This document shows positions 1 through 64,000 of a stretch of DNA of 64,000 nucleotides, piece after piece. The notes beneath the pieces were generated by a model. That model was not told where the DNA came from and did no database searches. It was given only the letters and a program-made list of their open reading frames with translations. The DNA comes from Carnobacterium iners. GTDB lineage: Bacteria; Bacillota; Bacilli; Lactobacillales; Carnobacteriaceae. Position 1 is the first letter of the stretch. Each line of letters starts with the position of its first letter. The stretch covers positions 1,678,001 through 1,742,000 of the forward strand of contig NZ_FXBJ01000002.1 of the NCBI RefSeq assembly GCF_900177385.1, in the 5' to 3' direction. The position numbers and the translations under genes were made by a program.

Positions 1-95
1 TACAAGTTGAAGGATTTACAGCAGCACTAGAAACAATCACGGTCTTACCAGCTTCATACACAGTGGTTGCTGAAGAATACCGCTACACACGCTAA
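1..95 (+). CDS. C-terminal end of a small protein, probably DUF1659 family (partial)
   Basis: Only the last 30 codons are in the window, ending at TAA 93-95. The readable tail ends in EEYRYTR. It lies 54 bp before a DUF2922-like gene. In many Firmicutes a DUF1659 protein of about 70 residues directly precedes a DUF2922 protein, and the tail length and context fit that pairing. The function of both families is unknown. The family call rests mainly on the neighbour, so it is tentative. Confidence 0.5.
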   Translation, partial: QVEGFTAALETITVLPASYTVVAEEYRYTR

Positions 96-149
96 TGTTT
101 TAAAAGAATCTCTTAAAAACTAACCTAAAAATTAAAGGAGGAAAAAATA

Positions 150-371
150 ATGGCAAAATCACTAGAATTACTATTCAATACAAGTTTAGGCAAGGCGAAA
201 TCACTGAGTGTGGCAGATCCAATTCTTAACCTAACACCTGAAAATGCGAAGGCAGCAATGGAGTCTATCAGTGCCTTGAAACTGTTCCAAAGTGAGGGCG
301 TCGACTTGTACGCAACAGTAGTCGGAGCACGTTATACTGAGCGAATAGTAGAAGACATCTTTGAAGCCTAA
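150..371 (+). CDS. DUF2922-like small protein
   Basis: A 73-residue protein preceded by a good ribosome-binding site (AAAGGAGG at about 135-142). The opening KSLELLFNTSLGKAKSLSV, the central DPILNLTPENAKAAM and the closing GARYTERIVEDI follow the DUF2922 pattern: a beta-strand, then a helix of roughly 20 residues, then a GA..-ER-V tail. There is no signal peptide or membrane segment, so it is probably a small cytoplasmic protein. It is co-transcribed with the partial gene upstream and followed at once by a terminator. The biological role of the family is not known. Confidence 0.7.
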   Translation: MAKSLELLFNTSLGKAKSLSVADPILNLTPENAKAAMESISALKLFQSEGVDLYATVVGARYTERIVEDIFEA

Positions 372-393
372 TTACTAAATGAGTAACAAAAAT

Positions 394-427
394 CTTTGCA
401 GACTAACAACCTGCAAAGTTTTTTTCA
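394..427 (+). terminator. Intrinsic terminator of the DUF1659/DUF2922 pair
   Basis: Perfect 8-bp stem CTTTGCAG (394-401) / CTGCAAAG (411-418) with a 9-nt loop, followed by a T-run. Confidence 0.85.
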
Positions 428-580
428 TTTTTTTATACGAGTATCAGTAGTAGAGTTATGATACAATTCTTGCTAGTAGTAGGGATATGTTAGAAGAGTT
501 TTATTATTTGTTTAAACGAATTGTAAATCAGATTAAAGAAGAGTAAGATAGAGATTAAGAAAAGATGAGGAGGAGATTTT

Positions 581-1918
581 TTGACAATCAATACAGATCT
601 ATTAACACAATTTAAAACGCGATTTGAAGGAAATCGTGAGAACCAAGTAATTAAAGGAGCGATTGCTAAAGTCGGAATCAACACAGCTTCTTTAGATAAC
701 GACTTACTTAGACGCCATCCTTTTTCTTTTTCACAAGAAACAAAACGTGGTGAAATAACCAACCAAGAATCAAGTGGCCGTTGCTGGATGTTTGCAGCTT
801 TAAATACCGCTCGTGTTGGCACAATGGATCGCTTAAATGTCGAAACATTTGAATTTTCACAAAACTACACGTTATTCTGGGATAAGCTAGAAAAAACAAA
901 TTATTTCTTAGATAGTATTTTAGATACGTTAGACGAAGCACAAAATTCAAGAATCGTTGCTCATTTACTAAAAGATCCAGTAGAAGACGGTGGACAATGG
1001 GATATGTTCTCCGGTATTTTAGAAAAGTATGGTGCTGTTCCAAAATCAGTGATGCCAGAAACATTCCATTCTTCACACACAGCGGTTTTAAACAAAGTGT
1101 TAACCGCAAAATTACGTGAATTTGCAAGTGTCTTACGTGAAGGCTATAAAAATGGCGGAACGACAGAAGAATTAGCCGCTAAAAAAGAAGAAATGCTGTA
1201 CTTTATCTACAATGTCTTAGTAAAAGCGCTTGGTGAAATTCCTAAAGAATTTACCTATGATTACCGTGATAAAGACAATAAGTTTCATCGTATTGCACAA
1301 ACAACGCCACAAGAATTCTTCAAAAAATACGTTGGTTGGGACTTAACAAGTTTAGTTAGCTTGTTGAATGCTCCAACTGAAGATAAGCCTTATGGAAAAG
1401 CCTATACAGTCAAGTACTTAGGTACAGTAAAAGAAGGCCAACCAATTCGTTATATCAATACGCCAATTGAAGTCTTAAAAAATGCAGCGATTGACTCAAT
1501 TAAAGCTGGCGAACCTGTTTGGTTTGGTTGTGATGTTGGACAAATGTCTGAACGTAAATCAGGTATTATGGATGAGAATGCTTATCTGTACGACTTAACG
1601 CTTGGTGAAGGTCTAAAAATGACTAAAGCCCAACGCTTAGATTATGGCGAAAGTTTATTAACACATGCAATGGTTTTAGTCGGAGTTAATCTAGATGGTG
1701 ATGGTAAACCGTTAACTTGGAAAGTTGAAAACAGTTGGGGCGATAAGCTTGGTAAAAAAGGCGTCTTCTCAATGAGTGACAAATGGTTTGATGAGTACAC
1801 TTATCAAGTAGCTGTAGATAAAAAATACGTCGCAGATAAGTGGTTAAAAGCCTTAGACGAACCCGTCACTGAATTAGAGCCTTGGGATCCAATGGGCTCA
1901 TTAGCAATGGTAAAATAA
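581..1918 (+). CDS. pepC: Aminopeptidase C (bleomycin hydrolase family, peptidase C1B)
   Basis: A 445-residue cytoplasmic cysteine aminopeptidase that removes N-terminal residues from peptides. It is a general peptide-utilisation enzyme of lactic acid bacteria and normally a hexamer. The catalytic set is visible: Gln62 and Cys68 in NQESSGRCWMFAALN, His362 in LLTHAMVLVGV, and Asn384 in KVENSWGDK. Length is typical of PepC (about 440-450). It starts at TTG 581, chosen because GAGGAGGAG lies 6-14 bases upstream and the N-terminus then aligns with the family. There is no signal peptide. It is a single-gene unit ending in a very strong terminator, and the identification is secure. Confidence 0.96.
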   Translation: MTINTDLLTQFKTRFEGNRENQVIKGAIAKVGINTASLDNDLLRRHPFSFSQETKRGEITNQESSGRCWMFAALNTARVGTMDRLNVETFEFSQNYTLFWDKLEKTNYFLDSILDTLDEAQNSRIVAHLLKDPVEDGGQWDMFSGILEKYGAVPKSVMPETFHSSHTAVLNKVLTAKLREFASVLREGYKNGGTTEELAAKKEEMLYFIYNVLVKALGEIPKEFTYDYRDKDNKFHRIAQTTPQEFFKKYVGWDLTSLVSLLNAPTEDKPYGKAYTVKYLGTVKEGQPIRYINTPIEVLKNAAIDSIKAGEPVWFGCDVGQMSERKSGIMDENAYLYDLTLGEGLKMTKAQRLDYGESLLTHAMVLVGVNLDGDGKPLTWKVENSWGDKLGKKGVFSMSDKWFDEYTYQVAVDKKYVADKWLKALDEPVTELEPWDPMGSLAMVK

Positions 1919-1920
1919 AT

Positions 1921-1986
1921 ACTTAAACTAATAATCGAAAAGAGAGATAGTATACACTATCTCTCTTTTCGATTATTAGTTTAAGT
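1921..1986. terminator. Perfect 31-bp inverted repeat, pepC terminator
   Basis: Arms 1921-1951 and 1956-1986 are exact reverse complements over 31 bp around a 4-nt ATAC loop, starting 3 bp after the pepC stop. The arm holds an A-rich/T-rich part (GAAAAGAGAG / CTCTCTTTTC), so it can terminate in either direction. Confidence 0.8.
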
Positions 1987-2381
1987 AACATCAGTCTATA
2001 ATAGAAATATACTAGTTTTAAGTATAAAAATTTGTGTGTTAGAAACAGTTGAGATGAAAACCTCTACTTAATTTGTATTGAAACAATTTATTTTTCAATT
2101 TAACTGATTTTTTCGGTTGAGTACTGTATAGTATCTATTAAGAGATAACACTTGTTTCGAGCTATTCATTACTTTGAGCAGGTTAGAAAAGTAGTTGTTT
2201 TTTTTGTAGTTCTTAACATTCATTTATGTGGGTGAAAGATAAAGGATAAGGAACGTAGCAATGATTTTAAAGTGATTGGTAGTTGCTCACTAATATATGA
2301 TCTTTTGATAATAATAGTGTAAGAATAAAATAAGAAAATGAGGAAAAATTCTAACTATATTTTAAAAAAAGGAAGAAGACT
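1987..2381. other. Gene-free stretch ahead of the pilus operon
   Basis: About 395 bp with no plausible open reading frame. It must hold the main promoter of the pilus operon. A TATAGT at about 2128 is a possible -10, but no convincing -35 stands before it. TAAGAATA at 2320-2327 resembles the lactococcal/streptococcal competence box TACGAATA but has one mismatch and no context support. The ribosome-binding site of the first pilin is AAAGGAAG at about 2367. Confidence 0.4.
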
Positions 2382-2792
2382 ATGAACAGTTGGTACAAAA
2401 AACAAATAAAACACCTAATGGCTGAAGAATCAGGAATGACACTTGTTGAGATACTGGCTTCTATTTTAATTCTATCTCTTATCGTCACGACTTTTTTGTC
2501 TTTTTTTATCCAAGCGGCTAAAACAAATAATCAGACCGATAACGTAAATGAAGCAACTTTTATTGCACAAGAACAAATCGAACTGCTTACATACTATTCA
2601 AGCACAAAGAGTGTAGCAGAAACACTGACTCTGATTAAGGATACGAGCACAAAAGCTGGGTTTACTGTTGTATCGAAAATATCCAAAGAATCAGAAAACC
2701 TCTATAAAGGTACAGTGGAGATCTCCGAGAGCAAGGGAGGTAAAGTTTATGCACAAATGGAAACGCGGTTATCATTCAGTACAGCAAAATAG
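2382..2792 (+). CDS. Minor prepilin 1 (type IV pilin-like, PilV-type)
   Basis: 136 residues with a class III signal sequence: a basic leader MNSWYKKQIKHLMAEESG, then MTLVE with Glu at mature position 5 and a hydrophobic helix (ILASILILSLIVTTFLSFFI). PilD is expected to cleave after the Gly, leaving Met1 as the N-terminal residue of the pilin. The short mature domain fits a minor pilin that primes or tips the pilus. It is the first gene of the operon, and its 3' end overlaps the next gene by 44 bp, which suggests translational coupling. Symbol left blank because minor pilins are not reliably assigned from sequence alone. Confidence 0.85.
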   Translation: MNSWYKKQIKHLMAEESGMTLVEILASILILSLIVTTFLSFFIQAAKTNNQTDNVNEATFIAQEQIELLTYYSSTKSVAETLTLIKDTSTKAGFTVVSKISKESENLYKGTVEISESKGGKVYAQMETRLSFSTAK

Positions 2793-3240
2793 AACAAAGA
2801 TTAATTTACGAAACGAATCAGGAATGACTCTGATAGAACTATTAGCCAGTATTGCTTTACTTTCCGTAGTGCTTGCATTGGCGGGAGCGGTAAATATGTT
2901 TGGTCAAAGACAGTATATGACACAATCTTATTCTGCTAGCCAGTCAAATAATTATGCTTATACGCTTTCTGTTATTTCGAGAGAAATTCGCAAACATCCA
3001 TATGCTTCTATAACTGTGTCAGAATTGGGGGATACTTTATTGATAGATAAGGTTGAGTTTTTTAGTAAAAAAGGATCTCAGCTTTTTAAAAATGGCAATC
3101 AAATTTTGGCAGAAGATGTCGGGAGTTTTGTAGTCTCTTCTGACTCTGAAACGGAGAGTATAAAAATCTTATTGAAAAGCATATCAGAAAAAAACAATCA
3201 ACCTAAAGAATATCAAACGACGATTTATTTGAGAGAGTGA
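2749..3240 (+). CDS. Minor prepilin 2 (PilW/GspJ-like)
   Basis: 163 residues from ATG 2749. This start is chosen over the longer in-frame opening at 2668 because AGGGAGGT stands 7 bp before it and the upstream part is only the shadow of the first pilin. The prepilin motif is NESGMTLIELLASIALLSVVLALAGAV (listed here as NESGMTLIELL then a hydrophobic helix), with Glu at +5. The rest is a globular domain ending in YQTTIYLRE. It overlaps minor prepilin 1 by 44 bp and abuts the pilX-like gene. Substrate of PilD, assembled by the PilB/PilC machine. Confidence 0.82.
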   Translation: MHKWKRGYHSVQQNRTKINLRNESGMTLIELLASIALLSVVLALAGAVNMFGQRQYMTQSYSASQSNNYAYTLSVISREIRKHPYASITVSELGDTLLIDKVEFFSKKGSQLFKNGNQILAEDVGSFVVSSDSETESIKILLKSISEKNNQPKEYQTTIYLRE

Positions 3241-4889
3241 GTGGATAAGATGGGGATTAAGCAACTCCAAGAGGAAGAAAAAGGCAGTGGTCTGGTTTTA
3301 ACATTAATGGTGCTTTTGGTATTGTCTGTCTTAGGTGTTGCCCTTGGGACCCTTACGATTGGGAGCTACCAATTGAGTGATGCTACTCGTGATAATACAT
3401 CTACTTATTATGTAGCAGAAGCAGGAGTGGTTGCAGCTTATGACCAGATTCAGAGAGAAGTATTAAGTGCTTATAAAAATAACACAACAGAAGGTGCTTT
3501 TTATAGTCAGGTATCAACTATCCTTAGCTCAAAAAATGGTCAGTCGAGTATAAAATTCGATCAGCAATTAGGCAGCAAACCTACTGCAACAATCCGGACT
3601 GAAAAAGAGAATGCTCAAAAATATACCATCTATTCTACAGGAAAAATAGATGGAAAAGAACGAACGGTTACAAAACCGGTCACAGTGAAGTGGGTTGAAA
3701 AGAATACTGCTGGGGGAGGAATGCAGACACTTCCTGCTAAAACAGCATTGCTTGTGAACGAAGAAATGAAATTATTAGGCGGAACGTTGAAGGATAATGC
3801 ATATATTCAATCTATAAAAGATAGTGCGGTCCAGGTAGGGACTTATGGATCATTCAAAGAATCAACATTGCACTACTCTAGCCAAACGACACCGGGTAAA
3901 TTAATAAATTATCCGAATTACATGAAAAATAATCTGCCTAAATTTTCTATTCAAGTTGAGAATGTAAATTTTAAAGATTATGAAGACTTGTTAACACATG
4001 TGAAAGTACCCACTGATAATACGATAGACTTTAAAAAATTACCGGATAAAATAATTAAAAAAATGAGAATGAACAGTATAAGGTTCAAGATAATGGGAAT
4101 TTGTTTCTAAACAATTATTTACTTAATACCTATAAGCTTGAGGTTTATGACAATATTTCTTTTAATAAGATAATAGTTGAGTCTGGAAAAAAGTTAACTA
4201 TTGACCCTATGGGAGGAAACCACACGATTTTAGTGAACGATTTATCAATTAGTTCAGGTAATATTGATATTGTTGGAAAAGGGACAATCACATTTTTAGT
4301 GAACAATTTATCAATTAGTTCAGGGAGGCTTAATGTTGTAGAAGAAGGCAAAATTACATTTTTAGTGAATAATTTAATATTTACTTCAAGTAATCTCGAT
4401 ATTATTGGTAAAGGAATAATTAGATTGGTTGTAGCAAGTACAATCAATTTTAATCAGAATTCATACATCAATGCCTCTGGAACAAGCAAACAATTCTTAT
4501 TGATATTTACAGGTCCTAATCCAAATTTTACGAATATTAACATGATGAACGCTAATGTGATATCCATCGGAAATGAGAAACCAGTAGATCTCAATAATAC
4601 CACTATAAATGGCGTATTTCTGACGGATAACAAAGAAATTATTTTGTCAGGTGGCAACTGGAATAGACCTTCCAACGTAATACTTATTGCACCAAAATCA
4701 GCTGTCACTTTAACTGGAAGTTATCTTATGAACGGTTCGGTCATCTCAGACACGTTTGAAATAAATGGGAGTGCGAAACTAATTTACAAAGCTATTGACA
4801 CGACCGGTTTCCCATTTGGCTCATCAGTTACTGTTACTGATCCAAAACCAGAAGACATCATAAACTCAGGGACAATCATAGAAAACTAG
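3241..4889 (+). pseudogene. PilX-type pilus protein split by a -1 frameshift
   Basis: Two reading frames make one protein of about 550 residues. The first (3241-4110, GTG start abutting the previous stop; ATG 3250 is an alternative) begins with a leader ending in KGSG and a membrane helix LVLTLMVLLVLSVLGVALG. It lacks Glu5, as in PilX N-terminal domain proteins, and has the usual YYVAEAGVVAAYDQI segment. After the seven-A run at 4057-4063 this frame soon stops. Reading from 4059 in the -1 frame gives an uninterrupted continuation (KNENEQYKVQDNGNLFLNNY) through 4889. The second half is a repetitive beta-rich domain built of units around LVNNLSISSG. The split may be a real inactivation, slippage or a base-calling error. 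If intact, it would be a large tip or adhesin-like minor subunit. Confidence 0.8.
4225..4440 (+). repeat. Three degenerate tandem repeats inside the pilX-like gene
   Basis: Three consecutive units of about 66-69 bp each encode a version of (T)ILVNDLSISSGNIDIVGKG, (F)LVNNLSISSGRLNVVEEG and (F)LVNNLIFTSSNLDIIGKG. The nucleotide core TTTTTAGTGAACAATTTATC is nearly identical in the first two. The pattern of short alternating strands suggests a beta-solenoid-like fold. Confidence 0.75.
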
Positions 4890-4906
4890 CAGAAAGGTGG
4901 AAGAAC

Positions 4907-6532
4907 GTGGCAGATTTTAAGAAGAAAAAATTAGGAGATTTATTGAAAGAAGCGGGACTTGTAACGGAATTGCAGATTGTAGAAGCACTCAGTTTGAAAA
5001 AGCAGGATCAAAAATTAGGAGACTTATTAGTTGATCAAGGATATATCACTGAGAAGCAACTATTGGACGCATTAGAAATTAAATTGAAGTTAAAAAGTGT
5101 ATCCTTGTATCAATATCCGATTGATCTTTCTGTATTAGAGTTGGTAACAAAAGATTTTGCGCGTTCTAAATTATTGCTTCCGATAAAAAAAGAAAATACC
5201 CGTTTAATTGTGGCGATGAATGACCCACTAGACTTTTATGCGATAGAAGAGATAGAATTTTCTACCGGTTATGTTGTTCAACCAGTGATAGCGACACAAG
5301 ATGACTTATTACAGACAATCAACCGTTTGTATGACTCAAAAGAAGTAAATATTGACTACATTGAAGGCGAAGATGCTCCTGCAGTAAGAATTTTCAACCA
5401 ATTATTAGAAACCGGTGTATCGTTACGTGCATCAGATATTCATTTAGATCAAACGGAACGCCACGTATCGGTTAGGTACCGTGTAGACGGTCTACTTCGC
5501 AATGAGCGTCCTTTGCCGAAAACCTTAATGAACTCTTTGGTTGCTCGCATCAAAATAATAGCTGGACTAGATGTTACCGAGACTCGTCTGCCTCAAGATG
5601 GACGAATTAGTACAAATATTTTAGGGAAAAGAGTAAATTTACGGGTATCAACTTTACCAACCATTTTTGGTGAGAAAATTGTGTTGCGTATTTTAGATAT
5701 CTCGAATATGTTTCGAAAAGTAGAGGATATCGGCTTAGAAAAAGATGTATTAGCGAATTACCAAAAGTTAATTGCCCAACCTTCAGGGTTAATATTGTTG
5801 ACAGGTCCTACGGGTTCTGGGAAAACGTCTACTCTTTATGGTTCTATCAACGAACTGAACCATCCTGAAAGCAATATCATCACTATCGAAGATCCGGTTG
5901 AATACCAAATTGAGGGTATTAACCAAGTCCAAGTCAATACACAGATTGGACTGACTTTTGCGCAAGGTTTACGTTCAGTATTGCGTCAGGACCCAAATAT
6001 TATCATGGTTGGAGAAATAAGAGATAGAGAAACAGCTGAAAATAGTGTTCGTGCAGCTTTGACCGGTCACTTAGTATTTAGTACGCTACATACTAACAGT
6101 GCTATTGAGGCTATTCCTCGCTTACTTGATATGGGAATCGAATCTTACTTAATCGTCTCTGCGATAAGTGGTATCGTAGCACAACGTCTGGTAAAAACAA
6201 TATGTAAAGAATGTGCGGAGACAAGAAAAGCTACACCAGTTGAGAAAGAAATCTTCGAAAGACGCAACCAAACAATCGACACGATTACGTTCACCAAAGG
6301 TTGTGATGCTTGCCGTCATACCGGCTATCGTGGACGGATGGCTATTCATGAATTAATTGTGATAACAGATGATATAAAAGAATTGATGATGAATAAGGCT
6401 TCAATCCAAGAAATCAAACAACATGTCAAAGAACAGGGTATACGCTTTTTGATTGATGATGGATTAATAAAAGTAAAAGCTGGAAAGACAACTCTAGAAG
6501 AAGTTCTACGGGTTGCTTCGATTAACGAATAA
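4907..6532 (+). CDS. pilB: Type IV pilus extension ATPase PilB
   Basis: 541 residues, GspE/PilB family, the cytoplasmic hexameric ATPase that powers pilin polymerisation. The N-terminal region carries two MshEN-type c-di-GMP-binding-like repeats (KKLGDLLKEAGLVTE and QKLGDLLVDQGYITEKQL). Walker A GPTGSGKT lies at residues 300-307, followed by the Asp box (IITIEDPVEYQ), Walker B (RQDPNIIMVGEIRD) and His box (GHLVFSTLHTN). A C-terminal four-cysteine zinc site (CKEC...CDAC) is typical of PilB and absent from PilT. It starts at GTG 4907 after AGAAAGGTGG. It is followed at 7 bp by pilT. Confidence 0.95.
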   Translation: MADFKKKKLGDLLKEAGLVTELQIVEALSLKKQDQKLGDLLVDQGYITEKQLLDALEIKLKLKSVSLYQYPIDLSVLELVTKDFARSKLLLPIKKENTRLIVAMNDPLDFYAIEEIEFSTGYVVQPVIATQDDLLQTINRLYDSKEVNIDYIEGEDAPAVRIFNQLLETGVSLRASDIHLDQTERHVSVRYRVDGLLRNERPLPKTLMNSLVARIKIIAGLDVTETRLPQDGRISTNILGKRVNLRVSTLPTIFGEKIVLRILDISNMFRKVEDIGLEKDVLANYQKLIAQPSGLILLTGPTGSGKTSTLYGSINELNHPESNIITIEDPVEYQIEGINQVQVNTQIGLTFAQGLRSVLRQDPNIIMVGEIRDRETAENSVRAALTGHLVFSTLHTNSAIEAIPRLLDMGIESYLIVSAISGIVAQRLVKTICKECAETRKATPVEKEIFERRNQTIDTITFTKGCDACRHTGYRGRMAIHELIVITDDIKELMMNKASIQEIKQHVKEQGIRFLIDDGLIKVKAGKTTLEEVLRVASINE

Positions 6533-6539
6533 GGAGGCG

Positions 6540-7562
6540 GTGATAATAGAACAATTAAATACGATATTAATAGCTGCCTATAAAAAAAAAGCTTCCGATA
6601 TTCATCTTGTAGTAGGCTCTGCACCGGTATTTCGAATTGATGGGAAGTTAATCACTCAAAGGCTAGCATACCTCACATTTGATGATACAAAGAATTTTGC
6701 TAAAACTATTCTTAGTCAAGAAATGTGGGAAACGCTTGAACAAAAGAGAGACATTGATTTTTCTTATGGGATAGCTGAGATTGCTCGTTTCCGTGTAAAT
6801 GTGTTTTACCAACGTAGTACTCTTTCACTTGCATTCCGAATTATTTCAAAAGAAATTCCCAGTGTGGAAAGTTTGGGCCTACCGGATATCACTAAAAAAT
6901 TAGTCCAACAATCTTACGGTTTATTTTTGGTAACAGGTCCTACTGGTAGTGGAAAAAGCACTTCTCTAGCAGCGTTAATTAATTATGTGAACCAAACATT
7001 GAATCGACATATCATTACATTGGAAGATCCTATCGAATACTTACATGAGCATAAACAATCTATTGTTGAACAAAGAGAAGTGGGATCCGATACAGTATCA
7101 TTTAAAAGCGGTCTTCGTGCCAGTTTGCGCCAAGATCCTGATATTATTTTAGTAGGAGAATTGCGTGATATGGATACTATTTCCACAGCCATAACGGCAT
7201 CAGAAACAGGACATTTAGTCCTAGGAACATTGCATACTTCAGATGCTGCTAGTAGTATTGAGCGAATGATTGATGTATTCCCAGGAGGGCAACGGGAACA
7301 GGTTCGCTTAATGCTAGCGAATGTTCTCTTGGGAATTATGTCTCAACGACTATTACCGAATAAAAAAGGTGATGGTCGTGTGGCAGCAACTGAGATGTTG
7401 ATCAATAATCCAGCAATCAAAAATATGATACGGGCTGAAAAAATGCATCAGATCCCTAATGTTTTACAGACATCTGCTGATCAAGGGATGCACACAATGG
7501 AGATGAGTATTAACAAACTTATTGAAGATGAAAAAATTCGTCGGTACCATTTTTACCCCTAA
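6540..7562 (+). CDS. pilT: Type IV pilus retraction ATPase PilT
   Basis: About 340 residues. The opening IIEQLNTILIAAYKKKASD, DIHLVVGSAPVFRIDG, Walker A GPTGSGKST, Walker B RQDPDIILVGELRD and the His box GHLVLGTLHTSDAA identify the retraction ATPase. The C-terminal AIKNMIRAEKMHQI corresponds to the AIRNLIRE motif needed for PilT retraction. There is no four-Cys zinc site, which separates it from PilB. The start is uncertain: GTG 6540 is only 2 bp from AAGGAGG (6531-6537), and no other usual start codon fits. The frame continues upstream to TTG 6513 inside pilB. Its presence predicts dynamic, retractable pili (twitching or DNA uptake). Confidence 0.93.
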   Translation: MIIEQLNTILIAAYKKKASDIHLVVGSAPVFRIDGKLITQRLAYLTFDDTKNFAKTILSQEMWETLEQKRDIDFSYGIAEIARFRVNVFYQRSTLSLAFRIISKEIPSVESLGLPDITKKLVQQSYGLFLVTGPTGSGKSTSLAALINYVNQTLNRHIITLEDPIEYLHEHKQSIVEQREVGSDTVSFKSGLRASLRQDPDIILVGELRDMDTISTAITASETGHLVLGTLHTSDAASSIERMIDVFPGGQREQVRLMLANVLLGIMSQRLLPNKKGDGRVAATEMLINNPAIKNMIRAEKMHQIPNVLQTSADQGMHTMEMSINKLIEDEKIRRYHFYP

Positions 7563-7588
7563 ATTATAAAGCAGAAAGGAGGAAAATA

Positions 7589-8794
7589 ATGGCTGTTTTT
7601 GCCTATAAAGCTAAAACGAGAGATGGAAAATTAATGAAAGGAAAAATAGATAGTATTAGTAAAAAAGATGCCCTGAGTAAACTGAGAAATATGGATTTAG
7701 TTGTCTTTGAAGTAGGCAAGTTGAATACGATATTAAATAAGGATATCAGTTTTCGTTCTTCTTTAAAATCAAAGGACTTTATCGTGTTTTTGAGACAGTT
7801 TGCCTCTTTAATGAACGCTGGGATTCTATTGGTCGATGCATTGGATCTCCTTTCTGTTCAATCTACTAGTTTGGTGTTGAAAGAAGCCTTGCAAGAGTTA
7901 GCTGAGGAAATAAGAGAAGGGGTTGCTTTATCCGAAGCAATGGCAAAAAAACCGAAACTATTTCCTAATCTGTTGATACATATGATCCATTCAGCGGAAG
8001 TTAGCGGACGTTTGGAAGAAGTCCTGGAACAAATGGCAGATTATTATGAAAAGCAACACCGAACCAAACAGAAAATTACAACAGCCATGACTTACCCGAT
8101 AGTTGTAGGTGTATTAGCTTTTTTTATTACAACATTTTTACTGGTGTTCATTGTTCCGATATTTGGTGATATGTTTGCTTCAATGGGAAGCGAACTGCCA
8201 ATGATTACTCAAGTGGTCTTGATGATGAGTGGGTTATTCCAGCGTTATTGGTGGGTTGTGGTCTTACTAGTTGGCGTGTTGGTAGCTATCATTATTCAGC
8301 TTGGTAAAAAAGATCAAGTTGCCTATGTATTTGATGTCCTACAATTAAAAATACCTATATTAGGAACCTTTTTACAAAAAACATTGTTAGCTCGAATGAC
8401 TCAAACGCTAAGTTCTTTGATTAGTAGCTCAGTTCCAATTCTGCAAGCCATCGAAGTGACAAGTCAAGTTGTGGGTAACCGAGTGGTTGAGAATGTGCTA
8501 CTACAAGCACAAAAGGACGTTGAAAATGGGGAATCATTAGCTAAACCTATGGTGGATCATTGGTTTTTCCCACCGCTTATCATTCAGATGATTCAAGTTG
8601 GAGAAACGAGTGGAGAGTTAGACGATATGTTAGAAAAAGTTTCAGAAATCTATGATCAAGAAGTTCAGGAAGCATCAGACAAGTTGCAAGTCTTGATTGA
8701 ACCGATTATGATTATATTTCTTTCAGTTGTTGTAGGTGTAATCGTTCTGTCCATTGTTGTGCCCATGTTTAGCATGTTTGAAACTTTTAGTTAA
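7589..8794 (+). CDS. pilC: Type IV pilus inner platform protein PilC (GspF family)
   Basis: 401 residues, polytopic membrane protein that couples PilB/PilT to pilin extraction. It begins MAVFAYKAKTRDGKLMKGKI, the usual PilC/GspF opening. Two T2SSF domains follow: FLRQFASLMNAGILLVDALD at about residues 70-195 and LARMTQTLSSLISSSVPILQ at about 270-395. Membrane spans lie near residues 170-195, 225-245 and 370-395. GETSGELDDMLEKV near the end is the conserved G-E-x-S/T-G motif. Ribosome-binding site AAAGGAGG at about 7575. It is the last gene before the separately promoted major pilin. Confidence 0.94.
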   Translation: MAVFAYKAKTRDGKLMKGKIDSISKKDALSKLRNMDLVVFEVGKLNTILNKDISFRSSLKSKDFIVFLRQFASLMNAGILLVDALDLLSVQSTSLVLKEALQELAEEIREGVALSEAMAKKPKLFPNLLIHMIHSAEVSGRLEEVLEQMADYYEKQHRTKQKITTAMTYPIVVGVLAFFITTFLLVFIVPIFGDMFASMGSELPMITQVVLMMSGLFQRYWWVVVLLVGVLVAIIIQLGKKDQVAYVFDVLQLKIPILGTFLQKTLLARMTQTLSSLISSSVPILQAIEVTSQVVGNRVVENVLLQAQKDVENGESLAKPMVDHWFFPPLIIQMIQVGETSGELDDMLEKVSEIYDQEVQEASDKLQVLIEPIMIIFLSVVVGVIVLSIVVPMFSMFETFS

Positions 8795-8810
8795 TTCTTC
8801 GGAAAATAGC

Positions 8811-8839
8811 TTGTAAAAATACAACGGATGTTATATGAT
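8811..8839 (+). promoter_or_regulatory. Predicted sigma-A promoter for the major pilin
   Basis: TTGTAA (8811-8816), 17-bp spacer, TATGAT (8834-8839), located 88 bp before the pilin start in the only sizeable gap (132 bp) inside the operon. It would let the major pilin be made in excess of the machinery. Confidence 0.6.
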
Positions 8840-8926
8840 GATTGAGAAATGAGCTTCTATAAAACAAAAGTAATTTTTTAATGAAAACTAGTTATAAATA
8901 AGAAAAAGAAAATGGAGGAAAAGAAA

Positions 8927-9274
8927 ATGAGAAATAAAATCAAACAATTGTTGAAAAAAGAAGACGGGTTTACACTAATTGAGTTACTAGCGGTTATTGC
9001 AATTTTAGCTTTAATCGTTGCGATTTCAATTCCTTTGATTGGGAATGTGGTTGCTGATTCTAAAACTAAAACGACAGATGCTCAAAAAGAATTGGTTATC
9101 GATGCTGCGCAACTGTACGAGTTAGAAAATACAGTTTCAGCTAACGGTGAAATTTCTGTTGCTAATTTAAAAAGTAAAGGTTTCCTTGAATCTGATTTTG
9201 ATGAAGTAGAAAGTGGAATAACAAAAGTGAATAAAAATACAACTGAAGGAAAAATAACTTACACTGTAGAATAG
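8927..9274 (+). CDS. pilA: Major type IV prepilin (PilA-like)
   Basis: 115 residues from ATG 8927. This start is preferred to ATG 8912 because the GGAGG site lies between the two. The leader MRNKIKQLLKKEDG is followed by FTLIELLAVIAILALIVAIS, a textbook class III signal with Phe1 and Glu5 of the mature pilin. The remaining roughly 80 residues form a small globular domain (SKTKTTDAQKELVIDAAQL..., ending GKITYTVE). No cysteine pair is visible. The canonical N-terminus, own promoter and terminator-like hairpin mark it as the main structural subunit. Confidence 0.9.
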   Translation: MRNKIKQLLKKEDGFTLIELLAVIAILALIVAISIPLIGNVVADSKTKTTDAQKELVIDAAQLYELENTVSANGEISVANLKSKGFLESDFDEVESGITKVNKNTTEGKITYTVE

Positions 9275-9294
9275 TATTACCCATTCAAATACAT

Positions 9295-9325
9295 AGAAAG
9301 ACTCCTTCGTGGAGTCTTTCTTGCT
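9295..9325 (+). terminator. Hairpin after the major pilin, probably a partial terminator
   Basis: Perfect 11-bp stem (AGAAAGACTCC 9295-9305 / 9311-9321) with a TTCGT loop. It is followed by only a short T-poor stretch, so it may attenuate transcription or stabilise the pilin mRNA rather than stop it fully. Confidence 0.6.
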
Positions 9326-9341
9326 TACTAGGAGTTTTTTT

Positions 9342-10097
9342 ATGCATACAACCGTAACATTTATCTTTTTTATCTATGGATTGGTATTCGGGTCGTTTTT
9401 TAATGTCGTGGGTTTACGTGTGCCGAACGGGACATTATTTGCTCAAACGCGATCTTATTGTGATACGTGCCAACGCACATTGACTTGGAAAGAATTGATT
9501 CCCGTTTGGTCTTTTTTAAGACAAAGGGGCAGGTGCAAAAAATGTAAAGAGAAAATTTCATTACTCTATCCGATTATGGAATTGGCAACAGGTTTACTGG
9601 CTACGATTACCTTTTATCAGTATGGCTGGAGTGAACAAACCTTTCTAGGTCTATTGTTAATTGCACTTATCATTCCAATCACGGTATCTGATATAGCCTA
9701 CCGAAAAATCCCAAATAAGTTGCTTCTATTTTTCACTCCTTTATTTATATTGTTGCGCATCTTATACCCACAACCATCTTTTTGGATTTCCTTATTAGGT
9801 GCTAGTTTAGCATTTGGTTTGGTGTTTGTGATCATTCTTTTATCTAATGGGGGAATGGGCGCTGGGGATTTGAAATACTTTACTTTATTGGGCTTTATTT
9901 TCGGACCGGTTCTTTTTTTGTTGCTCTTTTTTGTAGCGACGCTTTACGGAGCCGTTACAGGCATGCTTATCATGAAGCTGAAGAGTGGCAATCGTAAAAT
10001 GACCATTCCTTTTGCTCCATATATTGGTCTTGCTGCACTAACTATTTTTTATTTCGGAGAAACGATCCTACAGTGGTATCTATCTTTTTTTAGTTAA
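9342..10097 (+). CDS. pilD: Prepilin peptidase / N-methyltransferase PilD
   Basis: 251 residues from ATG 9342 (AGGAG 8 bp upstream; the longer frame from 9309 overlaps the hairpin). It is a membrane aspartic protease that cleaves prepilins after Gly and methylates the new N-terminus. It opens with a membrane span and GSFFNVVGLRVPNG, then the cytoplasmic zinc site CDTC...CKKC that characterises the bifunctional enzymes. The catalytic aspartates fall in SDIAYRKIPNK and GMGAGDLKY. Several further membrane spans follow. Position directly after the pilin gene fits. Confidence 0.94.
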   Translation: MHTTVTFIFFIYGLVFGSFFNVVGLRVPNGTLFAQTRSYCDTCQRTLTWKELIPVWSFLRQRGRCKKCKEKISLLYPIMELATGLLATITFYQYGWSEQTFLGLLLIALIIPITVSDIAYRKIPNKLLLFFTPLFILLRILYPQPSFWISLLGASLAFGLVFVIILLSNGGMGAGDLKYFTLLGFIFGPVLFLLLFFVATLYGAVTGMLIMKLKSGNRKMTIPFAPYIGLAALTIFYFGETILQWYLSFFS

Positions 10098-10137
10098 GGA
10101 AGAGCATTGTTTGTGTTTCTGAAACATAAGGAGGTAT

Positions 10138-11184
10138 ATGATGTTATTTAAAAAACAACCCTTGCTTTATTTTGAATTTTTAGAAAGACGAATTCGCTAT
10201 TTAGTAATGGATGCTAACTCTGGTAAAGTACTAGAAAAAAATGAAATTTTATTTGATAACGAGATTCTTCATGAAGAGAGAATTATTGACCCCGCGTTAC
10301 TTGAGAATCGTTTAAATGCGTTAGTTACTGAAAAAAAATGGAAAAATGCGCAAGCATCCATCTTGTTACCGGATAACTTTATTATTGTACGTGAAGAAAA
10401 AGTACCAGTACAGCTAGATCCTTCAGAAATTAAAGCTTATATTGCTCTACATATGGGACAATTAATCCGATCTCCGTTTAAAGAGACACGTTTTCATTTT
10501 GAGTTGCTTGAAGTTAGTGATATGGAGCAGACCATTCTTTTGATGCTTTACCCGCAAGAGATTATTCTACAATACGAATCTTTATTACAAAAGGTTTCCT
10601 TGGATCCTATTGTAGCGGATATTTCATCATTATGTTTGTACCGAATCATTAAGCAACAAAAGGACCTACAAAAGGACCTACAAAAGGACCCTAATAAGCA
10701 TGTAATGGTGCTGCAATGGAGCGCAGTAAATAATACGATTATGATTTTTAACGAAGATTTGCCTAAAATATCACGTCAATCGCGTTTAACCAGGTTGATA
10801 GATTTATGGGATGTAACCCCAGATGGTGAATGGAATTGGAAGGAAGATATAAATTCATTTGATGAAGCTATTGCAGATACGCTCGATGTTTTAGAAAGAT
10901 TACTTGATTTTTATCGTTATTCCGTGATGAACGGCGAGGGTGGAGTGACGGATATCTATTTAGCAGGAGATTTTCCTGATCTGGAAAACGTCAAAAAACA
11001 ATTTTCCAACCGTTTTTTCCAACCGATTCATATTGTACAGGTTTCAGAAGATATTACCACTAAATATTTACCATTATATGGTCTTGCCTTAAAAGAGAAA
11101 AAGGCTGCTATTCCGAAACAAGTTGCTAAGAAAAAAGTGAAGCGCATTAGAAAAAAAGCACAGGGGGAAAATAAACATGTTTGA
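10138..11184 (+). CDS. pilM: PilM-like pilus assembly protein (actin-like fold)
   Basis: 348 residues, no membrane segment. PilM is the cytoplasmic actin-like ATPase-fold protein that binds the N-terminus of PilN. It is assigned here by position (pilM-pilN-pilO order), size and scattered fold motifs such as VREEKVPVQLDPSEIKAYIALHM and TDIYLAGDFPDLENVKKQF. The tail is very basic (KKKVKRIRKKAQ). Tandem ATG codons at 10138 and 10141 follow AAGGAGG. A (QKDL) triplication lies at residues near 174-185. It overlaps pilN by 8 bp. Sequence divergence makes the family call good but not certain. Confidence 0.8.
   Translation: MMLFKKQPLLYFEFLERRIRYLVMDANSGKVLEKNEILFDNEILHEERIIDPALLENRLNALVTEKKWKNAQASILLPDNFIIVREEKVPVQLDPSEIKAYIALHMGQLIRSPFKETRFHFELLEVSDMEQTILLMLYPQEIILQYESLLQKVSLDPIVADISSLCLYRIIKQQKDLQKDLQKDPNKHVMVLQWSAVNNTIMIFNEDLPKISRQSRLTRLIDLWDVTPDGEWNWKEDINSFDEAIADTLDVLERLLDFYRYSVMNGEGGVTDIYLAGDFPDLENVKKQFSNRFFQPIHIVQVSEDITTKYLPLYGLALKEKKAAIPKQVAKKKVKRIRKKAQGENKHV
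10657..10692 (+). repeat. 12-bp unit repeated three times in pilM
   Basis: CAAAAGGACCTA occurs at 10657-10668 and 10669-10680, and with two end changes at 10681-10692. It encodes QKDLQKDLQKDP. It is an in-frame expansion, so length changes by whole units would not break the gene. Confidence 0.85.
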
Positions 11185-11716
11185 AGTCAATTTTTTTGAA
11201 AAAAAACAGAAAAACTTTCTTCCTTATTTACTAATTGGTATTTTTCTTTTCTTGCTTCTTTTAATAGCTATCTATTTTTTCTCAATGCAAGCTTATTATA
11301 CGAACGTTGAAAAGCGTAATCAAGAATGGCTTCAAGTTGAGGCAGAACAGCTTAATGTTTCGCGACAAATACAAGAATACGCTCAATTGACGCAGCAAGT
11401 AGCAGAGAATAAAGCTACTTTTGAAGCAAAGCAATACCCAATGGCTTATGTAACAAAGACGATTCTTGAACAAGTTCCAAACGTGGAACAACGAGTGTCT
11501 ATTTTTAATAAAAATGAAACGAATCAAATTACGCTAGTACTAGAAGGTTTAACGGTAACAGAACTATCAGATACTGTCGAAAAATTCAAAACGTTAGGTT
11601 ATGTTTCAAGTGTCCATTTCATACGTATGGAAAATCAGGTAGGTGGAGCAGGTTCGACTGTTGAACTGTGGCTGGAAATTGATGAAATAGCTTTAGGAGA
11701 GGAGGTTCTGTCATGA
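11177..11716 (+). CDS. pilN: PilN-like pilus assembly protein
   Basis: 179 residues. A short cytoplasmic N-terminus with MFEVNFFEKKQ (position of the PilM-binding 'NLLP'-type motif) is followed by one membrane span LLIGIFLFLLLLIAIYFF at about residues 18-35. A coiled-coil stretch and a small ferredoxin-like domain lie outside the membrane. PilN and PilO form the trans-membrane alignment dimer. It overlaps pilM by 8 bp and pilO by 4 bp, so the three are translationally coupled. The call rests on order, topology and size; sequence identity with characterised PilN is low. Confidence 0.75.
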   Translation: MFEVNFFEKKQKNFLPYLLIGIFLFLLLLIAIYFFSMQAYYTNVEKRNQEWLQVEAEQLNVSRQIQEYAQLTQQVAENKATFEAKQYPMAYVTKTILEQVPNVEQRVSIFNKNETNQITLVLEGLTVTELSDTVEKFKTLGYVSSVHFIRMENQVGGAGSTVELWLEIDEIALGEEVLS

Positions 11717-12261
11717 AGCTAAAGTGGAATCGAGTGTCCTCCGTACTAGCATTAGTGATAGGACTAGTCATTCTAGGAGTATTTATTTTAGGGCAAGCCT
11801 ATTTTCTAGATCCAATTAAAGAGCGAGCTAATCTTTCTGACCAACAGGTTGAGGAATTGACCAGCTTGAAGACTGAATATCCACCAGAAGCTTCTTTATT
11901 GAGTGATTTTAAACAAGAGTATGAAGAGACTTGGAAATTTTTACCTGAAAGCGAAAGGGTAAATGAAGAGCTTGTTGTTTTGGAGAAGCTTGCTACCCAA
12001 GAAAAAGTTGCTATACAACAAATATTACGTGTCGGAGAACCAGTGACAATTGAAGACCTTGATGAAAGTTACAGAAAAAGTATCTATGAGGTTGAAATGA
12101 CAAGTACCACTGCGGGGAACATGCAAGACCTTGTTGAAAAATTAGAAGCTCTGGAGCGTATCTGGAATATTCAGTATTTTGGGTTTGAAAAACTAGATGA
12201 AGCTTCATTCAGTGGGACATTTACTTTTGAATTGTTCTATTATGTTGTGGCTTCAGAGTAA
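11713..12261 (+). CDS. pilO: PilO-like pilus assembly protein
   Basis: 182 residues with an N-terminal membrane span (VSSVLALVIGLVILGVFILG, about residues 8-28), then a coiled coil (ERANLSDQQVEELTSLK) and a C-terminal domain with MTSTTAGNMQDLVEKLEALE. This is the topology and size of PilO, the partner of PilN. Its ATG overlaps the pilN stop (ATGA-type, 4 bp). It is the last gene of the pilus operon and is followed by a terminator. Confidence 0.75.
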   Translation: MKLKWNRVSSVLALVIGLVILGVFILGQAYFLDPIKERANLSDQQVEELTSLKTEYPPEASLLSDFKQEYEETWKFLPESERVNEELVVLEKLATQEKVAIQQILRVGEPVTIEDLDESYRKSIYEVEMTSTTAGNMQDLVEKLEALERIWNIQYFGFEKLDEASFSGTFTFELFYYVVASE

Positions 12262-12311
12262 AGAACCATCTAATCTCAAAGTTATCCAATAATAAAGAGA
12301 ATAAGGTATCA

Positions 12312-12362
12312 AAAATACCCCCTACTACAGTATGTAAACTATTTTGTAGTAGGGGTATTTCT
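12312..12362. terminator. Terminator between the pilus operon and the convergent lipoprotein gene
   Basis: Arms AAATACCCC-CTACTAC (from 12313) and GTAGTAGGGGTATTT (to 12360) pair over about 15 bp with one extra C. A/T runs on both sides suit bidirectional use. Confidence 0.75.
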
Positions 12363-12388
12363 AGTGGCTAATTAAAAGTCTTATACGT

Positions 12389-12793
12389 TTATTCTTTTGT
12401 TACTTTTTCAATTTTTACAATTCCTATACTAGCAATCTGAAGCGGTAAAGACATCGTAGTTGGCGCATGTTCAATTAGCGTAACTTTGACTGTGTTTCCT
12501 TTTACTAATTCTGATGGAGCAATACTTTCACCTGACTTTTGATCAACCAAAGCTATATCTTCTGTTAATAAAATGACTTCTTCAAAAGAAGCAGCCTCTG
12601 ATGAGTTTAACGGAGTTAAATCCGCTAAAAATAACCCATCGGTATAGGTCTCATCAAAGTCAATGACCGTTCCAGAATAAAGAATGGTTTTATCTTCTAT
12701 AGTTGGTGTTTCGCTGCTGTTTTCTTTTGAATTTTCTGCACCACACCCAGCTAGAAAGGCGACAGCGATAAAGCCTACTATTAGTTTTTTCAT
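12389..12793 (-). CDS. Small predicted lipoprotein
   Basis: 134 residues from the ATG at 12793. An upstream in-frame ATG at 12811 has no ribosome-binding site, while GAGGC precedes the chosen one. The signal peptide MKKLIVGFIAVAFLAGCG has a clear lipobox (LAGC), so it should be lipidated and held on the outer face of the membrane. After a Ser/Glu-rich linker, the mature domain is about 90 residues of alternating strands (TILYSGTVIDFDETYTDGLF, GNTVKVTLIEHAP), which looks like a small OB-like or DUF3221-type fold. No enzymatic motif is seen and the function is unknown. Confidence 0.75.
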   Translation of the reverse strand: MKKLIVGFIAVAFLAGCGAENSKENSSETPTIEDKTILYSGTVIDFDETYTDGLFLADLTPLNSSEAASFEEVILLTEDIALVDQKSGESIAPSELVKGNTVKVTLIEHAPTTMSLPLQIASIGIVKIEKVTKE

Positions 12794-12847
12794 GTTTATG
12801 CCTCTTTTCATAAGGATTTAAATCGACTACTTTTTAGAAAAATTTGT

Positions 12848-13162
12848 TTAAGAAAGTTTTATTGAATGATCAGAATAAATTGCCTTAATCCTTAATTCTG
12901 CTATTAATGATTGGACGTCCTTTAGTTGTTTTTTTGTATAGATAAACGCTTCTTTAGCCAGAGTAGCATTTGGTGCGTCTTTACCGCTTGTACTAAAATA
13001 AACTGTTCCATTTTTAGTCAAAGAGGCGGTGACAATGTAAGCTACTTGAATATCAGCTAGATTTAATTCAATTTTATTGGTGATAGTCCCTTTGATAGAA
13101 AGAGTATTTTTATCTATTTCTACTGTCTTTTTACTTAGCATTCCAAATGTATAACGAGTCAA
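12848..13162 (-). CDS. Hypothetical 104-residue protein
   Basis: It starts at TTG 13162 with AAAGGAG about 10 bp before. It has no signal peptide or membrane segment. The first half is strand-rich (VEIDKNTLSIKGTITNKIELNLADIQVAYIV, here abbreviated as the segment from residue 14 to 44), and the end has a helix KKQLKDVQSLIAELRIKAIY. The pattern resembles a small PH-like domain of the kind in DUF4429/SHOCT proteins, but I cannot confirm it. It is 55 bp upstream of the lipoprotein gene on the same strand, so the two may be co-transcribed. Confidence 0.55.
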   Translation of the reverse strand: MTRYTFGMLSKKTVEIDKNTLSIKGTITNKIELNLADIQVAYIVTASLTKNGTVYFSTSGKDAPNATLAKEAFIYTKKQLKDVQSLIAELRIKAIYSDHSIKLS

Positions 13163-13507
13163 ATTAATCGTCTCCTTTTATAAAGTAGCGTAGTTTTATT
13201 ATAGCGTACAAAGAGAATGAACAACACTAGATTGTTTAACAATAAATTGCTTAAAAACAAGAGAATCGTTCATTTTTAAGCAATGAACTATTTTTAAAAC
13301 TACCTAACTAACTCAATCAATGAGTTGAAATATTAGAATAATGGTTTTGCTTTCAAATCTACCCTAATTCCGATACAATCATTAAAAGACTCAACTAATT
13401 GCGTCCATATAATTTTTAATAGCTTAAATAATAGACAGATAAATTTGTTTTAATATTGGTTTTAGTTGAATAATACATATAAAATCTGTTCGAAAGGATT
13501 TGTTAGA
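13163..13507. other. Divergent intergenic region with an 12-bp-stem hairpin
   Basis: About 345 bp between two diverging genes. It contains the inverted repeat ATTGCTTAAAAA (13246-13257) / TTTTTAAGCAAT (13273-13284) with a 15-nt loop. No T-run-type terminator is needed here since both genes point away, so it is a candidate regulator site or transcript barrier. The ribosome-binding site of the downstream gene is GAAAGGA at about 13491. Confidence 0.5.
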
Positions 13508-15073
13508 ATGAAACTGATTATTTTAGCAACAAGTGATATGCACGGGTATATCAGGCCGTGTAATTTTAGCACAAAAGTACAAGATGAGCCTTTTGGTGCA
13601 CTTAGGGTAGCAACTGTTTTGAAACAAGAAAAACAAACAGCAAGTGGGCCTGTATTGATAATTGAGAATGGTGATTTTATCCAAGGATCACCGTTGACTT
13701 ATTATATTGCGAAACATCGAGGAGAAATGAAGCCAGATGATTTATCGAATGTGTTAAACATGATGGATTACGATGTAGGGGTTATTGGCAATCATGAGTT
13801 TAATTATGGGGAAGACTATCTGCGTCAGGCTATTTCAGCAGCTCATTACCCTGTTCTTTCGGCTAATATCCTGAATGAAGTTGGTCAACCAGCATTTGGT
13901 AAAGCCTATGAGATTATTGAAAAAGACGGTCTCAAAATAGCGGTCTTAGGTTTAACAACCGTCTACATCCCCAACTGGGAACATCCTGATCATATTAAAA
14001 AATTGACTTTTAAAAGTGCTGTTGAAACAGCCAAAATACTGGTCCCTCAATTGAGAGAATTAGCTGATCTAGTGGTTGTTAGTTACCATGGAGGATTTGA
14101 AAAAAATATCGAAACGGGTGAAATAACTGAGCCATTAACAGGCGAAAACGAAGGGTATCGATTATTAACCGAAGTTCCTGGTATCGATGTGCTGATCACA
14201 GGGCACCAGCATCGTTTAATTGCGACTAAAATAAATGGGATTCCGGTTATTCAACCAGGGTATCGGGGAGAAGCCGTTGGGAAAATCGTTTTAACGATTG
14301 AAAAAAATGCTGATAATGCGTATACGGTTACACAAAGTGAAGCCAGTTTAGTAACAACGGCTACAGCAATTCCCGATGCGGCTATGTCAGAAAAACTGGC
14401 TAATCTATTTAAAGAAGTTGACGAATGGTTGGATCAACCACTTGGGAGAGTTGAAGGCGATATGCGGATTAAAGATCCACATGCCGTTCGAGCCGTTGAG
14501 CATCCTTATATAGCTTTTATTCAGAAGGTTCAAATGGATGCTACGGGTACAGATATTTCTGGGACAGCCTTATTTGTAAATGAAGGCAAAGGATTTAATG
14601 AAACTATTACGATGCGAAATGTTGTAACCAATTATGTCTATCCTAATACATTAGCTGTGTTACGTGTGACAGGTGAAGATTTAAGAAAAGCTATAGAACA
14701 ATCGGCTGCTTATTTTAAAGCTGAAAAAGACGGTTCGGTTGGTATTAACCCAGATTTTATTGACCCTAAACCGCAATATTACAATTACGATATGTATGAA
14801 GGCATAGACTATGTAATCAATGCAAAACGGCCAATTGGCGAACGAGTGGTAGAATTAAAGTACCATGGAAAAGAGATAAAACCAGAAGATCAACTCGACA
14901 TTACGTTAAACCAATACCGCGCCGTTGGTGGTGGGGATTATCCGATGTTTTCAGCCGATAAAATCATTCGTGAAAACCAAAAAGATATGAGTGAACTGAT
15001 TGCAGATTACTTGGTTAAACATCCTGTTATTAAAGCAGAGACCAACCAGAATTTTAAAGTGATAGTAGAATAG
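13508..15073 (+). CDS. 5'-nucleotidase / 2',3'-cyclic phosphodiesterase family metallophosphatase
   Basis: 521 residues from ATG 13508 (GAAAGGA 9-10 bp upstream; the frame opens earlier at 13466 without a ribosome-binding site). The calcineurin-like N-terminal domain shows ATSDMHGYI (D-x-H), ENGDFIQGSP, GNHEFNYG, YHGGFE and GHQH, the full dimetal set. The C-terminal half is the 5'-nucleotidase substrate domain, including VYPNTLAVLRVTGEDLRKAIEQS and NQYRAVGGGDYPMF. The QGSPLTYY motif is typical of CpdB-like enzymes acting on 2',3'-cyclic nucleotides and 3'-nucleotides. There is no signal peptide, so it is probably cytoplasmic, unlike CpdB. Monocistronic. Confidence 0.85.
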   Translation: MKLIILATSDMHGYIRPCNFSTKVQDEPFGALRVATVLKQEKQTASGPVLIIENGDFIQGSPLTYYIAKHRGEMKPDDLSNVLNMMDYDVGVIGNHEFNYGEDYLRQAISAAHYPVLSANILNEVGQPAFGKAYEIIEKDGLKIAVLGLTTVYIPNWEHPDHIKKLTFKSAVETAKILVPQLRELADLVVVSYHGGFEKNIETGEITEPLTGENEGYRLLTEVPGIDVLITGHQHRLIATKINGIPVIQPGYRGEAVGKIVLTIEKNADNAYTVTQSEASLVTTATAIPDAAMSEKLANLFKEVDEWLDQPLGRVEGDMRIKDPHAVRAVEHPYIAFIQKVQMDATGTDISGTALFVNEGKGFNETITMRNVVTNYVYPNTLAVLRVTGEDLRKAIEQSAAYFKAEKDGSVGINPDFIDPKPQYYNYDMYEGIDYVINAKRPIGERVVELKYHGKEIKPEDQLDITLNQYRAVGGGDYPMFSADKIIRENQKDMSELIADYLVKHPVIKAETNQNFKVIVE

Positions 15074-15077
15074 AAGC

Positions 15078-15125
15078 GTAAAAGAGAGGCCTAGACTAAA
15101 AAATCTATGTTTCTTTTTTATTTTT
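15078..15125 (+). terminator. Weak terminator after the metallophosphatase
   Basis: AAAAGAGA...TTTCTTTTTT with an inner TAGA/TCTA pair, followed by T-rich DNA. The stem is imperfect. Confidence 0.35.
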
Positions 15126-15250
15126 TTTGAAAAAATGCAATTTAAACGGTAGAATTAGCTGGATTATAGGTAAAATAGATGAGCTGAAACTAATTGAGCC
15201 CAATGAGACCTGATTGTGAAAAATAAGAATGGACTGAAAGATCATTTCGT

Positions 15251-15264
15251 AAAAACCGCTTTCA
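15251..15264 (+). promoter_or_regulatory. cre-like site before the PTS/transketolase operon
   Basis: AAAAACCGCTTTCA matches 12 of 14 positions of the cre consensus TGWAANCGNTNWCA (the first TG is missing). It lies about 36 bp before the regulator start, just upstream of a TATAGT -10-like box at 15268. CcpA control is plausible. Confidence 0.4.
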
Positions 15265-15299
15265 TTGTATAGTAATGTATGTAAGGAGGAACAATTAAT

Positions 15300-17357
15300 A
15301 TGTTTGATAATCGATTGTTAGCATTGCTTAACCACATGATAAACATGCCTCATTTGAGTATATGGAAACTAGGTGTCGTCCTTGATCAACCAGTAGAGCA
15401 ATTAGAAGAAGATATTCAAGAGCTAAATGACGTACTGGGGAAAATTGGTTATTCAAAAATTGAAATAAAAGAAGGTGAATACAGAGTTCCTCAAAGTTTG
15501 ATTTGTAAGCAAAAGGAACTTCAAAGAAAACTAAAAAATAGTCAAATTTATTTACAAGAAAATGAAAGAGAGCATCTGATTTACTTATATACCTTTATTC
15601 GAAAAGAAGAAGTATCCAATTACCATTATCAAGAATTATTGAAAGTTAGTAAAAATACAACATTAGCAGATATAAAGAAACTGAGAAAAAGATGCGAAGA
15701 TTTCCAAATTAATTTAAAGTATACACGATCAAAAGGGTATTACTTGGAAGGCAATGAATTAGATAAAAGAAGAATGGCTTTTATCAGCATTTCTTCGTTG
15801 CAATTAACCCCTATTGGTTCATGGGCATTGAACTACATTGCTCAAGCTTGGAATGAAGAAATAAGATTAGACGAACTAAAAAAAGAACTGGTTCAGTGTG
15901 CAACAGAAAAGCATATCCACTTTGTTGAAAATAGATTATCAGAAGTTGTCGGATTAATTTATTTTGTTTTTTTGAGACAAAAAAGAGTGAAGATTATATT
16001 TACGAATAAAGAAAAATTAGTCTTAAAAGAGAGTAGTGTCAATGAAATTAGTGAGACTATTGTAACTGATTTTTTTAAGCTTTCTTATTCAGAAGATGAA
16101 ACTAGTTTTTTAACAATGGTATTATTAGGTATTGCTGAAGGCGACTCTGTTTTGTATAAAGATGAAAAGTTGTATCAAATTACAAAAGACATCATAAGTA
16201 AAATGGAAAAGATTGCAGTGATAGATTTTCGAAATAAAAACGATCTTCAAAGAACTTTATATACACATATTGTACCAACTTATTACCGCTTATTATTCGG
16301 TCTTAAATTAGAAAATTCAATGGTTAATCAAATTAAAAGAGAGCATAATGAACTTTTTGGTTTTGTAAAGCAAGCTTTAAAGCCGCTGCAAGAAATAGTG
16401 AATTCAGAAATAACAGATGAAGAAATTGCTTATTTCACGATTCATTTTGGTGGTCAGTTTGAAAAGACTCTAAAGCAAGTTCAGTCCTATCGTGCCTTGG
16501 TTATTTGTCCTAATGGAATTAGTTCTTCTTTAATCCTACGTTCAGAACTAAAACAATTATTCCCACAAATTAATTGGCTAGGAGAACATTCAATAGAAGA
16601 CTTGAAATTAACGCCTGAAGATTCTTATGATATGATTTTTTCAACGGTATATATTCGAACAGAAAAGAAATTATATATCGTTAAGCCTATTATGAACCAA
16701 AGGACTAAAAATTATCTATTACAAATTGTAACCAATGATTTTGAGCTAATAGGATCATCAAATATAAATATAGAAGATTTAATGTTGACGATTAAGAAAT
16801 ATTCTAATGTAACGGATGAAGAAAAGCTCTACAAAGCTTTATCAAAGAAATTATTAACGCCCTATGAGGAAGAAAGAGAGGAATTACCGATGTTAGAAGA
16901 TTTAATTACTAACGATACGATTCAATTTATTAAAGATGAAAACTTAACTTGGGAAGAAGCTATTAGATTAAGTAGTGATTTGTTGATAAATAAGAATTAT
17001 ATTGAAGAAAGTTACGTAGAAGCTATTATTGCTAATGTGAAGAAATATGGGGCATTCATTGACTTAGGACAAGGAATAGCTATTCCGCATGCTCGTCCCG
17101 AAAACGGTGTGAACCAATTAGGGATGTCGTTATTAAAATTAGAAAAGCCTGTCTATTTATTAGATGATCCAAATCATGGAGTAAATATTATCATTACTTT
17201 AGCAGCTATAGACAACCAATCTCATTTAAAAGCACTCTCACAATTAACAAAAATACTAAGCGATAAAGAAAAAATAACGGTATTAAAAGAAGCAACGACA
17301 AAGGAAGAAATTTTAAATCTTATAAAAGAAAATCAGGAGGTAGAAGATAATGATTAA
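15300..17357 (+). CDS. PRD-containing transcriptional activator with EIIB- and EIIA-like domains (MtlR/LicR type)
   Basis: 685 residues. The N-terminal DeoR/Mga-like helix-turn-helix domains (about residues 1-160) are followed by two PTS regulation domains (about 185-390). Next comes an EIIB-like domain with Cys403 in ALVICPNGISSS, then an EIIA type-2 domain (about 540-680) with the phosphorylatable His597 in GIAIPHARPENGV. This architecture belongs to DNA-binding activators such as MtlR, ManR and LicR rather than RNA-binding antiterminators. Phosphorylation by HPr and by the PTS IIB next door would set activity. It overlaps the IIB gene by 8 bp. The EIIA domain may also supply the missing IIA function for this operon, since no separate IIA gene is present. 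Confidence 0.88.
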   Translation: MFDNRLLALLNHMINMPHLSIWKLGVVLDQPVEQLEEDIQELNDVLGKIGYSKIEIKEGEYRVPQSLICKQKELQRKLKNSQIYLQENEREHLIYLYTFIRKEEVSNYHYQELLKVSKNTTLADIKKLRKRCEDFQINLKYTRSKGYYLEGNELDKRRMAFISISSLQLTPIGSWALNYIAQAWNEEIRLDELKKELVQCATEKHIHFVENRLSEVVGLIYFVFLRQKRVKIIFTNKEKLVLKESSVNEISETIVTDFFKLSYSEDETSFLTMVLLGIAEGDSVLYKDEKLYQITKDIISKMEKIAVIDFRNKNDLQRTLYTHIVPTYYRLLFGLKLENSMVNQIKREHNELFGFVKQALKPLQEIVNSEITDEEIAYFTIHFGGQFEKTLKQVQSYRALVICPNGISSSLILRSELKQLFPQINWLGEHSIEDLKLTPEDSYDMIFSTVYIRTEKKLYIVKPIMNQRTKNYLLQIVTNDFELIGSSNINIEDLMLTIKKYSNVTDEEKLYKALSKKLLTPYEEEREELPMLEDLITNDTIQFIKDENLTWEEAIRLSSDLLINKNYIEESYVEAIIANVKKYGAFIDLGQGIAIPHARPENGVNQLGMSLLKLEKPVYLLDDPNHGVNIIITLAAIDNQSHLKALSQLTKILSDKEKITVLKEATTKEEILNLIKENQEVEDND

Positions 17358-17640
17358 ATTTGGTACAGCTTGTGGTTCAGGTTTAGGTTCAAGTTTTATG
17401 TTAGAAATGAATATAGAAAGTATTTTAAAAGAGTTAGGGTTAGATAGTTCTAAGGTAGAAGTAGAGCATTACGATATTGGTTCTACAGCACCAGGACTTG
17501 CAGATGTTTGGTTTGTTGGAGCAGATTTAGAAGATGCAGCTAAAGATTTGGGCGATGTAAGAATATTGAGAAGTATCATCGATATGGATGAGCTAAGAGA
17601 AAAAGTAACACAAGCTTGCAAGGACAAAAACTTATTATAA
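17350..17640 (+). CDS. PTS IIB component, ascorbate (SgaB/UlaB) type
   Basis: 96 residues. GTACGSGLGSSFML holds the phosphocysteine Cys8 in the P-loop typical of SgaB/UlaB-type IIB proteins. The family accepts phosphate from IIA and passes it to the incoming sugar at IIC. The ATG overlaps the regulator end by 8 bp, and the IIC gene follows after 15 bp. The true substrate cannot be told from IIB; ascorbate or another pentose-like compound is possible. Confidence 0.88.
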   Translation: MIKFGTACGSGLGSSFMLEMNIESILKELGLDSSKVEVEHYDIGSTAPGLADVWFVGADLEDAAKDLGDVRILRSIIDMDELREKVTQACKDKNLL

Positions 17641-17655
17641 AAAGGGGCGTTTTAA

Positions 17656-19020
17656 ATGAGTGGAATATTAAAAGTTATTATTGATATTGCTAGTACACCA
17701 GCGATACTTGTTGCCATGATAGCAGTTCTAGGTTTGTTGTTACAAAAAAAGCCAACCACAGATGTGGTTAAAGGCGGAGTTAAAACGTTTGTTGGTTTCT
17801 TAGTTGTAACAACTGGAGCTGGCGCTGTAGTTGCTTCATTGTCACCGTTTGGAGAGATGTTTCAAGTAGCCTTTAATGTGCAAGGTGTTATTCCTAATAA
17901 TGAAGCAATTGTTGCAGTAGCTTTAAGTGAATACGGAACGACAACGGCATTAATTATGTTAGCAGGAATGATTTTTAACATCATGATTGCGCGCTTTACA
18001 AAATTCAAATATATCTTCTTAACAGGGCACCACACACTTTATCTAGCGTGTATGATTGCAGTTATTATGTCAGTTATTGGATTTACTACAATTCCATTAA
18101 TTCTTTTAGGTGGTTTGGCATTAGGAATTGTAATGACTGTATCGCCGGCAATAGTACAGCCTTTTATGCGTCAATTGACTGGTCACGATAATGTTGCTTT
18201 AGGTCACTTTAGTGCAGTAGGTTATGCATTAAGTGGATATATAGGTAAATATTTTGGAAATAAAGAAAAATCAACCGAAGATATTAAATTCCCTAAAGGT
18301 TTAGGATTCTTGAGAGATTCAACAGTAAGTATTGCGATTACAATGGGGATTATTTATGTCATAGTAGCGATATTTACAGGCGGAGCTTATATTCGCGAAA
18401 ACCTAAGTGATGGCACAAACCACATCATTTTTGCCTTACAACAAGCAGGAGCATTTGCTGCAGGCGTTTTCGTTATCTTAGCTGGTGTTCGTTTAATCTT
18501 AGCAGAAATTGTTCCAGCATTTAAAGGGATTTCAGAAAAATTAGTCCCAAATGCTAAACCAGCATTAGATTGCCCAATTATTTTCCCATATGCTCCAAAT
18601 GCTGTTTTGATAGGATTCTTTTCAAGTTTCTTAGGCGGTATTGTAAGTATGATCATTATGTTATTTGCTGGCGGTGTAATTATTTTACCAGGAGTTGTTC
18701 CTCACTTTTTCGTTGGTGCAACAGCAGGAGTAATCGGTAATGCATCTGGAGGACTTAGAGGTTCAATATTAGGTTCGTTTGTTCAAGGAATGTTAATTAG
18801 TTTCTTACCTTTATTATTATTACCAGTACTTGGAGATTTAGGTTTTGCAGGTTCTACGTTCTCCGATGCTGACTTTGCGGTTTCAGGGTTATTCCTTGGA
18901 CTTTTAGGAGAATACGGTGGCCAAGTAGCAGTAGTTATTGGTATAGCTCTTGCTTTATCTATAATGATTGCTTTAACTTTGTTCAGCAAAAAACAAAAAG
19001 AAACTGTCGAAGCAAATTAA
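17656..19020 (+). CDS. PTS IIC component, UlaA/SgaT family
   Basis: 454 residues, about 11 hydrophobic segments. It opens ILKVIIDIASTPAILVAMIAV and contains LTGHHTLYLACMIAV, VALGHFSAVGYALSGYIGKY and IIFPYAPNAVLIGF, features of the UlaA (SgaT) permease family that moves and phosphorylates L-ascorbate in E. coli. Genes for the downstream ascorbate pathway (UlaD/E/F, UlaG) are absent. A split transketolase follows instead, so a pentose or pentitol leading to xylulose 5-phosphate is as likely a substrate. Ribosome-binding site AAAAGGGG. Confidence 0.88.
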   Translation: MSGILKVIIDIASTPAILVAMIAVLGLLLQKKPTTDVVKGGVKTFVGFLVVTTGAGAVVASLSPFGEMFQVAFNVQGVIPNNEAIVAVALSEYGTTTALIMLAGMIFNIMIARFTKFKYIFLTGHHTLYLACMIAVIMSVIGFTTIPLILLGGLALGIVMTVSPAIVQPFMRQLTGHDNVALGHFSAVGYALSGYIGKYFGNKEKSTEDIKFPKGLGFLRDSTVSIAITMGIIYVIVAIFTGGAYIRENLSDGTNHIIFALQQAGAFAAGVFVILAGVRLILAEIVPAFKGISEKLVPNAKPALDCPIIFPYAPNAVLIGFFSSFLGGIVSMIIMLFAGGVIILPGVVPHFFVGATAGVIGNASGGLRGSILGSFVQGMLISFLPLLLLPVLGDLGFAGSTFSDADFAVSGLFLGLLGEYGGQVAVVIGIALALSIMIALTLFSKKQKETVEAN

Positions 19021-19046
19021 GTTATTACCATAAGGAGGAATAGCCG

Positions 19047-19886
19047 GTGGAAATAAAAGAACTAGAAAAATTTGCTAAAGAAATACGCTACTATACTTTA
19101 AAAGAATTAAATTATATGGGATACGGACATTATGGTGGAAGTCTTTCTATTGTAGAAGTCTTAGCAGTTATTTATGGAGAACACCTAAATGCAAGTCCTG
19201 AGACTAAAGATGATCCCAATCGGGACTACTTTGTGCTATCAAAAGGTCATGGTGGTCCAGCACTATATGCAACACTCTCTCTGAAAGGCTATTTTCCCGA
19301 AGAATGGTTGTATACACTGAATCAAAATGGTACGAATCTTCCTTCACATCCCGATCGCAATAAAACACCAGGTATTGATATGACGACTGGCTCATTGGGA
19401 CAGGGCATTTCTGCAGCTACGGGTATAGCTCTTGGTAACAAGATTGCTGCAAGAAATAACTTTACGTATGCGATTGTTGGAGATGGTGAATTGAACGAGG
19501 GCCAATGTTGGGAAGCAATCCAAATGGCTGCTCATAATCAGTTAGATAATTTAATTGTTTTTGTAGATGATAATAAAAAGCAACTAGATGGATATACAAT
19601 TGATATTAGCAATCCATTTGATTTTGCAGAAAAATTTATAGCATTTGGATTTAATACTGTACGTGTTGATGGTCATTCAGTTAATGCTATTTCGAAAGCA
19701 ATTACAAGTGTAAAGGTATTTAAAGGAAAGCCTTCTGTTATTATTTTAGATACCATCAAGGGAAAAGGTATCAAACATATAGAAGAAATGATGGATAACC
19801 ATCATTTGCGTCCAGATGACGAGACAAACAAAGCGATTCAAGCTACGATCCAACAAATAGGTGAAGAGTTGGGAGTGTTAGTTTAA
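19047..19886 (+). CDS. Transketolase, N-terminal (thiamine diphosphate-binding) subunit
   Basis: 279 residues from GTG 19047 (AAGGAGG 9 bp upstream). It carries the transketolase N-terminal signature: GHYGGSLSIVEVLAVIYG, LSKGHGGPALYATLS, TTGSLGQGISAATGIALG, and the ThDP/Mg motif IVGDGELNEGQCWEA...NLIVFVDDN. The C-terminal pyrimidine-binding half is a separate gene whose ATG overlaps its last base. Such split transketolases occur in many Firmicutes sugar operons. It moves two-carbon units between sugar phosphates, linking the imported sugar to the pentose phosphate pathway. Confidence 0.93.
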   Translation: MEIKELEKFAKEIRYYTLKELNYMGYGHYGGSLSIVEVLAVIYGEHLNASPETKDDPNRDYFVLSKGHGGPALYATLSLKGYFPEEWLYTLNQNGTNLPSHPDRNKTPGIDMTTGSLGQGISAATGIALGNKIAARNNFTYAIVGDGELNEGQCWEAIQMAAHNQLDNLIVFVDDNKKQLDGYTIDISNPFDFAEKFIAFGFNTVRVDGHSVNAISKAITSVKVFKGKPSVIILDTIKGKGIKHIEEMMDNHHLRPDDETNKAIQATIQQIGEELGVLV

Positions 19887-20863
19887 TGAAAGAATTTATA
19901 GTTACATTAGATGAAGCAGAAATGCGGACAACATATGCTAATTTTTTAGTTGAATTTGCACAAAAAGACGAAAAAGTTGTTGCTTTAGAAGCAGATTTAT
20001 CTAGTGCTATTGCAACAAATAAAATAAAAGAAGCAATGGGCAATCGATTGATTAATGTTGGTATTATGGAAGCAGAAGAAGTAGGGTGTGCTGCAGGTTT
20101 AGCGGTAGCTGGCTTTAAGCCTTTCATCCATACTTTTGGACCTTTTGCTAGTCGAAGAGTTTACGATCAAGTATTTTTGTCTTTAAATTATGCTCAATTA
20201 AGTGCAGTTATACTGGGATCTGACGCAGGCGTAACAGCAGAAGCAAATGATGGAACACACATGCCTTTTGAGGATTTAGCATTAATGAGAGCGATACCAA
20301 AAGCGACGGTTTATGAGGTTAGTGATACGATAATGTTAAGGGCTATCCTCGAACAGTCTTATGAAGATACTGGTTTTAGTTATATCCGTACAATCAGGAA
20401 GCAACCTGTTAAATTGTATAGTGAAGGAGAATTATTCGAATCAGGAACAAAAGTGTTGAGAGAAGGCAAAGATGTCAGTATCTTAGCTTCTGGAATAATG
20501 GTCTCAGATGCAATGCTAGCTGCTAACGAGTTAGCTGCTGAAGGAATTGAAGCAACTGTAATGGATGTCTATCGCTTGAAACCAATTAATAAAGAAGCTG
20601 TTCTTCAAGCAGCTGAAACTGGGGCAATTATAACGGCAGAAAATCACAATATTATAGGTGGATTAGGAAGTGCTGTAGCTGAAGTTTTAGCAGAAGAAAA
20701 ACCGACTCTTCAATACCGAGTAGGAGTTCGCGAGCAGTTTGGTCAAGTTGGAAAAGCAGACTACTTGAAAGAACAATACGGGTTAACAGTTGAAAATATT
20801 GTTTCTCAAGCTAAAGAACTCATTAAGAAAAAAGAAAAAATGAGAGCAGTAACTATTATGTAA
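19886..20863 (+). CDS. Transketolase, C-terminal subunit
   Basis: 325 residues. LEADLSSAIATN, VGIMEAEEVGCAAGLAVAGFKPFIHTFGPFASRR and GSDAGVTAEANDGTHMPFEDLALMRAIP are the pyrimidine-domain motifs, with the ThDP-activating Glu in MEAEE. The C-terminal domain includes ENHNIIGGLGSAVAEVLAE. It starts on the last base of the N-terminal subunit (1-bp overlap), so the two are translationally coupled and should form an alpha2beta2 enzyme. It is the last gene of the PTS operon, with a terminator 65 bp downstream. Confidence 0.93.
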   Translation: MKEFIVTLDEAEMRTTYANFLVEFAQKDEKVVALEADLSSAIATNKIKEAMGNRLINVGIMEAEEVGCAAGLAVAGFKPFIHTFGPFASRRVYDQVFLSLNYAQLSAVILGSDAGVTAEANDGTHMPFEDLALMRAIPKATVYEVSDTIMLRAILEQSYEDTGFSYIRTIRKQPVKLYSEGELFESGTKVLREGKDVSILASGIMVSDAMLAANELAAEGIEATVMDVYRLKPINKEAVLQAAETGAIITAENHNIIGGLGSAVAEVLAEEKPTLQYRVGVREQFGQVGKADYLKEQYGLTVENIVSQAKELIKKKEKMRAVTIM

Positions 20864-20927
20864 TTCAATAATTAGGCTAACTAGATTCTGAGTCTAAAAA
20901 ATAAAAAAAATTATCTAATTTGATTTA

Positions 20928-20976
20928 AGCTCTAAAAGATTAGATTTTTCAAGTCTATCTTTAGAGCTTTTTTATC
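20928..20976 (+). terminator. Terminator of the PTS/transketolase operon
   Basis: AGCTCTAAAAGATTAGA pairs with TCTATCTTTAGAGCT around a short loop, then a T-run. Confidence 0.85.
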
Positions 20977-21081
20977 ATAATAAGTTTTTTTAAACAAATA
21001 AAACTAAAATAGATAGATTATCTTTCTTCTATTCAGTACTCAAATTGACCAGGAGAACTGTTAAAATAATTACATTCAACC

Positions 21082-21131
21082 AAAAAACGACCAGAAACTA
21101 AGACTACTCTTAGACTTCATGGTCGTTTTTT
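21082..21131 (-). terminator. Terminator of the leftward ABC exporter operon
   Basis: AAAAAACGACCA (from 21082) pairs with TGGTCGTTTTTT (to 21131). An inner CTAAGA/TCTTAG stem adds to it. Placed 20 bp after the permease stop. Confidence 0.8.
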
Positions 21132-21150
21132 AGGTAGTGATCAACTAAAT

Positions 21151-22803
21151 TTAGCTTTGAGAAAAACGAAAAAGTTTGTGCTTGCCAAATAAATAATAAA
21201 ACGTACTGATTAGTAACAATAAGGTCATTATCCAACTACCGAAAGGAAGAAAACGATCTAGTAAAAAGTTGGCTAATCCAAATAATCCTGTAATGAAAAG
21301 AAGAACGAGGATGGGCATAAATCCTCTATTGGCATCTGCTGCAGTAAATTCCTTTGAAAAAGGGTAGGACTTCATAGCTAGTTTTAAATAACCAAAGAAA
21401 ACAACTGTCGTAGCTAAGAAACCGTTAAGAATAATAGCCAGGTCGTTCCAACCGTACAAAAAGACTAAAAAAACACTTAAAGCTACATAAAAAGGTACAA
21501 TCAGTCTCATCCAAACGGTTTTTCCAGCAGCTCTAACAAATAAGCCATCGTTATTAACGGGACTCATCTGGAAAATCCAAGCGCCCTTATAAGAAGATGA
21601 ATAATTTAGAGAAGCCACTAATTGCGGGACCATAAACAAGGTAATGTAAACAGCGAAAGGAAAGCCTTGATTTCTTAAATCCGTAAAGGTCATCCCACTA
21701 GCCAAGCTGTTGAAGCTAAAGAATAAAGGGAGGATAAAAGAAACGGCTAATGGCGGATAGACTCTCGTTTTAAATTCCCGTTCATTTTGAATGATTTTCC
21801 AAGTGAATTGGTAATAAGCCTGTTCAGTCGAATTGGAACAAAGAATTGTTTTAGTTTGATTCATCCAATAATTGTGTTCTTTAAGATTCTCATTTTGATT
21901 GGTTAATTTTTGAATGTTTCGCTCTAATTGAGCACTATTTTTCCTGTAATAGAAAAAGAACAGCGTAGTAGCAGTTATAAACAACAACGTATAAAATAAG
22001 TAATAGCCGTTCATTCCTTCTTGTAATAAGCCTAATGGGGCAGCGAACCACAATGGAAATAACGGTAAGTGCCAGATTTTTGGTTGATAGACAATAGCGA
22101 AATCGACAAGACTAAATAGTTGACTAACTAACTGATAGCCTAAAATAGTAAAGATGGATAAGCCAATTTGACTGTATGAAATAATATTCTTCAGTTTTTC
22201 ACCGTTAAATTTTTTTAGAATCGTAGCATAAATCACAAGTGTGAACAATAGCGTCCAGAAACTAAAAATAACCGTTAATATAGTAACTAATAATCCTGCG
22301 AGAAGACCATTTACAAAATAAGTAGCAATCGTTACTGGCCCACCTAAGGCTAAAGTCAAAGAAAATAAATAAACAAAAACATGGGTTGCTTTAGCTGCAC
22401 TAAGGGTTTGACCGCTAACAGGCTTGGTCCCAATCAAGACTTGATCTTTTGCATCTAATAAGATAGCAGAAAAGCTAGCAATTGTCGTTGAGAGCAACAT
22501 CACAAACAAATAGCCAAAATAAATGGTGTACTGCATAATCAGGCTATCGCTAACAAATAAAGCACCAATGACAAAGCTGCTAATAATAGCGTACCAAATC
22601 AAAGAAGAAAAAAAGGCGTTCTTTTCTTCTTTATTTTTCCCATTTTGCATAATCAGATTGGGCTCACGGCCGTCCATTAGAATTTTCGTCTTAACGATTA
22701 ATCTCAGTTGCTTGTAATCGACTCCACTTTTTTCATAAAGTGAAGAAAAGATATCAAGAACTTTTAAGTAAAGTGGATCTTTCGAAGTCAAGGAGTTAGC
22801 CAT
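21151..22803 (-). CDS. ABC transporter permease (large, no recognised substrate)
   Basis: 550 residues with about 11 hydrophobic segments and a soluble N-terminal stretch of roughly 65 residues (SKDPLYLKVLDIFSSLYEK). It overlaps the preceding ATP-binding gene by 8 bp and has no ATPase motif itself. The pair resembles two-gene Firmicutes exporters related to YthP/YthQ or EcsA/EcsB. Neither lantibiotic nor drug specificity can be read from it. Its terminator lies right behind the stop codon. Substrate unknown. Confidence 0.8.
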   Translation of the reverse strand: MANSLTSKDPLYLKVLDIFSSLYEKSGVDYKQLRLIVKTKILMDGREPNLIMQNGKNKEEKNAFFSSLIWYAIISSFVIGALFVSDSLIMQYTIYFGYLFVMLLSTTIASFSAILLDAKDQVLIGTKPVSGQTLSAAKATHVFVYLFSLTLALGGPVTIATYFVNGLLAGLLVTILTVIFSFWTLLFTLVIYATILKKFNGEKLKNIISYSQIGLSIFTILGYQLVSQLFSLVDFAIVYQPKIWHLPLFPLWFAAPLGLLQEGMNGYYLFYTLLFITATTLFFFYYRKNSAQLERNIQKLTNQNENLKEHNYWMNQTKTILCSNSTEQAYYQFTWKIIQNEREFKTRVYPPLAVSFILPLFFSFNSLASGMTFTDLRNQGFPFAVYITLFMVPQLVASLNYSSSYKGAWIFQMSPVNNDGLFVRAAGKTVWMRLIVPFYVALSVFLVFLYGWNDLAIILNGFLATTVVFFGYLKLAMKSYPFSKEFTAADANRGFMPILVLLFITGLFGLANFLLDRFLPFGSWIMTLLLLISTFYYLFGKHKLFRFSQS

Positions 22804-23581
22804 CGTATTCGGCTCCTTTCATCGCCTCTAAAAAGTCTTCTGCTAATTGGAAGTGTTCATCAAAACCCGTTAATTCATTGAATAACTCTTCTAACGTTCC
22901 TTCAGCTTCATGTCGGATTTCGTTAAATGGTCCATCTGCAACGATTTTCCCGTTATTAAGAATCAAAATACGATCGCTTAATTTCTCAACGGTATCCATA
23001 ATATGAGAAGAGTAGAAAATTGTTTTTCCTTCAGCTTTTAACTGCGCTAAAATTTCTTTGATAACAAGGACGCTATTGGCATCCAATCCATTTAATGGTT
23101 CATCCCAAAAAAGAATGGTTGGATTATGTAATAAACTAGAGATGATTAAGACTTTTTGGCGCATGCCTTTAGAGAAAGTGGAGAGTCGATTATGAAAAGC
23201 CTTTTCGATTTTTAAAGCCGTCATCATGGCTAAACTTCTTTTTTGAATGAGGGTTTCTTCTAAACCATAAAGCTGTCCAACAAATAAAAAATATTCATGG
23301 GCAGTTAGGGTTTCATATAAATCTGCATTTTCCGGGACATAACCAATCTGAGCTTTGTAGTTGGTCTCATTTCCGTCTAAAGGTTCTCCAAAAATAATGA
23401 TTTCACCAGCATCAGGTTTCATTAAACCCAAAATCATTTTAACTGTTGTACTTTTTCCAGCACCGTTCGTACCGATATATCCAATGATTTCACCTGGATA
23501 AACAGCAAAATCGACACCTTTTAAGACTTCATTTGAACCAAATGATTTTCTCAGGTTCTTTATTTCTAAAATAGGTAACAT
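22796..23581 (-). CDS. ABC transporter ATP-binding protein
   Basis: 261 residues from the ATG at 23581, chosen because AAAGGAGG stands 6 bp before it (the longer frame starts without a site). Walker A is GTNGAGKST. The signature reads FSKGMRQK, a normal variant of LSGGQ in EcsA/YthP-like exporters. Walker B is ILFWDEPLNGLD and the switch His lies in IFYSSHIMDTV. The C-terminal tail of about 40 acidic residues follows. First gene of a two-gene leftward operon with the permease. Confidence 0.92.
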   Translation of the reverse strand: MLPILEIKNLRKSFGSNEVLKGVDFAVYPGEIIGYIGTNGAGKSTTVKMILGLMKPDAGEIIIFGEPLDGNETNYKAQIGYVPENADLYETLTAHEYFLFVGQLYGLEETLIQKRSLAMMTALKIEKAFHNRLSTFSKGMRQKVLIISSLLHNPTILFWDEPLNGLDANSVLVIKEILAQLKAEGKTIFYSSHIMDTVEKLSDRILILNNGKIVADGPFNEIRHEAEGTLEELFNELTGFDEHFQLAEDFLEAMKGAEYDG

Positions 23582-24022
23582 AGTTAGCCTCCTTTGATTT
23601 AAATTGATTTTAACATAGAAATAAAACGATAACAGTAAATATATTAGATAGAATTGTCTGTTCAAATAGGACTAATCCGCTGCAATTTATCGCTATCAAT
23701 GAAAAGTAGACAAGTTACGAAGATTATTTAACTAACTGGTCCAAAGTGCTCTATGAATAGACTAGTCCGATACAATTGCAACTTAACTGGTCACGTTTCA
23801 TCTAAGAGTAGACAAGTTTACGATTATTTTATTCATAGTTGTCTATTTTAAAGAGTCAAGTACCAAAAGTTAAAGGAAACTATTAATCGATGAGCAATTT
23901 ATACTAGTAAAAATCCAATCATTAGATTTCATAGAGAATCTTTCTGAGAATGAACTAACTTTATCGAATCTATGGTAAGGTTAATTTATTGTAAAAAAAA
24001 AGTAAAGGATTGTGAAGGATAA
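23582..24022. other. Divergent intergenic region with a degenerate direct repeat
   Basis: About 440 bp between the leftward ABC operon and the rightward HAD gene. Two related units lie head to tail. ACTAATCCGCTGCAATT at 23671 matches ACTAGTCCGATACAATT at 23761. AGTAGACAAGTT at 23705 recurs exactly at 23807, each followed by ACGA and GATTATTT. The offsets are 90 and 102 bp. No reading frame is supported. Promoters for both directions must be here but were not pinned down. Confidence 0.55.
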
Positions 24023-24736
24023 ATGGCCACCATCATCTTTGATGTAGACGATACACTATATGATCAATTGATACCCTTTAGGAAAGCCTTTCATGAAACG
24101 ATTCGTGAGGTTTCACTGGATGAAATAAACCATCTTTACCGGTTGAATAGAGAAAAAAGCGATGCCTTATTTGAACAAAGTGAGTTAGGAGTATTGCCTA
24201 AAATAGAGGTGCAAGTGATGCGTATCCAATATGCGTGCGAACAAACGAATATGTCGATTAGTGGAGAGACGGCTTTAAACTTTCAAAAAACTTATGAAAA
24301 AGAGCAGAAACACTTAATGTTGTATCCAGAAATGAGTGAATTATTGGATAAGTTAGCTCAAAACAATCATCAATTAGCTTTGTTAACAAATGGTGCAGCA
24401 GCACACCAACAAAAGAAGATAGATCAGCTTGGTTTAACTAAATGGATTAACCAAAATCAGATGTTTATTTCTGGCGAATTGGGTAAAATGAAACCGGATA
24501 AAGCCGTCTTCAAAATGGTAGAGTCTGCTCTAAAATTAGTGGATGAAAAACCGATTTATATTGGTGATTCGTTTCAAAATGACGTCATTGGCGGTAAAAA
24601 AGTAGGTTGGACTGTTATTTGGCTAAATGCTCGTCGCAATAAAAAGACGGATGATAGTATTCAGCCAGACAACACGATTCAACATCCGGCTGAGTTGCTA
24701 ACGTTATTTGAAGAATGGGGTTATTTTAAAAAGTAA
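24023..24736 (+). CDS. HAD hydrolase, YjjG/pyrimidine 5'-nucleotidase-like
   Basis: 237 residues. HAD motif I is IIFDVDDTLYDQ, motif II LALLTNGAA, motif III GELGKMKPDK, and motif IV YIGDSFQNDVIGGKKVGW. The helical cap between residues about 15 and 90 makes it a subfamily I enzyme. The nearest characterised relatives are YjjG-type nucleoside 5'-monophosphatases, which remove non-canonical pyrimidine nucleotides. Substrate assignment within HAD is weak. Monogenic. Confidence 0.85.
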   Translation: MATIIFDVDDTLYDQLIPFRKAFHETIREVSLDEINHLYRLNREKSDALFEQSELGVLPKIEVQVMRIQYACEQTNMSISGETALNFQKTYEKEQKHLMLYPEMSELLDKLAQNNHQLALLTNGAAAHQQKKIDQLGLTKWINQNQMFISGELGKMKPDKAVFKMVESALKLVDEKPIYIGDSFQNDVIGGKKVGWTVIWLNARRNKKTDDSIQPDNTIQHPAELLTLFEEWGYFKK

Positions 24737-24741
24737 GACAC

Positions 24742-24787
24742 TAGCGTAGTGGTGTTGGGACGACTGTTCCAGCGCTATTTTTTCTTT
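24742..24787 (+). terminator. Weak terminator after the HAD gene
   Basis: TAGCG...CGCTA with an inner TGG/CCA pair, followed by TTTTTTC. The stem has bulges. Confidence 0.4.
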
Positions 24788-24860
24788 TCAATCTTATTTT
24801 TTGATAAACAGGTGAGCATTCGTGTTAAACTAAAGGGAGTAAAAAATAGGAGATGCACAG

Positions 24861-26630
24861 ATGCTAAATTTAGTTATCTTGATGATTGAACGTGTAGGGC
24901 TTATTATTATTGTGGCTTACATGCTGATGAATATTCGTTATTTTAAAACGATGTTAACAAAAAGACACTACTTATCTACGAAAATACAATTGATTCTTGT
25001 ATTTGGTATTTTTGCCATTATTTCTAATTTTACAGGAGTAGAAATTGGCAAAGACCAAGTGGTTTCCGATCAATTGTTTACCACATTATCTGAAAATGCT
25101 TCACTAGCTAATACGCGAGTGTTGACCATTGGTGTATCAGGTTTAATCGGAGGACCTTTTGTAGGTGTTAGTGTCGGGATAATTTCGGGTATCCATCGGT
25201 TTACTCAAGGAGGAGAAGCTGCATTTATTTATGTTGTCTCTTCTATTTTAATCGGATTATTTACTGGCCTATATGGTATGAGAACGATGAAAAAGAATCA
25301 TTACCCAACAGTTATAGAAGGCATCATTATTGGGGCCTTAGCAGAAGGAATCCAGATGGCCTGCATTCTTATTTTAAGCAGCAACTTTCGAGATTCTATT
25401 GAGTTGGTTCGCTTTATTTCGTTGCCAATGGTCTTAATCAATAGCTTAGGGACGGCTATTTTCTTATCCATTATTCGAACGACCCTCCAACAAGAAGAAC
25501 AAACAAAAGCCGTTCAAACACATGATGTTCTTCAGTTAGCCAATGAAACCTTGCCTTTCTTTCGACAAGGAATGTATGAAGAACCGTGTACAGCTGCCGC
25601 TGAAATTATCATGCGCTTTATCAAAGTATCTGCGGTCAGTATCACAGACCAAGAAAGAATCTTAGCGCATGTTGGTGCGGGAAGCGACCACCATATTCCT
25701 TCCAATGCAATCTTGACGGACTTATCAAAAGAAGTATTGCGAGAAGGTAAGGTAAAAGAAGCTTTCACTCACGAAGAAATCGGGTGTCACCATAAAGGTT
25801 GTCCACTAGAAGCGGCCATTGTCATTCCTTTAAAGTCTAAAGACCGAACTGTCGGCGTGCTGAAAATGTATTTTACAGATAAAAACGAATTGACTTATGT
25901 CATCAAACAATTGGCGGAAGGGCTAGGAAATATTATTTCCAGTCAAATTGAACTAGGTGAAGCTGAGTTGCAAGGAAAGTTATTAAAAGATGCTGAAATC
26001 AAATCACTGCAAGCGCAAGTAAATCCGCATTTCTTTTTTAATGCAATCAATACAATTTCTGCTTTAATTCGTGTAGATAGTGAACAAGCTCGTGCATTAT
26101 TGGTTCAATTGAGCCATTATTTCCGAGCCAATCTTCAAGGCGCTAGAACCAATCTTATTCCATTAGCAAAAGAATTGGAGCACGTCGAAGCTTATTTATC
26201 GATTGAACAAGCTCGTTTTCCAGAACGTTATCAAGTAGAATTCAGGATCGAACCGAGTTTAAATCAAGTCTTACTTCCACCATTTATTATCCAATTATTA
26301 GTTGAGAACGCTATTCGACATGCTTTTGAAGGGCGAAAGGTTGACAATCATGTGTTGGTTTCTGCTCACGCAATTGAAAATAATCTCGTATTAAGTGTCA
26401 GCGATAATGGCTTTGGGATAAAATCAGACCGGCTAGGCAAATTGGGCAGAGAAATTGTTCCTTCTGAAAAAGGGACAGGATCAGCTCTAGAAAATTTGAA
26501 TAAACGGCTGGTAAGTTTATTTGGAGAGTCAGCTGCTTTAAAGATTGAAACTTCTAATAAAGGGACAACCTTTTCTTGTATGGTTCCCTGCAAAGAAAGG
26601 ACAAAAGACCATGCATACCCTACTCGTTGA
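24861..26630 (+). CDS. lytS: LytS-type sensor histidine kinase
   Basis: 589 residues. The N-terminal 5TM-LYT membrane domain spans about residues 1-205 and includes GVSGLIGGPFVGVSVGIISG. A GAF domain follows (about 225-355, with HKGCPLEAAIVIPL). Next comes the His-kinase region with QAQVNPHFFFNAINTISAL (phospho-His in NPHFFFN) and a HATPase domain (LLVENAIRHAF, SDNGFGI, GTGSALENLNKRL). The LytS family senses membrane potential or pyruvate and controls cell-wall hydrolase regulators such as lrgAB. It overlaps lytR by 20 bp. No lrgAB lies downstream; the following DNA is a decayed unrelated locus. Confidence 0.92.
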   Translation: MLNLVILMIERVGLIIIVAYMLMNIRYFKTMLTKRHYLSTKIQLILVFGIFAIISNFTGVEIGKDQVVSDQLFTTLSENASLANTRVLTIGVSGLIGGPFVGVSVGIISGIHRFTQGGEAAFIYVVSSILIGLFTGLYGMRTMKKNHYPTVIEGIIIGALAEGIQMACILILSSNFRDSIELVRFISLPMVLINSLGTAIFLSIIRTTLQQEEQTKAVQTHDVLQLANETLPFFRQGMYEEPCTAAAEIIMRFIKVSAVSITDQERILAHVGAGSDHHIPSNAILTDLSKEVLREGKVKEAFTHEEIGCHHKGCPLEAAIVIPLKSKDRTVGVLKMYFTDKNELTYVIKQLAEGLGNIISSQIELGEAELQGKLLKDAEIKSLQAQVNPHFFFNAINTISALIRVDSEQARALLVQLSHYFRANLQGARTNLIPLAKELEHVEAYLSIEQARFPERYQVEFRIEPSLNQVLLPPFIIQLLVENAIRHAFEGRKVDNHVLVSAHAIENNLVLSVSDNGFGIKSDRLGKLGREIVPSEKGTGSALENLNKRLVSLFGESAALKIETSNKGTTFSCMVPCKERTKDHAYPTR

Positions 26631-27336
26631 TGATGAGCCCTTATCTAGAAACGAATTGACTTATTTATTAAAAAAATGTCCTGAAATAACGTCTATTGTC
26701 GAAGCAGAATCCATTGAAGAAGCATTAGAAAAGATGCTTTATCAACCAGTGGATCTCATCTTTTTAGACATTCATTTGACTAATGAAAGCGGATTGACCT
26801 TGGCAGATAAGGTCAATCAGTTGAAAAAACCGCCGCTTATTATTTTTGCAACAGCTTATGATGAATATGCCGTGAAAGCATTTGAACTAAATGCGCAAGA
26901 TTATGTCTTAAAGCCTTTCGAATTAAACCGTATCCAACAGGCAGTGACAAAAGCTTATCGACTAATTGATGCGAATAAAGAAAAAATAAAAGCAGTTAGC
27001 ATCTCTATTTCTACAACCTTACCTATTCAAGTAGAAGAATATATTTATATGGTTAAACAACGAGAAATCATCGCTTTAGAAGTTAAAAACGGAATAACGA
27101 CAGTGTACACCGTTCAAAAGGACTACCAGACGCGTGAGTCTCTAAGTGCCTTAGAGAAAAAATTAAGTCCTTCACACTTTATGCGCGTTCATCGTTCTTA
27201 TATCGTGCAACTAGAAGCTATCCAAGAAATCCAGCCGTGGTTTAATCATACGGTTCAAGTGACTATGAAAAACCAGTTAAAGATTCCTGTTAGTCGTTCG
27301 TATATAAAAGAGTTTAAAGAAAAAATGGGATTGTAA
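26611..27336 (+). CDS. lytR: LytR/LytTR-family response regulator
   Basis: 241 residues from ATG 26611, inside the end of lytS. The start is chosen because the receiver domain begins at MHTLLVDDEPLSRNEL. The phospho-acceptor Asp is in PVDLIFLDIHLTNESG, and the conserved Lys in YVLKPFELNR. The C-terminal LytTR DNA-binding domain (about 140-241) contains FMRVHRSYIVQL and IPVSRSYIKEFKEKM. It is the partner of LytS by overlap and order, and binds direct repeats in front of lrgAB-like targets elsewhere in the genome. Confidence 0.93.
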   Translation: MHTLLVDDEPLSRNELTYLLKKCPEITSIVEAESIEEALEKMLYQPVDLIFLDIHLTNESGLTLADKVNQLKKPPLIIFATAYDEYAVKAFELNAQDYVLKPFELNRIQQAVTKAYRLIDANKEKIKAVSISISTTLPIQVEEYIYMVKQREIIALEVKNGITTVYTVQKDYQTRESLSALEKKLSPSHFMRVHRSYIVQLEAIQEIQPWFNHTVQVTMKNQLKIPVSRSYIKEFKEKMGL

Positions 27337-27370
27337 AGCTCAAATGTTAGGAGTAAATAGCCTGTTCAAA

Positions 27371-27666
27371 GTTAGGATTACAGAAGATGACTTGACGGTT
27401 ACTCACGGTTTAGGTGACGCATTACAAAATGCCAATATAAAACAAGAGGAATAGAGGATTTTAATTGTGTTATGAAAGAATTTATTCGTTTTATGCTCCA
27501 GTTAATTTTGATAGATAGTCAATTGACTTATTATAATGGCTGCTACTGGTCCCAAATGGTACGTAAAATCTCTCAAGTTCCGATTATCTTTATTTCTTCT
27601 CGAAATGAAAATATGGGTAGCGTGATGGCCATTCGAATAAATTTTATCGTGAGAAGATTTTTTTAA
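27371..27666 (+). pseudogene. Remnant of a BceR-type response regulator
   Basis: Reading 27371-27454 gives VRITEDDLTVTHGLGDAL, matching the start of a receiver domain (acidic ED-D), then stops. In another frame from 27454 to 27666, EDFNCVMKEFIRF, then LILIDSQLTYYNGCYWSQ and VPIIFISSRNENMGSVMAI follow the receiver pattern of bacitracin-type regulators (phospho-Asp, YYNGYYWC, VPIIFISSR). The conserved Lys region and the whole DNA-binding half are missing. Multiple frame changes mean it is dead. Confidence 0.75.
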
Positions 27667-27689
27667 TGGACTAATTATTTGGGAAGGAA

Positions 27690-27895
27690 CAACAAGTTGA
27701 TGAGAAAAATAAGGAGCAACTAAATTACTTCATCTTTTGGCTACATCAAATTAAGACAGCTACCGTAACGATTAGCTTATTGCTACAACAGGCAGCACAA
27801 CTGGAAAAGCCGGTTATGCAACTGACTTAAAAGCAAGCTTTACTAACCAAATAGCTCTGCGTTATGAATCCAGGGAAATGATTCGAACTGAATAG
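27690..27895 (+). pseudogene. Remnant of a BceS-type histidine kinase
   Basis: From about 27699, DEKNKEQLNYFIFWLHQIKT followed by ATVTISLLLQQ reproduces the phospho-acceptor helix of intramembrane-sensing kinases (D-Y-x-x-x-W-x-HQIKTP). The Pro after KT is lost. A stop follows, and a second frame gives ALRYESREMIRTE, matching the next helix. The membrane domain and the ATPase domain are gone. Confidence 0.7.
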
Positions 27896-27919
27896 TATAG
27901 CACAAAGATTCTACTCGGA

Positions 27920-28119
27920 GACAGATTGTTTGGGTGTTTTTCTACCCATTCTCGTTGCCGTACTTCATAGTGCCTTTGCATATCCCGTTATCTAAAAAAC
28001 GTTAATTATCTTTTGAATGATGAATCAAAAATTATTGGTTCTCTCTATTATAAGTGTGTTTATCATCTTTAGTTTATTTATCGAATGACTTTAAAGATTT
28101 ATTACACGATTGTTAAATG
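27920..28119 (+). pseudogene. Remnant of the C-terminus of a BceB-type ABC permease
   Basis: LGVFLPILVAVLHSAFAYPVI at 27930-27992 matches the conserved 'ffxlPilvAxlHsxFA' segment near the end of bacitracin-type permeases. It is then broken by a stop. Further on, ISVFIIFSLFIE resembles the last membrane span. It is directly followed by the old operon terminator at 28120. Confidence 0.6.
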
Positions 28120-28166
28120 AATAAACGGACAGAAGACGCTAAGTCTTCTGTCCGTTTATTTTTTTA
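28120..28166 (+). terminator. Strong terminator behind the decayed Bce locus
   Basis: Perfect 18-bp stem AATAAACGGACAGAAGAC (28120-28137) / 28143-28160 with a 5-nt loop and a long T-run. Confidence 0.9.
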
Positions 28167-28400
28167 TCGTGATAAATAAAGAATACAAGAAAACTTTTTT
28201 TGTTCTATTTATCATTTATTTTTTTCTGAAAAATTCAGTTGAATTTTGTGTCTTTCTCCTGTAAAGTGGCCCTTGAGAGCATTTCTCACTTTATTAGTTT
28301 AATAAGCCATTTTATTTTGAACGGACTTTAAAAAAACGTTAAAGGAACAGGATAAGATAAAAAAAAGGTAAAAAGAGATTTTTTAAGAAGGAGAAGAAAG

Positions 28401-29498
28401 ATGAATGTATTTAAAAGTTCAAAATTATTGTTTTGGACGTTATGGTCTCTAGCCGCAGCGCTAACAATATTTATATCGACCAAGATTAGCTTCGTTTTTC
28501 AACCGTTATACGCACTATTTTCGACCCTTTTCGTTCCAGTTTTAATTGCAGGTTTTTTATTTTATCTAATGAACCCTCTTGTTAAACTGATTGAAAAAAG
28601 TAAACTAAAAAGAAATTATGCTGTTCTCATTGTAATGATTTTGGCTATTGGTGGGACGATTTCTTTTGGGATAAAAGTAGTTCCGTTATTATTAGAGCAA
28701 TTTAGTGAGCTCATTATTAATATTCCTACGATTATTTCTAATATCGAGATTCAAGCAGAAGATCTCAAACGAATTCCAGGACTTGAAAAAATTGATTATG
28801 AAGAAGTTTTATTGCGTTTAAACCTTTCATTAGATACGATTTCAAATACGGTGCTATCTTCTATTACAACAAGTATCAGTTCAATCCTTTCGACACTGAC
28901 CGGATTAGCAGTTGTATTAATCACAGTTCCAATTATTTTATTTTATCTCTTTTATGATGGTCGAAAATTTGCACCAGCTGTTGCTAGTCTGTTCCCAGCC
29001 AAATACAAAAATTATGCTATTGAATTGATGAGCCAAATGAATGATGTCGTCTCTGGTTATGTCAGTGGGAAAGGTCTAGCTAGTATCGTTGTTGGAATAT
29101 TAGTTTATATTGGGATTCTGTTTATTGGTTTACCGTATAGTTTATTGTTAGCCATTATCTGTGGAGCAACCAATATGATCCCTTATATCGGTCCTTTTAT
29201 CGGTGCGGCTCCAGCCTTTATTATTGGATTAACTATTTCACCAGGGAAAGCTCTTCTAGTAGCCCTTTTAATTGTGGTTATTCAACAAATAGATGCAAAT
29301 TTCTTAACACCGAAATTTGTCGGTGAAAGTTTGAATATTCATCCCTTAACGATTATTGTTGTTTTATTAGTGGCAGGAAAAATAGCTGGTATTGTGGGAA
29401 TCATTTTTGGAGTACCTGGCTTTGCCGTAGTCAAAACAATTATCATTTATGTCAAGAAAGTAATTTTAGAAGAGAAAAAAAAGGTTAAACCCGTTTAA
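28401..29498 (+). CDS. AI-2E family transporter (PerM/YtvI-like)
   Basis: 365 residues, about 8 membrane spans. It shows the family's GPFIGAAPAFIIGL, QQIDANFLTPKFVGESLNIHPL and the final VAGKIAGIVGIIFGVPGFAVVK. A soluble segment after the second span (about residues 85-150) is typical. Members export small molecules such as AI-2 or act as Na+/H+ antiporters, so the substrate cannot be fixed by sequence. Ribosome-binding site GAAGGAGAAG. A 280-bp leader separates it from the decayed Bce locus; within it TAAAGTG/CACTTTA at about 28263-28293 is a possible small hairpin. Confidence 0.87.
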   Translation: MNVFKSSKLLFWTLWSLAAALTIFISTKISFVFQPLYALFSTLFVPVLIAGFLFYLMNPLVKLIEKSKLKRNYAVLIVMILAIGGTISFGIKVVPLLLEQFSELIINIPTIISNIEIQAEDLKRIPGLEKIDYEEVLLRLNLSLDTISNTVLSSITTSISSILSTLTGLAVVLITVPIILFYLFYDGRKFAPAVASLFPAKYKNYAIELMSQMNDVVSGYVSGKGLASIVVGILVYIGILFIGLPYSLLLAIICGATNMIPYIGPFIGAAPAFIIGLTISPGKALLVALLIVVIQQIDANFLTPKFVGESLNIHPLTIIVVLLVAGKIAGIVGIIFGVPGFAVVKTIIIYVKKVILEEKKKVKPV

Positions 29499-29516
29499 GG
29501 TTTGCCTTTTTTTTCT
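29481..29516 (+). terminator. Terminator overlapping the end of the AI-2E transporter gene
   Basis: AAAAGGTTAAACC pairs with GGTTTGCCTTTT with one bulge around the stop codon, then a T-run. Confidence 0.6.
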
Positions 29517-29918
29517 TATTCTTTATAAAAACAGAAATATAGTGTTTTTTAGCAGTCTTTCTCGTTAAAAAGACCATTAAACTTTATCCTATAAAGAACC
29601 TTTTTTTAATAAATATGGATATAAAAAAAGTTAAACGCTTACTTATTTATTTTTTGTGAAAAAAAGAACATAAACGACTTGACATCTTTTTTTGTTTATT
29701 AGATACTAAGAAAGCATTAGTGAATATGTTAACGATGTGTTGCACTTATAGTTAATTTTTAAAGAAATAACGGCTATTTAGGAAAGGTGAAAAAGAAAGA
29801 AAATACTAAAGTCTTATTTATTATTTGTTTGAAAAAAATTGTACAATTAACAAGGTTTAATTTATATTAGTTTAATCAATCGTTAAAAGATAAGCTATCT
29901 TATTTAGGAGGAATTTAT
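29517..29918. other. Long leader region before the IIC/D-LDH operon
   Basis: About 400 bp without a gene. It contains a good promoter (see 29679-29707) and a transcribed leader of about 200 nt, unusually long. AGATAAGCTATCT at about 29888 is a short palindrome near the ribosome-binding site. AGTTAAACGCTTACTT at about 29629 is a partial cre-like sequence. No riboswitch fold was recognised. Confidence 0.4.
29679..29707 (+). promoter_or_regulatory. Sigma-A promoter of the IIC/D-LDH operon
   Basis: Consensus -35 TTGACA (29679-29684), 17-bp spacer, GATACT (29702-29707). Confidence 0.65.
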
Positions 29919-30980
29919 ATGTCAGAAAACGAAACGAAATTATCAGGGAAAGTATTTTTAAACCGTGTCCTAGCCGGAACAGCAACAGGGATTGTTGTTG
30001 GGTTGATACCAAATGCTATTTTAGGAGAACTATTTAAATTTTTAGGAACAAAAATGGACATCTTTATCTCATTATTACACGTTGTTCAAGGATTCCAGTA
30101 TTCTGTACCGATTATTGTTGGTGTTTTAATTGCGATGCAATTTAAATTAAACCCTATGCAAACTATTATTGTTGGTGCTGCAGCCTTAGTTGGTTCAGGT
30201 GCGTATGTTATTAATGAAGGTGCCTTTATGCTTGTGGGTATCGGTGATTTAATCAATACGATGCTAACCGCTTCGTTAGCCGTTATCTTAGTAATGGCTA
30301 TTGGCAATAAACTAGGCTCAATGACAATCTTATTGCTTCCTATTCTAGCCGGTGCTGGAGCAGGTGCGGTTGGTTCGTTCACTCTTCCTTACGTAAAAAT
30401 GATTACTTCAACAATTGGTTCTTTGATTAATAGTTTTACTGAATTGCAACCTATCTTAATGAGTATTTTAATTGCTATTTCATTTTCAATTATTATTATT
30501 TCACCCATTTCAACCGTTGCAATTGCGACAGCTATTGGTCTTTCAGGACTTGCATCAGGTGCAGCAAATATCGGTGTCTGTGCTGCAGCGGCTTCATTAG
30601 TTGTTGGATCAATGAAGGTAAATAGTATCGGAGTAACTTCTTCAGTAGGTTTAGGCGCAATGAAAATGATGATGCCAAACTTAATCAAACACCCCATTAT
30701 TGTTTTGCCACTTGCAATTAGTGCAACAATCAGTGGAATTTTTGCAGCAATCTTTAATATTCGAGGAACACCCTTCTCAGCTGGTTTTGGATTCTCAGGT
30801 TTAGTTGGACCAATCAATGCGATTAAGTTTATGGAAGGCAGTACCATTGCAAACTTCGGAGTAGCTGTGTTGGCTTTCTTTGTTATCCCCTTTGCTAGTG
30901 CATTGCTTGTAGATTTCGTTTTATGTAAAGTACTAAAAGTATACGATAAAGACATCTTCAAATTTTTTACAGCAAAATAA
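29919..30980 (+). CDS. PTS IIC-like membrane transporter (PTS_EIIC_2 family)
   Basis: 353 residues, about 9-10 membrane spans, glycine- and alanine-rich. The motifs LAGTATGIVVGLIPNAILGE, VVQGFQYSVPIIVGVLIAMQF, GAGAGAVGSFTLPYVKM and GFGFSGLVGPINAIKFM are those of the stand-alone IIC-type proteins of Firmicutes that come without IIA or IIB. Such orphans may act as ordinary permeases. The next gene, 41 bp downstream, is a D-2-hydroxyacid dehydrogenase, which hints at transport of a hydroxy- or keto-acid, but this is inference. Ribosome-binding site TTAGGAGGA. Confidence 0.75.
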   Translation: MSENETKLSGKVFLNRVLAGTATGIVVGLIPNAILGELFKFLGTKMDIFISLLHVVQGFQYSVPIIVGVLIAMQFKLNPMQTIIVGAAALVGSGAYVINEGAFMLVGIGDLINTMLTASLAVILVMAIGNKLGSMTILLLPILAGAGAGAVGSFTLPYVKMITSTIGSLINSFTELQPILMSILIAISFSIIIISPISTVAIATAIGLSGLASGAANIGVCAAAASLVVGSMKVNSIGVTSSVGLGAMKMMMPNLIKHPIIVLPLAISATISGIFAAIFNIRGTPFSAGFGFSGLVGPINAIKFMEGSTIANFGVAVLAFFVIPFASALLVDFVLCKVLKVYDKDIFKFFTAK

Positions 30981-31021
30981 AAAACAGCTGACAAAAATAA
31001 ATCATAATGGAGGAATTTTAA

Positions 31022-32014
31022 GTGAACTTAATTATGTTTGGTACACGTGAAGATGAAAGAGACGCTGCGATGGTGTGGAGTGAAAAAACAGGAGTGATAG
31101 TTGATACTGTAACCGAAATCTTAACCATGGAGACTCTTGATAAAGTAAAAGGCAAAGACGGTATTTTAATCCAACAAACCGGTAAATTAAATGAAAAAAT
31201 TTATCCAGCATTAGCAGAAATGGGTATTAAGCAATTGGCTACCCGTTCAGCTGGTTACGATATGTTTGATTTAAAATTAGCTAAAGAAAATGGCTTATTT
31301 ATCACAAATGTACCGGCTTACTCACCAAATGCGATTGCTGAATTTGCGGTAACAGCTTCATTAAATATGATTCGCCATATGGATTTAATTAAAAAGAATG
31401 TTGAAAAACATGACTTCAGTTGGAATAAAGCGATTCTTAGTAGAGAAGTACGTTCAATGAAAATCGGAATCGTTGGAACAGGTCGTATTGGTCGTATTAC
31501 TGGTGAATTGTTTGCGGGTTTTGGTGCAGAGATTCTAGGATTTGACCTGTATCCAAATGATGAAGCACGCAAATTCATGAGATACACTGATACACTTGAA
31601 GAATTAGTTAGAGAAGTTGACTTGATTTCTATTCATATGCCGGCAACCGATGACAATTTCCATTTATTTAACAAAGAGTTGTTTGCACAAATGAAAGACG
31701 GTTCATTCTTAATCAATACAGCAAGAGGAACAATCGTCAAAACCGATGATTTACTTGAAGCGCTAGAAAGCAATAAATTAGCTGGTGCTGCTCTAGATAC
31801 CTATGAAAATGAACATTTATTTGTTAATAAAGACTTAAAAGGCGCAGCAATTGATGACGAGATCTTTAACGCATTAATGGCAAGAGAAGATATTTTCTAT
31901 ACGCCTCATATCGCCTTTTATACGGAGACGGCTGTTGAGAACCTAGTAGAAGGATCATTAGATGCGACTCGTAATATTTTAACAACTGGTGAAAGTGCCT
32001 TTGAAATAAAATAA
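31022..32014 (+). CDS. D-lactate dehydrogenase (D-2-hydroxyacid dehydrogenase family)
   Basis: 330 residues from GTG 31022 (GGAGG 8-9 bp before), cytoplasmic NAD-dependent enzyme reducing pyruvate to D-lactate or a related 2-keto acid. Substrate and catalytic motifs: LATRSAGYDMFDL (Arg binding the carboxylate region), the NAD fold GIVGTGRIGRITGE, INTARGTIVKTDDLLEAL, AALDTYENE (catalytic Glu region) and TPHIAFYTETAV with the catalytic His. Length matches D-LDH/HicDH (330-335). Whether it prefers pyruvate or branched 2-ketoacids (D-HicDH) cannot be decided. Second gene of the operon, followed by a terminator. Confidence 0.9.
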   Translation: MNLIMFGTREDERDAAMVWSEKTGVIVDTVTEILTMETLDKVKGKDGILIQQTGKLNEKIYPALAEMGIKQLATRSAGYDMFDLKLAKENGLFITNVPAYSPNAIAEFAVTASLNMIRHMDLIKKNVEKHDFSWNKAILSREVRSMKIGIVGTGRIGRITGELFAGFGAEILGFDLYPNDEARKFMRYTDTLEELVREVDLISIHMPATDDNFHLFNKELFAQMKDGSFLINTARGTIVKTDDLLEALESNKLAGAALDTYENEHLFVNKDLKGAAIDDEIFNALMAREDIFYTPHIAFYTETAVENLVEGSLDATRNILTTGESAFEIK

Positions 32015-32029
32015 AGCTAGTATAAACGA

Positions 32030-32079
32030 AAAAGAAGGAAGTTAGCCTAATTTCAATGGGCTGCTTGCTTCTTTTTTTT
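32030..32079 (+). terminator. Terminator of the IIC/D-LDH operon
   Basis: AAAGAAGGAAG pairs with CTTGCTTCTTT (one mismatch) with an inner TAGCC/GGGCT pairing, ending in eight T. Confidence 0.75.
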
Positions 32080-32092
32080 CACCTAAAATAGT

Positions 32093-32140
32093 AGCGTAAA
32101 TTTAGTTAAAATATGTAGCAGCGTAAATTTAATTAAAATA
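32093..32140 (+). repeat. Two direct repeats before the MacAB-like operon
   Basis: AGCGTAAATTTAGTTAAAAT (from 32093) and AGCGTAAATTTAATTAAAAT (from 32120) differ at one base and are 27 bp apart. That is close to two and a half helical turns, and it is the arrangement of a regulator's paired site. They lie 170-220 bp before the adaptor gene. Confidence 0.65.
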
Positions 32141-32311
32141 ACGATAGAAATAGAAACGAAAATAGGGTATGATGCTAGCAGAACAATTAAATAAAGCAAA
32201 TTTTTTTTAGGCAGTAGGCAACTAAAAAAAAGTGAGAGGAGCTAACAAGAATTACATAGAAAAGCTAAACTTGTTAAAAACTGAACGAGTAACCAATAAG
32301 GGAGAATGAAG

Positions 32312-33448
32312 ATGAAAAAGAAAATTGGTATCGCATTAGGAATAATTATAGTTACCGTTATTGCAGTTCTTGTTTCACAAAAAGTGCTTTCCTCAAAAGA
32401 AGTCGTTGTAGAAGAAATAGAAGATCCTTACGGTATAGAATATTTCACAGTTCCAAGTATGGAACAAGTTTTTGTTAATGGAACAGTCAAACCAGAACAA
32501 TCACAAGAGTTTCGTAAAGAAGAAGCTTATGGAGTGATGGGCGATTTACAAGTGAAAAATGGTGAAACAGTAGAAAAAGGAAAATTATTTTATACCTATG
32601 AAAATACAGAAGTAGCAACCCAACTAAGCGATACGACTAACCAAGTTGCTAGAATGGAAACGCAACGTTCAAATGCAATCTACAAAAGAGATTTAGCGAT
32701 TAAAAATTGGAATAAGTTACCTGAAGAAGAACGAACTCAAACACTAGAAGAAATAAAAATGGACATGAGCACCGATGATTTAGATGCAGAAATAACAGAA
32801 ATGTACAACAATTTGGTTTCTTTAAAGGAACAAAGGTACAAAGAAATAGTTGCTCCTTTTACAGGAAAAGTATATGTACCGGAAGTGAAAGATGCTGAAT
32901 CTCCAATTCTGAAATTAATTTCAGATCAGTTTTATGTAGCCGGTACAGTCAATGAAAAAGACGTTGGCAAGCTAGCCAGCGAGCAAATAGCTGATATTAA
33001 AGTTATTTCTAATGATTATGCTGTTACAGGTAAAGTGAGTTTTATTGATTTAAACCCAACAGAAGATGGTGCTCAAGAAGGGGACTATGGCCAAACGTCA
33101 ACAATGTCTAGTTACCCAGTTAAACTTTCTCTAGACACATTAGAAGGCATTCGCAATGGCTATCATGTTCAAGCGGTTGTGAATATTGGAAAAGAACTAA
33201 TTGCCATTCCGACAAAAGCGATTCATGAAGAAGATAAAGTCTATTACGTTTTAGTAAATGATTTTGGAACAGTTGTGAGACGCATTATTCAACTAGGTAA
33301 AGAAGAAGGAGAAAATACTATTGTAACGAGCGGGTTAGAAGCAGAAGACCAAATTATTCTATCATCAAAAGTTCCTGTTGAAGAAGGTCAATTGCTTAAT
33401 GAAGCGACTGATTTAGAAGCAATGGATTCTATGACTATGGAAGAATAG
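32312..33448 (+). CDS. MacA-like efflux adaptor (HlyD/RND periplasmic adaptor family)
   Basis: 378 residues from ATG 32312 (AAGGGAG 7 bp upstream; ATG 32306 is too close). An N-terminal membrane anchor (KIGIALGIIIVTVIAVLVS) is followed by a lipoyl-like half (GDLQVKNGETVEKGKLFYTYENTEV, given here as the stretch at residues 72-98). A short coiled coil comes next, then the second lipoyl half (IVAPFTGKVYVPEV) and beta-barrel domains. This is the Gram-positive MacA/YknX type, working with an ATPase and an FtsX-type permease outside the cytoplasmic membrane. First gene of three. Confidence 0.87.
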   Translation: MKKKIGIALGIIIVTVIAVLVSQKVLSSKEVVVEEIEDPYGIEYFTVPSMEQVFVNGTVKPEQSQEFRKEEAYGVMGDLQVKNGETVEKGKLFYTYENTEVATQLSDTTNQVARMETQRSNAIYKRDLAIKNWNKLPEEERTQTLEEIKMDMSTDDLDAEITEMYNNLVSLKEQRYKEIVAPFTGKVYVPEVKDAESPILKLISDQFYVAGTVNEKDVGKLASEQIADIKVISNDYAVTGKVSFIDLNPTEDGAQEGDYGQTSTMSSYPVKLSLDTLEGIRNGYHVQAVVNIGKELIAIPTKAIHEEDKVYYVLVNDFGTVVRRIIQLGKEEGENTIVTSGLEAEDQIILSSKVPVEEGQLLNEATDLEAMDSMTMEE

Positions 33449-33460
33449 GTGATGGTTGCG

Positions 33461-34168
33461 ATGGAAAAAATAGAAACAACTAAACCGCTTATTGAATTAA
33501 TAAATGTAACAAAGACATTTAAACGTGGCAAACAAGAAGTCACCATTTTAAAAGGATTAGACTTAAAAATTTACGAAGGTGAATTTATTATGATTATGGG
33601 GAAATCAGGTAGTGGTAAGACAACCCTGATGAATATTATTGGTTTTCTAGACCGTATTAGTTCTGGCATCTTTCATTTTCGTGGCGAAGATGTTTCTTCT
33701 TTAAATGAAAATAAAAAATCTGATTATCGCAATGCTTTTTTCGGCTTTGTCTTTCAACAATTCTTTTTAATCGAAGCGCTAAATGTCCAACAAAATGTTG
33801 AATTGCCAATGGTCTATAAAGGAGTTCACCAAGCAAAAGAGAAAAAAGCAAAAGCGCAACACTTTTTAGATTTAGTCGGTATTGGCGAGAAAATGAAAGA
33901 TAAAACAACGGAACTTTCTGGTGGGCAACAACAACGTGTAGCGATTGCACGCGCATTAGTTAACGATCCCTTATTGATTATGGCAGATGAACCAACTGGT
34001 GCACTCGATAGTGAAACGGGTAAAGTCATTATGGATACGTTAAAACAGTTAAATGAAGAAGGAAAAACGATTGTTATGGTTACCCATGATAGCGACTTGA
34101 CGGCCTATGCATCAAGGGTAATCTACATGAAAGATGGTTGTTTTGAAGAAGAGGTGAAAAAGCTATGA
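33461..34168 (+). CDS. MacB-type ABC transporter ATP-binding protein
   Basis: 235 residues from ATG 33461 (AGGTGA 8 bp upstream; GTG 33449 and ATG 33452 are alternatives). Walker [11 protein letters not shown]-loop FVFQQFFL, signature [15 protein letters not shown], Walker [14 protein letters not shown] and switch His in VMVTHDSDL are complete. LolD/MacB-like subgroup, pairing with the permease that overlaps it by 4 bp. Likely exports an antimicrobial peptide or toxic compound; substrate unknown. Confidence 0.93.
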
Positions 34169-35403
34169 TACGAAATATTTTAATGAGTACTTTTTTAAGC
34201 CTTAAAGCGCATAAATTGAGAGTATTCCTAACCATGCTGGGCATTATTATTGGGATTGCTTCTGTGGTTACGATTGCAGCTTTAGGAGAAGGAATCAGGC
34301 AGCAAACAATTTCTCTAGCTGATTCAACGAATTCTAATGAAGTTAAGATTCAATATGTCATGCCGATGTCTGAAGATCCGACCTATTATGAAGAATCCAC
34401 CTTTGCTTTTTCAAGAGTAGATATGAAGCGAGTTCAAAAGGCAACTGGCGTAACTTCTATTTTACCTGACTATGGAGAAGGGATGGGAATGGGTAGTTCG
34501 GTTGAAATCATTAGTGCTGATTTTAATTATTTCGGACAACAGTCTTCTCTTCAATTAACGCCCTATAGTGAAGATCATACAATCTTATATGGCAGAAATC
34601 TAACAGCAGCAGATGCTAATCATGACGTGATTGTGCTATCTCATGACGTATTTGACTATGGGATTATCATTGATAACCCAGAAGACATGATTGGACAGGC
34701 TATTTCATTAAATGGCTACATGTATCAAGTAGTTGGAATCAAAACACCTTATGATTACGATAATACGCCATTGACTGGTGGAGGGGATGATTACTTGACC
34801 GCTTCTTCATCAATAGTCCCGCGTTCTTCTTACAATGATTTAACGAAATACAAACCGATTGTCGGATTAAAGATTAAATTTGACGGGAGCAGCGATCGTT
34901 ATGCTGCAACAGAAGAGATTATTCAAGAATTAGTTGAAACCTATCCTGATGAACAGGGAACCTTTGAAGAAGATCGATCAAATGAAGAAATGCAACAAGA
35001 AATGGAAACTTATATGGCTGGGATTGTTAATTTCTTGATGGCGATAACTGCTATTTCACTTTTAGTAGGTGGAATTGGCGTGATGAATATCATGTATGTA
35101 TCGGTTACTGAACGTAAACGTGAAATTGGGATACGTCGTGCTATCGGAGCTAAGCCTCGGACCATTTTATTTCAATTTATCCTTGAAGCAGCGTTTATTA
35201 CTTTCATTGGTGGATTATTAGGCTTGGTTTCAGGATATGGTATTGCGATACTAGCAGGTAGTTTTATGGATCTTGAACCAGTCTTAACCATGCAAACTAT
35301 TTTATTATCAACATCTGTTTCTGTTTTAACGGGATTATTTTTTGGTATTATGCCAGCTGTTAATGCTGCAAAAATGGATCCCATCAAAGCTATTTATCAC
35401 TAA
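34165..35403 (+). CDS. MacB-type ABC permease (FtsX family)
   Basis: 412 residues: first membrane span LRVFLTMLGIIIGIASVVTI at residues about 15-35, an extracellular MacB core domain of about 230 residues, then three C-terminal spans. The last part has GGIGVMNIMYVSVTERKREI followed by GIRRAIGAKP, the FtsX/MacB hallmark. The ATG overlaps the ATPase gene by 4 bp, so the set is translationally coupled. It forms the tripartite exporter with the adaptor upstream. Confidence 0.93.
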   Translation: MIRNILMSTFLSLKAHKLRVFLTMLGIIIGIASVVTIAALGEGIRQQTISLADSTNSNEVKIQYVMPMSEDPTYYEESTFAFSRVDMKRVQKATGVTSILPDYGEGMGMGSSVEIISADFNYFGQQSSLQLTPYSEDHTILYGRNLTAADANHDVIVLSHDVFDYGIIIDNPEDMIGQAISLNGYMYQVVGIKTPYDYDNTPLTGGGDDYLTASSSIVPRSSYNDLTKYKPIVGLKIKFDGSSDRYAATEEIIQELVETYPDEQGTFEEDRSNEEMQQEMETYMAGIVNFLMAITAISLLVGGIGVMNIMYVSVTERKREIGIRRAIGAKPRTILFQFILEAAFITFIGGLLGLVSGYGIAILAGSFMDLEPVLTMQTILLSTSVSVLTGLFFGIMPAVNAAKMDPIKAIYH

Positions 35404-35430
35404 TTCTGTTCACTTAGTATAGGAGGAAAA

Positions 35431-35948
35431 ATGAAGAAAAAATTTATTTCTTTCTTTTTAATCATTACAGTACTGGGCTTTATTTGGACGACTGTTTTAT
35501 TTGTTTCGGTGGAAAAACAACTTTCACGTTCTTTAGGTATCCGCATCCCGGCGAATTCAACGCTTATTTCGACAGATAGTCATGGAGGATTTAATGGCGA
35601 CGGAGATTTAATGGGGTCCGTATGGAGTTCAAAGGAAAAAAAGCTGAGGATATAGTCAATCAAATTCAAGAAAATAACGACTGGAAAAAGACACCTCTTC
35701 CAAAGAATATCAAACTTCAACTTTACGGTGGTGAAATAGATGAAAACACTACTTACTCATCTGATTTAGCTCAGAATAATAAGATGCCAGAGATTAATGA
35801 AGGGTACTGGCTATTTATTGATCGATACGAGGGAAAAAAACGACTATCAAAAGGCGAAGAATTGTTTTCTCGATCTTCTCATAATTATACTGTCGGACTA
35901 TATGATAAAAAAACAAGCAGTCTTTATTACTTTGAATGCGACTCTTAA
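35431..35948 (+). pseudogene. Small exported protein interrupted by a -1 frameshift
   Basis: Two overlapping frames look like one protein of about 170 residues. The first (35431-35655) has an N-terminal hydrophobic anchor KFISFFLIITVLGFIWTTVLF and ends at HGGFNGDGDLMG before going out of frame. The second, readable from about 35617, continues EFKGKKAEDIVNQIQENNDW and runs to 35948. The likely lost base is in the GGGG run at 35613-35616, but this is not certain. It is the fourth gene after the MacAB-like set and may share its transcript. Function unknown; membrane-anchored outside domain. Confidence 0.65.
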
Positions 35949-36239
35949 TTAAAAAAAATTAACGAAAGAAGATTCAAGCGATGAAGAGTTAATCTATTGT
36001 TGTTTGGATCCTATTTTATATTAAATAGAATGGACAACAAAAATGATGGTTATTATTATTTTTTGGCTACAAGCTGTTGGTAAAATGATAGCAGAGTATG
36101 GATAAAAAAATATAATAGGCTTATCGGTATATGACTAATTATTTCATTAAAAAAGATAGAATTATTTTATTGTAAATGAATAAACGTGAAATATCTCGTA
36201 TGTTTAATAGATTATACGTTACAAAAATAGTGATCAATA

Positions 36240-36286
36240 AAAAAGGTTCTACTTTTTTTAAAAAAAGAAATAGAACCTTTTTTTGT
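36240..36286. terminator. Terminator upstream of the arc operon
   Basis: AAAAAGGTTCTA pairs with TAGAACCTTTTT, extended by TTTTTTT/AAAAAAA in the inner stem, then a T-run. Confidence 0.8.
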
Positions 36287-36518
36287 TGAAAATTGCATTA
36301 CAATAAGCTAAATCTCATTGTATTTTAACTTAAGAACAAAGAAAAAAGAAAAGCAAAAAAAAAAAAACTTATAAAAATTGTATAAAAAATATAAATATAC
36401 AGTATAAACACTCAATATAGGTTGTATATACTGAATAAAGAATATATATGAAATTAATGCGAAAAAAATGTGGTGAAACCGACATTTAAGATGTAGCATA
36501 TAAGTTCTTATTTTGGTT

Positions 36519-36532
36519 TGTCAGCGTTATCA
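36519..36532 (+). promoter_or_regulatory. cre site in front of arcA
   Basis: TGTCAGCGTTATCA matches the cre consensus TGWAANCGNTNWCA at 13 of 14 positions, 36 bp before the arcA start. CcpA repression of the arginine deiminase operon is known in other lactic acid bacteria. Confidence 0.65.
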
Positions 36533-36568
36533 TAAGGGTGTAAATAAGATTAAGAGGAGGAAATAAAA

Positions 36569-37798
36569 GTGAATAATCCGATTCATGTCAATTCAGAAAT
36601 TGGTAAATTAAAAAAAGTTATGGTGCATCGTCCAGGTAAAGAGATGGAAAACTTAATGCCTGACTACCTAGACAGATTACTATTTGATGATATCCCTTAT
36701 CTTAAAGGAGCTCAAGCAGAACACGATCATTTCGTTAAAACACTAGAAAACGAAGGAGTCGAAGTTGTTTATTTAGAAAAATTAACAGCAGAAGCAATTG
36801 ATGCTGGAGACGTAAAAGAAGAGTTTATTAATCAGTGGATGTCAGAAACAGGTATTGTTTCAGAAGACGCTAAAAATATTGTGAAAGACCAGTTGTTAAA
36901 ATTAGATACTTTCGATATGGTTCTTAAAACAATGGAAGGTTTCAGAAAAACTGAAGTTGATTCAGATCATTTTGACAACTCTTTAGCGGACTTATTAGAA
37001 AGTGACTATCCATTCTTGGTTGATCCAATGCCAAACCTGTACTTTACACGAGATCCATTTGCAACAATGGCTAATGGTGTTACAATTAACAAAATGTTTT
37101 CTGAAACACGTAACCGCGAAACGATTTACGGAGATTTTATTTTCAGATATCACCCAGAATATAAAGAAAACGTAGATAAATTTTACTCACGTGATGAAGA
37201 GGACCGTATCGAAGGCGGAGATGAGTTAGTCCTTTCTAAGGATATTTTAGCCATCGGTATTTCACAACGGACAGACTCTCGTGCTATTGAAAAATTAGCA
37301 AAACGCGTATTCGCAGCTGGTGCTTTCAAAGAAATTCTAGGATTTGATATTGGCGAACACCGTAAATTCATGCACTTAGATACTGTATTTACCATGGTTG
37401 ATTACGATAAATTTACAATCCACCCAGAAATTGAAGCAGGACTACGTGTCATCTCAATCAAACCTGGTAAAGATGGAGAAGTCGTACTTGAAGAAAAAGA
37501 AAGTAAAAACTTAGCTGAGGTACTAGCAGAAGCTTTAGGCTTAGAAAAAGTAACTTTGCTCCCATGTGGTGGCGGAAGTCTTGTAGACTCAGCTCGTGAA
37601 CAATGGAATGATGGATCAAACACACTAACAATCGCACCAGGTGTCGTTGTTGTTTACGATCGTAATACAATTACTAATAAGCTATTGAAAGAAGCAGGAT
37701 TAAAACTAATTGAAATTCCAGGAAGCGAACTAGTACGCGGTCGTGGGGGCCCAAGATGTATGACAATGCCTTTCGTTCGCGAAGATTTAAAGAACTAA
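36569..37798 (+). CDS. arcA: Arginine deiminase
   Basis: 409 residues from GTG 36569 (GAGGAGG upstream). Hydrolyses arginine to citrulline and ammonia in the cytoplasm. Family motifs: [24 protein letters not shown] at the N-terminus (first 20 residues quoted in part), [17 protein letters not shown], and the catalytic Cys397 in [10 protein letters not shown]. Length is standard (about 409-413). First gene of arcABC; arcB follows after 45 bp. The arginine/ornithine antiporter arcD is not in this cluster. Regulation probably involves cre/CcpA, ArcR and ArgR-type boxes. Confidence 0.97.
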
Positions 37799-37843
37799 AG
37801 TTCATTTTTACTCAAAAAATAAAAAACTATTGGAGGAAACATT

Positions 37844-38860
37844 ATGACAGAAACAGTATTTCAAGGACGCAGCTTTTTAGCAGAAAAAGATTTTTCTAAA
37901 GAAGAATTGGTCTATCTAATCGAATTTTCAGAGCATCTAAAGCGATTAAAGAAAAATAATATTCCTCATCATTATTTAGAAGGTAAAAATATTGCTTTAT
38001 TATTTGAAAAATCATCTACAAGAACGCGTGCTGCTTTTACAGCAGCGGCTATTGACCTAGGTGCTCATCCAGAGTATTTAGGAAAAGATGATATTCAATT
38101 AGGTAAAAAAGAATCAGTAGAAGATACTGCTCGTGTTTTAGGCGGCATGTTTGATGGAATCGAATTTAGAGGATTTAGTCAAAAAGTAGTCGAACAATTA
38201 GCAGAATTTTCTGGTGTACCTGTCTGGAATGGTTTAACAGATGACTGGCACCCAACTCAAATGATTGCTGACTTCTTAACAATCAAAGAAAATTTTGGCC
38301 ATCTTGAAGGTGTGACATTAGCTTATGTTGGAGACGGACGAAACAACGTTGCGAATAGTTTATTAGTAACAGCAGCTATTTTAGGAGTAAACATTCGAAT
38401 CGTTGCTCCTGATTCATTATTCCCAGATCAAAAATTAATTGACATGGCCAACGAATACGCAAAAACATCTGGTAGTGAAGTTATGATTACAGATGATGTT
38501 AAAAAAGGTGTTAAAGATGCAGATGCTCTTTATACAGACGTTTGGGTTTCAATGGGAGAAGAAGACAAATTTGCTGAACGTATTGAGTTATTAACTCCTT
38601 ATCAAATCAACATGGACATGGTTCGTGCGACAGGTAAAGAAGATATGATCATCTTACATTGCTTGCCTGCTTTCCATGATGCTGAAACAATTTATGGCAA
38701 ACAAGTGCAAAAAGATCATAACATTACAGCAATGGAAATTACTGATGAGGCTTTCCGTAGCAAGCATGCTCGCCAATTTGATCAAGCTGAAAATAGAATG
38801 CATTCTATCAAAGCTATTATGGCAGCAACATTAGGAAACTTGTTTATTCCAAAAGTTTAA
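37844..38860 (+). CDS. arcB: Ornithine carbamoyltransferase (catabolic)
   Basis: 338 residues. In the arc pathway it phosphorolyses citrulline to ornithine and carbamoyl phosphate. Carbamoyl-phosphate site KSSTRTR at residues 56-62; ornithine-side HCLPAFHD at 272-279 with the conserved Cys273. Size and position after arcA mark it as the catabolic enzyme. Ribosome-binding site TTGGAGGAAA. A hairpin separates it from arcC. Confidence 0.96.
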
Positions 38861-38886
38861 GATTAAAAAAAGTAAGACAAGAACTT

Positions 38887-38921
38887 TAGAGCATGGGGAA
38901 TACTGCCATCCTTATGCTCTA
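38887..38921 (+). other. Intercistronic hairpin between arcB and arcC
   Basis: TAGAGCAT (38887-38894) pairs exactly with ATGCTCTA (38914-38921), with extra GG/CC pairing inside. Only a mixed TCTTTCTCTT follows, so it may be a partial terminator or an mRNA-processing structure that lowers arcC relative to arcAB. Confidence 0.5.
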
Positions 38922-39038
38922 TCTTTCTCTTAAAAATAATAAAAAACGAGTTAATACTAGTAAACGTAGAATATCCGACATATAATAAGCAGGAACAACC
39001 GTTTTCAAAAAAATACGAATCGAGATAGGATGGATAAT

Positions 39039-39980
39039 ATGACAAAAAGAAAGATTGTAATTGCTTTAGGTGGAAATGCGATTTTATCAGATGATGCTAG
39101 TGCAGCTGCACAACAAGCCGCGCTTGTAGAAACAGCAGAATATTTGGTAAAATTCATTGAAAATGGGGATGATTTAATCATTTCTCACGGCAACGGTCCT
39201 CAAGTAGGGAACTTATTGTTGCAACAAGCGGCTACTGATAGCGAAAAAAACCCAGCAATGCCTATTGATACTTGCGTAGCAATGACACAAGGAAGTATCG
39301 GTTACTGGATGCAAAATGCTTTAGGTAATGCTTTGGCAAAAAGAAATATCAAAAAGCCTGTTGTATCTATCGTAACTCAAGTAGTCGTAGATGAGAATGA
39401 CCAAGCTTTCAAAAATCCAACTAAACCTATTGGACCTTTCTTATCAGAAGAAGATGCACAAAAAGAAATGGATAGAACAGGTTCAATATTTAAAGAGGAT
39501 GCCAGTAGAGGATGGCGCAAAGTGGTTGCTTCACCAAAACCTGTTAGTATTCAAGAATACGAAGTTGTAAACCAACTTGTCGAAAGTGGAGTAGTTACTA
39601 TTTCAGTTGGTGGCGGTGGTGTTCCTGTAATCGTTAAAGATGGTGAATTAACGGGTATTGAAGCGGTTATCGATAAAGATTTTGCTTCTCAAAAATTAGC
39701 AGAATTAGTTAAAGCTGACTTATTAGTTGTTTTAACTGGCGTAGACAATGTTTTTATAAACTACAACAAACCGGATCAAAAGAAACTTGAAAATGTAACA
39801 GTTGCTGAGATGAAAAAATACATTGCAGAAAATCAATTTGCACCAGGTAGCATGTTGCCTAAAGTAGAAGCTGCGATTGCTTTTGTTGAAAACTATCCAC
39901 AAGGAAAAGCAATGATCACTTCTTTAGAAAACGTTGAAAATGTTTTAGAAGGAAATGGCGGAACAGTTATTACAAAATAA
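39039..39980 (+). CDS. arcC: Carbamate kinase of the arginine deiminase pathway
   Basis: 313 residues from ATG 39039 (GATAGGA 8 bp before; ATG 39030 overlaps that site). Converts carbamoyl phosphate and ADP to ATP, ammonia and CO2. Family signatures: [11 protein letters not shown] at the N-terminus, [42 protein letters not shown] and [10 protein letters not shown]. It ends the arc operon and is followed by a terminator. A second carbamate kinase lies 8.4 kb downstream in the FdrA cluster. Confidence 0.96.
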
Positions 39981-39992
39981 AGAGTAAGAAAA

Positions 39993-40048
39993 AGTGTCTT
40001 GAAACGAACCAGATTGAAAAAAATGGGATCTTTCAAGACGCTCTTTTT
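39993..40048 (+). terminator. Terminator of the arcABC operon
   Basis: AGTGTCTTGAAA (39993-40004) pairs with TTTCAAGACGCT (40031-40042, one G-U), then CTTTTTA. Confidence 0.8.
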
Positions 40049-40231
40049 ATAAGAAAATACTTATGAAAACGGACAATATAAGCAGTTTACTAGTTAAAAT
40101 AAAAGAAAGAGCTAGGCTGTTGTGCTATAATGAATACATAGATAGATCATCATTTTCCATCATCATACACATAGTTCAAACAGGATTACTTATTCGTTTA
40201 GTTCAATTATTATAAGTAAGGAGCGAATCAA

Positions 40232-40936
40232 ATGCCAACCAAAGAGATGAAAACAAACCAGTTGTATGAATTGCGATTTAAGTCAGTTTTTGCGAACTTA
40301 ACGGATTCAGAATTCAATGGTCTAAAAAAACACTTGTGTCTCAGAAGTTATAAAAAAGGGCAGGTTTTATTTGATGAAGGCGATAAACGTGAAAAATTAT
40401 TTTATTTAAAAAAAGGCCTTGTTAGAATAGAACGTTACGACAAGAGTGCTTCATTTTTATACATTGATTACAACAACCCCGATACATTATTTCCATACGG
40501 AGGGATGTTCTCCGACGAAACGTATCATTATTCTGCTTATGCAGCTACCGATATTGAATTATATTATTTGCCAACAGATATCTTTGAGCAACAAGCGATA
40601 TATAACGCTAATCAACTGTTGTATCTTTACAAAAAGGTATCCGTCATTTTGAGACAACAAGAAAAAAGAATTCAGTATTTAGCTGTTTCAAGTGCTACAA
40701 GTCGTATCATCAACACGTTATTGTATTTAATGGAAAATTTAGGTAAACATGTTTCACCTAAAGCAATCGAAATCCCGTATCCTATTACAATCAATGAAAT
40801 AGCAGATATCAGTGGTTGTTCAAGAGAGACAGTAGGCGGTGTGATAAAACAACTCAAAGAAGACCACCAATTAGAGTATGAGCGCAAACAATTTACATTT
40901 CTACATCCTTCTTATTTTAAATCCTATTCAGAATAA
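40232..40936 (+). CDS. arcR: Crp/Fnr-family regulator, ArcR-like
   Basis: 234 residues. A cyclic-nucleotide-binding-like domain (about 20-135, with YKKGQVLFDEGDKREKLFYL as its core) is followed by a Crp-type winged helix with the recognition helix in ISGCSRETVGGVIKQLKED. No N-terminal Fe-S cysteine cluster is present, so it is not a classical FNR. Its place directly after arcABC matches ArcR, the Crp/Fnr activator of arginine deiminase genes in other Firmicutes. It has its own transcription unit (terminators on both sides). Confidence 0.88.
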   Translation: MPTKEMKTNQLYELRFKSVFANLTDSEFNGLKKHLCLRSYKKGQVLFDEGDKREKLFYLKKGLVRIERYDKSASFLYIDYNNPDTLFPYGGMFSDETYHYSAYAATDIELYYLPTDIFEQQAIYNANQLLYLYKKVSVILRQQEKRIQYLAVSSATSRIINTLLYLMENLGKHVSPKAIEIPYPITINEIADISGCSRETVGGVIKQLKEDHQLEYERKQFTFLHPSYFKSYSE

Positions 40937-40940
40937 AGCA

Positions 40941-40979
40941 AAAAAAGAGCTCTACCGTTTGAAGGGAGAGCTCTTTTTA
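40941..40979. terminator. Bidirectional terminator between arcR and the PucR gene
   Basis: AAAAAAGAGCTCT and AGAGCTCTTTTT pair over 12 bp around a 12-13-nt loop. Confidence 0.85.
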
Positions 40980-40982
40980 TCT

Positions 40983-42611
40983 TTATTTGTTCATCATTTT
41001 TAGTAAACGTAAGCCAACGTTAATCTGTAAAAGTTCTTCGGCCTGATTAAATTGAATAGCCGTTAATTTTTTAATCTTATCTAACCGATAACGAACGGTT
41101 TTTGGATGAAGAAATAGTGTATCTGCAGTATCTTTATAATTTTGGTTTTTATCTAAAAATACTTTCAGTGTTTCAACCAAGTCAGGATGACTTGCATTTA
41201 ACGTAAGTAAGGATTCAGGAATGAATTTTTCAAATTGATTTAAATGATCCATATCAGCAAACAGTTGATAAATGCCAATATCATGGTAACTATAAATCAT
41301 ATTTTCTTCACCAAATAATGCCGTAATCTTTTGAGTATTTTTTGCTTGTTTATATAAGGATGGCAAATGAAGCAAGTCGCTTTTATAACTAAAGCTAATA
41401 GTTATATCTAGCTGGTCTAAACTGACTATTTTTTTACTTGCTTCAATACTAGCAAAGAGTCTCTTTTTAATTATTTCTTCTGAGTCTTGTTTAGTATCCA
41501 TGATAAAAACAATTTTATGATTGCGTATGAGATAAACATGTTGCAGCCAGTGTTTTTTTGTCTCTTCAATGAGCGTAAAGGCAAATTGCCGTTCTTTTTT
41601 ATGTTGCTCATCAGGCAACTCTGCCGTCAAAGAACTAGTAGGTAAGTGACAAATGAAAATTCGGAAATTTGAGCTATTTGTTAGTTTTAAGCTAGTAATT
41701 TTTTCGTTTAACTCATCTGTATCTTCAATGCGATTGTTTAGCATATCAGAAATAATACTATTTCTATAATGCAACGTTGTTTGAGAAACAGCGTATTTTT
41801 TTAGCAATTCCATTTGGAGAAAACTAATGGTATTCTCAATAGCTAGAAAATCTTCATTCGGTGTAGAAGAATCAAGTTCATGAACGATTAATTCATAAGA
41901 ATTAATTTTTAAGTTAGGGATAGGAACGACTAATTGCGTATACGTTTGATTGTTCTCAACTAGTTGTGAGGTAACTTTTCGTCTAGTATAATCGTAGTTC
42001 ATGTATTTCTGTTTATTTAATGAAATAGATTGAATAAACAAGACATTGTCATAAAATGGATTAGTACTAATCCATTCTTCTTTGATAGTATTTTTTAAGC
42101 TAATCGGTTTTTTTATTAATTTTTCTAGAACCCTTAAGATATCTACAATCTCTGGTTCATTTAAAGCCATTTTTGTAAAATGGTTTTGCAATGAGTAATA
42201 TTTTTCTAAAAGGTGGATATTATTATTGATTATTTTCCCCATAACATCTAGTAAAATAGGTTCGTATTGCGTCTGTTTAGGTATTTGTATTAATGGAAGT
42301 TCGTTTTTTTCGCATAATTCAATAATATATGCTGGAATAGAGACGACTAAACGGTCAATTTTGATAATTAAGCCACTTATTTTAAGCTGATGGACTTTGG
42401 TAAAAAAATCGCTCAGCTCAACAGAAGAAAGATCCTTTAAAGCGTAGTAGCTACTTAGCAACAACTCACCTTCGCGGCCCCAACTTTCGATATCCGGACC
42501 TTCTACAATCATAATACCGGTTACACTATTTGTTAACTTGGCGTGTTTAGTTAAAATCGTTGCTTCTTTGAGAGAATCAAAATCAAGCAATTCTTTTACT
42601 GTTAAATTCAT
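40983..42611 (-). CDS. PucR-family transcriptional regulator
   Basis: 542 residues from the ATG at 42611 (AAGGAAGTGA upstream; the frame is open further without a site). The N-terminal PucR domain (about residues 1-125) starts NLTVKELLDFDSLKEATILT. The middle is a GGDEF-like degenerate region. The C-terminal HTH (about 480-540) is FLDKNQNYKDTADTLFLHPKTVRYRLDKI, quoted here only as its ends FLDKNQNYKDTA and HPKTVRYRLDKI. PucR activates purine/ureide catabolism in Bacillus. Here it sits between the arc genes and the FdrA cluster, so it is the best candidate regulator for that cluster. Confidence 0.87.
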   Translation of the reverse strand: MNLTVKELLDFDSLKEATILTKHAKLTNSVTGIMIVEGPDIESWGREGELLLSSYYALKDLSSVELSDFFTKVHQLKISGLIIKIDRLVVSIPAYIIELCEKNELPLIQIPKQTQYEPILLDVMGKIINNNIHLLEKYYSLQNHFTKMALNEPEIVDILRVLEKLIKKPISLKNTIKEEWISTNPFYDNVLFIQSISLNKQKYMNYDYTRRKVTSQLVENNQTYTQLVVPIPNLKINSYELIVHELDSSTPNEDFLAIENTISFLQMELLKKYAVSQTTLHYRNSIISDMLNNRIEDTDELNEKITSLKLTNSSNFRIFICHLPTSSLTAELPDEQHKKERQFAFTLIEETKKHWLQHVYLIRNHKIVFIMDTKQDSEEIIKKRLFASIEASKKIVSLDQLDITISFSYKSDLLHLPSLYKQAKNTQKITALFGEENMIYSYHDIGIYQLFADMDHLNQFEKFIPESLLTLNASHPDLVETLKVFLDKNQNYKDTADTLFLHPKTVRYRLDKIKKLTAIQFNQAEELLQINVGLRLLKMMNK

Positions 42612-42971
42612 ACATTCACTTCCTTGTTTGTCATTATAAAGCAATATGCAAAGCTTTTCTCTATTCAAAATAGAAAACGCTCTATTCTTTAAATTAGTAC
42701 GAGGATGGATTGCAAAACAATACATAATTGACTAAAAAGAAGTACATTTACTATAACAGAAAAAAACAGTTGGAACCATTCTAAATAAAGATATTAGTAA
42801 GTAAATAGACATAGAATGATAGGTAATTTTAAAAAAGAATCTGTTATAGCGATACTAGTCAAAATAGAGATTGGTTATAAAGTTCCTCGGTTAGATTAAC
42901 CTATAAAAAGCCTCATCTAGTCGTTTTTATGAAAAACGCTTAGATAAGGCTTTTTGTGTAAGTTTATTGAG
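42612..42971. other. Gap between the PucR gene and the hydrolase
   Basis: 360 bp without a gene. It holds the PucR promoter region, not resolved, and the terminator of the leftward hydrolase at 42904-42955. Confidence 0.5.
42904..42955 (-). terminator. Long terminator hairpin of the alpha/beta hydrolase gene
   Basis: AAAAAGCCTCATCTAG and CTTAGATAAGGCTTTTT pair with two small defects. An inner CGTTTTT/AAAAACG stem around ATG extends it. Confidence 0.75.
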
Positions 42972-43820
42972 TTATCTTTTTAACCATTCAAGTAGTTCTT
43001 GGTATATTTGAAGAGCTTCTTTATTTGTTGGATCGCTATCAAAATCATGATTGGCTTGTTCTAGTGTAATAAATTTAGCAGAAGAAACTTTTTCACTCAA
43101 GTTTTCTCCTTGTTGGAAAGGAACGTCGTTATCCGTTTTGCTCTGAGCGATAAAAACTGGTGGAAGGCTTGCTAATTCATCATCTGAAAGTGAAAATTGA
43201 TTTTGACATTTTTTATCGGGTAAGATTAAATCTAGCCAACGTCCTGTTTGTCTAGCATAAAGGTAGATAGCGTAGCGTGTTTGTAATGGGCCCTTAGCAA
43301 GAGGTGCAGGTTGGGTTAGTTGAGCAATTAAAGATTTAGGCATAAGTGGATACTGCTGGTAGTGTTTACTTGGTAAGAGATAAAAAGACTCTTGAATAGA
43401 AGAGTACCCGTAAAAGCTAATAATTTTATTGGGTCTCTTTCCTATATTCAAATCACTCCCAAGAAGTAAAGCTAAGTAAGCTCCAGCAGATCGACCAAAC
43501 AAATGGTAGTCATTTGATGATAAATGTAAGACTGTATCGGAATGGTGAATGAACCATTTAACAGCTTCAACAGCGCTGCTATAAATTTCTGGTAAAGCTG
43601 TTTCTGGCGCCAAAGGATAATCGACAGTTAAAAGATGGTAGCCAGCCTTTAAAAAGAGATCGATATAAGCTTGCGGTAAGTCGTCACGGTCGCCCCAAAT
43701 TAATCCACCACCGTGAAAATAAATAATGGTTTCATTTTTTAAATTAGCCGTACTTCGATAAAAAGAAGCAGATAGTGTAAGAGAAGAATGAGTAGCATAA
43801 GAAAAAAATTCTGGTTCCAT
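42972..43820 (-). CDS. Alpha/beta hydrolase (esterase/lipase-like, HGGG family)
   Basis: 282 residues from the ATG at 43820 (AGGAGG 8 bp before). The oxyanion-hole motif YFHGGGLIWG, the nucleophile elbow FGRSAGAYLAL with Ser, and a late His in EQANHDFDSDP fit the hormone-sensitive-lipase/BD-FAE type of serine esterase. A probable acid residue is in IAQSKTDNDVPF. No signal peptide. It is transcribed away from the FdrA cluster and shares its upstream region with it, so it could be co-regulated. Substrate unknown. Confidence 0.82.
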   Translation of the reverse strand: MEPEFFSYATHSSLTLSASFYRSTANLKNETIIYFHGGGLIWGDRDDLPQAYIDLFLKAGYHLLTVDYPLAPETALPEIYSSAVEAVKWFIHHSDTVLHLSSNDYHLFGRSAGAYLALLLGSDLNIGKRPNKIISFYGYSSIQESFYLLPSKHYQQYPLMPKSLIAQLTQPAPLAKGPLQTRYAIYLYARQTGRWLDLILPDKKCQNQFSLSDDELASLPPVFIAQSKTDNDVPFQQGENLSEKVSSAKFITLEQANHDFDSDPTNKEALQIYQELLEWLKR

Positions 43821-44302
43821 GTTGTTAAACCTCCTGAAATTTACTTGAAAACGGGATATAGTGAGCTCAAAGTATAACAAAAGAAAGGCAATAAAAGGGT
43901 GGGTTTTTCTTTTATCAGTCCGAATTATACATCAAAGACAATAAAAGGGGGTCTCTTTTAGCTCTATGGTACAATGCAATCATAGAAAAAAGGCGTTATA
44001 CTATGTATTGTAAGCCTTTCCTTTAGCAGTGCATTTATGTCGTACTTTAGTACTGTTTGATCAAAAGATTATTAGGTTTTTGTAAAAAGAGGGTAAATTT
44101 AGTTCATTAGTAGATAGAAATGGTCTTATTCTTCTAAAGGAGAATGAACCCGTATTAAAAGGAACTAGAACTAGAAGTTTTGAGACTACTTTTAATCGGA
44201 AAACCAGTAAAGCGAATAATGCAACTAAATTCTCAACGTATCGTGCTGACTAAAGGATTGGTTAAGCGCCCAATTAAATTAAATAGATTGCGAGGAATCA
44301 AA
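43821..44302. other. Divergent control region of the FdrA cluster with direct repeats
   Basis: About 480 bp. CAATAAAAGGGTGGGTTTTT...CTTTTATC at 43889-43916 and CAATAAAAGGGGGT..CTTTTAGC at 43939-43962 are imperfect copies 50 bp apart. Each carries an AAAAG...CTTTT inverted repeat. A TACAAT -10-like box (43970-43975) follows, without a clear -35, suggesting an activator-dependent promoter. The leader to the fdrA start is about 320 nt. Confidence 0.5.
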
Positions 44303-46060
44303 ATGTTACACACAATAATTAAAGAAAATTCTTATCAAGACTCAATTGTACTAATGTTGTTAACAAACAAATTAAATACAATTGAAGGCGTTACAAAAGT
44401 TTCTATTATGATGGGAACACCTGCTAATAAAGATTTATTCGAAGGTAGTGGCTTAAAAACACCAGAACTTGCATCAGCTTCTGCAAATGATATGGCTCTT
44501 GTCGTAGATGCAGAAAACGATGGCGTAATGGATGCTGTCTTAGTAGAAGTAGATGAATTCTTAGCTTCACAAGCAACGACTGATTCAGAAGATACTAACG
44601 AAACAGCACGCACATGGGCAACAGCTATGAAATTAGGAAAAGATTCGAACGTTGCATTAATTTCTGTTCCTGGTACGTATGCAGCTCTTGAAACAGAAAA
44701 GGCATTAGACGAAGGATTAAACCCATTTATCTTTAGTGATAACGTATCAATTGAAGACGAAGTTCGCTTGAAGAAAAAAGCTCACGAAAAAGGCTTAATC
44801 ATGATGGGACCCGACTGTGGAACGGGTATTATTAATGGCGTTCCAATGGCTTTTACAAACATTGTTAGACCAGGAAGAATCAGCATCGTTGGTGCTTCAG
44901 GCACAGGAATTCAAGAAGTTTCAACAATTATCGACAAATTAGGTGCAGGTGTAACCAATGCTATTGGTACCGGTGGCCGTGATTTATCAGAAGAAGTTGG
45001 CGGAATTACGATGTTAGATACAATCGTAGCATTAGAAGAAGATCCTAATACAGACGTAATCGTGGTTATTTCTAAGCCACCTGCAAAATCTGTTAGAGAT
45101 AAAGTACTTGGTTTATTAAGACAAGTTTCTAAACCTGTTGTAACTATTTTCTTAGGTGAAAAACCAACGTACCACGAAAAAAATCTTTACCATGCTTACA
45201 CACTAGAAGAAACGGCTAAATTAGCTGTTACTTTATTAAATGGCGAAGAAGTTAAAGCACTAGACGAAACAGTAACTATTCCTTCTGTTGAACTGAAACC
45301 AGAACAAACCTTAATTAAAGGTTATTATTCAGGTGGAACATTAGCTAACGAAGCAGGTATGTTAATTGCTGACGGTTTGAATCTTGAAGAAGGATTAACT
45401 CATGAAGATGGATTTATTTTAAATTCTGCAGGACATGAAATCATCGATTTAGGGGATGACATGTACACACAAGGAAAACCTCACCCAATGATTGACCCTG
45501 AAAAGAGAATTGAAATGATTCAAACAGCCGGCGACAACCCAGAAACAGCAGTCATCTTGTTAGACGTTGTACTTGGTTACGGTGCACATGACGATATGGC
45601 TACTGAATTAGCTCCAGCTATCAAAGAAGCTAAAGAAAATGCTAAAAAAGATGGACGCGAATTATTAGTTTTAGGAACAGTCGTTGGAACAACAGCTGAC
45701 CCACAAAACTTAGTTCGTCAACAACAAATTCTTGAAGAAGCTGGCGTTATTGTTTGTTCAAGCAACAACAAAGCTGTTCGTACAGCTTTAGGTTTACTAG
45801 GACATACCGTAAAAGACGAAGAAAAAGGCTTTAAAGTAGTTGAAGAAGCAACGAGTGCTTCATTGCCTAAAGCCTCTCAAGCTGTTTTAGACTTATTAAG
45901 CACAAAACCATACGTAATCAACGTCGGTTTGAAGAGCTTTGCAGAAGCAATTGAAGAAAACCAAGGTAAAGCTGTTCAATTTGACTGGAGACCAAGCGCT
46001 GGTGGAGATGTAAAACTTCAAAAAATCTTGTACTTCTTAGATAATTACGTAGCAAAATAA
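44303..46060 (+). CDS. fdrA: FdrA-family acyl-CoA-synthetase-like carbamoyltransferase subunit
   Basis: 585 residues from ATG 44303; GAGGAA precedes it and the upstream in-frame stretch from 44180 is unlike the family. The CoA-ligase-type Rossmann domains contain MGPDCGTGIINGVP (GPDCGT at 169-174), SIVGASGTGIQEVSTIIDKL and GTGGRDLSEEVGG. The C-terminal half has YYSGGTLANEA, DLGDDMYTQGKPHPMIDP and DVVLGYGAHDDMA. E. coli FdrA (AllF), with DUF1116 and DUF2877 partners, forms the oxamate carbamoyltransferase of allantoin breakdown. Here the same three partners and a carbamate kinase follow. The reaction, phosphorolysis of an N-carbamoyl compound to carbamoyl phosphate, is inferred from that system. 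Confidence 0.88.
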   Translation: MLHTIIKENSYQDSIVLMLLTNKLNTIEGVTKVSIMMGTPANKDLFEGSGLKTPELASASANDMALVVDAENDGVMDAVLVEVDEFLASQATTDSEDTNETARTWATAMKLGKDSNVALISVPGTYAALETEKALDEGLNPFIFSDNVSIEDEVRLKKKAHEKGLIMMGPDCGTGIINGVPMAFTNIVRPGRISIVGASGTGIQEVSTIIDKLGAGVTNAIGTGGRDLSEEVGGITMLDTIVALEEDPNTDVIVVISKPPAKSVRDKVLGLLRQVSKPVVTIFLGEKPTYHEKNLYHAYTLEETAKLAVTLLNGEEVKALDETVTIPSVELKPEQTLIKGYYSGGTLANEAGMLIADGLNLEEGLTHEDGFILNSAGHEIIDLGDDMYTQGKPHPMIDPEKRIEMIQTAGDNPETAVILLDVVLGYGAHDDMATELAPAIKEAKENAKKDGRELLVLGTVVGTTADPQNLVRQQQILEEAGVIVCSSNNKAVRTALGLLGHTVKDEEKGFKVVEEATSASLPKASQAVLDLLSTKPYVINVGLKSFAEAIEENQGKAVQFDWRPSAGGDVKLQKILYFLDNYVAK

Positions 46061-46101
46061 AATGAATAAATTGTAGAACAATATAGGAGGGTTTTTAAAA
46101 A

Positions 46102-47364
46102 ATGAATTATAAAACAATTGACGAAGCAAACCAAGCTGTCATTGACAAAATTGTAGCAGGTTCTCCGTTTTTATTAGATGTTGTACCCGCAAAAACGGTT
46201 ATCGAAGAATTGAATGGAAAAGTATTATTACATGCTGGACCTCCAATTAAATATGAAAACATGACTGATCCAATGAAAGGTTCATGTGTTGGAGCTTCAC
46301 TTTTCGAAGAGTGGGCTACAACTGAAGAAGAAGCAAGAGCAATGCTTGATAGAGGCGAAGTATCCTTTATTCCTTGTCATCACGTAGATGCTGTTGGACC
46401 AATGGGTGGAATCACTTCTGGAAATATGCCTGTTTTAGTAGTAGAAAACAGAACAGACGGCAACCGTGCTTACTGTACGTTAAATGAAGGAATTGGTGCT
46501 GTTTTACGTTTTGGAGCTTACAACGAAGAAGTTGTTACTCGTCTGCGTTGGATGCGCGATATCTTAGGACCTGCATTAAGTAAAGTGTTGAACAAGATGG
46601 ACGAAGGGATGAACTTGAACGTTATCATTGCAAAATCAATTGCAATGGGAGATGAGTTCCACCAACGTAACATCGCTGCTTCACTAAACTTCTTAAAAGA
46701 AGTTGTTCCTTATATGTCTGAAATCGATATGAACGAAAAAGATCGCCAAGATGTTTTAGTCTTCTTAGCAGATACGGATCAATTCTTCTTAAACCCAATG
46801 ATGGCAGCTGCTAAAGTTGTTATGGATGGAGCAAGAATGATTGAAGAAGGTACAATCGTTACAGCTATGACAAGAAACGGTGAAAACTTTGGTATTCGTA
46901 TCAGTGGTATGGGAGACGAGTGGTTCACTGGTCCTGTTAACACACCAAAAGGACTTTACTTCTCTGGTTTTTCTGAAGATGATGCCAATCCAGATATTGG
47001 AGATAGCTCAATAACAGAAACATTTGGTGTTGGTGGAATGGCAATGGTTGCTGCTCCAGCAGTTACACGTTTTGTTGGTACTGGTGGTTTTGGTGATGCA
47101 CTAAAAACAAGTAATGACATGATGGAAATTACAGTTGGTCACAACACAAACTTCCCAATTCCAACATGGGACTTTAAAGGTATTGTACTAGGAATTGATG
47201 CAAGAAAAGTTGTTTCAACAGGTATTTTACCAGTAATCAACACAGGTATTGCAAACAAAGTTGCAGGCAGAGGTCAAATTGGCGCAGGAACAGTAAATCC
47301 TCCAATTGAAGCTTTTGAAAAAGCTGTTACAGCGTATGCGAAAAAATTAGGTATGGAAATTTAA
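46102..47364 (+). CDS. DUF1116 protein (YlbE/AllG-like carbamoyltransferase subunit)
   Basis: 420 residues, cytoplasmic. Conserved family stretches are LLHAGPPIKYENMTDPMKGS, IPCHHVDAVGPMGGITSGNM, VENRTDGNRAYCTLNEGIG and MTRNGENFGIRISG. It is the second gene of the four-gene set (FdrA, DUF1116, DUF2877, carbamate kinase), 41 bp after fdrA with an AGGAGG site. In E. coli the homologue is required for oxamate carbamoyltransferase activity. The family has no solved mechanism that I can read from the sequence; the HH pair and the Cys/Asn-rich stretches are candidates for the active site. Confidence 0.88.
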   Translation: MNYKTIDEANQAVIDKIVAGSPFLLDVVPAKTVIEELNGKVLLHAGPPIKYENMTDPMKGSCVGASLFEEWATTEEEARAMLDRGEVSFIPCHHVDAVGPMGGITSGNMPVLVVENRTDGNRAYCTLNEGIGAVLRFGAYNEEVVTRLRWMRDILGPALSKVLNKMDEGMNLNVIIAKSIAMGDEFHQRNIAASLNFLKEVVPYMSEIDMNEKDRQDVLVFLADTDQFFLNPMMAAAKVVMDGARMIEEGTIVTAMTRNGENFGIRISGMGDEWFTGPVNTPKGLYFSGFSEDDANPDIGDSSITETFGVGGMAMVAAPAVTRFVGTGGFGDALKTSNDMMEITVGHNTNFPIPTWDFKGIVLGIDARKVVSTGILPVINTGIANKVAGRGQIGAGTVNPPIEAFEKAVTAYAKKLGMEI

Positions 47365-47382
47365 CTTAATCTAAAATAGATG

Positions 47383-47438
47383 ATCAGTGAGTGAGTAAAG
47401 CAAACAAAAGGTTTGAAAGCTCATTGATTCATTTTTTC
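47383..47438 (+). terminator. Possible attenuator between the DUF1116 and DUF2877 genes
   Basis: ATCAGTGAG (47383-47391) pairs with CTCATTGAT (47420-47428, one G-U), with an inner CAAAC/GTTTG, then TCATTTTTTC. Confidence 0.45.
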
Positions 47439-47463
47439 ATCTTGTTTATTAGGAAGGACTAAC

Positions 47464-48333
47464 ATGATTTTTATTCAGAAGATGTCAAAACAGTTAAAAG
47501 AACAAATGCAACCTGATCAAGATAAGTTGACTTCTTGGAAAGTGCATAGTATCTTTAAAAATGGTTTTAATTTAATGAGTGGGAAGCAGTTACTTTTTAT
47601 AGGAACAGATAAAAATGGAGAGCTGCCTTTTTCTTTGCATTTAACTGCAAGAGATACAAAAGTAATCTTAAAAGAAATTAGTATTGGCGATACTTTTCAT
47701 TATGATTATGAAAAGAAAGTAATGACTATTCATCAACTAGTCCTCTCATTTGATTATTGTTATGTTTATGACTCTATCTTACCTTTGCAACAAAAAATAA
47801 GTTTAAATCAAATAGATTCAACTTTGGAAGAAGCTGAAAAGATTTTAGAATTAAATGGATTTAAAAAACAATTGCCATTATTTTTTACTACTATAGATTA
47901 TGATGAATCCTTTATGAAATCAATTGAAGGTCTCTTTTCAAATGAAGAAAAAACCCTGAAAGAAAGTATGCTTTATTTCATAGGGCGTGGAATGGGGCTA
48001 ACACCTTCAGGAGATGATCTTTTAGTCGGTTTGCTGAGTATCGACTCAGGCTATCCTCTATTAGATGAACGTTTTCGCAGTATTATTATAGAGCTGCTAG
48101 AAACAAAGAGTCTAACGACTATTGTGGCAGAAACGTATTTACGTTATGCCGCTCAACATAAATACAGCACAACTATTGTATCTTTTGTTGGGGAACTGAA
48201 TGAAAACCCAAGTGGGAATCAGCTTAAAGTAGATTTTAAAACGATCCTGACAAATGGAAGTACGTCAGGTTTGGACACCATGACCGGAATGCTTTTCGGA
48301 ATATTATCAGAAAAAAGGAGAATAAATTTATAA
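47464..48333 (+). CDS. DUF2877 protein (YlbF/AllH-like carbamoyltransferase subunit)
   Basis: 289 residues. The hallmark GRGMGLTPSGDDLLVGLL (about residues 174-191) identifies DUF2877. TNGSTSGLDTMTGMLFGI near the end is the second conserved block. Third member of the oxamate-carbamoyltransferase-like complex. Its stop codon and the ATG of the carbamate kinase share the last base. A paralogue lies at 54997. Confidence 0.87.
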   Translation: MIFIQKMSKQLKEQMQPDQDKLTSWKVHSIFKNGFNLMSGKQLLFIGTDKNGELPFSLHLTARDTKVILKEISIGDTFHYDYEKKVMTIHQLVLSFDYCYVYDSILPLQQKISLNQIDSTLEEAEKILELNGFKKQLPLFFTTIDYDESFMKSIEGLFSNEEKTLKESMLYFIGRGMGLTPSGDDLLVGLLSIDSGYPLLDERFRSIIIELLETKSLTTIVAETYLRYAAQHKYSTTIVSFVGELNENPSGNQLKVDFKTILTNGSTSGLDTMTGMLFGILSEKRRINL

Positions 48334-49286
48334 TGGGAAAACGTGTAGTTATCGCTCTTGGCGGAAATGCCATATTAAGACCTAATCAAAAAGCAACATT
48401 TGAAAACCAAATGGAAAATGTAGGTATTAGCACAGATTCTATTTCAGATGTTAAAAAAGCCGGCCATCAAGTTATTGTTACCCACGGAAACGGCCCACAA
48501 GTTGGGAATATTTTGAGACAAAACGAAGAAGCTAAAGAGGTTGTTCCACAATTGCCTTTACACGTTTTAAGTGCACAATCTCAAGGATTTATTGGTTATA
48601 TGATGGAACAATCATTGAAAAATGCTTTGCTTTCAAAAGGTATCTCAGGAAGCGTTGTAACTGTTCTAACACAAACAGAAGTAGATGCATCTGATAAAGC
48701 TTTCCAAAACCCAACAAAACCAATCGGTGTTTTTTACACTGAAGAAGAGTCTAAGCAATTAACGATTGAAAAAGGATGGGAAATGGCAGAAGATGCAGGC
48801 CGCGGTTACCGTCGCGTTGTTGCTTCTCCACAACCTAAAAAAATCCACGGCGTTGATTCAATTAAAACACTGATTGAAAATGATACTGTTGTTATTTCGA
48901 CAGGTGGCGGTGGAATTCCGGTTGTTTCTGATGAAAAGGGAATACTATCAGGAATAGAAGCGGTTATTGATAAAGATTTGTCTGGTTTAAGATTAGCAGA
49001 GCAAGTTGATGCTGATGTATTCATGATCTTAACAGACGTAAACAATGTTTATTTGAACTATGGCAAGTCGGATCAAATGAAGCTAGAAACAGTTGCTGTA
49101 GAAGAAGCCAATCGCTACGTCGCAGAAGGACATTTTGCTGCTGGAAGTATGGGACCAAAAATGGAAGCTGCAATTGCTTTTGCATCAAACGGCAAAGAAG
49201 CTATTATCTGTTCATTAGAAAATGCTGTTGATGCTTTAGCTGGTCTTTCAGGAACAAGAATCGTATTAGGGAGTGGAAAAAAATGA
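48333..49286 (+). CDS. Carbamate kinase of the FdrA cluster
   Basis: 317 residues with all carbamate kinase motifs: [60 protein letters not shown] and EAVIDKDLSG. It is clearly distinct from arcC. Corresponds in position to E. coli AllK (YbcF), which makes ATP from carbamoyl phosphate generated by the FdrA complex. One-base overlap with the DUF2877 gene and a 4-bp overlap with the transporter gene show a tightly coupled operon. Confidence 0.93.
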   Translation: MGKRVVIALGGNAILRPNQKATFENQMENVGISTDSISDVKKAGHQVIVTHGNGPQVGNILRQNEEAKEVVPQLPLHVLSAQSQGFIGYMMEQSLKNALLSKGISGSVVTVLTQTEVDASDKAFQNPTKPIGVFYTEEESKQLTIEKGWEMAEDAGRGYRRVVASPQPKKIHGVDSIKTLIENDTVVISTGGGGIPVVSDEKGILSGIEAVIDKDLSGLRLAEQVDADVFMILTDVNNVYLNYGKSDQMKLETVAVEEANRYVAEGHFAAGSMGPKMEAAIAFASNGKEAIICSLENAVDALAGLSGTRIVLGSGKK

Positions 49287-50641
49287 AATTGACAAAGAAA
49301 ATCATACTTTTACTAATGTATGCAGCGGTAGCTATTATTACGCCGTTAACTGTATTTGCAGCAGGAATTGACGCAGTCACAGCACCAACAGGATTTATGG
49401 CTATTGTTACGCTTATTCCTTTAATCGTTGTTTTAACGTTATTATTCTTGAAAGTAGATATGATTATTGCTGGTTTAGCTGGTGGGGCATTAGCTATGCT
49501 TATTGGCGGAATTGGTTTGGCAGAGGTTAACACACAATTTTTAGCAGCCATTCCCACAATGCTAACGATTACTGTTCCAATTGTTAACTCTGCTATTGCG
49601 ATGGCTGTGTTTAAATCAGGCGGGTATACTGCTGCTTTAACATTAGCTAAAAGAGGAACAAAAGGTAAAGTAGAATACGTTTCAGCCTTTATCGTTGTAT
49701 TAGTTGCAGCTGCAACTTATATGTCAGGTATCGGTGGAGGAAGTGCAATGGTTATTGCGCCATTAGCTTTCGCAGCAGTTGGAGTTGTTCCAGAATTGAT
49801 TGCCGCTATGTCTTTAGCAGCAGCAGTATCTTTCACAACATCACCAGCTTCACTTGAGTCTAGTATTGTTTCAAAATTAGGTGACATTCCCGTAAGTGAA
49901 TATGTTGCTACAATGCGTCCTTACTGGTTATTATTTGTCGCTATTGCAATTTTACTAGCATTTTTTGGTACAAAGCGCCGCAAATTAGGCTTTAAAGAAG
50001 AAGCAAATGATGAGTATTCAAAATTATCAAACAGTCAATTAGTTAAATTAACTCTTCCAGCAGTATTCTTATTGTTTGCTGTTATCTTAGGACCAGTTAT
50101 CAATAATCTAGTTGGTTACCCTATCTTTACACCACTAACTTACATGGTTGTTACACTTGCATTAATCTTCTTCTTCTCTAAATTCAATATGAATGAAACA
50201 GCTGAAGCAATGATTGATGGATCTACGTATATCTTGACACGTTTATTCCAAGTTGGTATTTTCTTAGGATTTATTAACGTGATTGCTCAAACAGGGACAT
50301 TTGCTGTCATCGCAGGTGTAGCTGAAGCGGCACCTGCAGCATTAGTTGTTCCTGTCGCTGTTTTAACGGGTATTTTAATCGGTGTTCCAGCGGGTGCTTA
50401 CGTTGGTTCAATCTTAACATTAGTTTTACCCGTTGCTGTTTCACTAGGTTTTACACCATTAGCACTAGGTTTCGTTACTATTGGTGTTGGTTTTGGTAGC
50501 CAAATGAGTTTCGTTAACATTACCATGCAAGCTTTATCTTCAGGATTTAATATTCCTATTTTAGAAGTTGTTAAAGGTAACGTTAAATGGATTACATTAG
50601 CTTCAGTCTTGTTATTAGTTATCTCATTAGTATTTGCATAA
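49283..50641 (+). CDS. Membrane transporter, ion-transporter (GntP/CitM-like) type
   Basis: 452 residues, about 11-12 membrane spans in two halves. Repeated signature-like segments are YMSGIGGGSAMVIAPLAFAA and GVPAGAYVGSILTLVLPVAV. The sequence has a GntP/CitMHS-like (IT superfamily) feel, but I do not recognise a characterised member. It lies between the carbamate kinase and the amidohydrolase in the same operon, so it very likely imports the pathway substrate (or exchanges it with a product). Confidence 0.75.
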   Translation: MKLTKKIILLLMYAAVAIITPLTVFAAGIDAVTAPTGFMAIVTLIPLIVVLTLLFLKVDMIIAGLAGGALAMLIGGIGLAEVNTQFLAAIPTMLTITVPIVNSAIAMAVFKSGGYTAALTLAKRGTKGKVEYVSAFIVVLVAAATYMSGIGGGSAMVIAPLAFAAVGVVPELIAAMSLAAAVSFTTSPASLESSIVSKLGDIPVSEYVATMRPYWLLFVAIAILLAFFGTKRRKLGFKEEANDEYSKLSNSQLVKLTLPAVFLLFAVILGPVINNLVGYPIFTPLTYMVVTLALIFFFSKFNMNETAEAMIDGSTYILTRLFQVGIFLGFINVIAQTGTFAVIAGVAEAAPAALVVPVAVLTGILIGVPAGAYVGSILTLVLPVAVSLGFTPLALGFVTIGVGFGSQMSFVNITMQALSSGFNIPILEVVKGNVKWITLASVLLLVISLVFA

Positions 50642-50666
50642 TCACAATAAAAGGAGAGATTTAGTA

Positions 50667-51890
50667 ATGGATATTTTATTAAAAAATGTACGCTTAAATG
50701 ATGGAGAAAGTTTAAAAGATGTCGCCATCGAAGATGGAAGAATTACAGCAATTGAAGAGAATATGACGGCAATAGCTGAGCGTGTTATTGATGCAGACGG
50801 AAGAGTGTTAATTCCGGGTTTTATTGAAAGTCACCTTCATTTAGATAAAGCATTAATTGCTGATCGCAAACCAAATAACTCAGGAACATTAAAAGAAGCT
50901 ATCAGTGTAACGGCAGAACTTAAGCCAACATTTACAAAAGAAGATATCTATGATCGTGCTAAAAGAACGCTAGATATGATTATTCCTAATGGTGTAACAG
51001 CTATCAGAACACATTCAGAATTTGATCCAGCACAAGGATTTACGGGATTTGAAATTGTGCTGAAATTAAAAGAAGAATACAAAAACTTGGTCGACATTCA
51101 AGTGGTTGCATTCCCACAAGAAGGAATCATTAAATCTCCTGGTACAGAAGAAATGATGAATCAAGCAATGGAAATGGGAGCAGACGTTGTTGGTGGAATT
51201 CCTTACAACGATTCAGATGCTGAGAAACACATTGATATCGTTTTTAAGATTGCTAAAAAATACAATAAACCAGTTGATATTCATGCTGAATTTAGTGATG
51301 AAGCAACAGATATGTCTATTGAGTACTTGTGCAAAAAAACAATTGCAGAAGGTTACCAAGGAAAAGTATCTGTTGGTCACCTAACAGCATTACACGCTTT
51401 ACCAAAAGCAGAATTAGACCCAATTATTGCAAAAATGGCTGAAGCCGGTATCAGTGTAATGGCATTAACTGCAACAGATTTACACTTAGGTGCTCGTAAC
51501 GATGAATACAACGTCAGAAGAGCGGTTACTCCTATTCGCAAGTTAAGAGATGGCGGAGTGAATATGTGTATTGCTACAAATAATATTCGCAATGCTTTCA
51601 CTCCTTATGGAAATGGTGATATCTTACAAACAGCTATGTTGACTATTCCAGTTGGTCACTTAGGTGGAGCAAATGACTTGAAAACTGTTTTACCAATGAT
51701 TACAGAAAACCCTGCAAAAGCAATTGGTTTAGTAGATTATGGTATCGCAGTTGGCAACAAAGCTGATGTTGTTTTATTAGATACTAAAATTAAAGGGAAT
51801 GCGATTATTGATATCCCAACTAGATTATTTGTTATTAAGAATGGTAAAGTTACCGTTGAAAGTACAAAAGAAACTATTATTCATCGTTGA
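50667..51890 (+). CDS. Amidohydrolase, cytosine deaminase (CodA)-like
   Basis: 407 residues from ATG 50667 (AAAGGAGAG upstream). A TIM-barrel metal hydrolase: ESHLHLDKALI (His56, His58), DIHAEFSDEA (His206), SVGHLTALHAL (His238). By remembered alignment with E. coli CodA, the catalytic Asp313 position (GHDDVFDPWYPLG) is Asn305 here (ATNNIRNAFTPYG). Relatives act on cytosine, isocytosine, creatinine or triazine-type cyclic amides/amidines. As the last gene of the operon it probably opens or deaminates the imported cyclic compound before the FdrA complex acts. The exact substrate is unknown. Confidence 0.8.
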   Translation: MDILLKNVRLNDGESLKDVAIEDGRITAIEENMTAIAERVIDADGRVLIPGFIESHLHLDKALIADRKPNNSGTLKEAISVTAELKPTFTKEDIYDRAKRTLDMIIPNGVTAIRTHSEFDPAQGFTGFEIVLKLKEEYKNLVDIQVVAFPQEGIIKSPGTEEMMNQAMEMGADVVGGIPYNDSDAEKHIDIVFKIAKKYNKPVDIHAEFSDEATDMSIEYLCKKTIAEGYQGKVSVGHLTALHALPKAELDPIIAKMAEAGISVMALTATDLHLGARNDEYNVRRAVTPIRKLRDGGVNMCIATNNIRNAFTPYGNGDILQTAMLTIPVGHLGGANDLKTVLPMITENPAKAIGLVDYGIAVGNKADVVLLDTKIKGNAIIDIPTRLFVIKNGKVTVESTKETIIHR

Positions 51891-51929
51891 TTTTACTCTC
51901 TTAGGAACGTACCTTTAACTTAATTACAA

Positions 51930-51980
51930 TAAAAAAGCCCATGAATAAGCGCAGCTTTATTTTATTCATGGGCCTTTTAT
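51930..51980 (+). terminator. Terminator of the FdrA/amidohydrolase operon
   Basis: AAAAGCCCATGAATAA pairs with TTATTCATGGGCCTTTT (one extra G) across a 12-13-nt loop, then T-rich DNA. Confidence 0.85.
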
Positions 51981-52116
51981 TATTTAAATTTGAATAATTG
52001 TTTAAATGAGCTATATAAAACGATTAAATAAGTAGAGTAAATGACTATCTCGGAATAATGTAATCCTTGTTAGGAAAAGACTACGAATAAAAAGAAAGGT
52101 TGAGGTGTGGCTAGAT

Positions 52117-53406
52117 ATGATTGTTTTTAATCAAATAAATGAAAATACTTATTGCGATTCTGTCACTCTTGTAGTGATTTCAAATAAACTTTCTTTTATT
52201 GAAGGTATCAAAACAGCCTTAGTGATGATGGGAACAACCTATAATAAACAACTAATGAGACAATCAGGTTTATTAACCGAACAAGGAGAAAAAGCTCAAG
52301 CAACAGATTTGATTATTGGACTTGAAGGAGAGCATGATGAAGCAGTCCAAAAAGCATTAAGCATCGTTATGGCAGAACTCGGATACAGTAAAGACCCGGA
52401 GTCACGTGCTTTTTTAACCAATCGTTTAAAAGGAAATATTGGCTTAATAGGAACAGCCGGAGCAGGTCTTAGAGAAATAGCAGCGATTATAGCTAAAAAC
52501 AATAGTGGAATCACGCAAATAATAAAGATTGAACAAAAAAAAGTAGAAGAAGTAATTATTAAAAATGAATTGTTAAAAGGACTAAATAGTTTAAAAGAAG
52601 ATAAAGAGACAAAAATTATTTTGATAGCAGCTAAATTATTTCATGATGATGTGATGAAAGAAATCATAACAGCTATAAAAAACATTGCAAAACCAGTTGT
52701 AACTTGCTTCTTAGGCGGAGCTCCAACGCTAGTAGAAGAAAGCGGAGCGTTAGCGATGGGAACACTAGAAGATGCTGCTCATGCTGCTATTAAACTAGCT
52801 AATGGCAAAGAAGTGGAAAAAATTAATTTTACGCTAGCAGATAATCAATTAAAAGAATGGATTCTACAAGAAAGCTGCCAATTAAAAACCAACCAACTAT
52901 TCATTAGAGGATTATTTTTAAGTCAACCTCATTTTTACGAGAGTCTATTCATCATGAAAGAAAAAAAGTTTCCTATTTATTCAAATATAGTCTCAAAAGA
53001 TACGATGAGTTTAGAAAAGGTTACTATTAGTAAAAATCATACTTTACTTCATCTAACTGAAAATCAGTTTACACAAAACCTTTCAGATAATGCTTTACGA
53101 TTAGAAAGAATCAGCGAAGAAGCTAAAAAAGAAGACGTCGCAGTGATTTTACTTGATTTAATCATTAACTGTAGTACCCATGAAGATTTTACTCAAGAGC
53201 TTTCACAAGCAATTCAAGAAGCAAAGAAAAGTGCAGTAGATGAGGGCAGATACCTCTGTGTAGTAGCAAGTGTTTGTGGAATAGATCGAGGTTCCCAAAA
53301 TATAATGAAACAAGAAGAACTATTGAGGCAAGCAGGAGCAATTGTCATGCCTAGCAATGCGCAAGCAACTAGACTGGCTATTTTAATCACTGAAAACAGC
53401 CGATAA
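52117..53406 (+). CDS. Shortened, divergent FdrA paralogue
   Basis: 429 residues from ATG 52117 (GAGGTG 9 bp before; GTG 52105 is an alternative). The start aligns with the first FdrA (INENTYCDSVTLVVISNKLS against IKENSYQDSIVLMLLTNKLN). About 90 residues of the first Rossmann domain, including GPDCGT, are missing: the text jumps from DPESRAFLTNRLKGNIGLIG straight to the second fold (GTAGAGLREIAAII). GTGGRDLSEEVGG, YSGGTLANEA and DDMYTQGKP are not conserved, and the C-terminal extension is absent. The frame is intact, so it is probably expressed but not catalytically equivalent. It leads a second small cluster with a transporter and a DUF2877 paralogue. Confidence 0.8.
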   Translation: MIVFNQINENTYCDSVTLVVISNKLSFIEGIKTALVMMGTTYNKQLMRQSGLLTEQGEKAQATDLIIGLEGEHDEAVQKALSIVMAELGYSKDPESRAFLTNRLKGNIGLIGTAGAGLREIAAIIAKNNSGITQIIKIEQKKVEEVIIKNELLKGLNSLKEDKETKIILIAAKLFHDDVMKEIITAIKNIAKPVVTCFLGGAPTLVEESGALAMGTLEDAAHAAIKLANGKEVEKINFTLADNQLKEWILQESCQLKTNQLFIRGLFLSQPHFYESLFIMKEKKFPIYSNIVSKDTMSLEKVTISKNHTLLHLTENQFTQNLSDNALRLERISEEAKKEDVAVILLDLIINCSTHEDFTQELSQAIQEAKKSAVDEGRYLCVVASVCGIDRGSQNIMKQEELLRQAGAIVMPSNAQATRLAILITENSR

Positions 53407-53579
53407 TTAAACTAGTTCATTAGTTTATCTAAAAAAATTACAGGACTATTTGATATACTTTGGATGAAATTGCATTATTTTTAGAATTAAAAAAATCTAT
53501 GCTTAATTTCTTCGATAGCTTTAAATTTTAAAATAAGCTCAATAAAGAAATAAAATAAAACATACAAAGGAGTGGAAAG

Positions 53580-54812
53580 ATGGGTAAACAAACATTCAGT
53601 AGTAAATTAAAAAGTATGGGTCCAGCAGCTATTATTGCAAGTGCTTTTATTGGACCAGGAACCATTACAACCACAACAATTGCAGGAGCCAATTATGGGT
53701 ACCAGCTTCTCTGGGCGGTACTATTTTCAATTATTGCCTTAATGGTATTGATGGAGATGAGTTCTCGGATTGGAATTATTTCAAGAAAAGATGCCATCAG
53801 TGCAGCAGAAGAAATGCTTCCTGAAAATAAAGTTTGGGGTATCTTTATTAAAACACTAGCTTTAGTAGCTGTACTTGTTACTTGTTTTGGTTTTCAAAGT
53901 GGCAATGAAATTGGTGCATCACTGGGTCTCGGAGACGCATTAGGCCTTTCAAATACTATTTCTGCTTTAATTGTTGGAGCGATTGTAATGGCAACAGCTC
54001 TAATGGGGACAACTAAAATTTTAGAAAAAATTATGCTATTATTTGTAAGTGTTATGGGAATCATCTTCGTTATCACAATGATTTTAGTAAAACCAGATAT
54101 TTCTGCTATGTTAAAAGGATTGTTTGTACCAACGATGCCAAATGGTGGTATAGTAACTACGATGGCACTTATTGGAACAAGTTTGATTGCCATCAATTTA
54201 GTGCTTCATTCGGTTACATCAAAAGATAAATGGAAGACACCGGAGGGACTGGTTGAAGCACGTTTTGATATTAAAGTGAATATTTTAATCGGGGGATTAA
54301 TTACAATTTCTATGTTGACAACAAGTGCGGCTCTTTTGTATGAAACAGGTACAGAAGTAACCAGCCCACTTGTCTTTTCTACTCAGTTAGAACCAATTTT
54401 AGGCAATGGTGCAAGAATTATAGGAGATTTAGGTATTTTTGCAGCTGGACTATCCTCAGCTATTGCAATTCCTTTCATCTTGAAAACTATTTTAGCTAGT
54501 ATTTTTAATTGGGAAAAAGGAATAAATGATAATAAAGCTAAATTAATGGCTGCTATTGTTGTTATTTTTGGTACAGCTTTTGCTGTAGCAGATGTTAAAC
54601 CAACACAAATTATTATATTTGCTCAAGCAACGAGCGGGTTCTTCTTACCTTTTTTCGCAGCTTTATTATTAGTTGTGTCAAATAGTAAGACAATTATGGG
54701 TAAATATACTAATACGCTTCTACAAAATATATTGGGATTAATAGCTGTCGTTGTTACACTAATAATCGGTATGATTGGATTATATGGAACGGTATCTAAT
54801 TTATTTAGCTAA
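53580..54812 (+). CDS. Nramp-fold transporter lacking the metal-binding motifs
   Basis: 410 residues, about 11 membrane spans, ribosome-binding site AAAGGAG. Overall it follows the Nramp (SLC11) pattern. However, the TM1 motif DPGN is GPGT (residues 25-28, AFIGPGTITTTTIAGANYGY), and the TM6 MPHN is IAIN (203-206, in SLIAINLVLHS). The Asp, Asn, Met and His that bind divalent metal are therefore gone, while the LeuT-like fold and the following LHS are kept. Together with its place between FdrA and DUF2877 paralogues, this argues for uptake of an organic substrate (amide or ureide) rather than Mn/Fe. Inference only. Confidence 0.75.
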   Translation: MGKQTFSSKLKSMGPAAIIASAFIGPGTITTTTIAGANYGYQLLWAVLFSIIALMVLMEMSSRIGIISRKDAISAAEEMLPENKVWGIFIKTLALVAVLVTCFGFQSGNEIGASLGLGDALGLSNTISALIVGAIVMATALMGTTKILEKIMLLFVSVMGIIFVITMILVKPDISAMLKGLFVPTMPNGGIVTTMALIGTSLIAINLVLHSVTSKDKWKTPEGLVEARFDIKVNILIGGLITISMLTTSAALLYETGTEVTSPLVFSTQLEPILGNGARIIGDLGIFAAGLSSAIAIPFILKTILASIFNWEKGINDNKAKLMAAIVVIFGTAFAVADVKPTQIIIFAQATSGFFLPFFAALLLVVSNSKTIMGKYTNTLLQNILGLIAVVVTLIIGMIGLYGTVSNLFS

Positions 54813-54996
54813 TAGAAGGATTTATTTAGAGTTAAATGAAAGAGTGCGGTAAGAATAGTTCTAGTAGGAATAATTTTTAGGTTGGAACTAATCAACTCGT
54901 TAGTGGACAGGACTGGAGTGTGTTGTTCTGGCCCCATCATTATCTTATTAAAGAGAAGGATAGTTTTTTATACTAAAATTTGAAAGGAATGAAATC

Positions 54997-55851
54997 ATGA
55001 GGCCAGAGCAACTAGCAAAAAAAAGTAGTTACCTGACAGATTTTTTAAAAGAGGATTATTCTGGATTCGTCCATAGTATTTTTACACATAGTCTTAATAT
55101 TCAATTAGGAAAACAATTGGTTCATATAAGTGATTTACTAGAGCCTTTATCAGCTTTTGGATTGAAAATAGATAATGTAAAAATGAATTCTCTTTTAAAA
55201 GCAGTCAAAATTAATAACTTTGTTAATTATCAAAACAACACATTATTTTTTTACAATCACTTGAATAAAATTATTTCAATTATCAGTCTAGAAACACTAA
55301 TTGAAACAGAATTAACTCTTAAACCAATCGATTTCTTATCAGACCAAGAGCTTCAAGAAACAGTTTTTTTTAAAGAATTGAACAAATTGCCGTTAAAAAT
55401 GAAAACGGGTCTGCCATTAAGTACAAAAACGAGCAAGCACATTGATGAACTAAGTACGTATTCACTGGAAACATTATCGGATTATTCTATTTGGAATCAT
55501 TTTGTTGGTAGAGGAATTGGATTGACACCTAGTGGAGACGATTTCTTAATTGGGTATCTAGGTGTTTTAACATTATTTAATCAACAAAAAGAATCCGTTC
55601 AGGCCTTACGACCCTTCATACGCACAGAACAAACAACTGATATTAGTCTAGCTTACTTAACTTGTTTATTGCATGGCGTAGTGAATGAAAATATCAAAGA
55701 TTTAATTGTTTCCGTTTACTCCAAAGATCAAAAAGATATCCAATCCAAATTAGAGTGGATGCTATTATTTGGGCACACTTCAGGGACGGATACATTATAT
55801 GGGATGTTTATCGGAATGAAAGCAATGATATCGAAAGAAAATTATGGATAA
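54997..55851 (+). CDS. Second DUF2877 protein
   Basis: 284 residues. GRGIGLTPSGDDFLIGYLG and FGHTSGTDTLYGMFIGM are the two DUF2877 blocks, conserved as well as in the first copy at 47464. The N-terminal half is divergent. It follows the Nramp-like transporter by 184 bp. No second DUF1116 gene accompanies it, so it may share that subunit with the first cluster or work with the divergent FdrA in a different reaction. Confidence 0.82.
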   Translation: MRPEQLAKKSSYLTDFLKEDYSGFVHSIFTHSLNIQLGKQLVHISDLLEPLSAFGLKIDNVKMNSLLKAVKINNFVNYQNNTLFFYNHLNKIISIISLETLIETELTLKPIDFLSDQELQETVFFKELNKLPLKMKTGLPLSTKTSKHIDELSTYSLETLSDYSIWNHFVGRGIGLTPSGDDFLIGYLGVLTLFNQQKESVQALRPFIRTEQTTDISLAYLTCLLHGVVNENIKDLIVSVYSKDQKDIQSKLEWMLLFGHTSGTDTLYGMFIGMKAMISKENYG

Positions 55852-55883
55852 AAGAGAGGTCCATATCCTAACTTGAAGACTTC

Positions 55884-55912
55884 TTGACAATAGGTTTGAT
55901 TTCATTTATTCT
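55884..55912 (+). promoter_or_regulatory. Sigma-A promoter before the 91-residue gene
   Basis: TTGACA (55884-55889), 17-bp spacer, TATTCT (55907-55912), 51 bp before the start codon. Confidence 0.6.
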
Positions 55913-55963
55913 TAGCGAATAAGCTCGTTTTTAAAAGCTTTTATTGATGGGAGAACGAATAAA

Positions 55964-56239
55964 ATGAATCAAGGAAATATTGAAGATTTGACTGAAGATG
56001 AAATTAAAGAACTGCAAGCTTGCTCAGATTTAATTTTTGTAGAAACCGATATTAATGGTTTTTTTGAAGTAAAAGTTAAAATACCAACAGAAATGTTTCC
56101 GACAGATGTGTTTTATACAAAAGAAGCTATTGGTGATTTCCTAATGTCTAAGTTTAAATTAAGTATTATGATCGAATCAAATGATGGTAAATTTATCTAT
56201 CAGCCCAATCGTTTAGGGAAAAGAATAATAATAGACTAA
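55964..56239 (+). CDS. Hypothetical 91-residue protein
   Basis: No signal peptide or membrane span. It is acidic at the N-terminus (NIEDLTEDEIKELQ) with a central strand pair (FFEVKVKIPTEMFP) and a basic end (NRLGKRIIID). It has its own promoter and terminator, so it is a real small transcription unit. A weak GGGAG site precedes the ATG. I do not recognise the family. Confidence 0.6.
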   Translation: MNQGNIEDLTEDEIKELQACSDLIFVETDINGFFEVKVKIPTEMFPTDVFYTKEAIGDFLMSKFKLSIMIESNDGKFIYQPNRLGKRIIID

Positions 56240-56270
56240 CAAAAGCTAACTTTATTGTTAGCTTTTTTAT
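56240..56270 (+). terminator. Terminator after the 91-residue gene
   Basis: AAAAGCTAAC and GTTAGCTTTT pair perfectly (10 bp, TTTATT loop), then T-run. Confidence 0.9.
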
Positions 56271-56355
56271 TTTGCTCTTTTTTGAAGTTATTCCTAAATA
56301 GAAGTGTGGTATATTGAATAGGGATAAGTGAAAAATACAAAGGGAGTCGATCGAA

Positions 56356-57162
56356 TTGATTAAACTAATTGCTATTGATATGGATGGAACGTTATTAAAT
56401 AATGCCCATCAAATTACAGATGAAGTTCAAAAAGCTATCTTTGAAGCCAATGAATGTGGAATAAAAATTGTGTTGTGTACCGGAAGACCTTTAAAAGCCG
56501 TTTATCCTTATATCGAACAACTAGATTTGCCAAATCAAGATAGTTATGTGATTTCATTAAACGGGACACTAATTCAAAGAACAAATACGCAAGAAATTGT
56601 TTATAGCCATCAGTTAAAACATGCTGAATTGAAAGAAATTGATGCTATTAGAAAAGACTATACCTTAAATTTAGCCTTTTTTGATGAAAGTCATTATTTC
56701 TATACGGGTGAAAAAACAGACCGTCTACTGTTTGATGCAAATATACTTGAAATGGAACCCATTCATTTAGATATAAAAGATATTCCTAAAGATAAAGTTA
56801 TCTATAAAGCGATGTTTGTAGGAGAACCTGAAGAATTGGATCGTTTTGTAAAAGCTGTTCCAAATGAATGGTACGAAAAATTCTATCCAATCAGAAGTTT
56901 ATCTTATGTATTTGAACTATTACCTGAAAAAGCCAATAAAGGAGATGGCCTGACTGGATTAGCTAGATTATTGGCTATTCCGATGGCAGCTATTATGACT
57001 ATTGGTGACGGGGAAAACGATATTGATTTGATGAATGCTGTTGAGGAAAGTGTGGCAATGGGAAATGCGACCGAATCAATCAAGGCAGCTGCTAAACATG
57101 AAACCAAGTCTAATGAAGAAGACGGCGTCGCTCATGCAATCTATCAGTGGGCTTTAAACTAA
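56356..57162 (+). CDS. Cof-type HAD-IIB phosphatase
   Basis: 268 residues from TTG 56356 (AAAGGGAG about 10 bp before). Motif I AIDMDGTLLNN, motif II VLCTGRPLKA, the C2B cap in the middle (about 85-190), Lys in EKANKGDGLTGL, and motif IV TIGDGENDIDLMNAVEESVAMGNA (quoted in part: TIGDGENDIDLM). YidA-like sugar-phosphatase family with broad specificity for phosphorylated sugars or FMN-type compounds. Single-gene unit. Confidence 0.9.
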   Translation: MIKLIAIDMDGTLLNNAHQITDEVQKAIFEANECGIKIVLCTGRPLKAVYPYIEQLDLPNQDSYVISLNGTLIQRTNTQEIVYSHQLKHAELKEIDAIRKDYTLNLAFFDESHYFYTGEKTDRLLFDANILEMEPIHLDIKDIPKDKVIYKAMFVGEPEELDRFVKAVPNEWYEKFYPIRSLSYVFELLPEKANKGDGLTGLARLLAIPMAAIMTIGDGENDIDLMNAVEESVAMGNATESIKAAAKHETKSNEEDGVAHAIYQWALN

Positions 57163-57164
57163 AA

Positions 57165-57208
57165 AATAAGCGTTATACCAGTAAAGATTAACTGGTATAA
57201 CGCTTATT
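57165..57208. terminator. Perfect bidirectional terminator between convergent genes
   Basis: 18-bp perfect stem AATAAGCGTTATACCAGT (57165-57182) / 57191-57208 with an 8-nt loop, serving both the phosphatase (+) and the YeiH gene (-). Confidence 0.85.
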
Positions 57209-57217
57209 AAAGTAGTT

Positions 57218-58243
57218 TTAAAATAACCAGAAAATTAAAGCAATGGCTACTACTACTTGTGTTGTTCCAACTAATAGTCCATAAAGCAACGTTTTTGGTC
57301 CTTCTTTAACGATATCAGAAAATTTAACACGCAATCCAATGGCAGCTAAAGCAGCTATTTCGAATTGTTTGCTGATAACTTGAGCACTTGTTACCATGTA
57401 ATCTGGTAGTGACACAAGACTTCTTAATAAGAATAAACAAAAGAATCCGATAATAAACCAAGGAACACCAGCTGAACTTTTTGTTTTTTCATGATGACTG
57501 GTTGGTTTAGAAAATAAAGACTTATCTTCTTCGACATTCATTTTCCCAAAAATTAAAGCGACACCAATAATTAATAAAACACGCATTAATTTAAAAACAA
57601 TCGATAAATTTGCTACATCATCATTAACTAGTTTTGCTGAAGCAATGACTTGGCCAATTGATTGAACTGTTCCCCCAATAAGAGCAGATGTTTGTATCGT
57701 TTCATGATTGTAAAGGATAGCGGTAAGAATGGGTAAAGTAACCATTAAAAGTGTACCCGTTAAATTAACTATCGTGATGGACAATCCTTTATCCTTTTCC
57801 TCTGCATTAATAACAGGTGAAATAGTCCCTATAGCAGAAGAACCGCATACTGCGTTCCCAGCCCCCATTAACAAGGCAAATTTCTTACCGAACTTCAAGT
57901 AACGTCCGATCCAATAAGCAGCAATAATCGTCGCAACCATTTGAAATAAGATGAAGGTAAATCCTGTAAAACCTACTTGTTTAATAATTTGAAAATCAAG
58001 GATTAATCCGTTTAAGACAATCGAAAATTCTAACAAGCTTTTCTCGGAAAATTTTGTTCCAGTGTTTAAAATAGGTTTATTTAAAAGAGTATTACCTAAT
58101 AAGATGCCTAAAAAAATAGCAATTAAAGCTGCGCCGATAGTCGGAATAAAGAGAGCTAACTCCTGACTAATAATAGAAATAATAACACTTAAAACTAAAC
58201 CAGGTAAAATAAAGGTTATTTTTTCTGTCATTTTTTGAATCAT
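57218..58243 (-). CDS. YeiH-family putative sulfate/anion exporter
   Basis: 341 residues, about 10 membrane spans, start ATG 58243 with AAAGGAGA. Family stretches: IFLGILLGNTLLNKPILNTG, GAGNAVCGSSAIGTISPVI and LAAIGLRVKFSDIVKEGPKT. The YeiH (UPF0324) family is annotated as putative sulfate exporter; direct evidence is thin. It is divergent from a LysR regulator, as yeiE/yeiH are in enterobacteria. Confidence 0.88.
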   Translation of the reverse strand: MIQKMTEKITFILPGLVLSVIISIISQELALFIPTIGAALIAIFLGILLGNTLLNKPILNTGTKFSEKSLLEFSIVLNGLILDFQIIKQVGFTGFTFILFQMVATIIAAYWIGRYLKFGKKFALLMGAGNAVCGSSAIGTISPVINAEEKDKGLSITIVNLTGTLLMVTLPILTAILYNHETIQTSALIGGTVQSIGQVIASAKLVNDDVANLSIVFKLMRVLLIIGVALIFGKMNVEEDKSLFSKPTSHHEKTKSSAGVPWFIIGFFCLFLLRSLVSLPDYMVTSAQVISKQFEIAALAAIGLRVKFSDIVKEGPKTLLYGLLVGTTQVVVAIALIFWLF

Positions 58244-58306
58244 AATCGTTCTCCTTTTGTTTCTTTAGTATAAAAGTAGTTTACACTTAAAATTGCATAA
58301 GTTAAA

Positions 58307-58321
58307 ATAATCATTTATTAT
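58307..58321. promoter_or_regulatory. LysR-type box between the YeiH and LysR genes
   Basis: ATAAT-CATTT-ATTAT, a palindrome of the T-N11-A type, 37 bp before the LysR start. A second palindrome TATCT-AATTATA-AGATA directly follows (58319-58335). Confidence 0.5.
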
Positions 58322-58358
58322 CTAATTATAAGATATATTTATAGAGAGGAATAACAAC

Positions 58359-59236
58359 ATGTTAGATTATCGCTACCAAACCTTTTTAACTTTAGCAGAA
58401 GTTATGAATTATACTCAAACTGCGAAAAAATTGCATATTACTCAACCTGCCGTTACTCAACACATTCAGTATTTACAAAACGAATTAAATACTGAATTGC
58501 TTCATTATGAGAATAGACAATTAACCTTAACAAAAAAAGGCAAACAATTACAAAAAGATCTTTTACTCTTACAAAAAGAAATCCGGCAAATTCAAAAAAA
58601 ATTAGCAAAAAAATAGAGGCCCCCTCTTTTATATTTGGTGCAACATTAACCATCGGTGAATACGCTATGCCTGATATTATTGAAAAATACATGCATGCTT
58701 ATCCGACACATACTTTATCAATGTTAGTAGATAATACCGCATCTTTGATTGATCATTTAGAACATGGAAAAATCGATTTTGCATTTGTTGAAGGAGAATT
58801 TAATCAACACTCATTTGGTTTCCATAAACTATCAGACGAGTCCTTTATTGCTGTTTGTGCAGAAAGTAATCCTCTCTGGAAAAAGAAACAACCGATTAGT
58901 GAATTGTTTTCACATCAATTAATGATTAGGGAAGTTGGATCAGGCTCACGCTTAATTTTAGAAACGGCTTTAAAAAATAAGAGCATCCTTTTAGAAAGTT
59001 TCACTAAAATGATGATGATTGGAAATATTTCTTCTATCAAGGAGTTAGTAAAAAAAGATTTAGGTATCACTTTTTTATACCAAAGTGCGGTTGAAGAAGA
59101 ACTTGTCGCGGGGACGCTCAAAGAAATTAAGATTAAAGACTTTATTATCGACCATCCCTTTCATTTAATTTACCTTAAAACAGCTAATATAAAAGGAATG
59201 GAAATTGCACAAAATTTTATCAAATTACTCACTTAG
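58359..59236 (+). pseudogene. LysR-type regulator split by a -1 frameshift
   Basis: The first frame (58359-58616) gives the winged HTH domain (YRYQTFLTLAEVMNYTQTAK, HITQPAVTQHIQYLQNEL) and ends LAKK at the seven-A run 58607-58613. The -1 frame reads on without a break as IEAPSFIFGATLTIGEYAMP to the stop at 59236. That stretch is the start of a LysR effector domain, which then runs its full length (about 200 residues). With one more A the gene would be a normal 293-residue LysR protein of the YeiE/CysB-like group. It is paired with the divergent YeiH gene. Either dead, phase-variable or a base-calling error. Confidence 0.85.
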
Positions 59237-59285
59237 TATCTAAATCGCAGCTTGTATAAAGGCGATTAAAATGATACTGTTTATT

Positions 59286-59299
59286 CGTAATCGATTACA
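59286..59299. promoter_or_regulatory. LacI/RbsR-type operator before the nucleoside hydrolase
   Basis: CGTAATCGATTACA with the perfect palindromic core GTAATCGATTAC (59287-59298). It is nearly identical to the site at 60410 in front of the regulator gene. Upstream, TTGTAT-17-TACTGT is a possible promoter. Confidence 0.75.
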
Positions 59300-59382
59300 T
59301 GAAAGAACTAAAAAAGAGAGAAAATTACTTGAAATAGATTTTACCAATTGATTATCACTCAAATAAGAAAGTAGGAATATTA

Positions 59383-60306
59383 GTGATTAAAAAACAAATT
59401 ATTATCGATACAGATCCTGGGATTGATGATGCAGTGGCATTAGCTATTGCTCTTTATAGTGATGAAGTAGAAGTCAAACTGATTACTACCGTTGCTGGGA
59501 ATGTTGGATTAGAATATGTTACACAAAATACGCTAAAGTTGCTCCAATTTTTTAATAAAGATGTCCCTGTAGCTAAAGGTTTAGATGCACCATTAATCAA
59601 AGAAATAATAAATGCAGGTGCGATTCATGGTGAAACGGGTATGGAAGGGTATACCTTTGAAGAACCAACAGATCGTCTATTGTTAAAAGAACATGCAGTA
59701 AACGCGATGAGAGAAACTATTTTAACCAGCCAAGAACCTATCACGATTATAGGCATTGGACCATTAACAAATATAGCGATGCTTTTAAAAATGTATCCTG
59801 AAACTCAATCGAATATTAAAGAAATTATCTTTATGGGCGGTTCACTTACAAGAGGAAATAGTGGAGTGATGTCTGAATACAATATTGATTTTGATCCTGA
59901 AGCTGCTAAAATTGTATTTGATTCAGGAGTGCCGATTGTCATGGTTGGTTTAGACTTAGGATTGAAAGCATTAATTTTATTAGAGGATAGTATGAAAATA
60001 AAAGAAATGAATAAAATTGGAGATATGTTTTATCATTTATTCAAACGGTATAGAGGCGGAAGTATGCATACGGGGTTAACAATGTATGATAGTACAGCGA
60101 TTGCCTATCTTTTAAGACCGGACTTATTCGAAGTAGTAGAAACTTTTATAGATGTTGAATTAAATGGCACATACACAACAGGTGCTACCATTGTTGACCT
60201 AAAAGGTTTTTTGAAAAAAGAAGCAAATGCAACCGTTTGTCTCGACATCAATCAAGAGGCATTTAAAAAATGGTTTTTAACAAGTATCGAACACTGTACA
60301 GAATAG
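59383..60306 (+). CDS. Ribonucleoside hydrolase (RihA/B/C, IUNH family)
   Basis: 307 residues from GTG 59383. The Ca2+-binding DTDPGIDDAVAL motif at residues 9-20 is complete. GAIHGETGMEG, ITIIGIGPLTNIAMLL, FMGGSLTRGNSGVMSEYNIDFDPEAA (quoted in part) and the late MYDSTAIAYLL with the second metal Asp follow. Cleaves nucleosides to base and ribose, feeding the rbs genes downstream. It has its own RbsR-type operator and terminator. Purine versus pyrimidine preference is not readable. Confidence 0.92.
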   Translation: MIKKQIIIDTDPGIDDAVALAIALYSDEVEVKLITTVAGNVGLEYVTQNTLKLLQFFNKDVPVAKGLDAPLIKEIINAGAIHGETGMEGYTFEEPTDRLLLKEHAVNAMRETILTSQEPITIIGIGPLTNIAMLLKMYPETQSNIKEIIFMGGSLTRGNSGVMSEYNIDFDPEAAKIVFDSGVPIVMVGLDLGLKALILLEDSMKIKEMNKIGDMFYHLFKRYRGGSMHTGLTMYDSTAIAYLLRPDLFEVVETFIDVELNGTYTTGATIVDLKGFLKKEANATVCLDINQEAFKKWFLTSIEHCTE

Positions 60307-60318
60307 GAGTAAGCTTCT

Positions 60319-60355
60319 AATAAACAGGATATTTTTCTATTCTGTTTATTTTTTA
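60319..60355 (+). terminator. Terminator of the nucleoside hydrolase gene
   Basis: AATAAACAG (60319-60327) pairs with CTGTTTATT (60342-60350), extended by GATA/TATT, then T-run. Confidence 0.75.
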
Positions 60356-60375
60356 AAGAAAAATGTTGATAACGC

Positions 60376-60404
60376 TTGCATAAAAATGGAAAAGATGCTA
60401 TTAT
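60376..60404 (+). promoter_or_regulatory. Promoter of the rbs operon
   Basis: TTGCAT (60376-60381), 17-bp spacer, TATTAT (60399-60404). The operator lies directly on the expected start site. Confidence 0.6.
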
Positions 60405-60409
60405 GTGTA

Positions 60410-60423
60410 TGTAATCGGTTACA
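60410..60423. promoter_or_regulatory. Operator of the rbs operon (LacI/RbsR type, also a perfect cre match)
   Basis: TGTAATCGGTTACA. It shares 12 of 14 bases with the site at 59286 and also fits the cre consensus fully, so RbsR, CcpA or both may bind. It sits 6-19 bp after the -10 box, a repressing position. Confidence 0.75.
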
Positions 60424-60451
60424 TAAAAAGCAAATATATGAGGTGAACAGG

Positions 60452-61387
60452 ATGAGAACAATTAAAGATGTTGCAAAATTGGCTGGTGTATCAGTAGCGA
60501 CTGTTTCAAGAGCACTGAACAAAAGTGGATATGTCAGTGAGAAAAGTCAATTAAAAGTTGAGGCAGCAATCAAAGAATTAGATTTTTATCCTAACGAAGT
60601 AGCCCGTTCACTTTTCCAAAAAAAATCTAAATTAATTGGATTACTTTTACCAGACATTGCTAACCCTTTCTTCCCATTAGTTGCTAAGGGTGTAGAAGAT
60701 AAGGTAAATGAAATGGGATATAAACTAATTTTGGGAAATGTTCAAGAAAATCCCTTGAAAGAAGCAGAATACATACGGACCTTTGCCCAAAATAATGTAG
60801 CAGGTGTATTGTCAGCTGTTGAGAGCAGTTCAAAGGACTTAAAAAATATGCCTTTCGTGATGCTAGATAGAATCACCTCGGATAAAGAATATTCCGTTCA
60901 TTCTGACGATTACCAAGGCGGTACGTTAGCCGCAATGGCAGTAAGTGAAAGAAGTCCTGGTCAGGTAGTTGTAATGGTTGGACCACGTTCGGTTTCCAAC
61001 TCACTCGTTCGTTTAGCTGGTAGCGTCAAAGTACTGGAAGAAAATAATTTAACGTATCAATTATTTGAAACAGAATCGTATCAATTTGATTCAGCCCAAG
61101 AATCGGCTCACCAATTGTTTGAACTGTTTCCTAATGTTAAAAGTATTATTGCTTCAAATGATATACATGCGTTAACGATTATGCGTGAAGCGATTCGTCG
61201 AGGTTTATCTATTCCGTCAGATGTTCAAGTAATTGGATACGATGATAATCCTTACAGTAAATTGATGTACCCAAGTTTATCAACGATTGCACAGCCGGCG
61301 TATCAAATTGGCTATAAAGGTGCTGAAATACTATGCAATCGCATAGAAGGATTAAAAGTAAAAGAAAAAATATCCAATTGCCAGTAA
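60452..61387 (+). CDS. rbsR: LacI-family ribose operon regulator (C-terminus frameshifted)
   Basis: 311 residues from ATG 60452 (GAGGTGA upstream; the frame opens at 60386 inside the operator). The HTH is TIKDVAKLAGVSVATVSRAL, the hinge NEVARSLFQKKS, then the periplasmic-binding-like domain (ANPFFPLVAKGVEDKVNEMG, DDNPYSKLMYPSLSTIAQP). The protein stops early at KISNCQ. In the -1 frame the missing family tail IQLPVKLEIRESL follows at once and ends at TGA 61426-61428, overlapping the rbsK ATG (TGATG). One A lost in the run 61365-61370 explains it. The truncated form lacks only about 20 residues. RbsR identity rests on HTH, operators and operon. Confidence 0.85.
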   Translation: MRTIKDVAKLAGVSVATVSRALNKSGYVSEKSQLKVEAAIKELDFYPNEVARSLFQKKSKLIGLLLPDIANPFFPLVAKGVEDKVNEMGYKLILGNVQENPLKEAEYIRTFAQNNVAGVLSAVESSSKDLKNMPFVMLDRITSDKEYSVHSDDYQGGTLAAMAVSERSPGQVVVMVGPRSVSNSLVRLAGSVKVLEENNLTYQLFETESYQFDSAQESAHQLFELFPNVKSIIASNDIHALTIMREAIRRGLSIPSDVQVIGYDDNPYSKLMYPSLSTIAQPAYQIGYKGAEILCNRIEGLKVKEKISNCQ

Positions 61388-61427
61388 AACTAGAAATAAG
61401 AGAGTCTTTAAGAAAGAAGGAAAAGTG

Positions 61428-62333
61428 ATGAGTAAAATAACTGTTGTCGGTAGTTTATCAACTGATTTTGTTGTAACGGCAGATAAAAGACCACGTGTAG
61501 GAGAGACCATTTTTGGAGAAAATTTTACAACAACCTTTGGTGGTAAGGGCGCTAATCAAGCAGTTGCGGCTGCTCGTTTAGGCGGACAAGTTAGTATGAT
61601 TGGAACGGTTGGTTCAGATTTATTTGGCAAAGAAATTATTATTAATTTATTAAATAATCAAATCAATACAACTCATGTGGAGACGGTTACACATATTCCT
61701 TCTGGATCAGCTCATATTACTGTTGTGGATGGAGATAATAGTATTATCTATATCCCAGGAGCGAATGATGAAGTAACAAAAGAGCAAATTATAAAGGCTT
61801 ATCCTGTTATTGATTCGAGTGATGTTGTCATTATCCAAAACGAGACACCATTAGCTGCTATTGAAGCAGTCATCCAAACCTGCTTTGAAAAAGGCATTAA
61901 AACAATTTATAATCCAGCACCTGCTAAAAAAATTAATTCAGCCTTAATCGAACAGGTTGCGTATTTTACACCAAATGAATCGGAATTCAAATTACTTTTC
62001 CCAGCATTGACTCTATCAGAAGGAATGGCCAAGTACCCCAACAAATTAATTGTCACAATGGGTTCTAAGGGAGTTTATTTTAATGATGGTGAAAAAGAAG
62101 TCCACGTGGATTCGTATAAAGTAACACCACTAGATACAACAGGAGCTGGAGATACTTTTAACGGAGCTTTTGGTATAGCGTTAACAGCAGGACTAGATAT
62201 GATAAAGAGTATTCGTTTCGGTAATCTAGCTGCAGCACTATCGATTCAAAAATTCGGTGCACAAATCGGAATGCCGACATTAATAGAGATGAAAGAGAGT
62301 GAATTTTATGAAAAAGAATGGGACATTAAATAG
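61428..62333 (+). CDS. rbsK: Ribokinase
   Basis: 301 residues from ATG 61428 (AAGGAAAAG; GTG 61425 is possible). PfkB family: VVGSLSTDFVVTADKRPRVG, TFGGKGANQAVAAARLGG (substrate-binding GGKGAN), and the ATP/anion-hole motif DTTGAGDTFNGAFG with the catalytic Asp. Phosphorylates ribose to ribose 5-phosphate. The restored rbsR frame would end on its start codon. It overlaps rbsD by 26 bp. Confidence 0.94.
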   Translation: MSKITVVGSLSTDFVVTADKRPRVGETIFGENFTTTFGGKGANQAVAAARLGGQVSMIGTVGSDLFGKEIIINLLNNQINTTHVETVTHIPSGSAHITVVDGDNSIIYIPGANDEVTKEQIIKAYPVIDSSDVVIIQNETPLAAIEAVIQTCFEKGIKTIYNPAPAKKINSALIEQVAYFTPNESEFKLLFPALTLSEGMAKYPNKLIVTMGSKGVYFNDGEKEVHVDSYKVTPLDTTGAGDTFNGAFGIALTAGLDMIKSIRFGNLAAALSIQKFGAQIGMPTLIEMKESEFYEKEWDIK

Positions 62334-62703
62334 CGATATCGCCAAACTATTAGCCGATTTAGGTCATATGGATCAAATCGTCATTGCAGATGCAGGGTTG
62401 CCTATTCCAGTCGGAGTAAAAAAAATTGATTTAGCGTTAACGTTAAATGATCCACCTTTTCAAAAATTATTAGCTATTCTAATCAACGAAATGGTCATTG
62501 AAGAAGTTATTTTAGCTGTTGAAATTAAGTCGGAAAATTCGGCTCAATTGAAATTGATTGAAGAAAAATTGCTAGATAAACCGATTCATTACGTTAGTCA
62601 TAAAGAGTTTAAAAAGCAAACGAGTTATTCAAAAGCAATCATTAGAACAGGAGAAGCAACACCTTATTCCAATATTATCTTACAATCAGGCGTGCTATTC
62701 TAG
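62308..62703 (+). CDS. rbsD: D-ribose pyranase
   Basis: 131 residues from ATG 62308 (the frame opens at 62299 without better support). MKKNGTLNSDIAKLLADLGH, VIADAGLPIPVG (with the conserved His and Asp), and the ending IRTGEATPYSNIILQSGVLF are family-standard. Interconverts pyranose and furanose forms of ribose before phosphorylation. Overlaps rbsK, and rbsA follows after 11 bp. Confidence 0.95.
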   Translation: MKKNGTLNSDIAKLLADLGHMDQIVIADAGLPIPVGVKKIDLALTLNDPPFQKLLAILINEMVIEEVILAVEIKSENSAQLKLIEEKLLDKPIHYVSHKEFKKQTSYSKAIIRTGEATPYSNIILQSGVLF

Positions 62704-62714
62704 GGGGTAAAAAA

Positions 62715-64000
62715 ATGGAAGTTACAATGAAAGGCATCACAAAAAGTTTTGGTACAAACTTTGTTCTTAAAGGCGTCGATATTGAATTAGAGGGCGGTAA
62801 AATTCATGCATTAATGGGAGAAAATGGCGCTGGAAAATCCACGCTAATGAATATTCTAACAGGTATGCATAAATACGACACCGGCGAAATTATGATTGAT
62901 AAAAAAGAAACCGTCTATGAAAATCCTAAAGAAGCTGAAGAGCATGGCGTAAGTTTTATTCATCAAGAAATGAATACATGGCCTCAAATGACTGTTGTAG
63001 AAAACTTATTTATTGGAAAAGAACTAAAAAATAAGTTTGGTTGGTTGAATAAAAAAGAAATGGAAAAAAGAGCAAAAGCTATTTTTGATGATTTAGGTAT
63101 TACGATTGATTTAAACTTAGAAGTTAACCAATTATCTGTTGGTCAACAACAAATGATTGAAATTGCAAAAGCCCTTATGACCAATGCAAAAGTCTTGATT
63201 ATGGATGAACCAACAGCTGCATTAACAGAAAGAGAAATTGAAGTCTTGTTTAAAATTATTTTGAATTTAAAAGAAAAAGGCGTAGCTATTATTTATATCT
63301 CTCATAGAATGGAAGAAATATTTAAAATTAGTGACTCGATTACGGTTATGCGTGATGGCGTCTCTATTGATACAACAAAAACAAACGAAACAAATGTAGA
63401 TGAAGTGGTACGTAAAATGGTTGGACGTGATTTAGATGATTACTATCCTGAAAAAAAATCAGAAATAGGTGAGATTATTTTTGAAGGACGTCATCTAACT
63501 AAAAAAGGTGTATTCGAAAATGTATCCTTTAACGTACGACAAGGTGAAATTATTGGTTTTTCTGGTCTAATGGGATCTGGTCGGACTGAAATGATGCGGG
63601 CGATTTTTGGGATTGATACATTAGATCAAGGAGAAGTTTATTTAGAAGATAAATTGCTCAAGATTAAAACACCGAGCGATGCAATTCATCAAGGTATTGG
63701 TTTTTTAACAGAAAATCGAAAAGATGAAGGCTTGATTTTAGAGTATTCGATTAAAGAAAATATTTCACTGCCGTCAATAGATGGGTTTAAAAAGAGAGGT
63801 CTAATTGATGAAGTTGCTGAAAAAGACTTTGTTGATTTGTTAATGAAACGCTTAAGTGTGAAAGCACAATCTGCTGAATTAGCTGTTTCAAATCTATCCG
63901 GTGGAAATCAACAAAAAGTGGTTCTTGCAAAATGGATTGGAATAGGTTCAAAAGTTCTCATTTTAGATGAGCCTACTAGGGGCGTTGATGTCGGTGCAAA
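62715..64000 (+). CDS. rbsA: Ribose ABC transporter ATP-binding protein (partial, runs off the end)
   Basis: The first 428 codons are present. First ATPase domain: Walker A GENGAGKST (residues 35-43), signature LSVGQQQMIEIAKAL, Walker B VLIMDEPTAAL, switch His YISHRM. Second domain: GLMGSGRTE in place of a full Walker A (normal for RbsA), LSGGNQQKVVLAKW, VLILDEPTRGVD. About 490 residues are expected in total, so the last 60 or so lie outside. Starts at ATG 62715 after AGGGGG. The transmembrane (rbsC) and binding-protein (rbsB) genes should follow. Confidence 0.95.
   Translation, partial: MEVTMKGITKSFGTNFVLKGVDIELEGGKIHALMGENGAGKSTLMNILTGMHKYDTGEIMIDKKETVYENPKEAEEHGVSFIHQEMNTWPQMTVVENLFIGKELKNKFGWLNKKEMEKRAKAIFDDLGITIDLNLEVNQLSVGQQQMIEIAKALMTNAKVLIMDEPTAALTEREIEVLFKIILNLKEKGVAIIYISHRMEEIFKISDSITVMRDGVSIDTTKTNETNVDEVVRKMVGRDLDDYYPEKKSEIGEIIFEGRHLTKKGVFENVSFNVRQGEIIGFSGLMGSGRTEMMRAIFGIDTLDQGEVYLEDKLLKIKTPSDAIHQGIGFLTENRKDEGLILEYSIKENISLPSIDGFKKRGLIDEVAEKDFVDLLMKRLSVKAQSAELAVSNLSGGNQQKVVLAKWIGIGSKVLILDEPTRGVDVGA

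Follow-up and report, generated by a model that had tools for sequence, protein, structure and literature searches.

The transporter gene and its surroundings

The window, a 64,000-nucleotide stretch of the Carnobacterium iners genome, contains an all cluster with the gene order fdrA/allF-allG-allH-carbamate kinase-permease-amidohydrolase (44180-51890), and 3' of it a gene for an Nramp-related transporter (Table 1). Oxalurate is a waste product of purines. In E. coli, AllFGH is the oxamic transcarbamylase, which converts oxalurate and phosphate to oxamate and carbamoyl phosphate (PMC11326118; this and the other papers cited by accession are used from excerpts), and the same enzymes, FdrA, AllG, AllH, and carbamate kinase, are encoded in the window. 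The all region of E. coli K-12 (L070, 29 features) differs in that an Nramp gene is absent; the allantoin transporter AllW is annotated there.

Table 1 Features of the window discussed in the text
Feature	Position	Strand	Remarks
PucR-type regulator, divergent from the all cluster	40983..42725	-	36% to the PucR of L052; NCBIfam AdeR-like, below cutoff
Alpha/beta hydrolase	42972..43880	-	Recurs beside allFGH in relatives
FdrA/AllF, main oxamate carbamoyltransferase	44306..46060	+	dN/dS 0.07 versus L050; ORF listed from TTG at 44180, start chosen by us
AllG, oxamate carbamoyltransferase subunit	46102..47364	+	PF06545, 320.4 bits
AllH, oxamate carbamoyltransferase subunit	47464..48333	+	PF11392, 79.3 bits
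Carbamate kinase of the all cluster	48333..49286	+	TIGR00746, 428.7 bits
Second permease-like protein, unrelated to Nramp	49283..50641	+	No Pfam/NCBIfam match at E 0.001
Amidohydrolase related to cytosine deaminases	50634..51890	+	Below NCBIfam cutoffs
FdrA2, shortened FdrA/AllF paralogue	52105..53406	+	~90 residues missing versus L051 FdrA; motifs lost
Nramp-related (G-type) transporter, 410 aa, PF01566	53580..54812	+	Profile match and homology
TM1 GPGT (G25-T28), replacing DPGN	53652..53663	+	Alignment to solved Nramps
TM6 IAIN (I203-N206), replacing MPHN	54186..54197	+	Alignment to solved Nramps
AllH2 (DUF2877)	54997..55851	+	Looks intact; 86% identity to the L051 AllH (complete second set)

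The transporter ORF was initially described as intact, and it is: it starts with ATG, has AAAGGAG shortly 5' of the start, and contains no internal stops. The protein matches the Pfam Nramp profile PF01566 with 239.3 bits (cutoff, 29.8) over residues 29 to 379 (model positions 1 to 356 of 357), and it is the sole PF01566 match in the 2.57-Mb genome. With phmmer, residues 11 to 396 align with solved Nramps, the best match at 3.1e-30, from which a LeuT fold is predicted; an AlphaFold2 model based on a four-sequence alignment (the window protein, L042, L043, and L044) had a mean pLDDT of 43. The default name for such proteins is metal transporter, and the caution urged earlier over such names was apt, since the NCBI model NF037982, "Nramp family divalent metal transporter," matches the window protein at 89.2 bits, above its own cutoff of 50. 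Promoter and terminator scans gave no signals above those of shuffled sequences.

Just upstream of the all cluster lies an arginine deiminase operon (arcA, ornithine carbamoyltransferase, and carbamate kinase; 36569-39980, plus strand), which puts two carbamoyl-phosphate routes side by side. Alpha/beta hydrolase genes are also found beside allFGH at L052:6753-7613, L056:10642-11520, and L091:4868-5716. The window's genome has another allFGH-carbamate kinase cluster (L075, G000:C2:131600-151500), together with a xanthine-permease-like gene, an amidohydrolase gene, and a homologue (41%) of the window's permease-like gene, which weakly resembles DcuC, below the cutoff; a truncated AllG is encoded at C2:1404726 (L076).

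Replacement of the metal-site residues

In phmmer alignments to the solved Nramps, G25-P26-G27-T28 of the window protein faces the TM1 motif DPGN and I203-A204-I205-N206 faces the TM6 motif MPHN, as proposed in the preliminary description. In DraNramp numbering, used throughout for D56, N59, M230, H232, E134, and Q378, the replacements are D56 to G25, N59 to T28, M230 to I203, H232 to I205, and E134 to N109. With regard to the metal ligands set out for DraNramp (PMC10185341), the earlier statement that the metal-coordinating residues are all lost is correct for three side chains, those of D56, N59, and M230, but not for the Q378 equivalent, present as Q349, or for the final Asn of MPHN, retained as N206; it applies to side chains only, as backbone-carbonyl ligands are not readable from sequence. 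In the region of the TM9 proton-path arginines, the phmmer alignment of the window protein to the solved Nramps has a gap.

The window protein therefore carries the signature GxxT-TxxI and is without the TM1 DPGN, the TM6 MPH ligand methionine, and the TM3 E134 of canonical Nramp/SLC11 proteins. It matches neither of two described variant signatures, DxxN-AxxT of the Al3+ branch NRAT and DxxG-TxxA/T of the Mg2+ branch NRMT (PMC8806188). EleNRMT, of the latter branch, resembles the window protein in belonging to PF01566 and in having neither the methionine nor most of the proton path, but it retains the TM1 aspartate. That residue is called universally conserved in SLC11, and mutating D55 of EleNRMT strongly compromises transport (PMC8806188); DraNramp D56A transports neither Mn nor Cd (PMC10185341). 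Canonical MntH/DMT1 proteins share with the window protein whole-length homology and the Q378 equivalent, but D56, N59, M230, H232, and E134 are all replaced in it.

A distinct clade of Nramp-related proteins

In a tree of 52 proteins, the window protein belongs to a group of 11, designated clade A (support, 100/100), in which its relatives are 43 to 88% identical to it. G-type and NRMT-like sequences separate from the canonical, DPGN-containing sequences at 100/100; the tree gives no definite branching point for clade A relative to the other G-type groups. Residues were scored by group in 46 of the 52 sequences, the other six being four NRMT-like proteins, L047 (GPGT), and L077 (GTGT). D56/N59/M230 are D/N/M in all 14 canonical sequences, and the D56 position is Gly in all 32 of the G-type. 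GPGT, I203, and I205 are each invariant in clade A (11/11), which indicates that the pattern is not a product of chance. The E134 position is Asn in all 11 as well, and the Q378 position is Gln in 5 and Ser in 6. Judged by its sequence, the window protein is an Nramp-related protein of the G-motif kind, lacking the canonical metal motif and lying outside the canonical clade.

The Nramp-related branch itself has been published. A 2026 preprint describes paraphyletic "Nramp-related proteins" without metal and proton residues, places B. subtilis MntG in a "G-motif 3" group, and calls the groups beyond G-motif 3 and NRMT-like uncharacterized (PMC12873925); Cellier refers to an "orphan" outgroup (PMC10606218). 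The G-motif groups, whose name we read as referring to Gly for the TM1 Asp, resemble the window protein in their PF01566 match, in the absence of the canonical TM1/TM6 metal motif, and in Asn for the TM3 Glu. They differ in that gene context is absent from the excerpts of the preprint, which likewise set apart no allFGH-linked clade carrying I-(G/A)-I-N in TM6. Full-text searches pairing Nramp with oxamate or hydantoinase, which left most subscription journals outside, found no report of an Nramp-allFGH link, and a search pairing it with allantoin returned nothing on such a link in titles and abstract openings.

Most clade A genes lie beside oxamate-pathway genes

Twelve clade A loci were compared: the window, the 10 other matches in the order sample, and L042. 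FdrA, AllG, or AllH is encoded on the fetched stretch in nine of them and absent at L055, L057, and L059, whose genomes (G566, G594, and G623) gave no AllG match. The transporter gene adjoins or lies between allG genes in L042 and L051, is divergent in L056, and is separated by a PucR gene in L053 and L054; in L058 it sits within the operon, between an MFS gene and the carbamate kinase gene. FdrA and AllG appear to be fused, in single ORFs of ~1,000 residues, in L052, L054, L056, and L058, which fits AllF and AllG acting as one enzyme.

Among the 246 genomes of the order sample, AllG was found in 71 and clade A in 11. AllG is present in 8 of the 11 clade A genomes versus 63 of the 235 others (Fisher p = 0.003, a value that overstates independence, as the species are related). 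Where both occur, the clade A gene is always within 7 kb of AllG (8/8), in several gene orders. As a control we used the remaining Nramps of the same sample, in which PF01566 was found in 184 of 246 genomes. Among the matches listed (to ~E 1e-99), inspected by eye, 38 AllG genomes have another Nramp, on the same contig in 19 and on a different contig in 19, and in none of the 19 same-contig genomes among these matches does it lie within 20 kb of AllG, the nearest being 22 kb away (G399). For at least 10 AllG genomes (G431, G440, G453, G509, G514, G545, G590, G609, G615, and G628), the Nramp is outside the matches listed. The control Nramps do not belong to clade A or to subclade B (see below), because the window protein, searched against this sample, gave no matches beyond the 11. 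The possibility, raised at the outset, that relatives with this motif occur only beside metal-homeostasis genes is contradicted by these neighborhoods: the recurrent neighbors of clade A are oxamate-pathway enzymes. The cluster does not strictly need a clade A protein, however, given the permease-like gene at 49283-50641 and the MFS gene in L052 and L058.

A second allFGH operon in decay

The transporter gene was originally noted as lying between FdrA and DUF2877 paralogues. The flanks are as stated but unequal, FdrA2 being degenerate and AllH2 apparently intact. FdrA2 lacks ~90 internal residues and the G(T/V)GGRD and SKPP motifs common to the other four FdrA sequences aligned; it is probably inactive and is the relic of a second allFGH operon, both AllG genes of which are gone from the window. 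A complete second set is found in G468 (L051), in the order fdrA'-allG-transporter-allG-allH2, and its FdrA and AllGs are 44 to 47% identical to the main ones of the window. In G405 (L050), all that remains ahead of the transporter gene is a fragment covering residues 5 to 71 of FdrA' (E = 7e-12), plus a pair of short, weak matches to the end of one AllG (E = 0.006 and 0.018); residues 3 to 48 of the other AllG (63%; E = 7e-10) follow it.

The transporter, in contrast, is intact in both the window's genome and G405. Comparison of the two gave a dN/dS of 0.078 (dN, 0.067; dS, 0.864), versus 0.055 to 0.19 for the main genes, and the transporter is under purifying selection. The clade A member of G623 contains internal stops. 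The second operon is decaying in the genus. The transporter has apparently persisted beyond the enzymes of its own set, pointing to a present role with the main allFGH cluster. As the adjoining FdrA2 is a relic, our argument rests on the main cluster and on the relatives.

The allD route to oxalurate

AllD, ureidoglycolate dehydrogenase, converts ureidoglycolate to oxalurate. In the window's genome its gene (G000:C2:207946-208975) has decayed to a pseudogene of three pieces containing stops, and G405 has only a trace of allD. AllD scored above the curated cutoff in 41 of 60 genomes examined: in 3 of the 8 with both clade A and AllG (G468, G510, and G569) versus 37 of 49 with AllG only (Fisher p = 0.04), a weak contrast, uncorrected for kinship, that covers 49 of the 63 AllG-only genomes. 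Among the clade A genomes without AllG, AllD is present in G623 and absent in G566 and G594. Ldh_2 proteins near L055 and L057 were considered as AllD and rejected, with scores of 160 to 164 bits against the 496-bit AllD cutoff. Where AllFGH is kept but the allD route is broken, import of oxalurate or a precursor would be expected, or else use of AllFGH on something else.

Other G-type subclades and their neighbors

Subclade B (GPGT, VVPYN), comprising the 10 best loci in other genomes, is 36 to 40% identical to the window protein. PxpA (PF03746) is encoded in all 10 of its genomes, within ~5 kb, versus none of the 11 clade A genomes. The predicted pockets differ too: I203/I205 in 11/11 clade A sequences versus V/Y in 11/11 of subclade B plus a haloarchaeal pair, so 5-oxoproline would not be expected as the clade A substrate. 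In that pair, on haloarchaeal plasmids (L045 and L046), a G-type Nramp gene overlaps or abuts hyuA-hyuB (hydantoinase/oxoprolinase A and B), a possible hydantoin- or lactam-uptake operon.

The class search for relatives 36 to 42% identical gave 24 others, of which 20 loci were fetched. A single pxp account of these relatives was rejected: among the 16 loci L098 to L113, 14 have an arginase-family gene instead, while L100 has pxpABC and L107 has neither. The arginase-family neighbors were identified by profile scan in L101 and L098 and by BLAST cluster in the other 12. TM1 reads GPGM or GPGA in 13 of these 14 loci (L098, L099, L101 to L106, and L108 to L113; all but L108, which was unread), with Met or Ala at the N59 position, and this subclade may carry a guanidino compound. 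A GPGS subclade has DHDPS-family neighbors in L078, L080, and L114, by profile, with enolase- and M20-type genes in L078; two neighbors scanned in L079 were not informative. Among the neighbors examined at L047, L077, and L107, none was telling. Of three canonical plasmid Nramps opened, L097 lies beside mntR and other metal genes, and L049 and L096 do not.

A GPGF group, subclade E (L093 to L095 and L081 to L083), lies beside pxp genes in Bacillus badius, Moraxella osloensis, and Lactiplantibacillus, among others. The Moraxella operon, consisting of the transporter gene, biotin carboxylase genes, pxpB, a pxpC-like gene, and pxpA, resembles the mum operon as described, and from this operon likeness YcsG/MntG, PxpT, and MumT perhaps belong to subclade E. 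Like clade A genes, the genes of these three share their operons with enzymes that degrade amides, lactams, or urea, but the partner is pxpABC (the mum genes in A. baumannii) rather than allFGH. Corynebacterium glutamicum cannot grow on 5-oxoproline without the NRAMP-family protein PxpT, which shares 50% identity with YcsG, and the defect was complemented; the authors of that study do not exclude metal transport (PMC13274462). In the literature excerpts, 5-oxoproline uptake is proposed for PxpT and YcsG, and Mn import is claimed for MntG and MumT. Clade A bears on this published dispute over whether YcsG/MntG, PxpT, and MumT carry Mn2+ or 5-oxoproline.

Proposed substrate and competing explanations

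On balance, we think it likely that the window protein is a functional transporter with an Nramp fold that has ceased to carry metals and moves a small organic nitrogen compound of the AllFGH pathway, most probably as an importer of oxalurate. From gene context we infer that it transports at all, as well as its substrate, direction, and coupling. An amide and a carboxylate are common to 5-oxoproline, oxalurate, and oxamate. In a LeuT-fold carrier, the site would lie where TM1 and TM6 unwind; its predicted lining of small or aliphatic residues (S21, A22, G25, T28, T200, I203, G/A204, and I205) could leave room for a small amido-carboxylate. The compound taken up would be oxalurate or a related ureide, for example parabanate, which AllFGH and carbamate kinase would split into oxamate, ammonia, CO2, and ATP. 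Uptake may run in exchange for the dead-end product oxamate, which would be economical by analogy with such antiporters. Oxamate is listed as a dead-end metabolite in E. coli models, produced but not consumed (PMC3781023).

This reading is supported by the replacement of D56, N59, and M230 in 11/11 sequences, by allFGH in 9 of the 12 loci against 0 of 19 control genomes among the matches listed, by the survival of the transporter beyond its operon, by the broken allD, and by PxpT and the ties of other G-type subclades to organic-nitrogen enzymes. Against it stand the 3 of 12 clade A loci with no allFGH nearby, the window protein's retention of the Q378 equivalent, the 12 of 49 AllG-only genomes that lack AllD yet have no clade A protein, and the reported Mn effects of MntG and MumT. 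The initial suggestion of an organic-solute Nramp branch, possibly for an amide or ureide, is supported in part, by the missing TM1 Asp and the recurrent oxamate-pathway neighbors; the substrate, however, comes from context, and MntG and MumT are reported to raise Mn. Clade A offers a candidate for the oxalurate/oxamate transport step and a concrete, testable case of organic cargo in a definable part of the superfamily.

A bolder version, which we advance tentatively, is that clade A is a dedicated oxalurate/oxamate exchanger, one of several G-type subclades each paired with its own organic-nitrogen enzyme. If so, it would be the missing transporter of the oxamate pathway, and the partners of the subclades would be oxamate carbamoyltransferase, 5-oxoprolinase, hydantoinase/oxoprolinase, and an arginase-family hydrolase. 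On this view the superfamily would be one for organic solutes, with metal transport, the trait by which the family is defined, as a single specialization of it, and the naming of MntG and MumT after Mn2+ would call for renewed testing.

An exporter that removes oxamate, the dead-end product of AllFGH, rather than an importer of oxalurate, seems unlikely to us. Such an exporter would be of use whatever the AllFGH substrate, in keeping with the transporter's retention despite the decay of the second enzyme set; in E. coli, 19.5 mM allantoin yields 17.7 mM oxamate, with no further metabolism of the product (PMC11326118), and a producing but no consuming reaction is recorded for oxamate (PMC3781023). 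However, PxpT and YcsG are read as importers from growth phenotypes in the excerpts available, the loss of AllD in clade A carriers fits import better, and the 63 of 71 AllG genomes without clade A must still dispose of oxamate.

Somewhat less likely again is a carrier of divalent metal (Mn2+/Mg2+) whose site is atypical, retained near nitrogen enzymes on account of their need for the metal. The retained Q349 and the position of the window protein as the genome's only PF01566 match favor it, and arginase-family enzymes, the neighbors of one subclade, commonly need Mn. Overexpression of YcsG/MntG raises Mn in B. subtilis, a triple importer mutant was unobtainable, and MntR and AhrC bind the mntG promoter (PMC10448178); an A. 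baumannii mumT mutant accumulates less Mn (PMC5050338); and Mg2+ is included when the AllFGH reaction of E. coli is carried out (PMC11326118). The MntG and MumT effects, however, are described as measured in cells. The TM1 aspartate, kept even in the Mg2+ branch, is absent from the window protein, and the E134 equivalent is Asn throughout clade A. With four metal-ABC binding proteins (PF01297) encoded in the window's genome, Mn or Zn uptake could proceed without this transporter; at least one such protein was found in each of 10 clade A genomes tested. No metal genes were found among the profiled clade A neighbors, most ORFs there being compared with our own reference set only. Of the three canonical loci, one (L097) lies beside mntR and metal genes.

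It is very improbable that the window protein is a 5-oxoproline transporter like PxpT, relocated next to allFGH. Clade A does share the TM1 GPGT motif and 36 to 40% identity with the pxpABC-linked subclade B, but the window's genome has no PxpA match, and both the distribution of PxpA (0/11 versus 10/10 genomes) and the pocket (I205 versus Y, each in 11/11, and I203 versus V) set the two apart. Least probable of all is a leftover of the decaying second operon that is functionless at present: although FdrA2 is degenerate, the second-set AllG genes are gone, and the clade A member of G623 has internal stops, the window gene keeps an open frame, a ribosome site, and a dN/dS that, at a dS of 0.86 versus G405, is comparable to that of the main genes.
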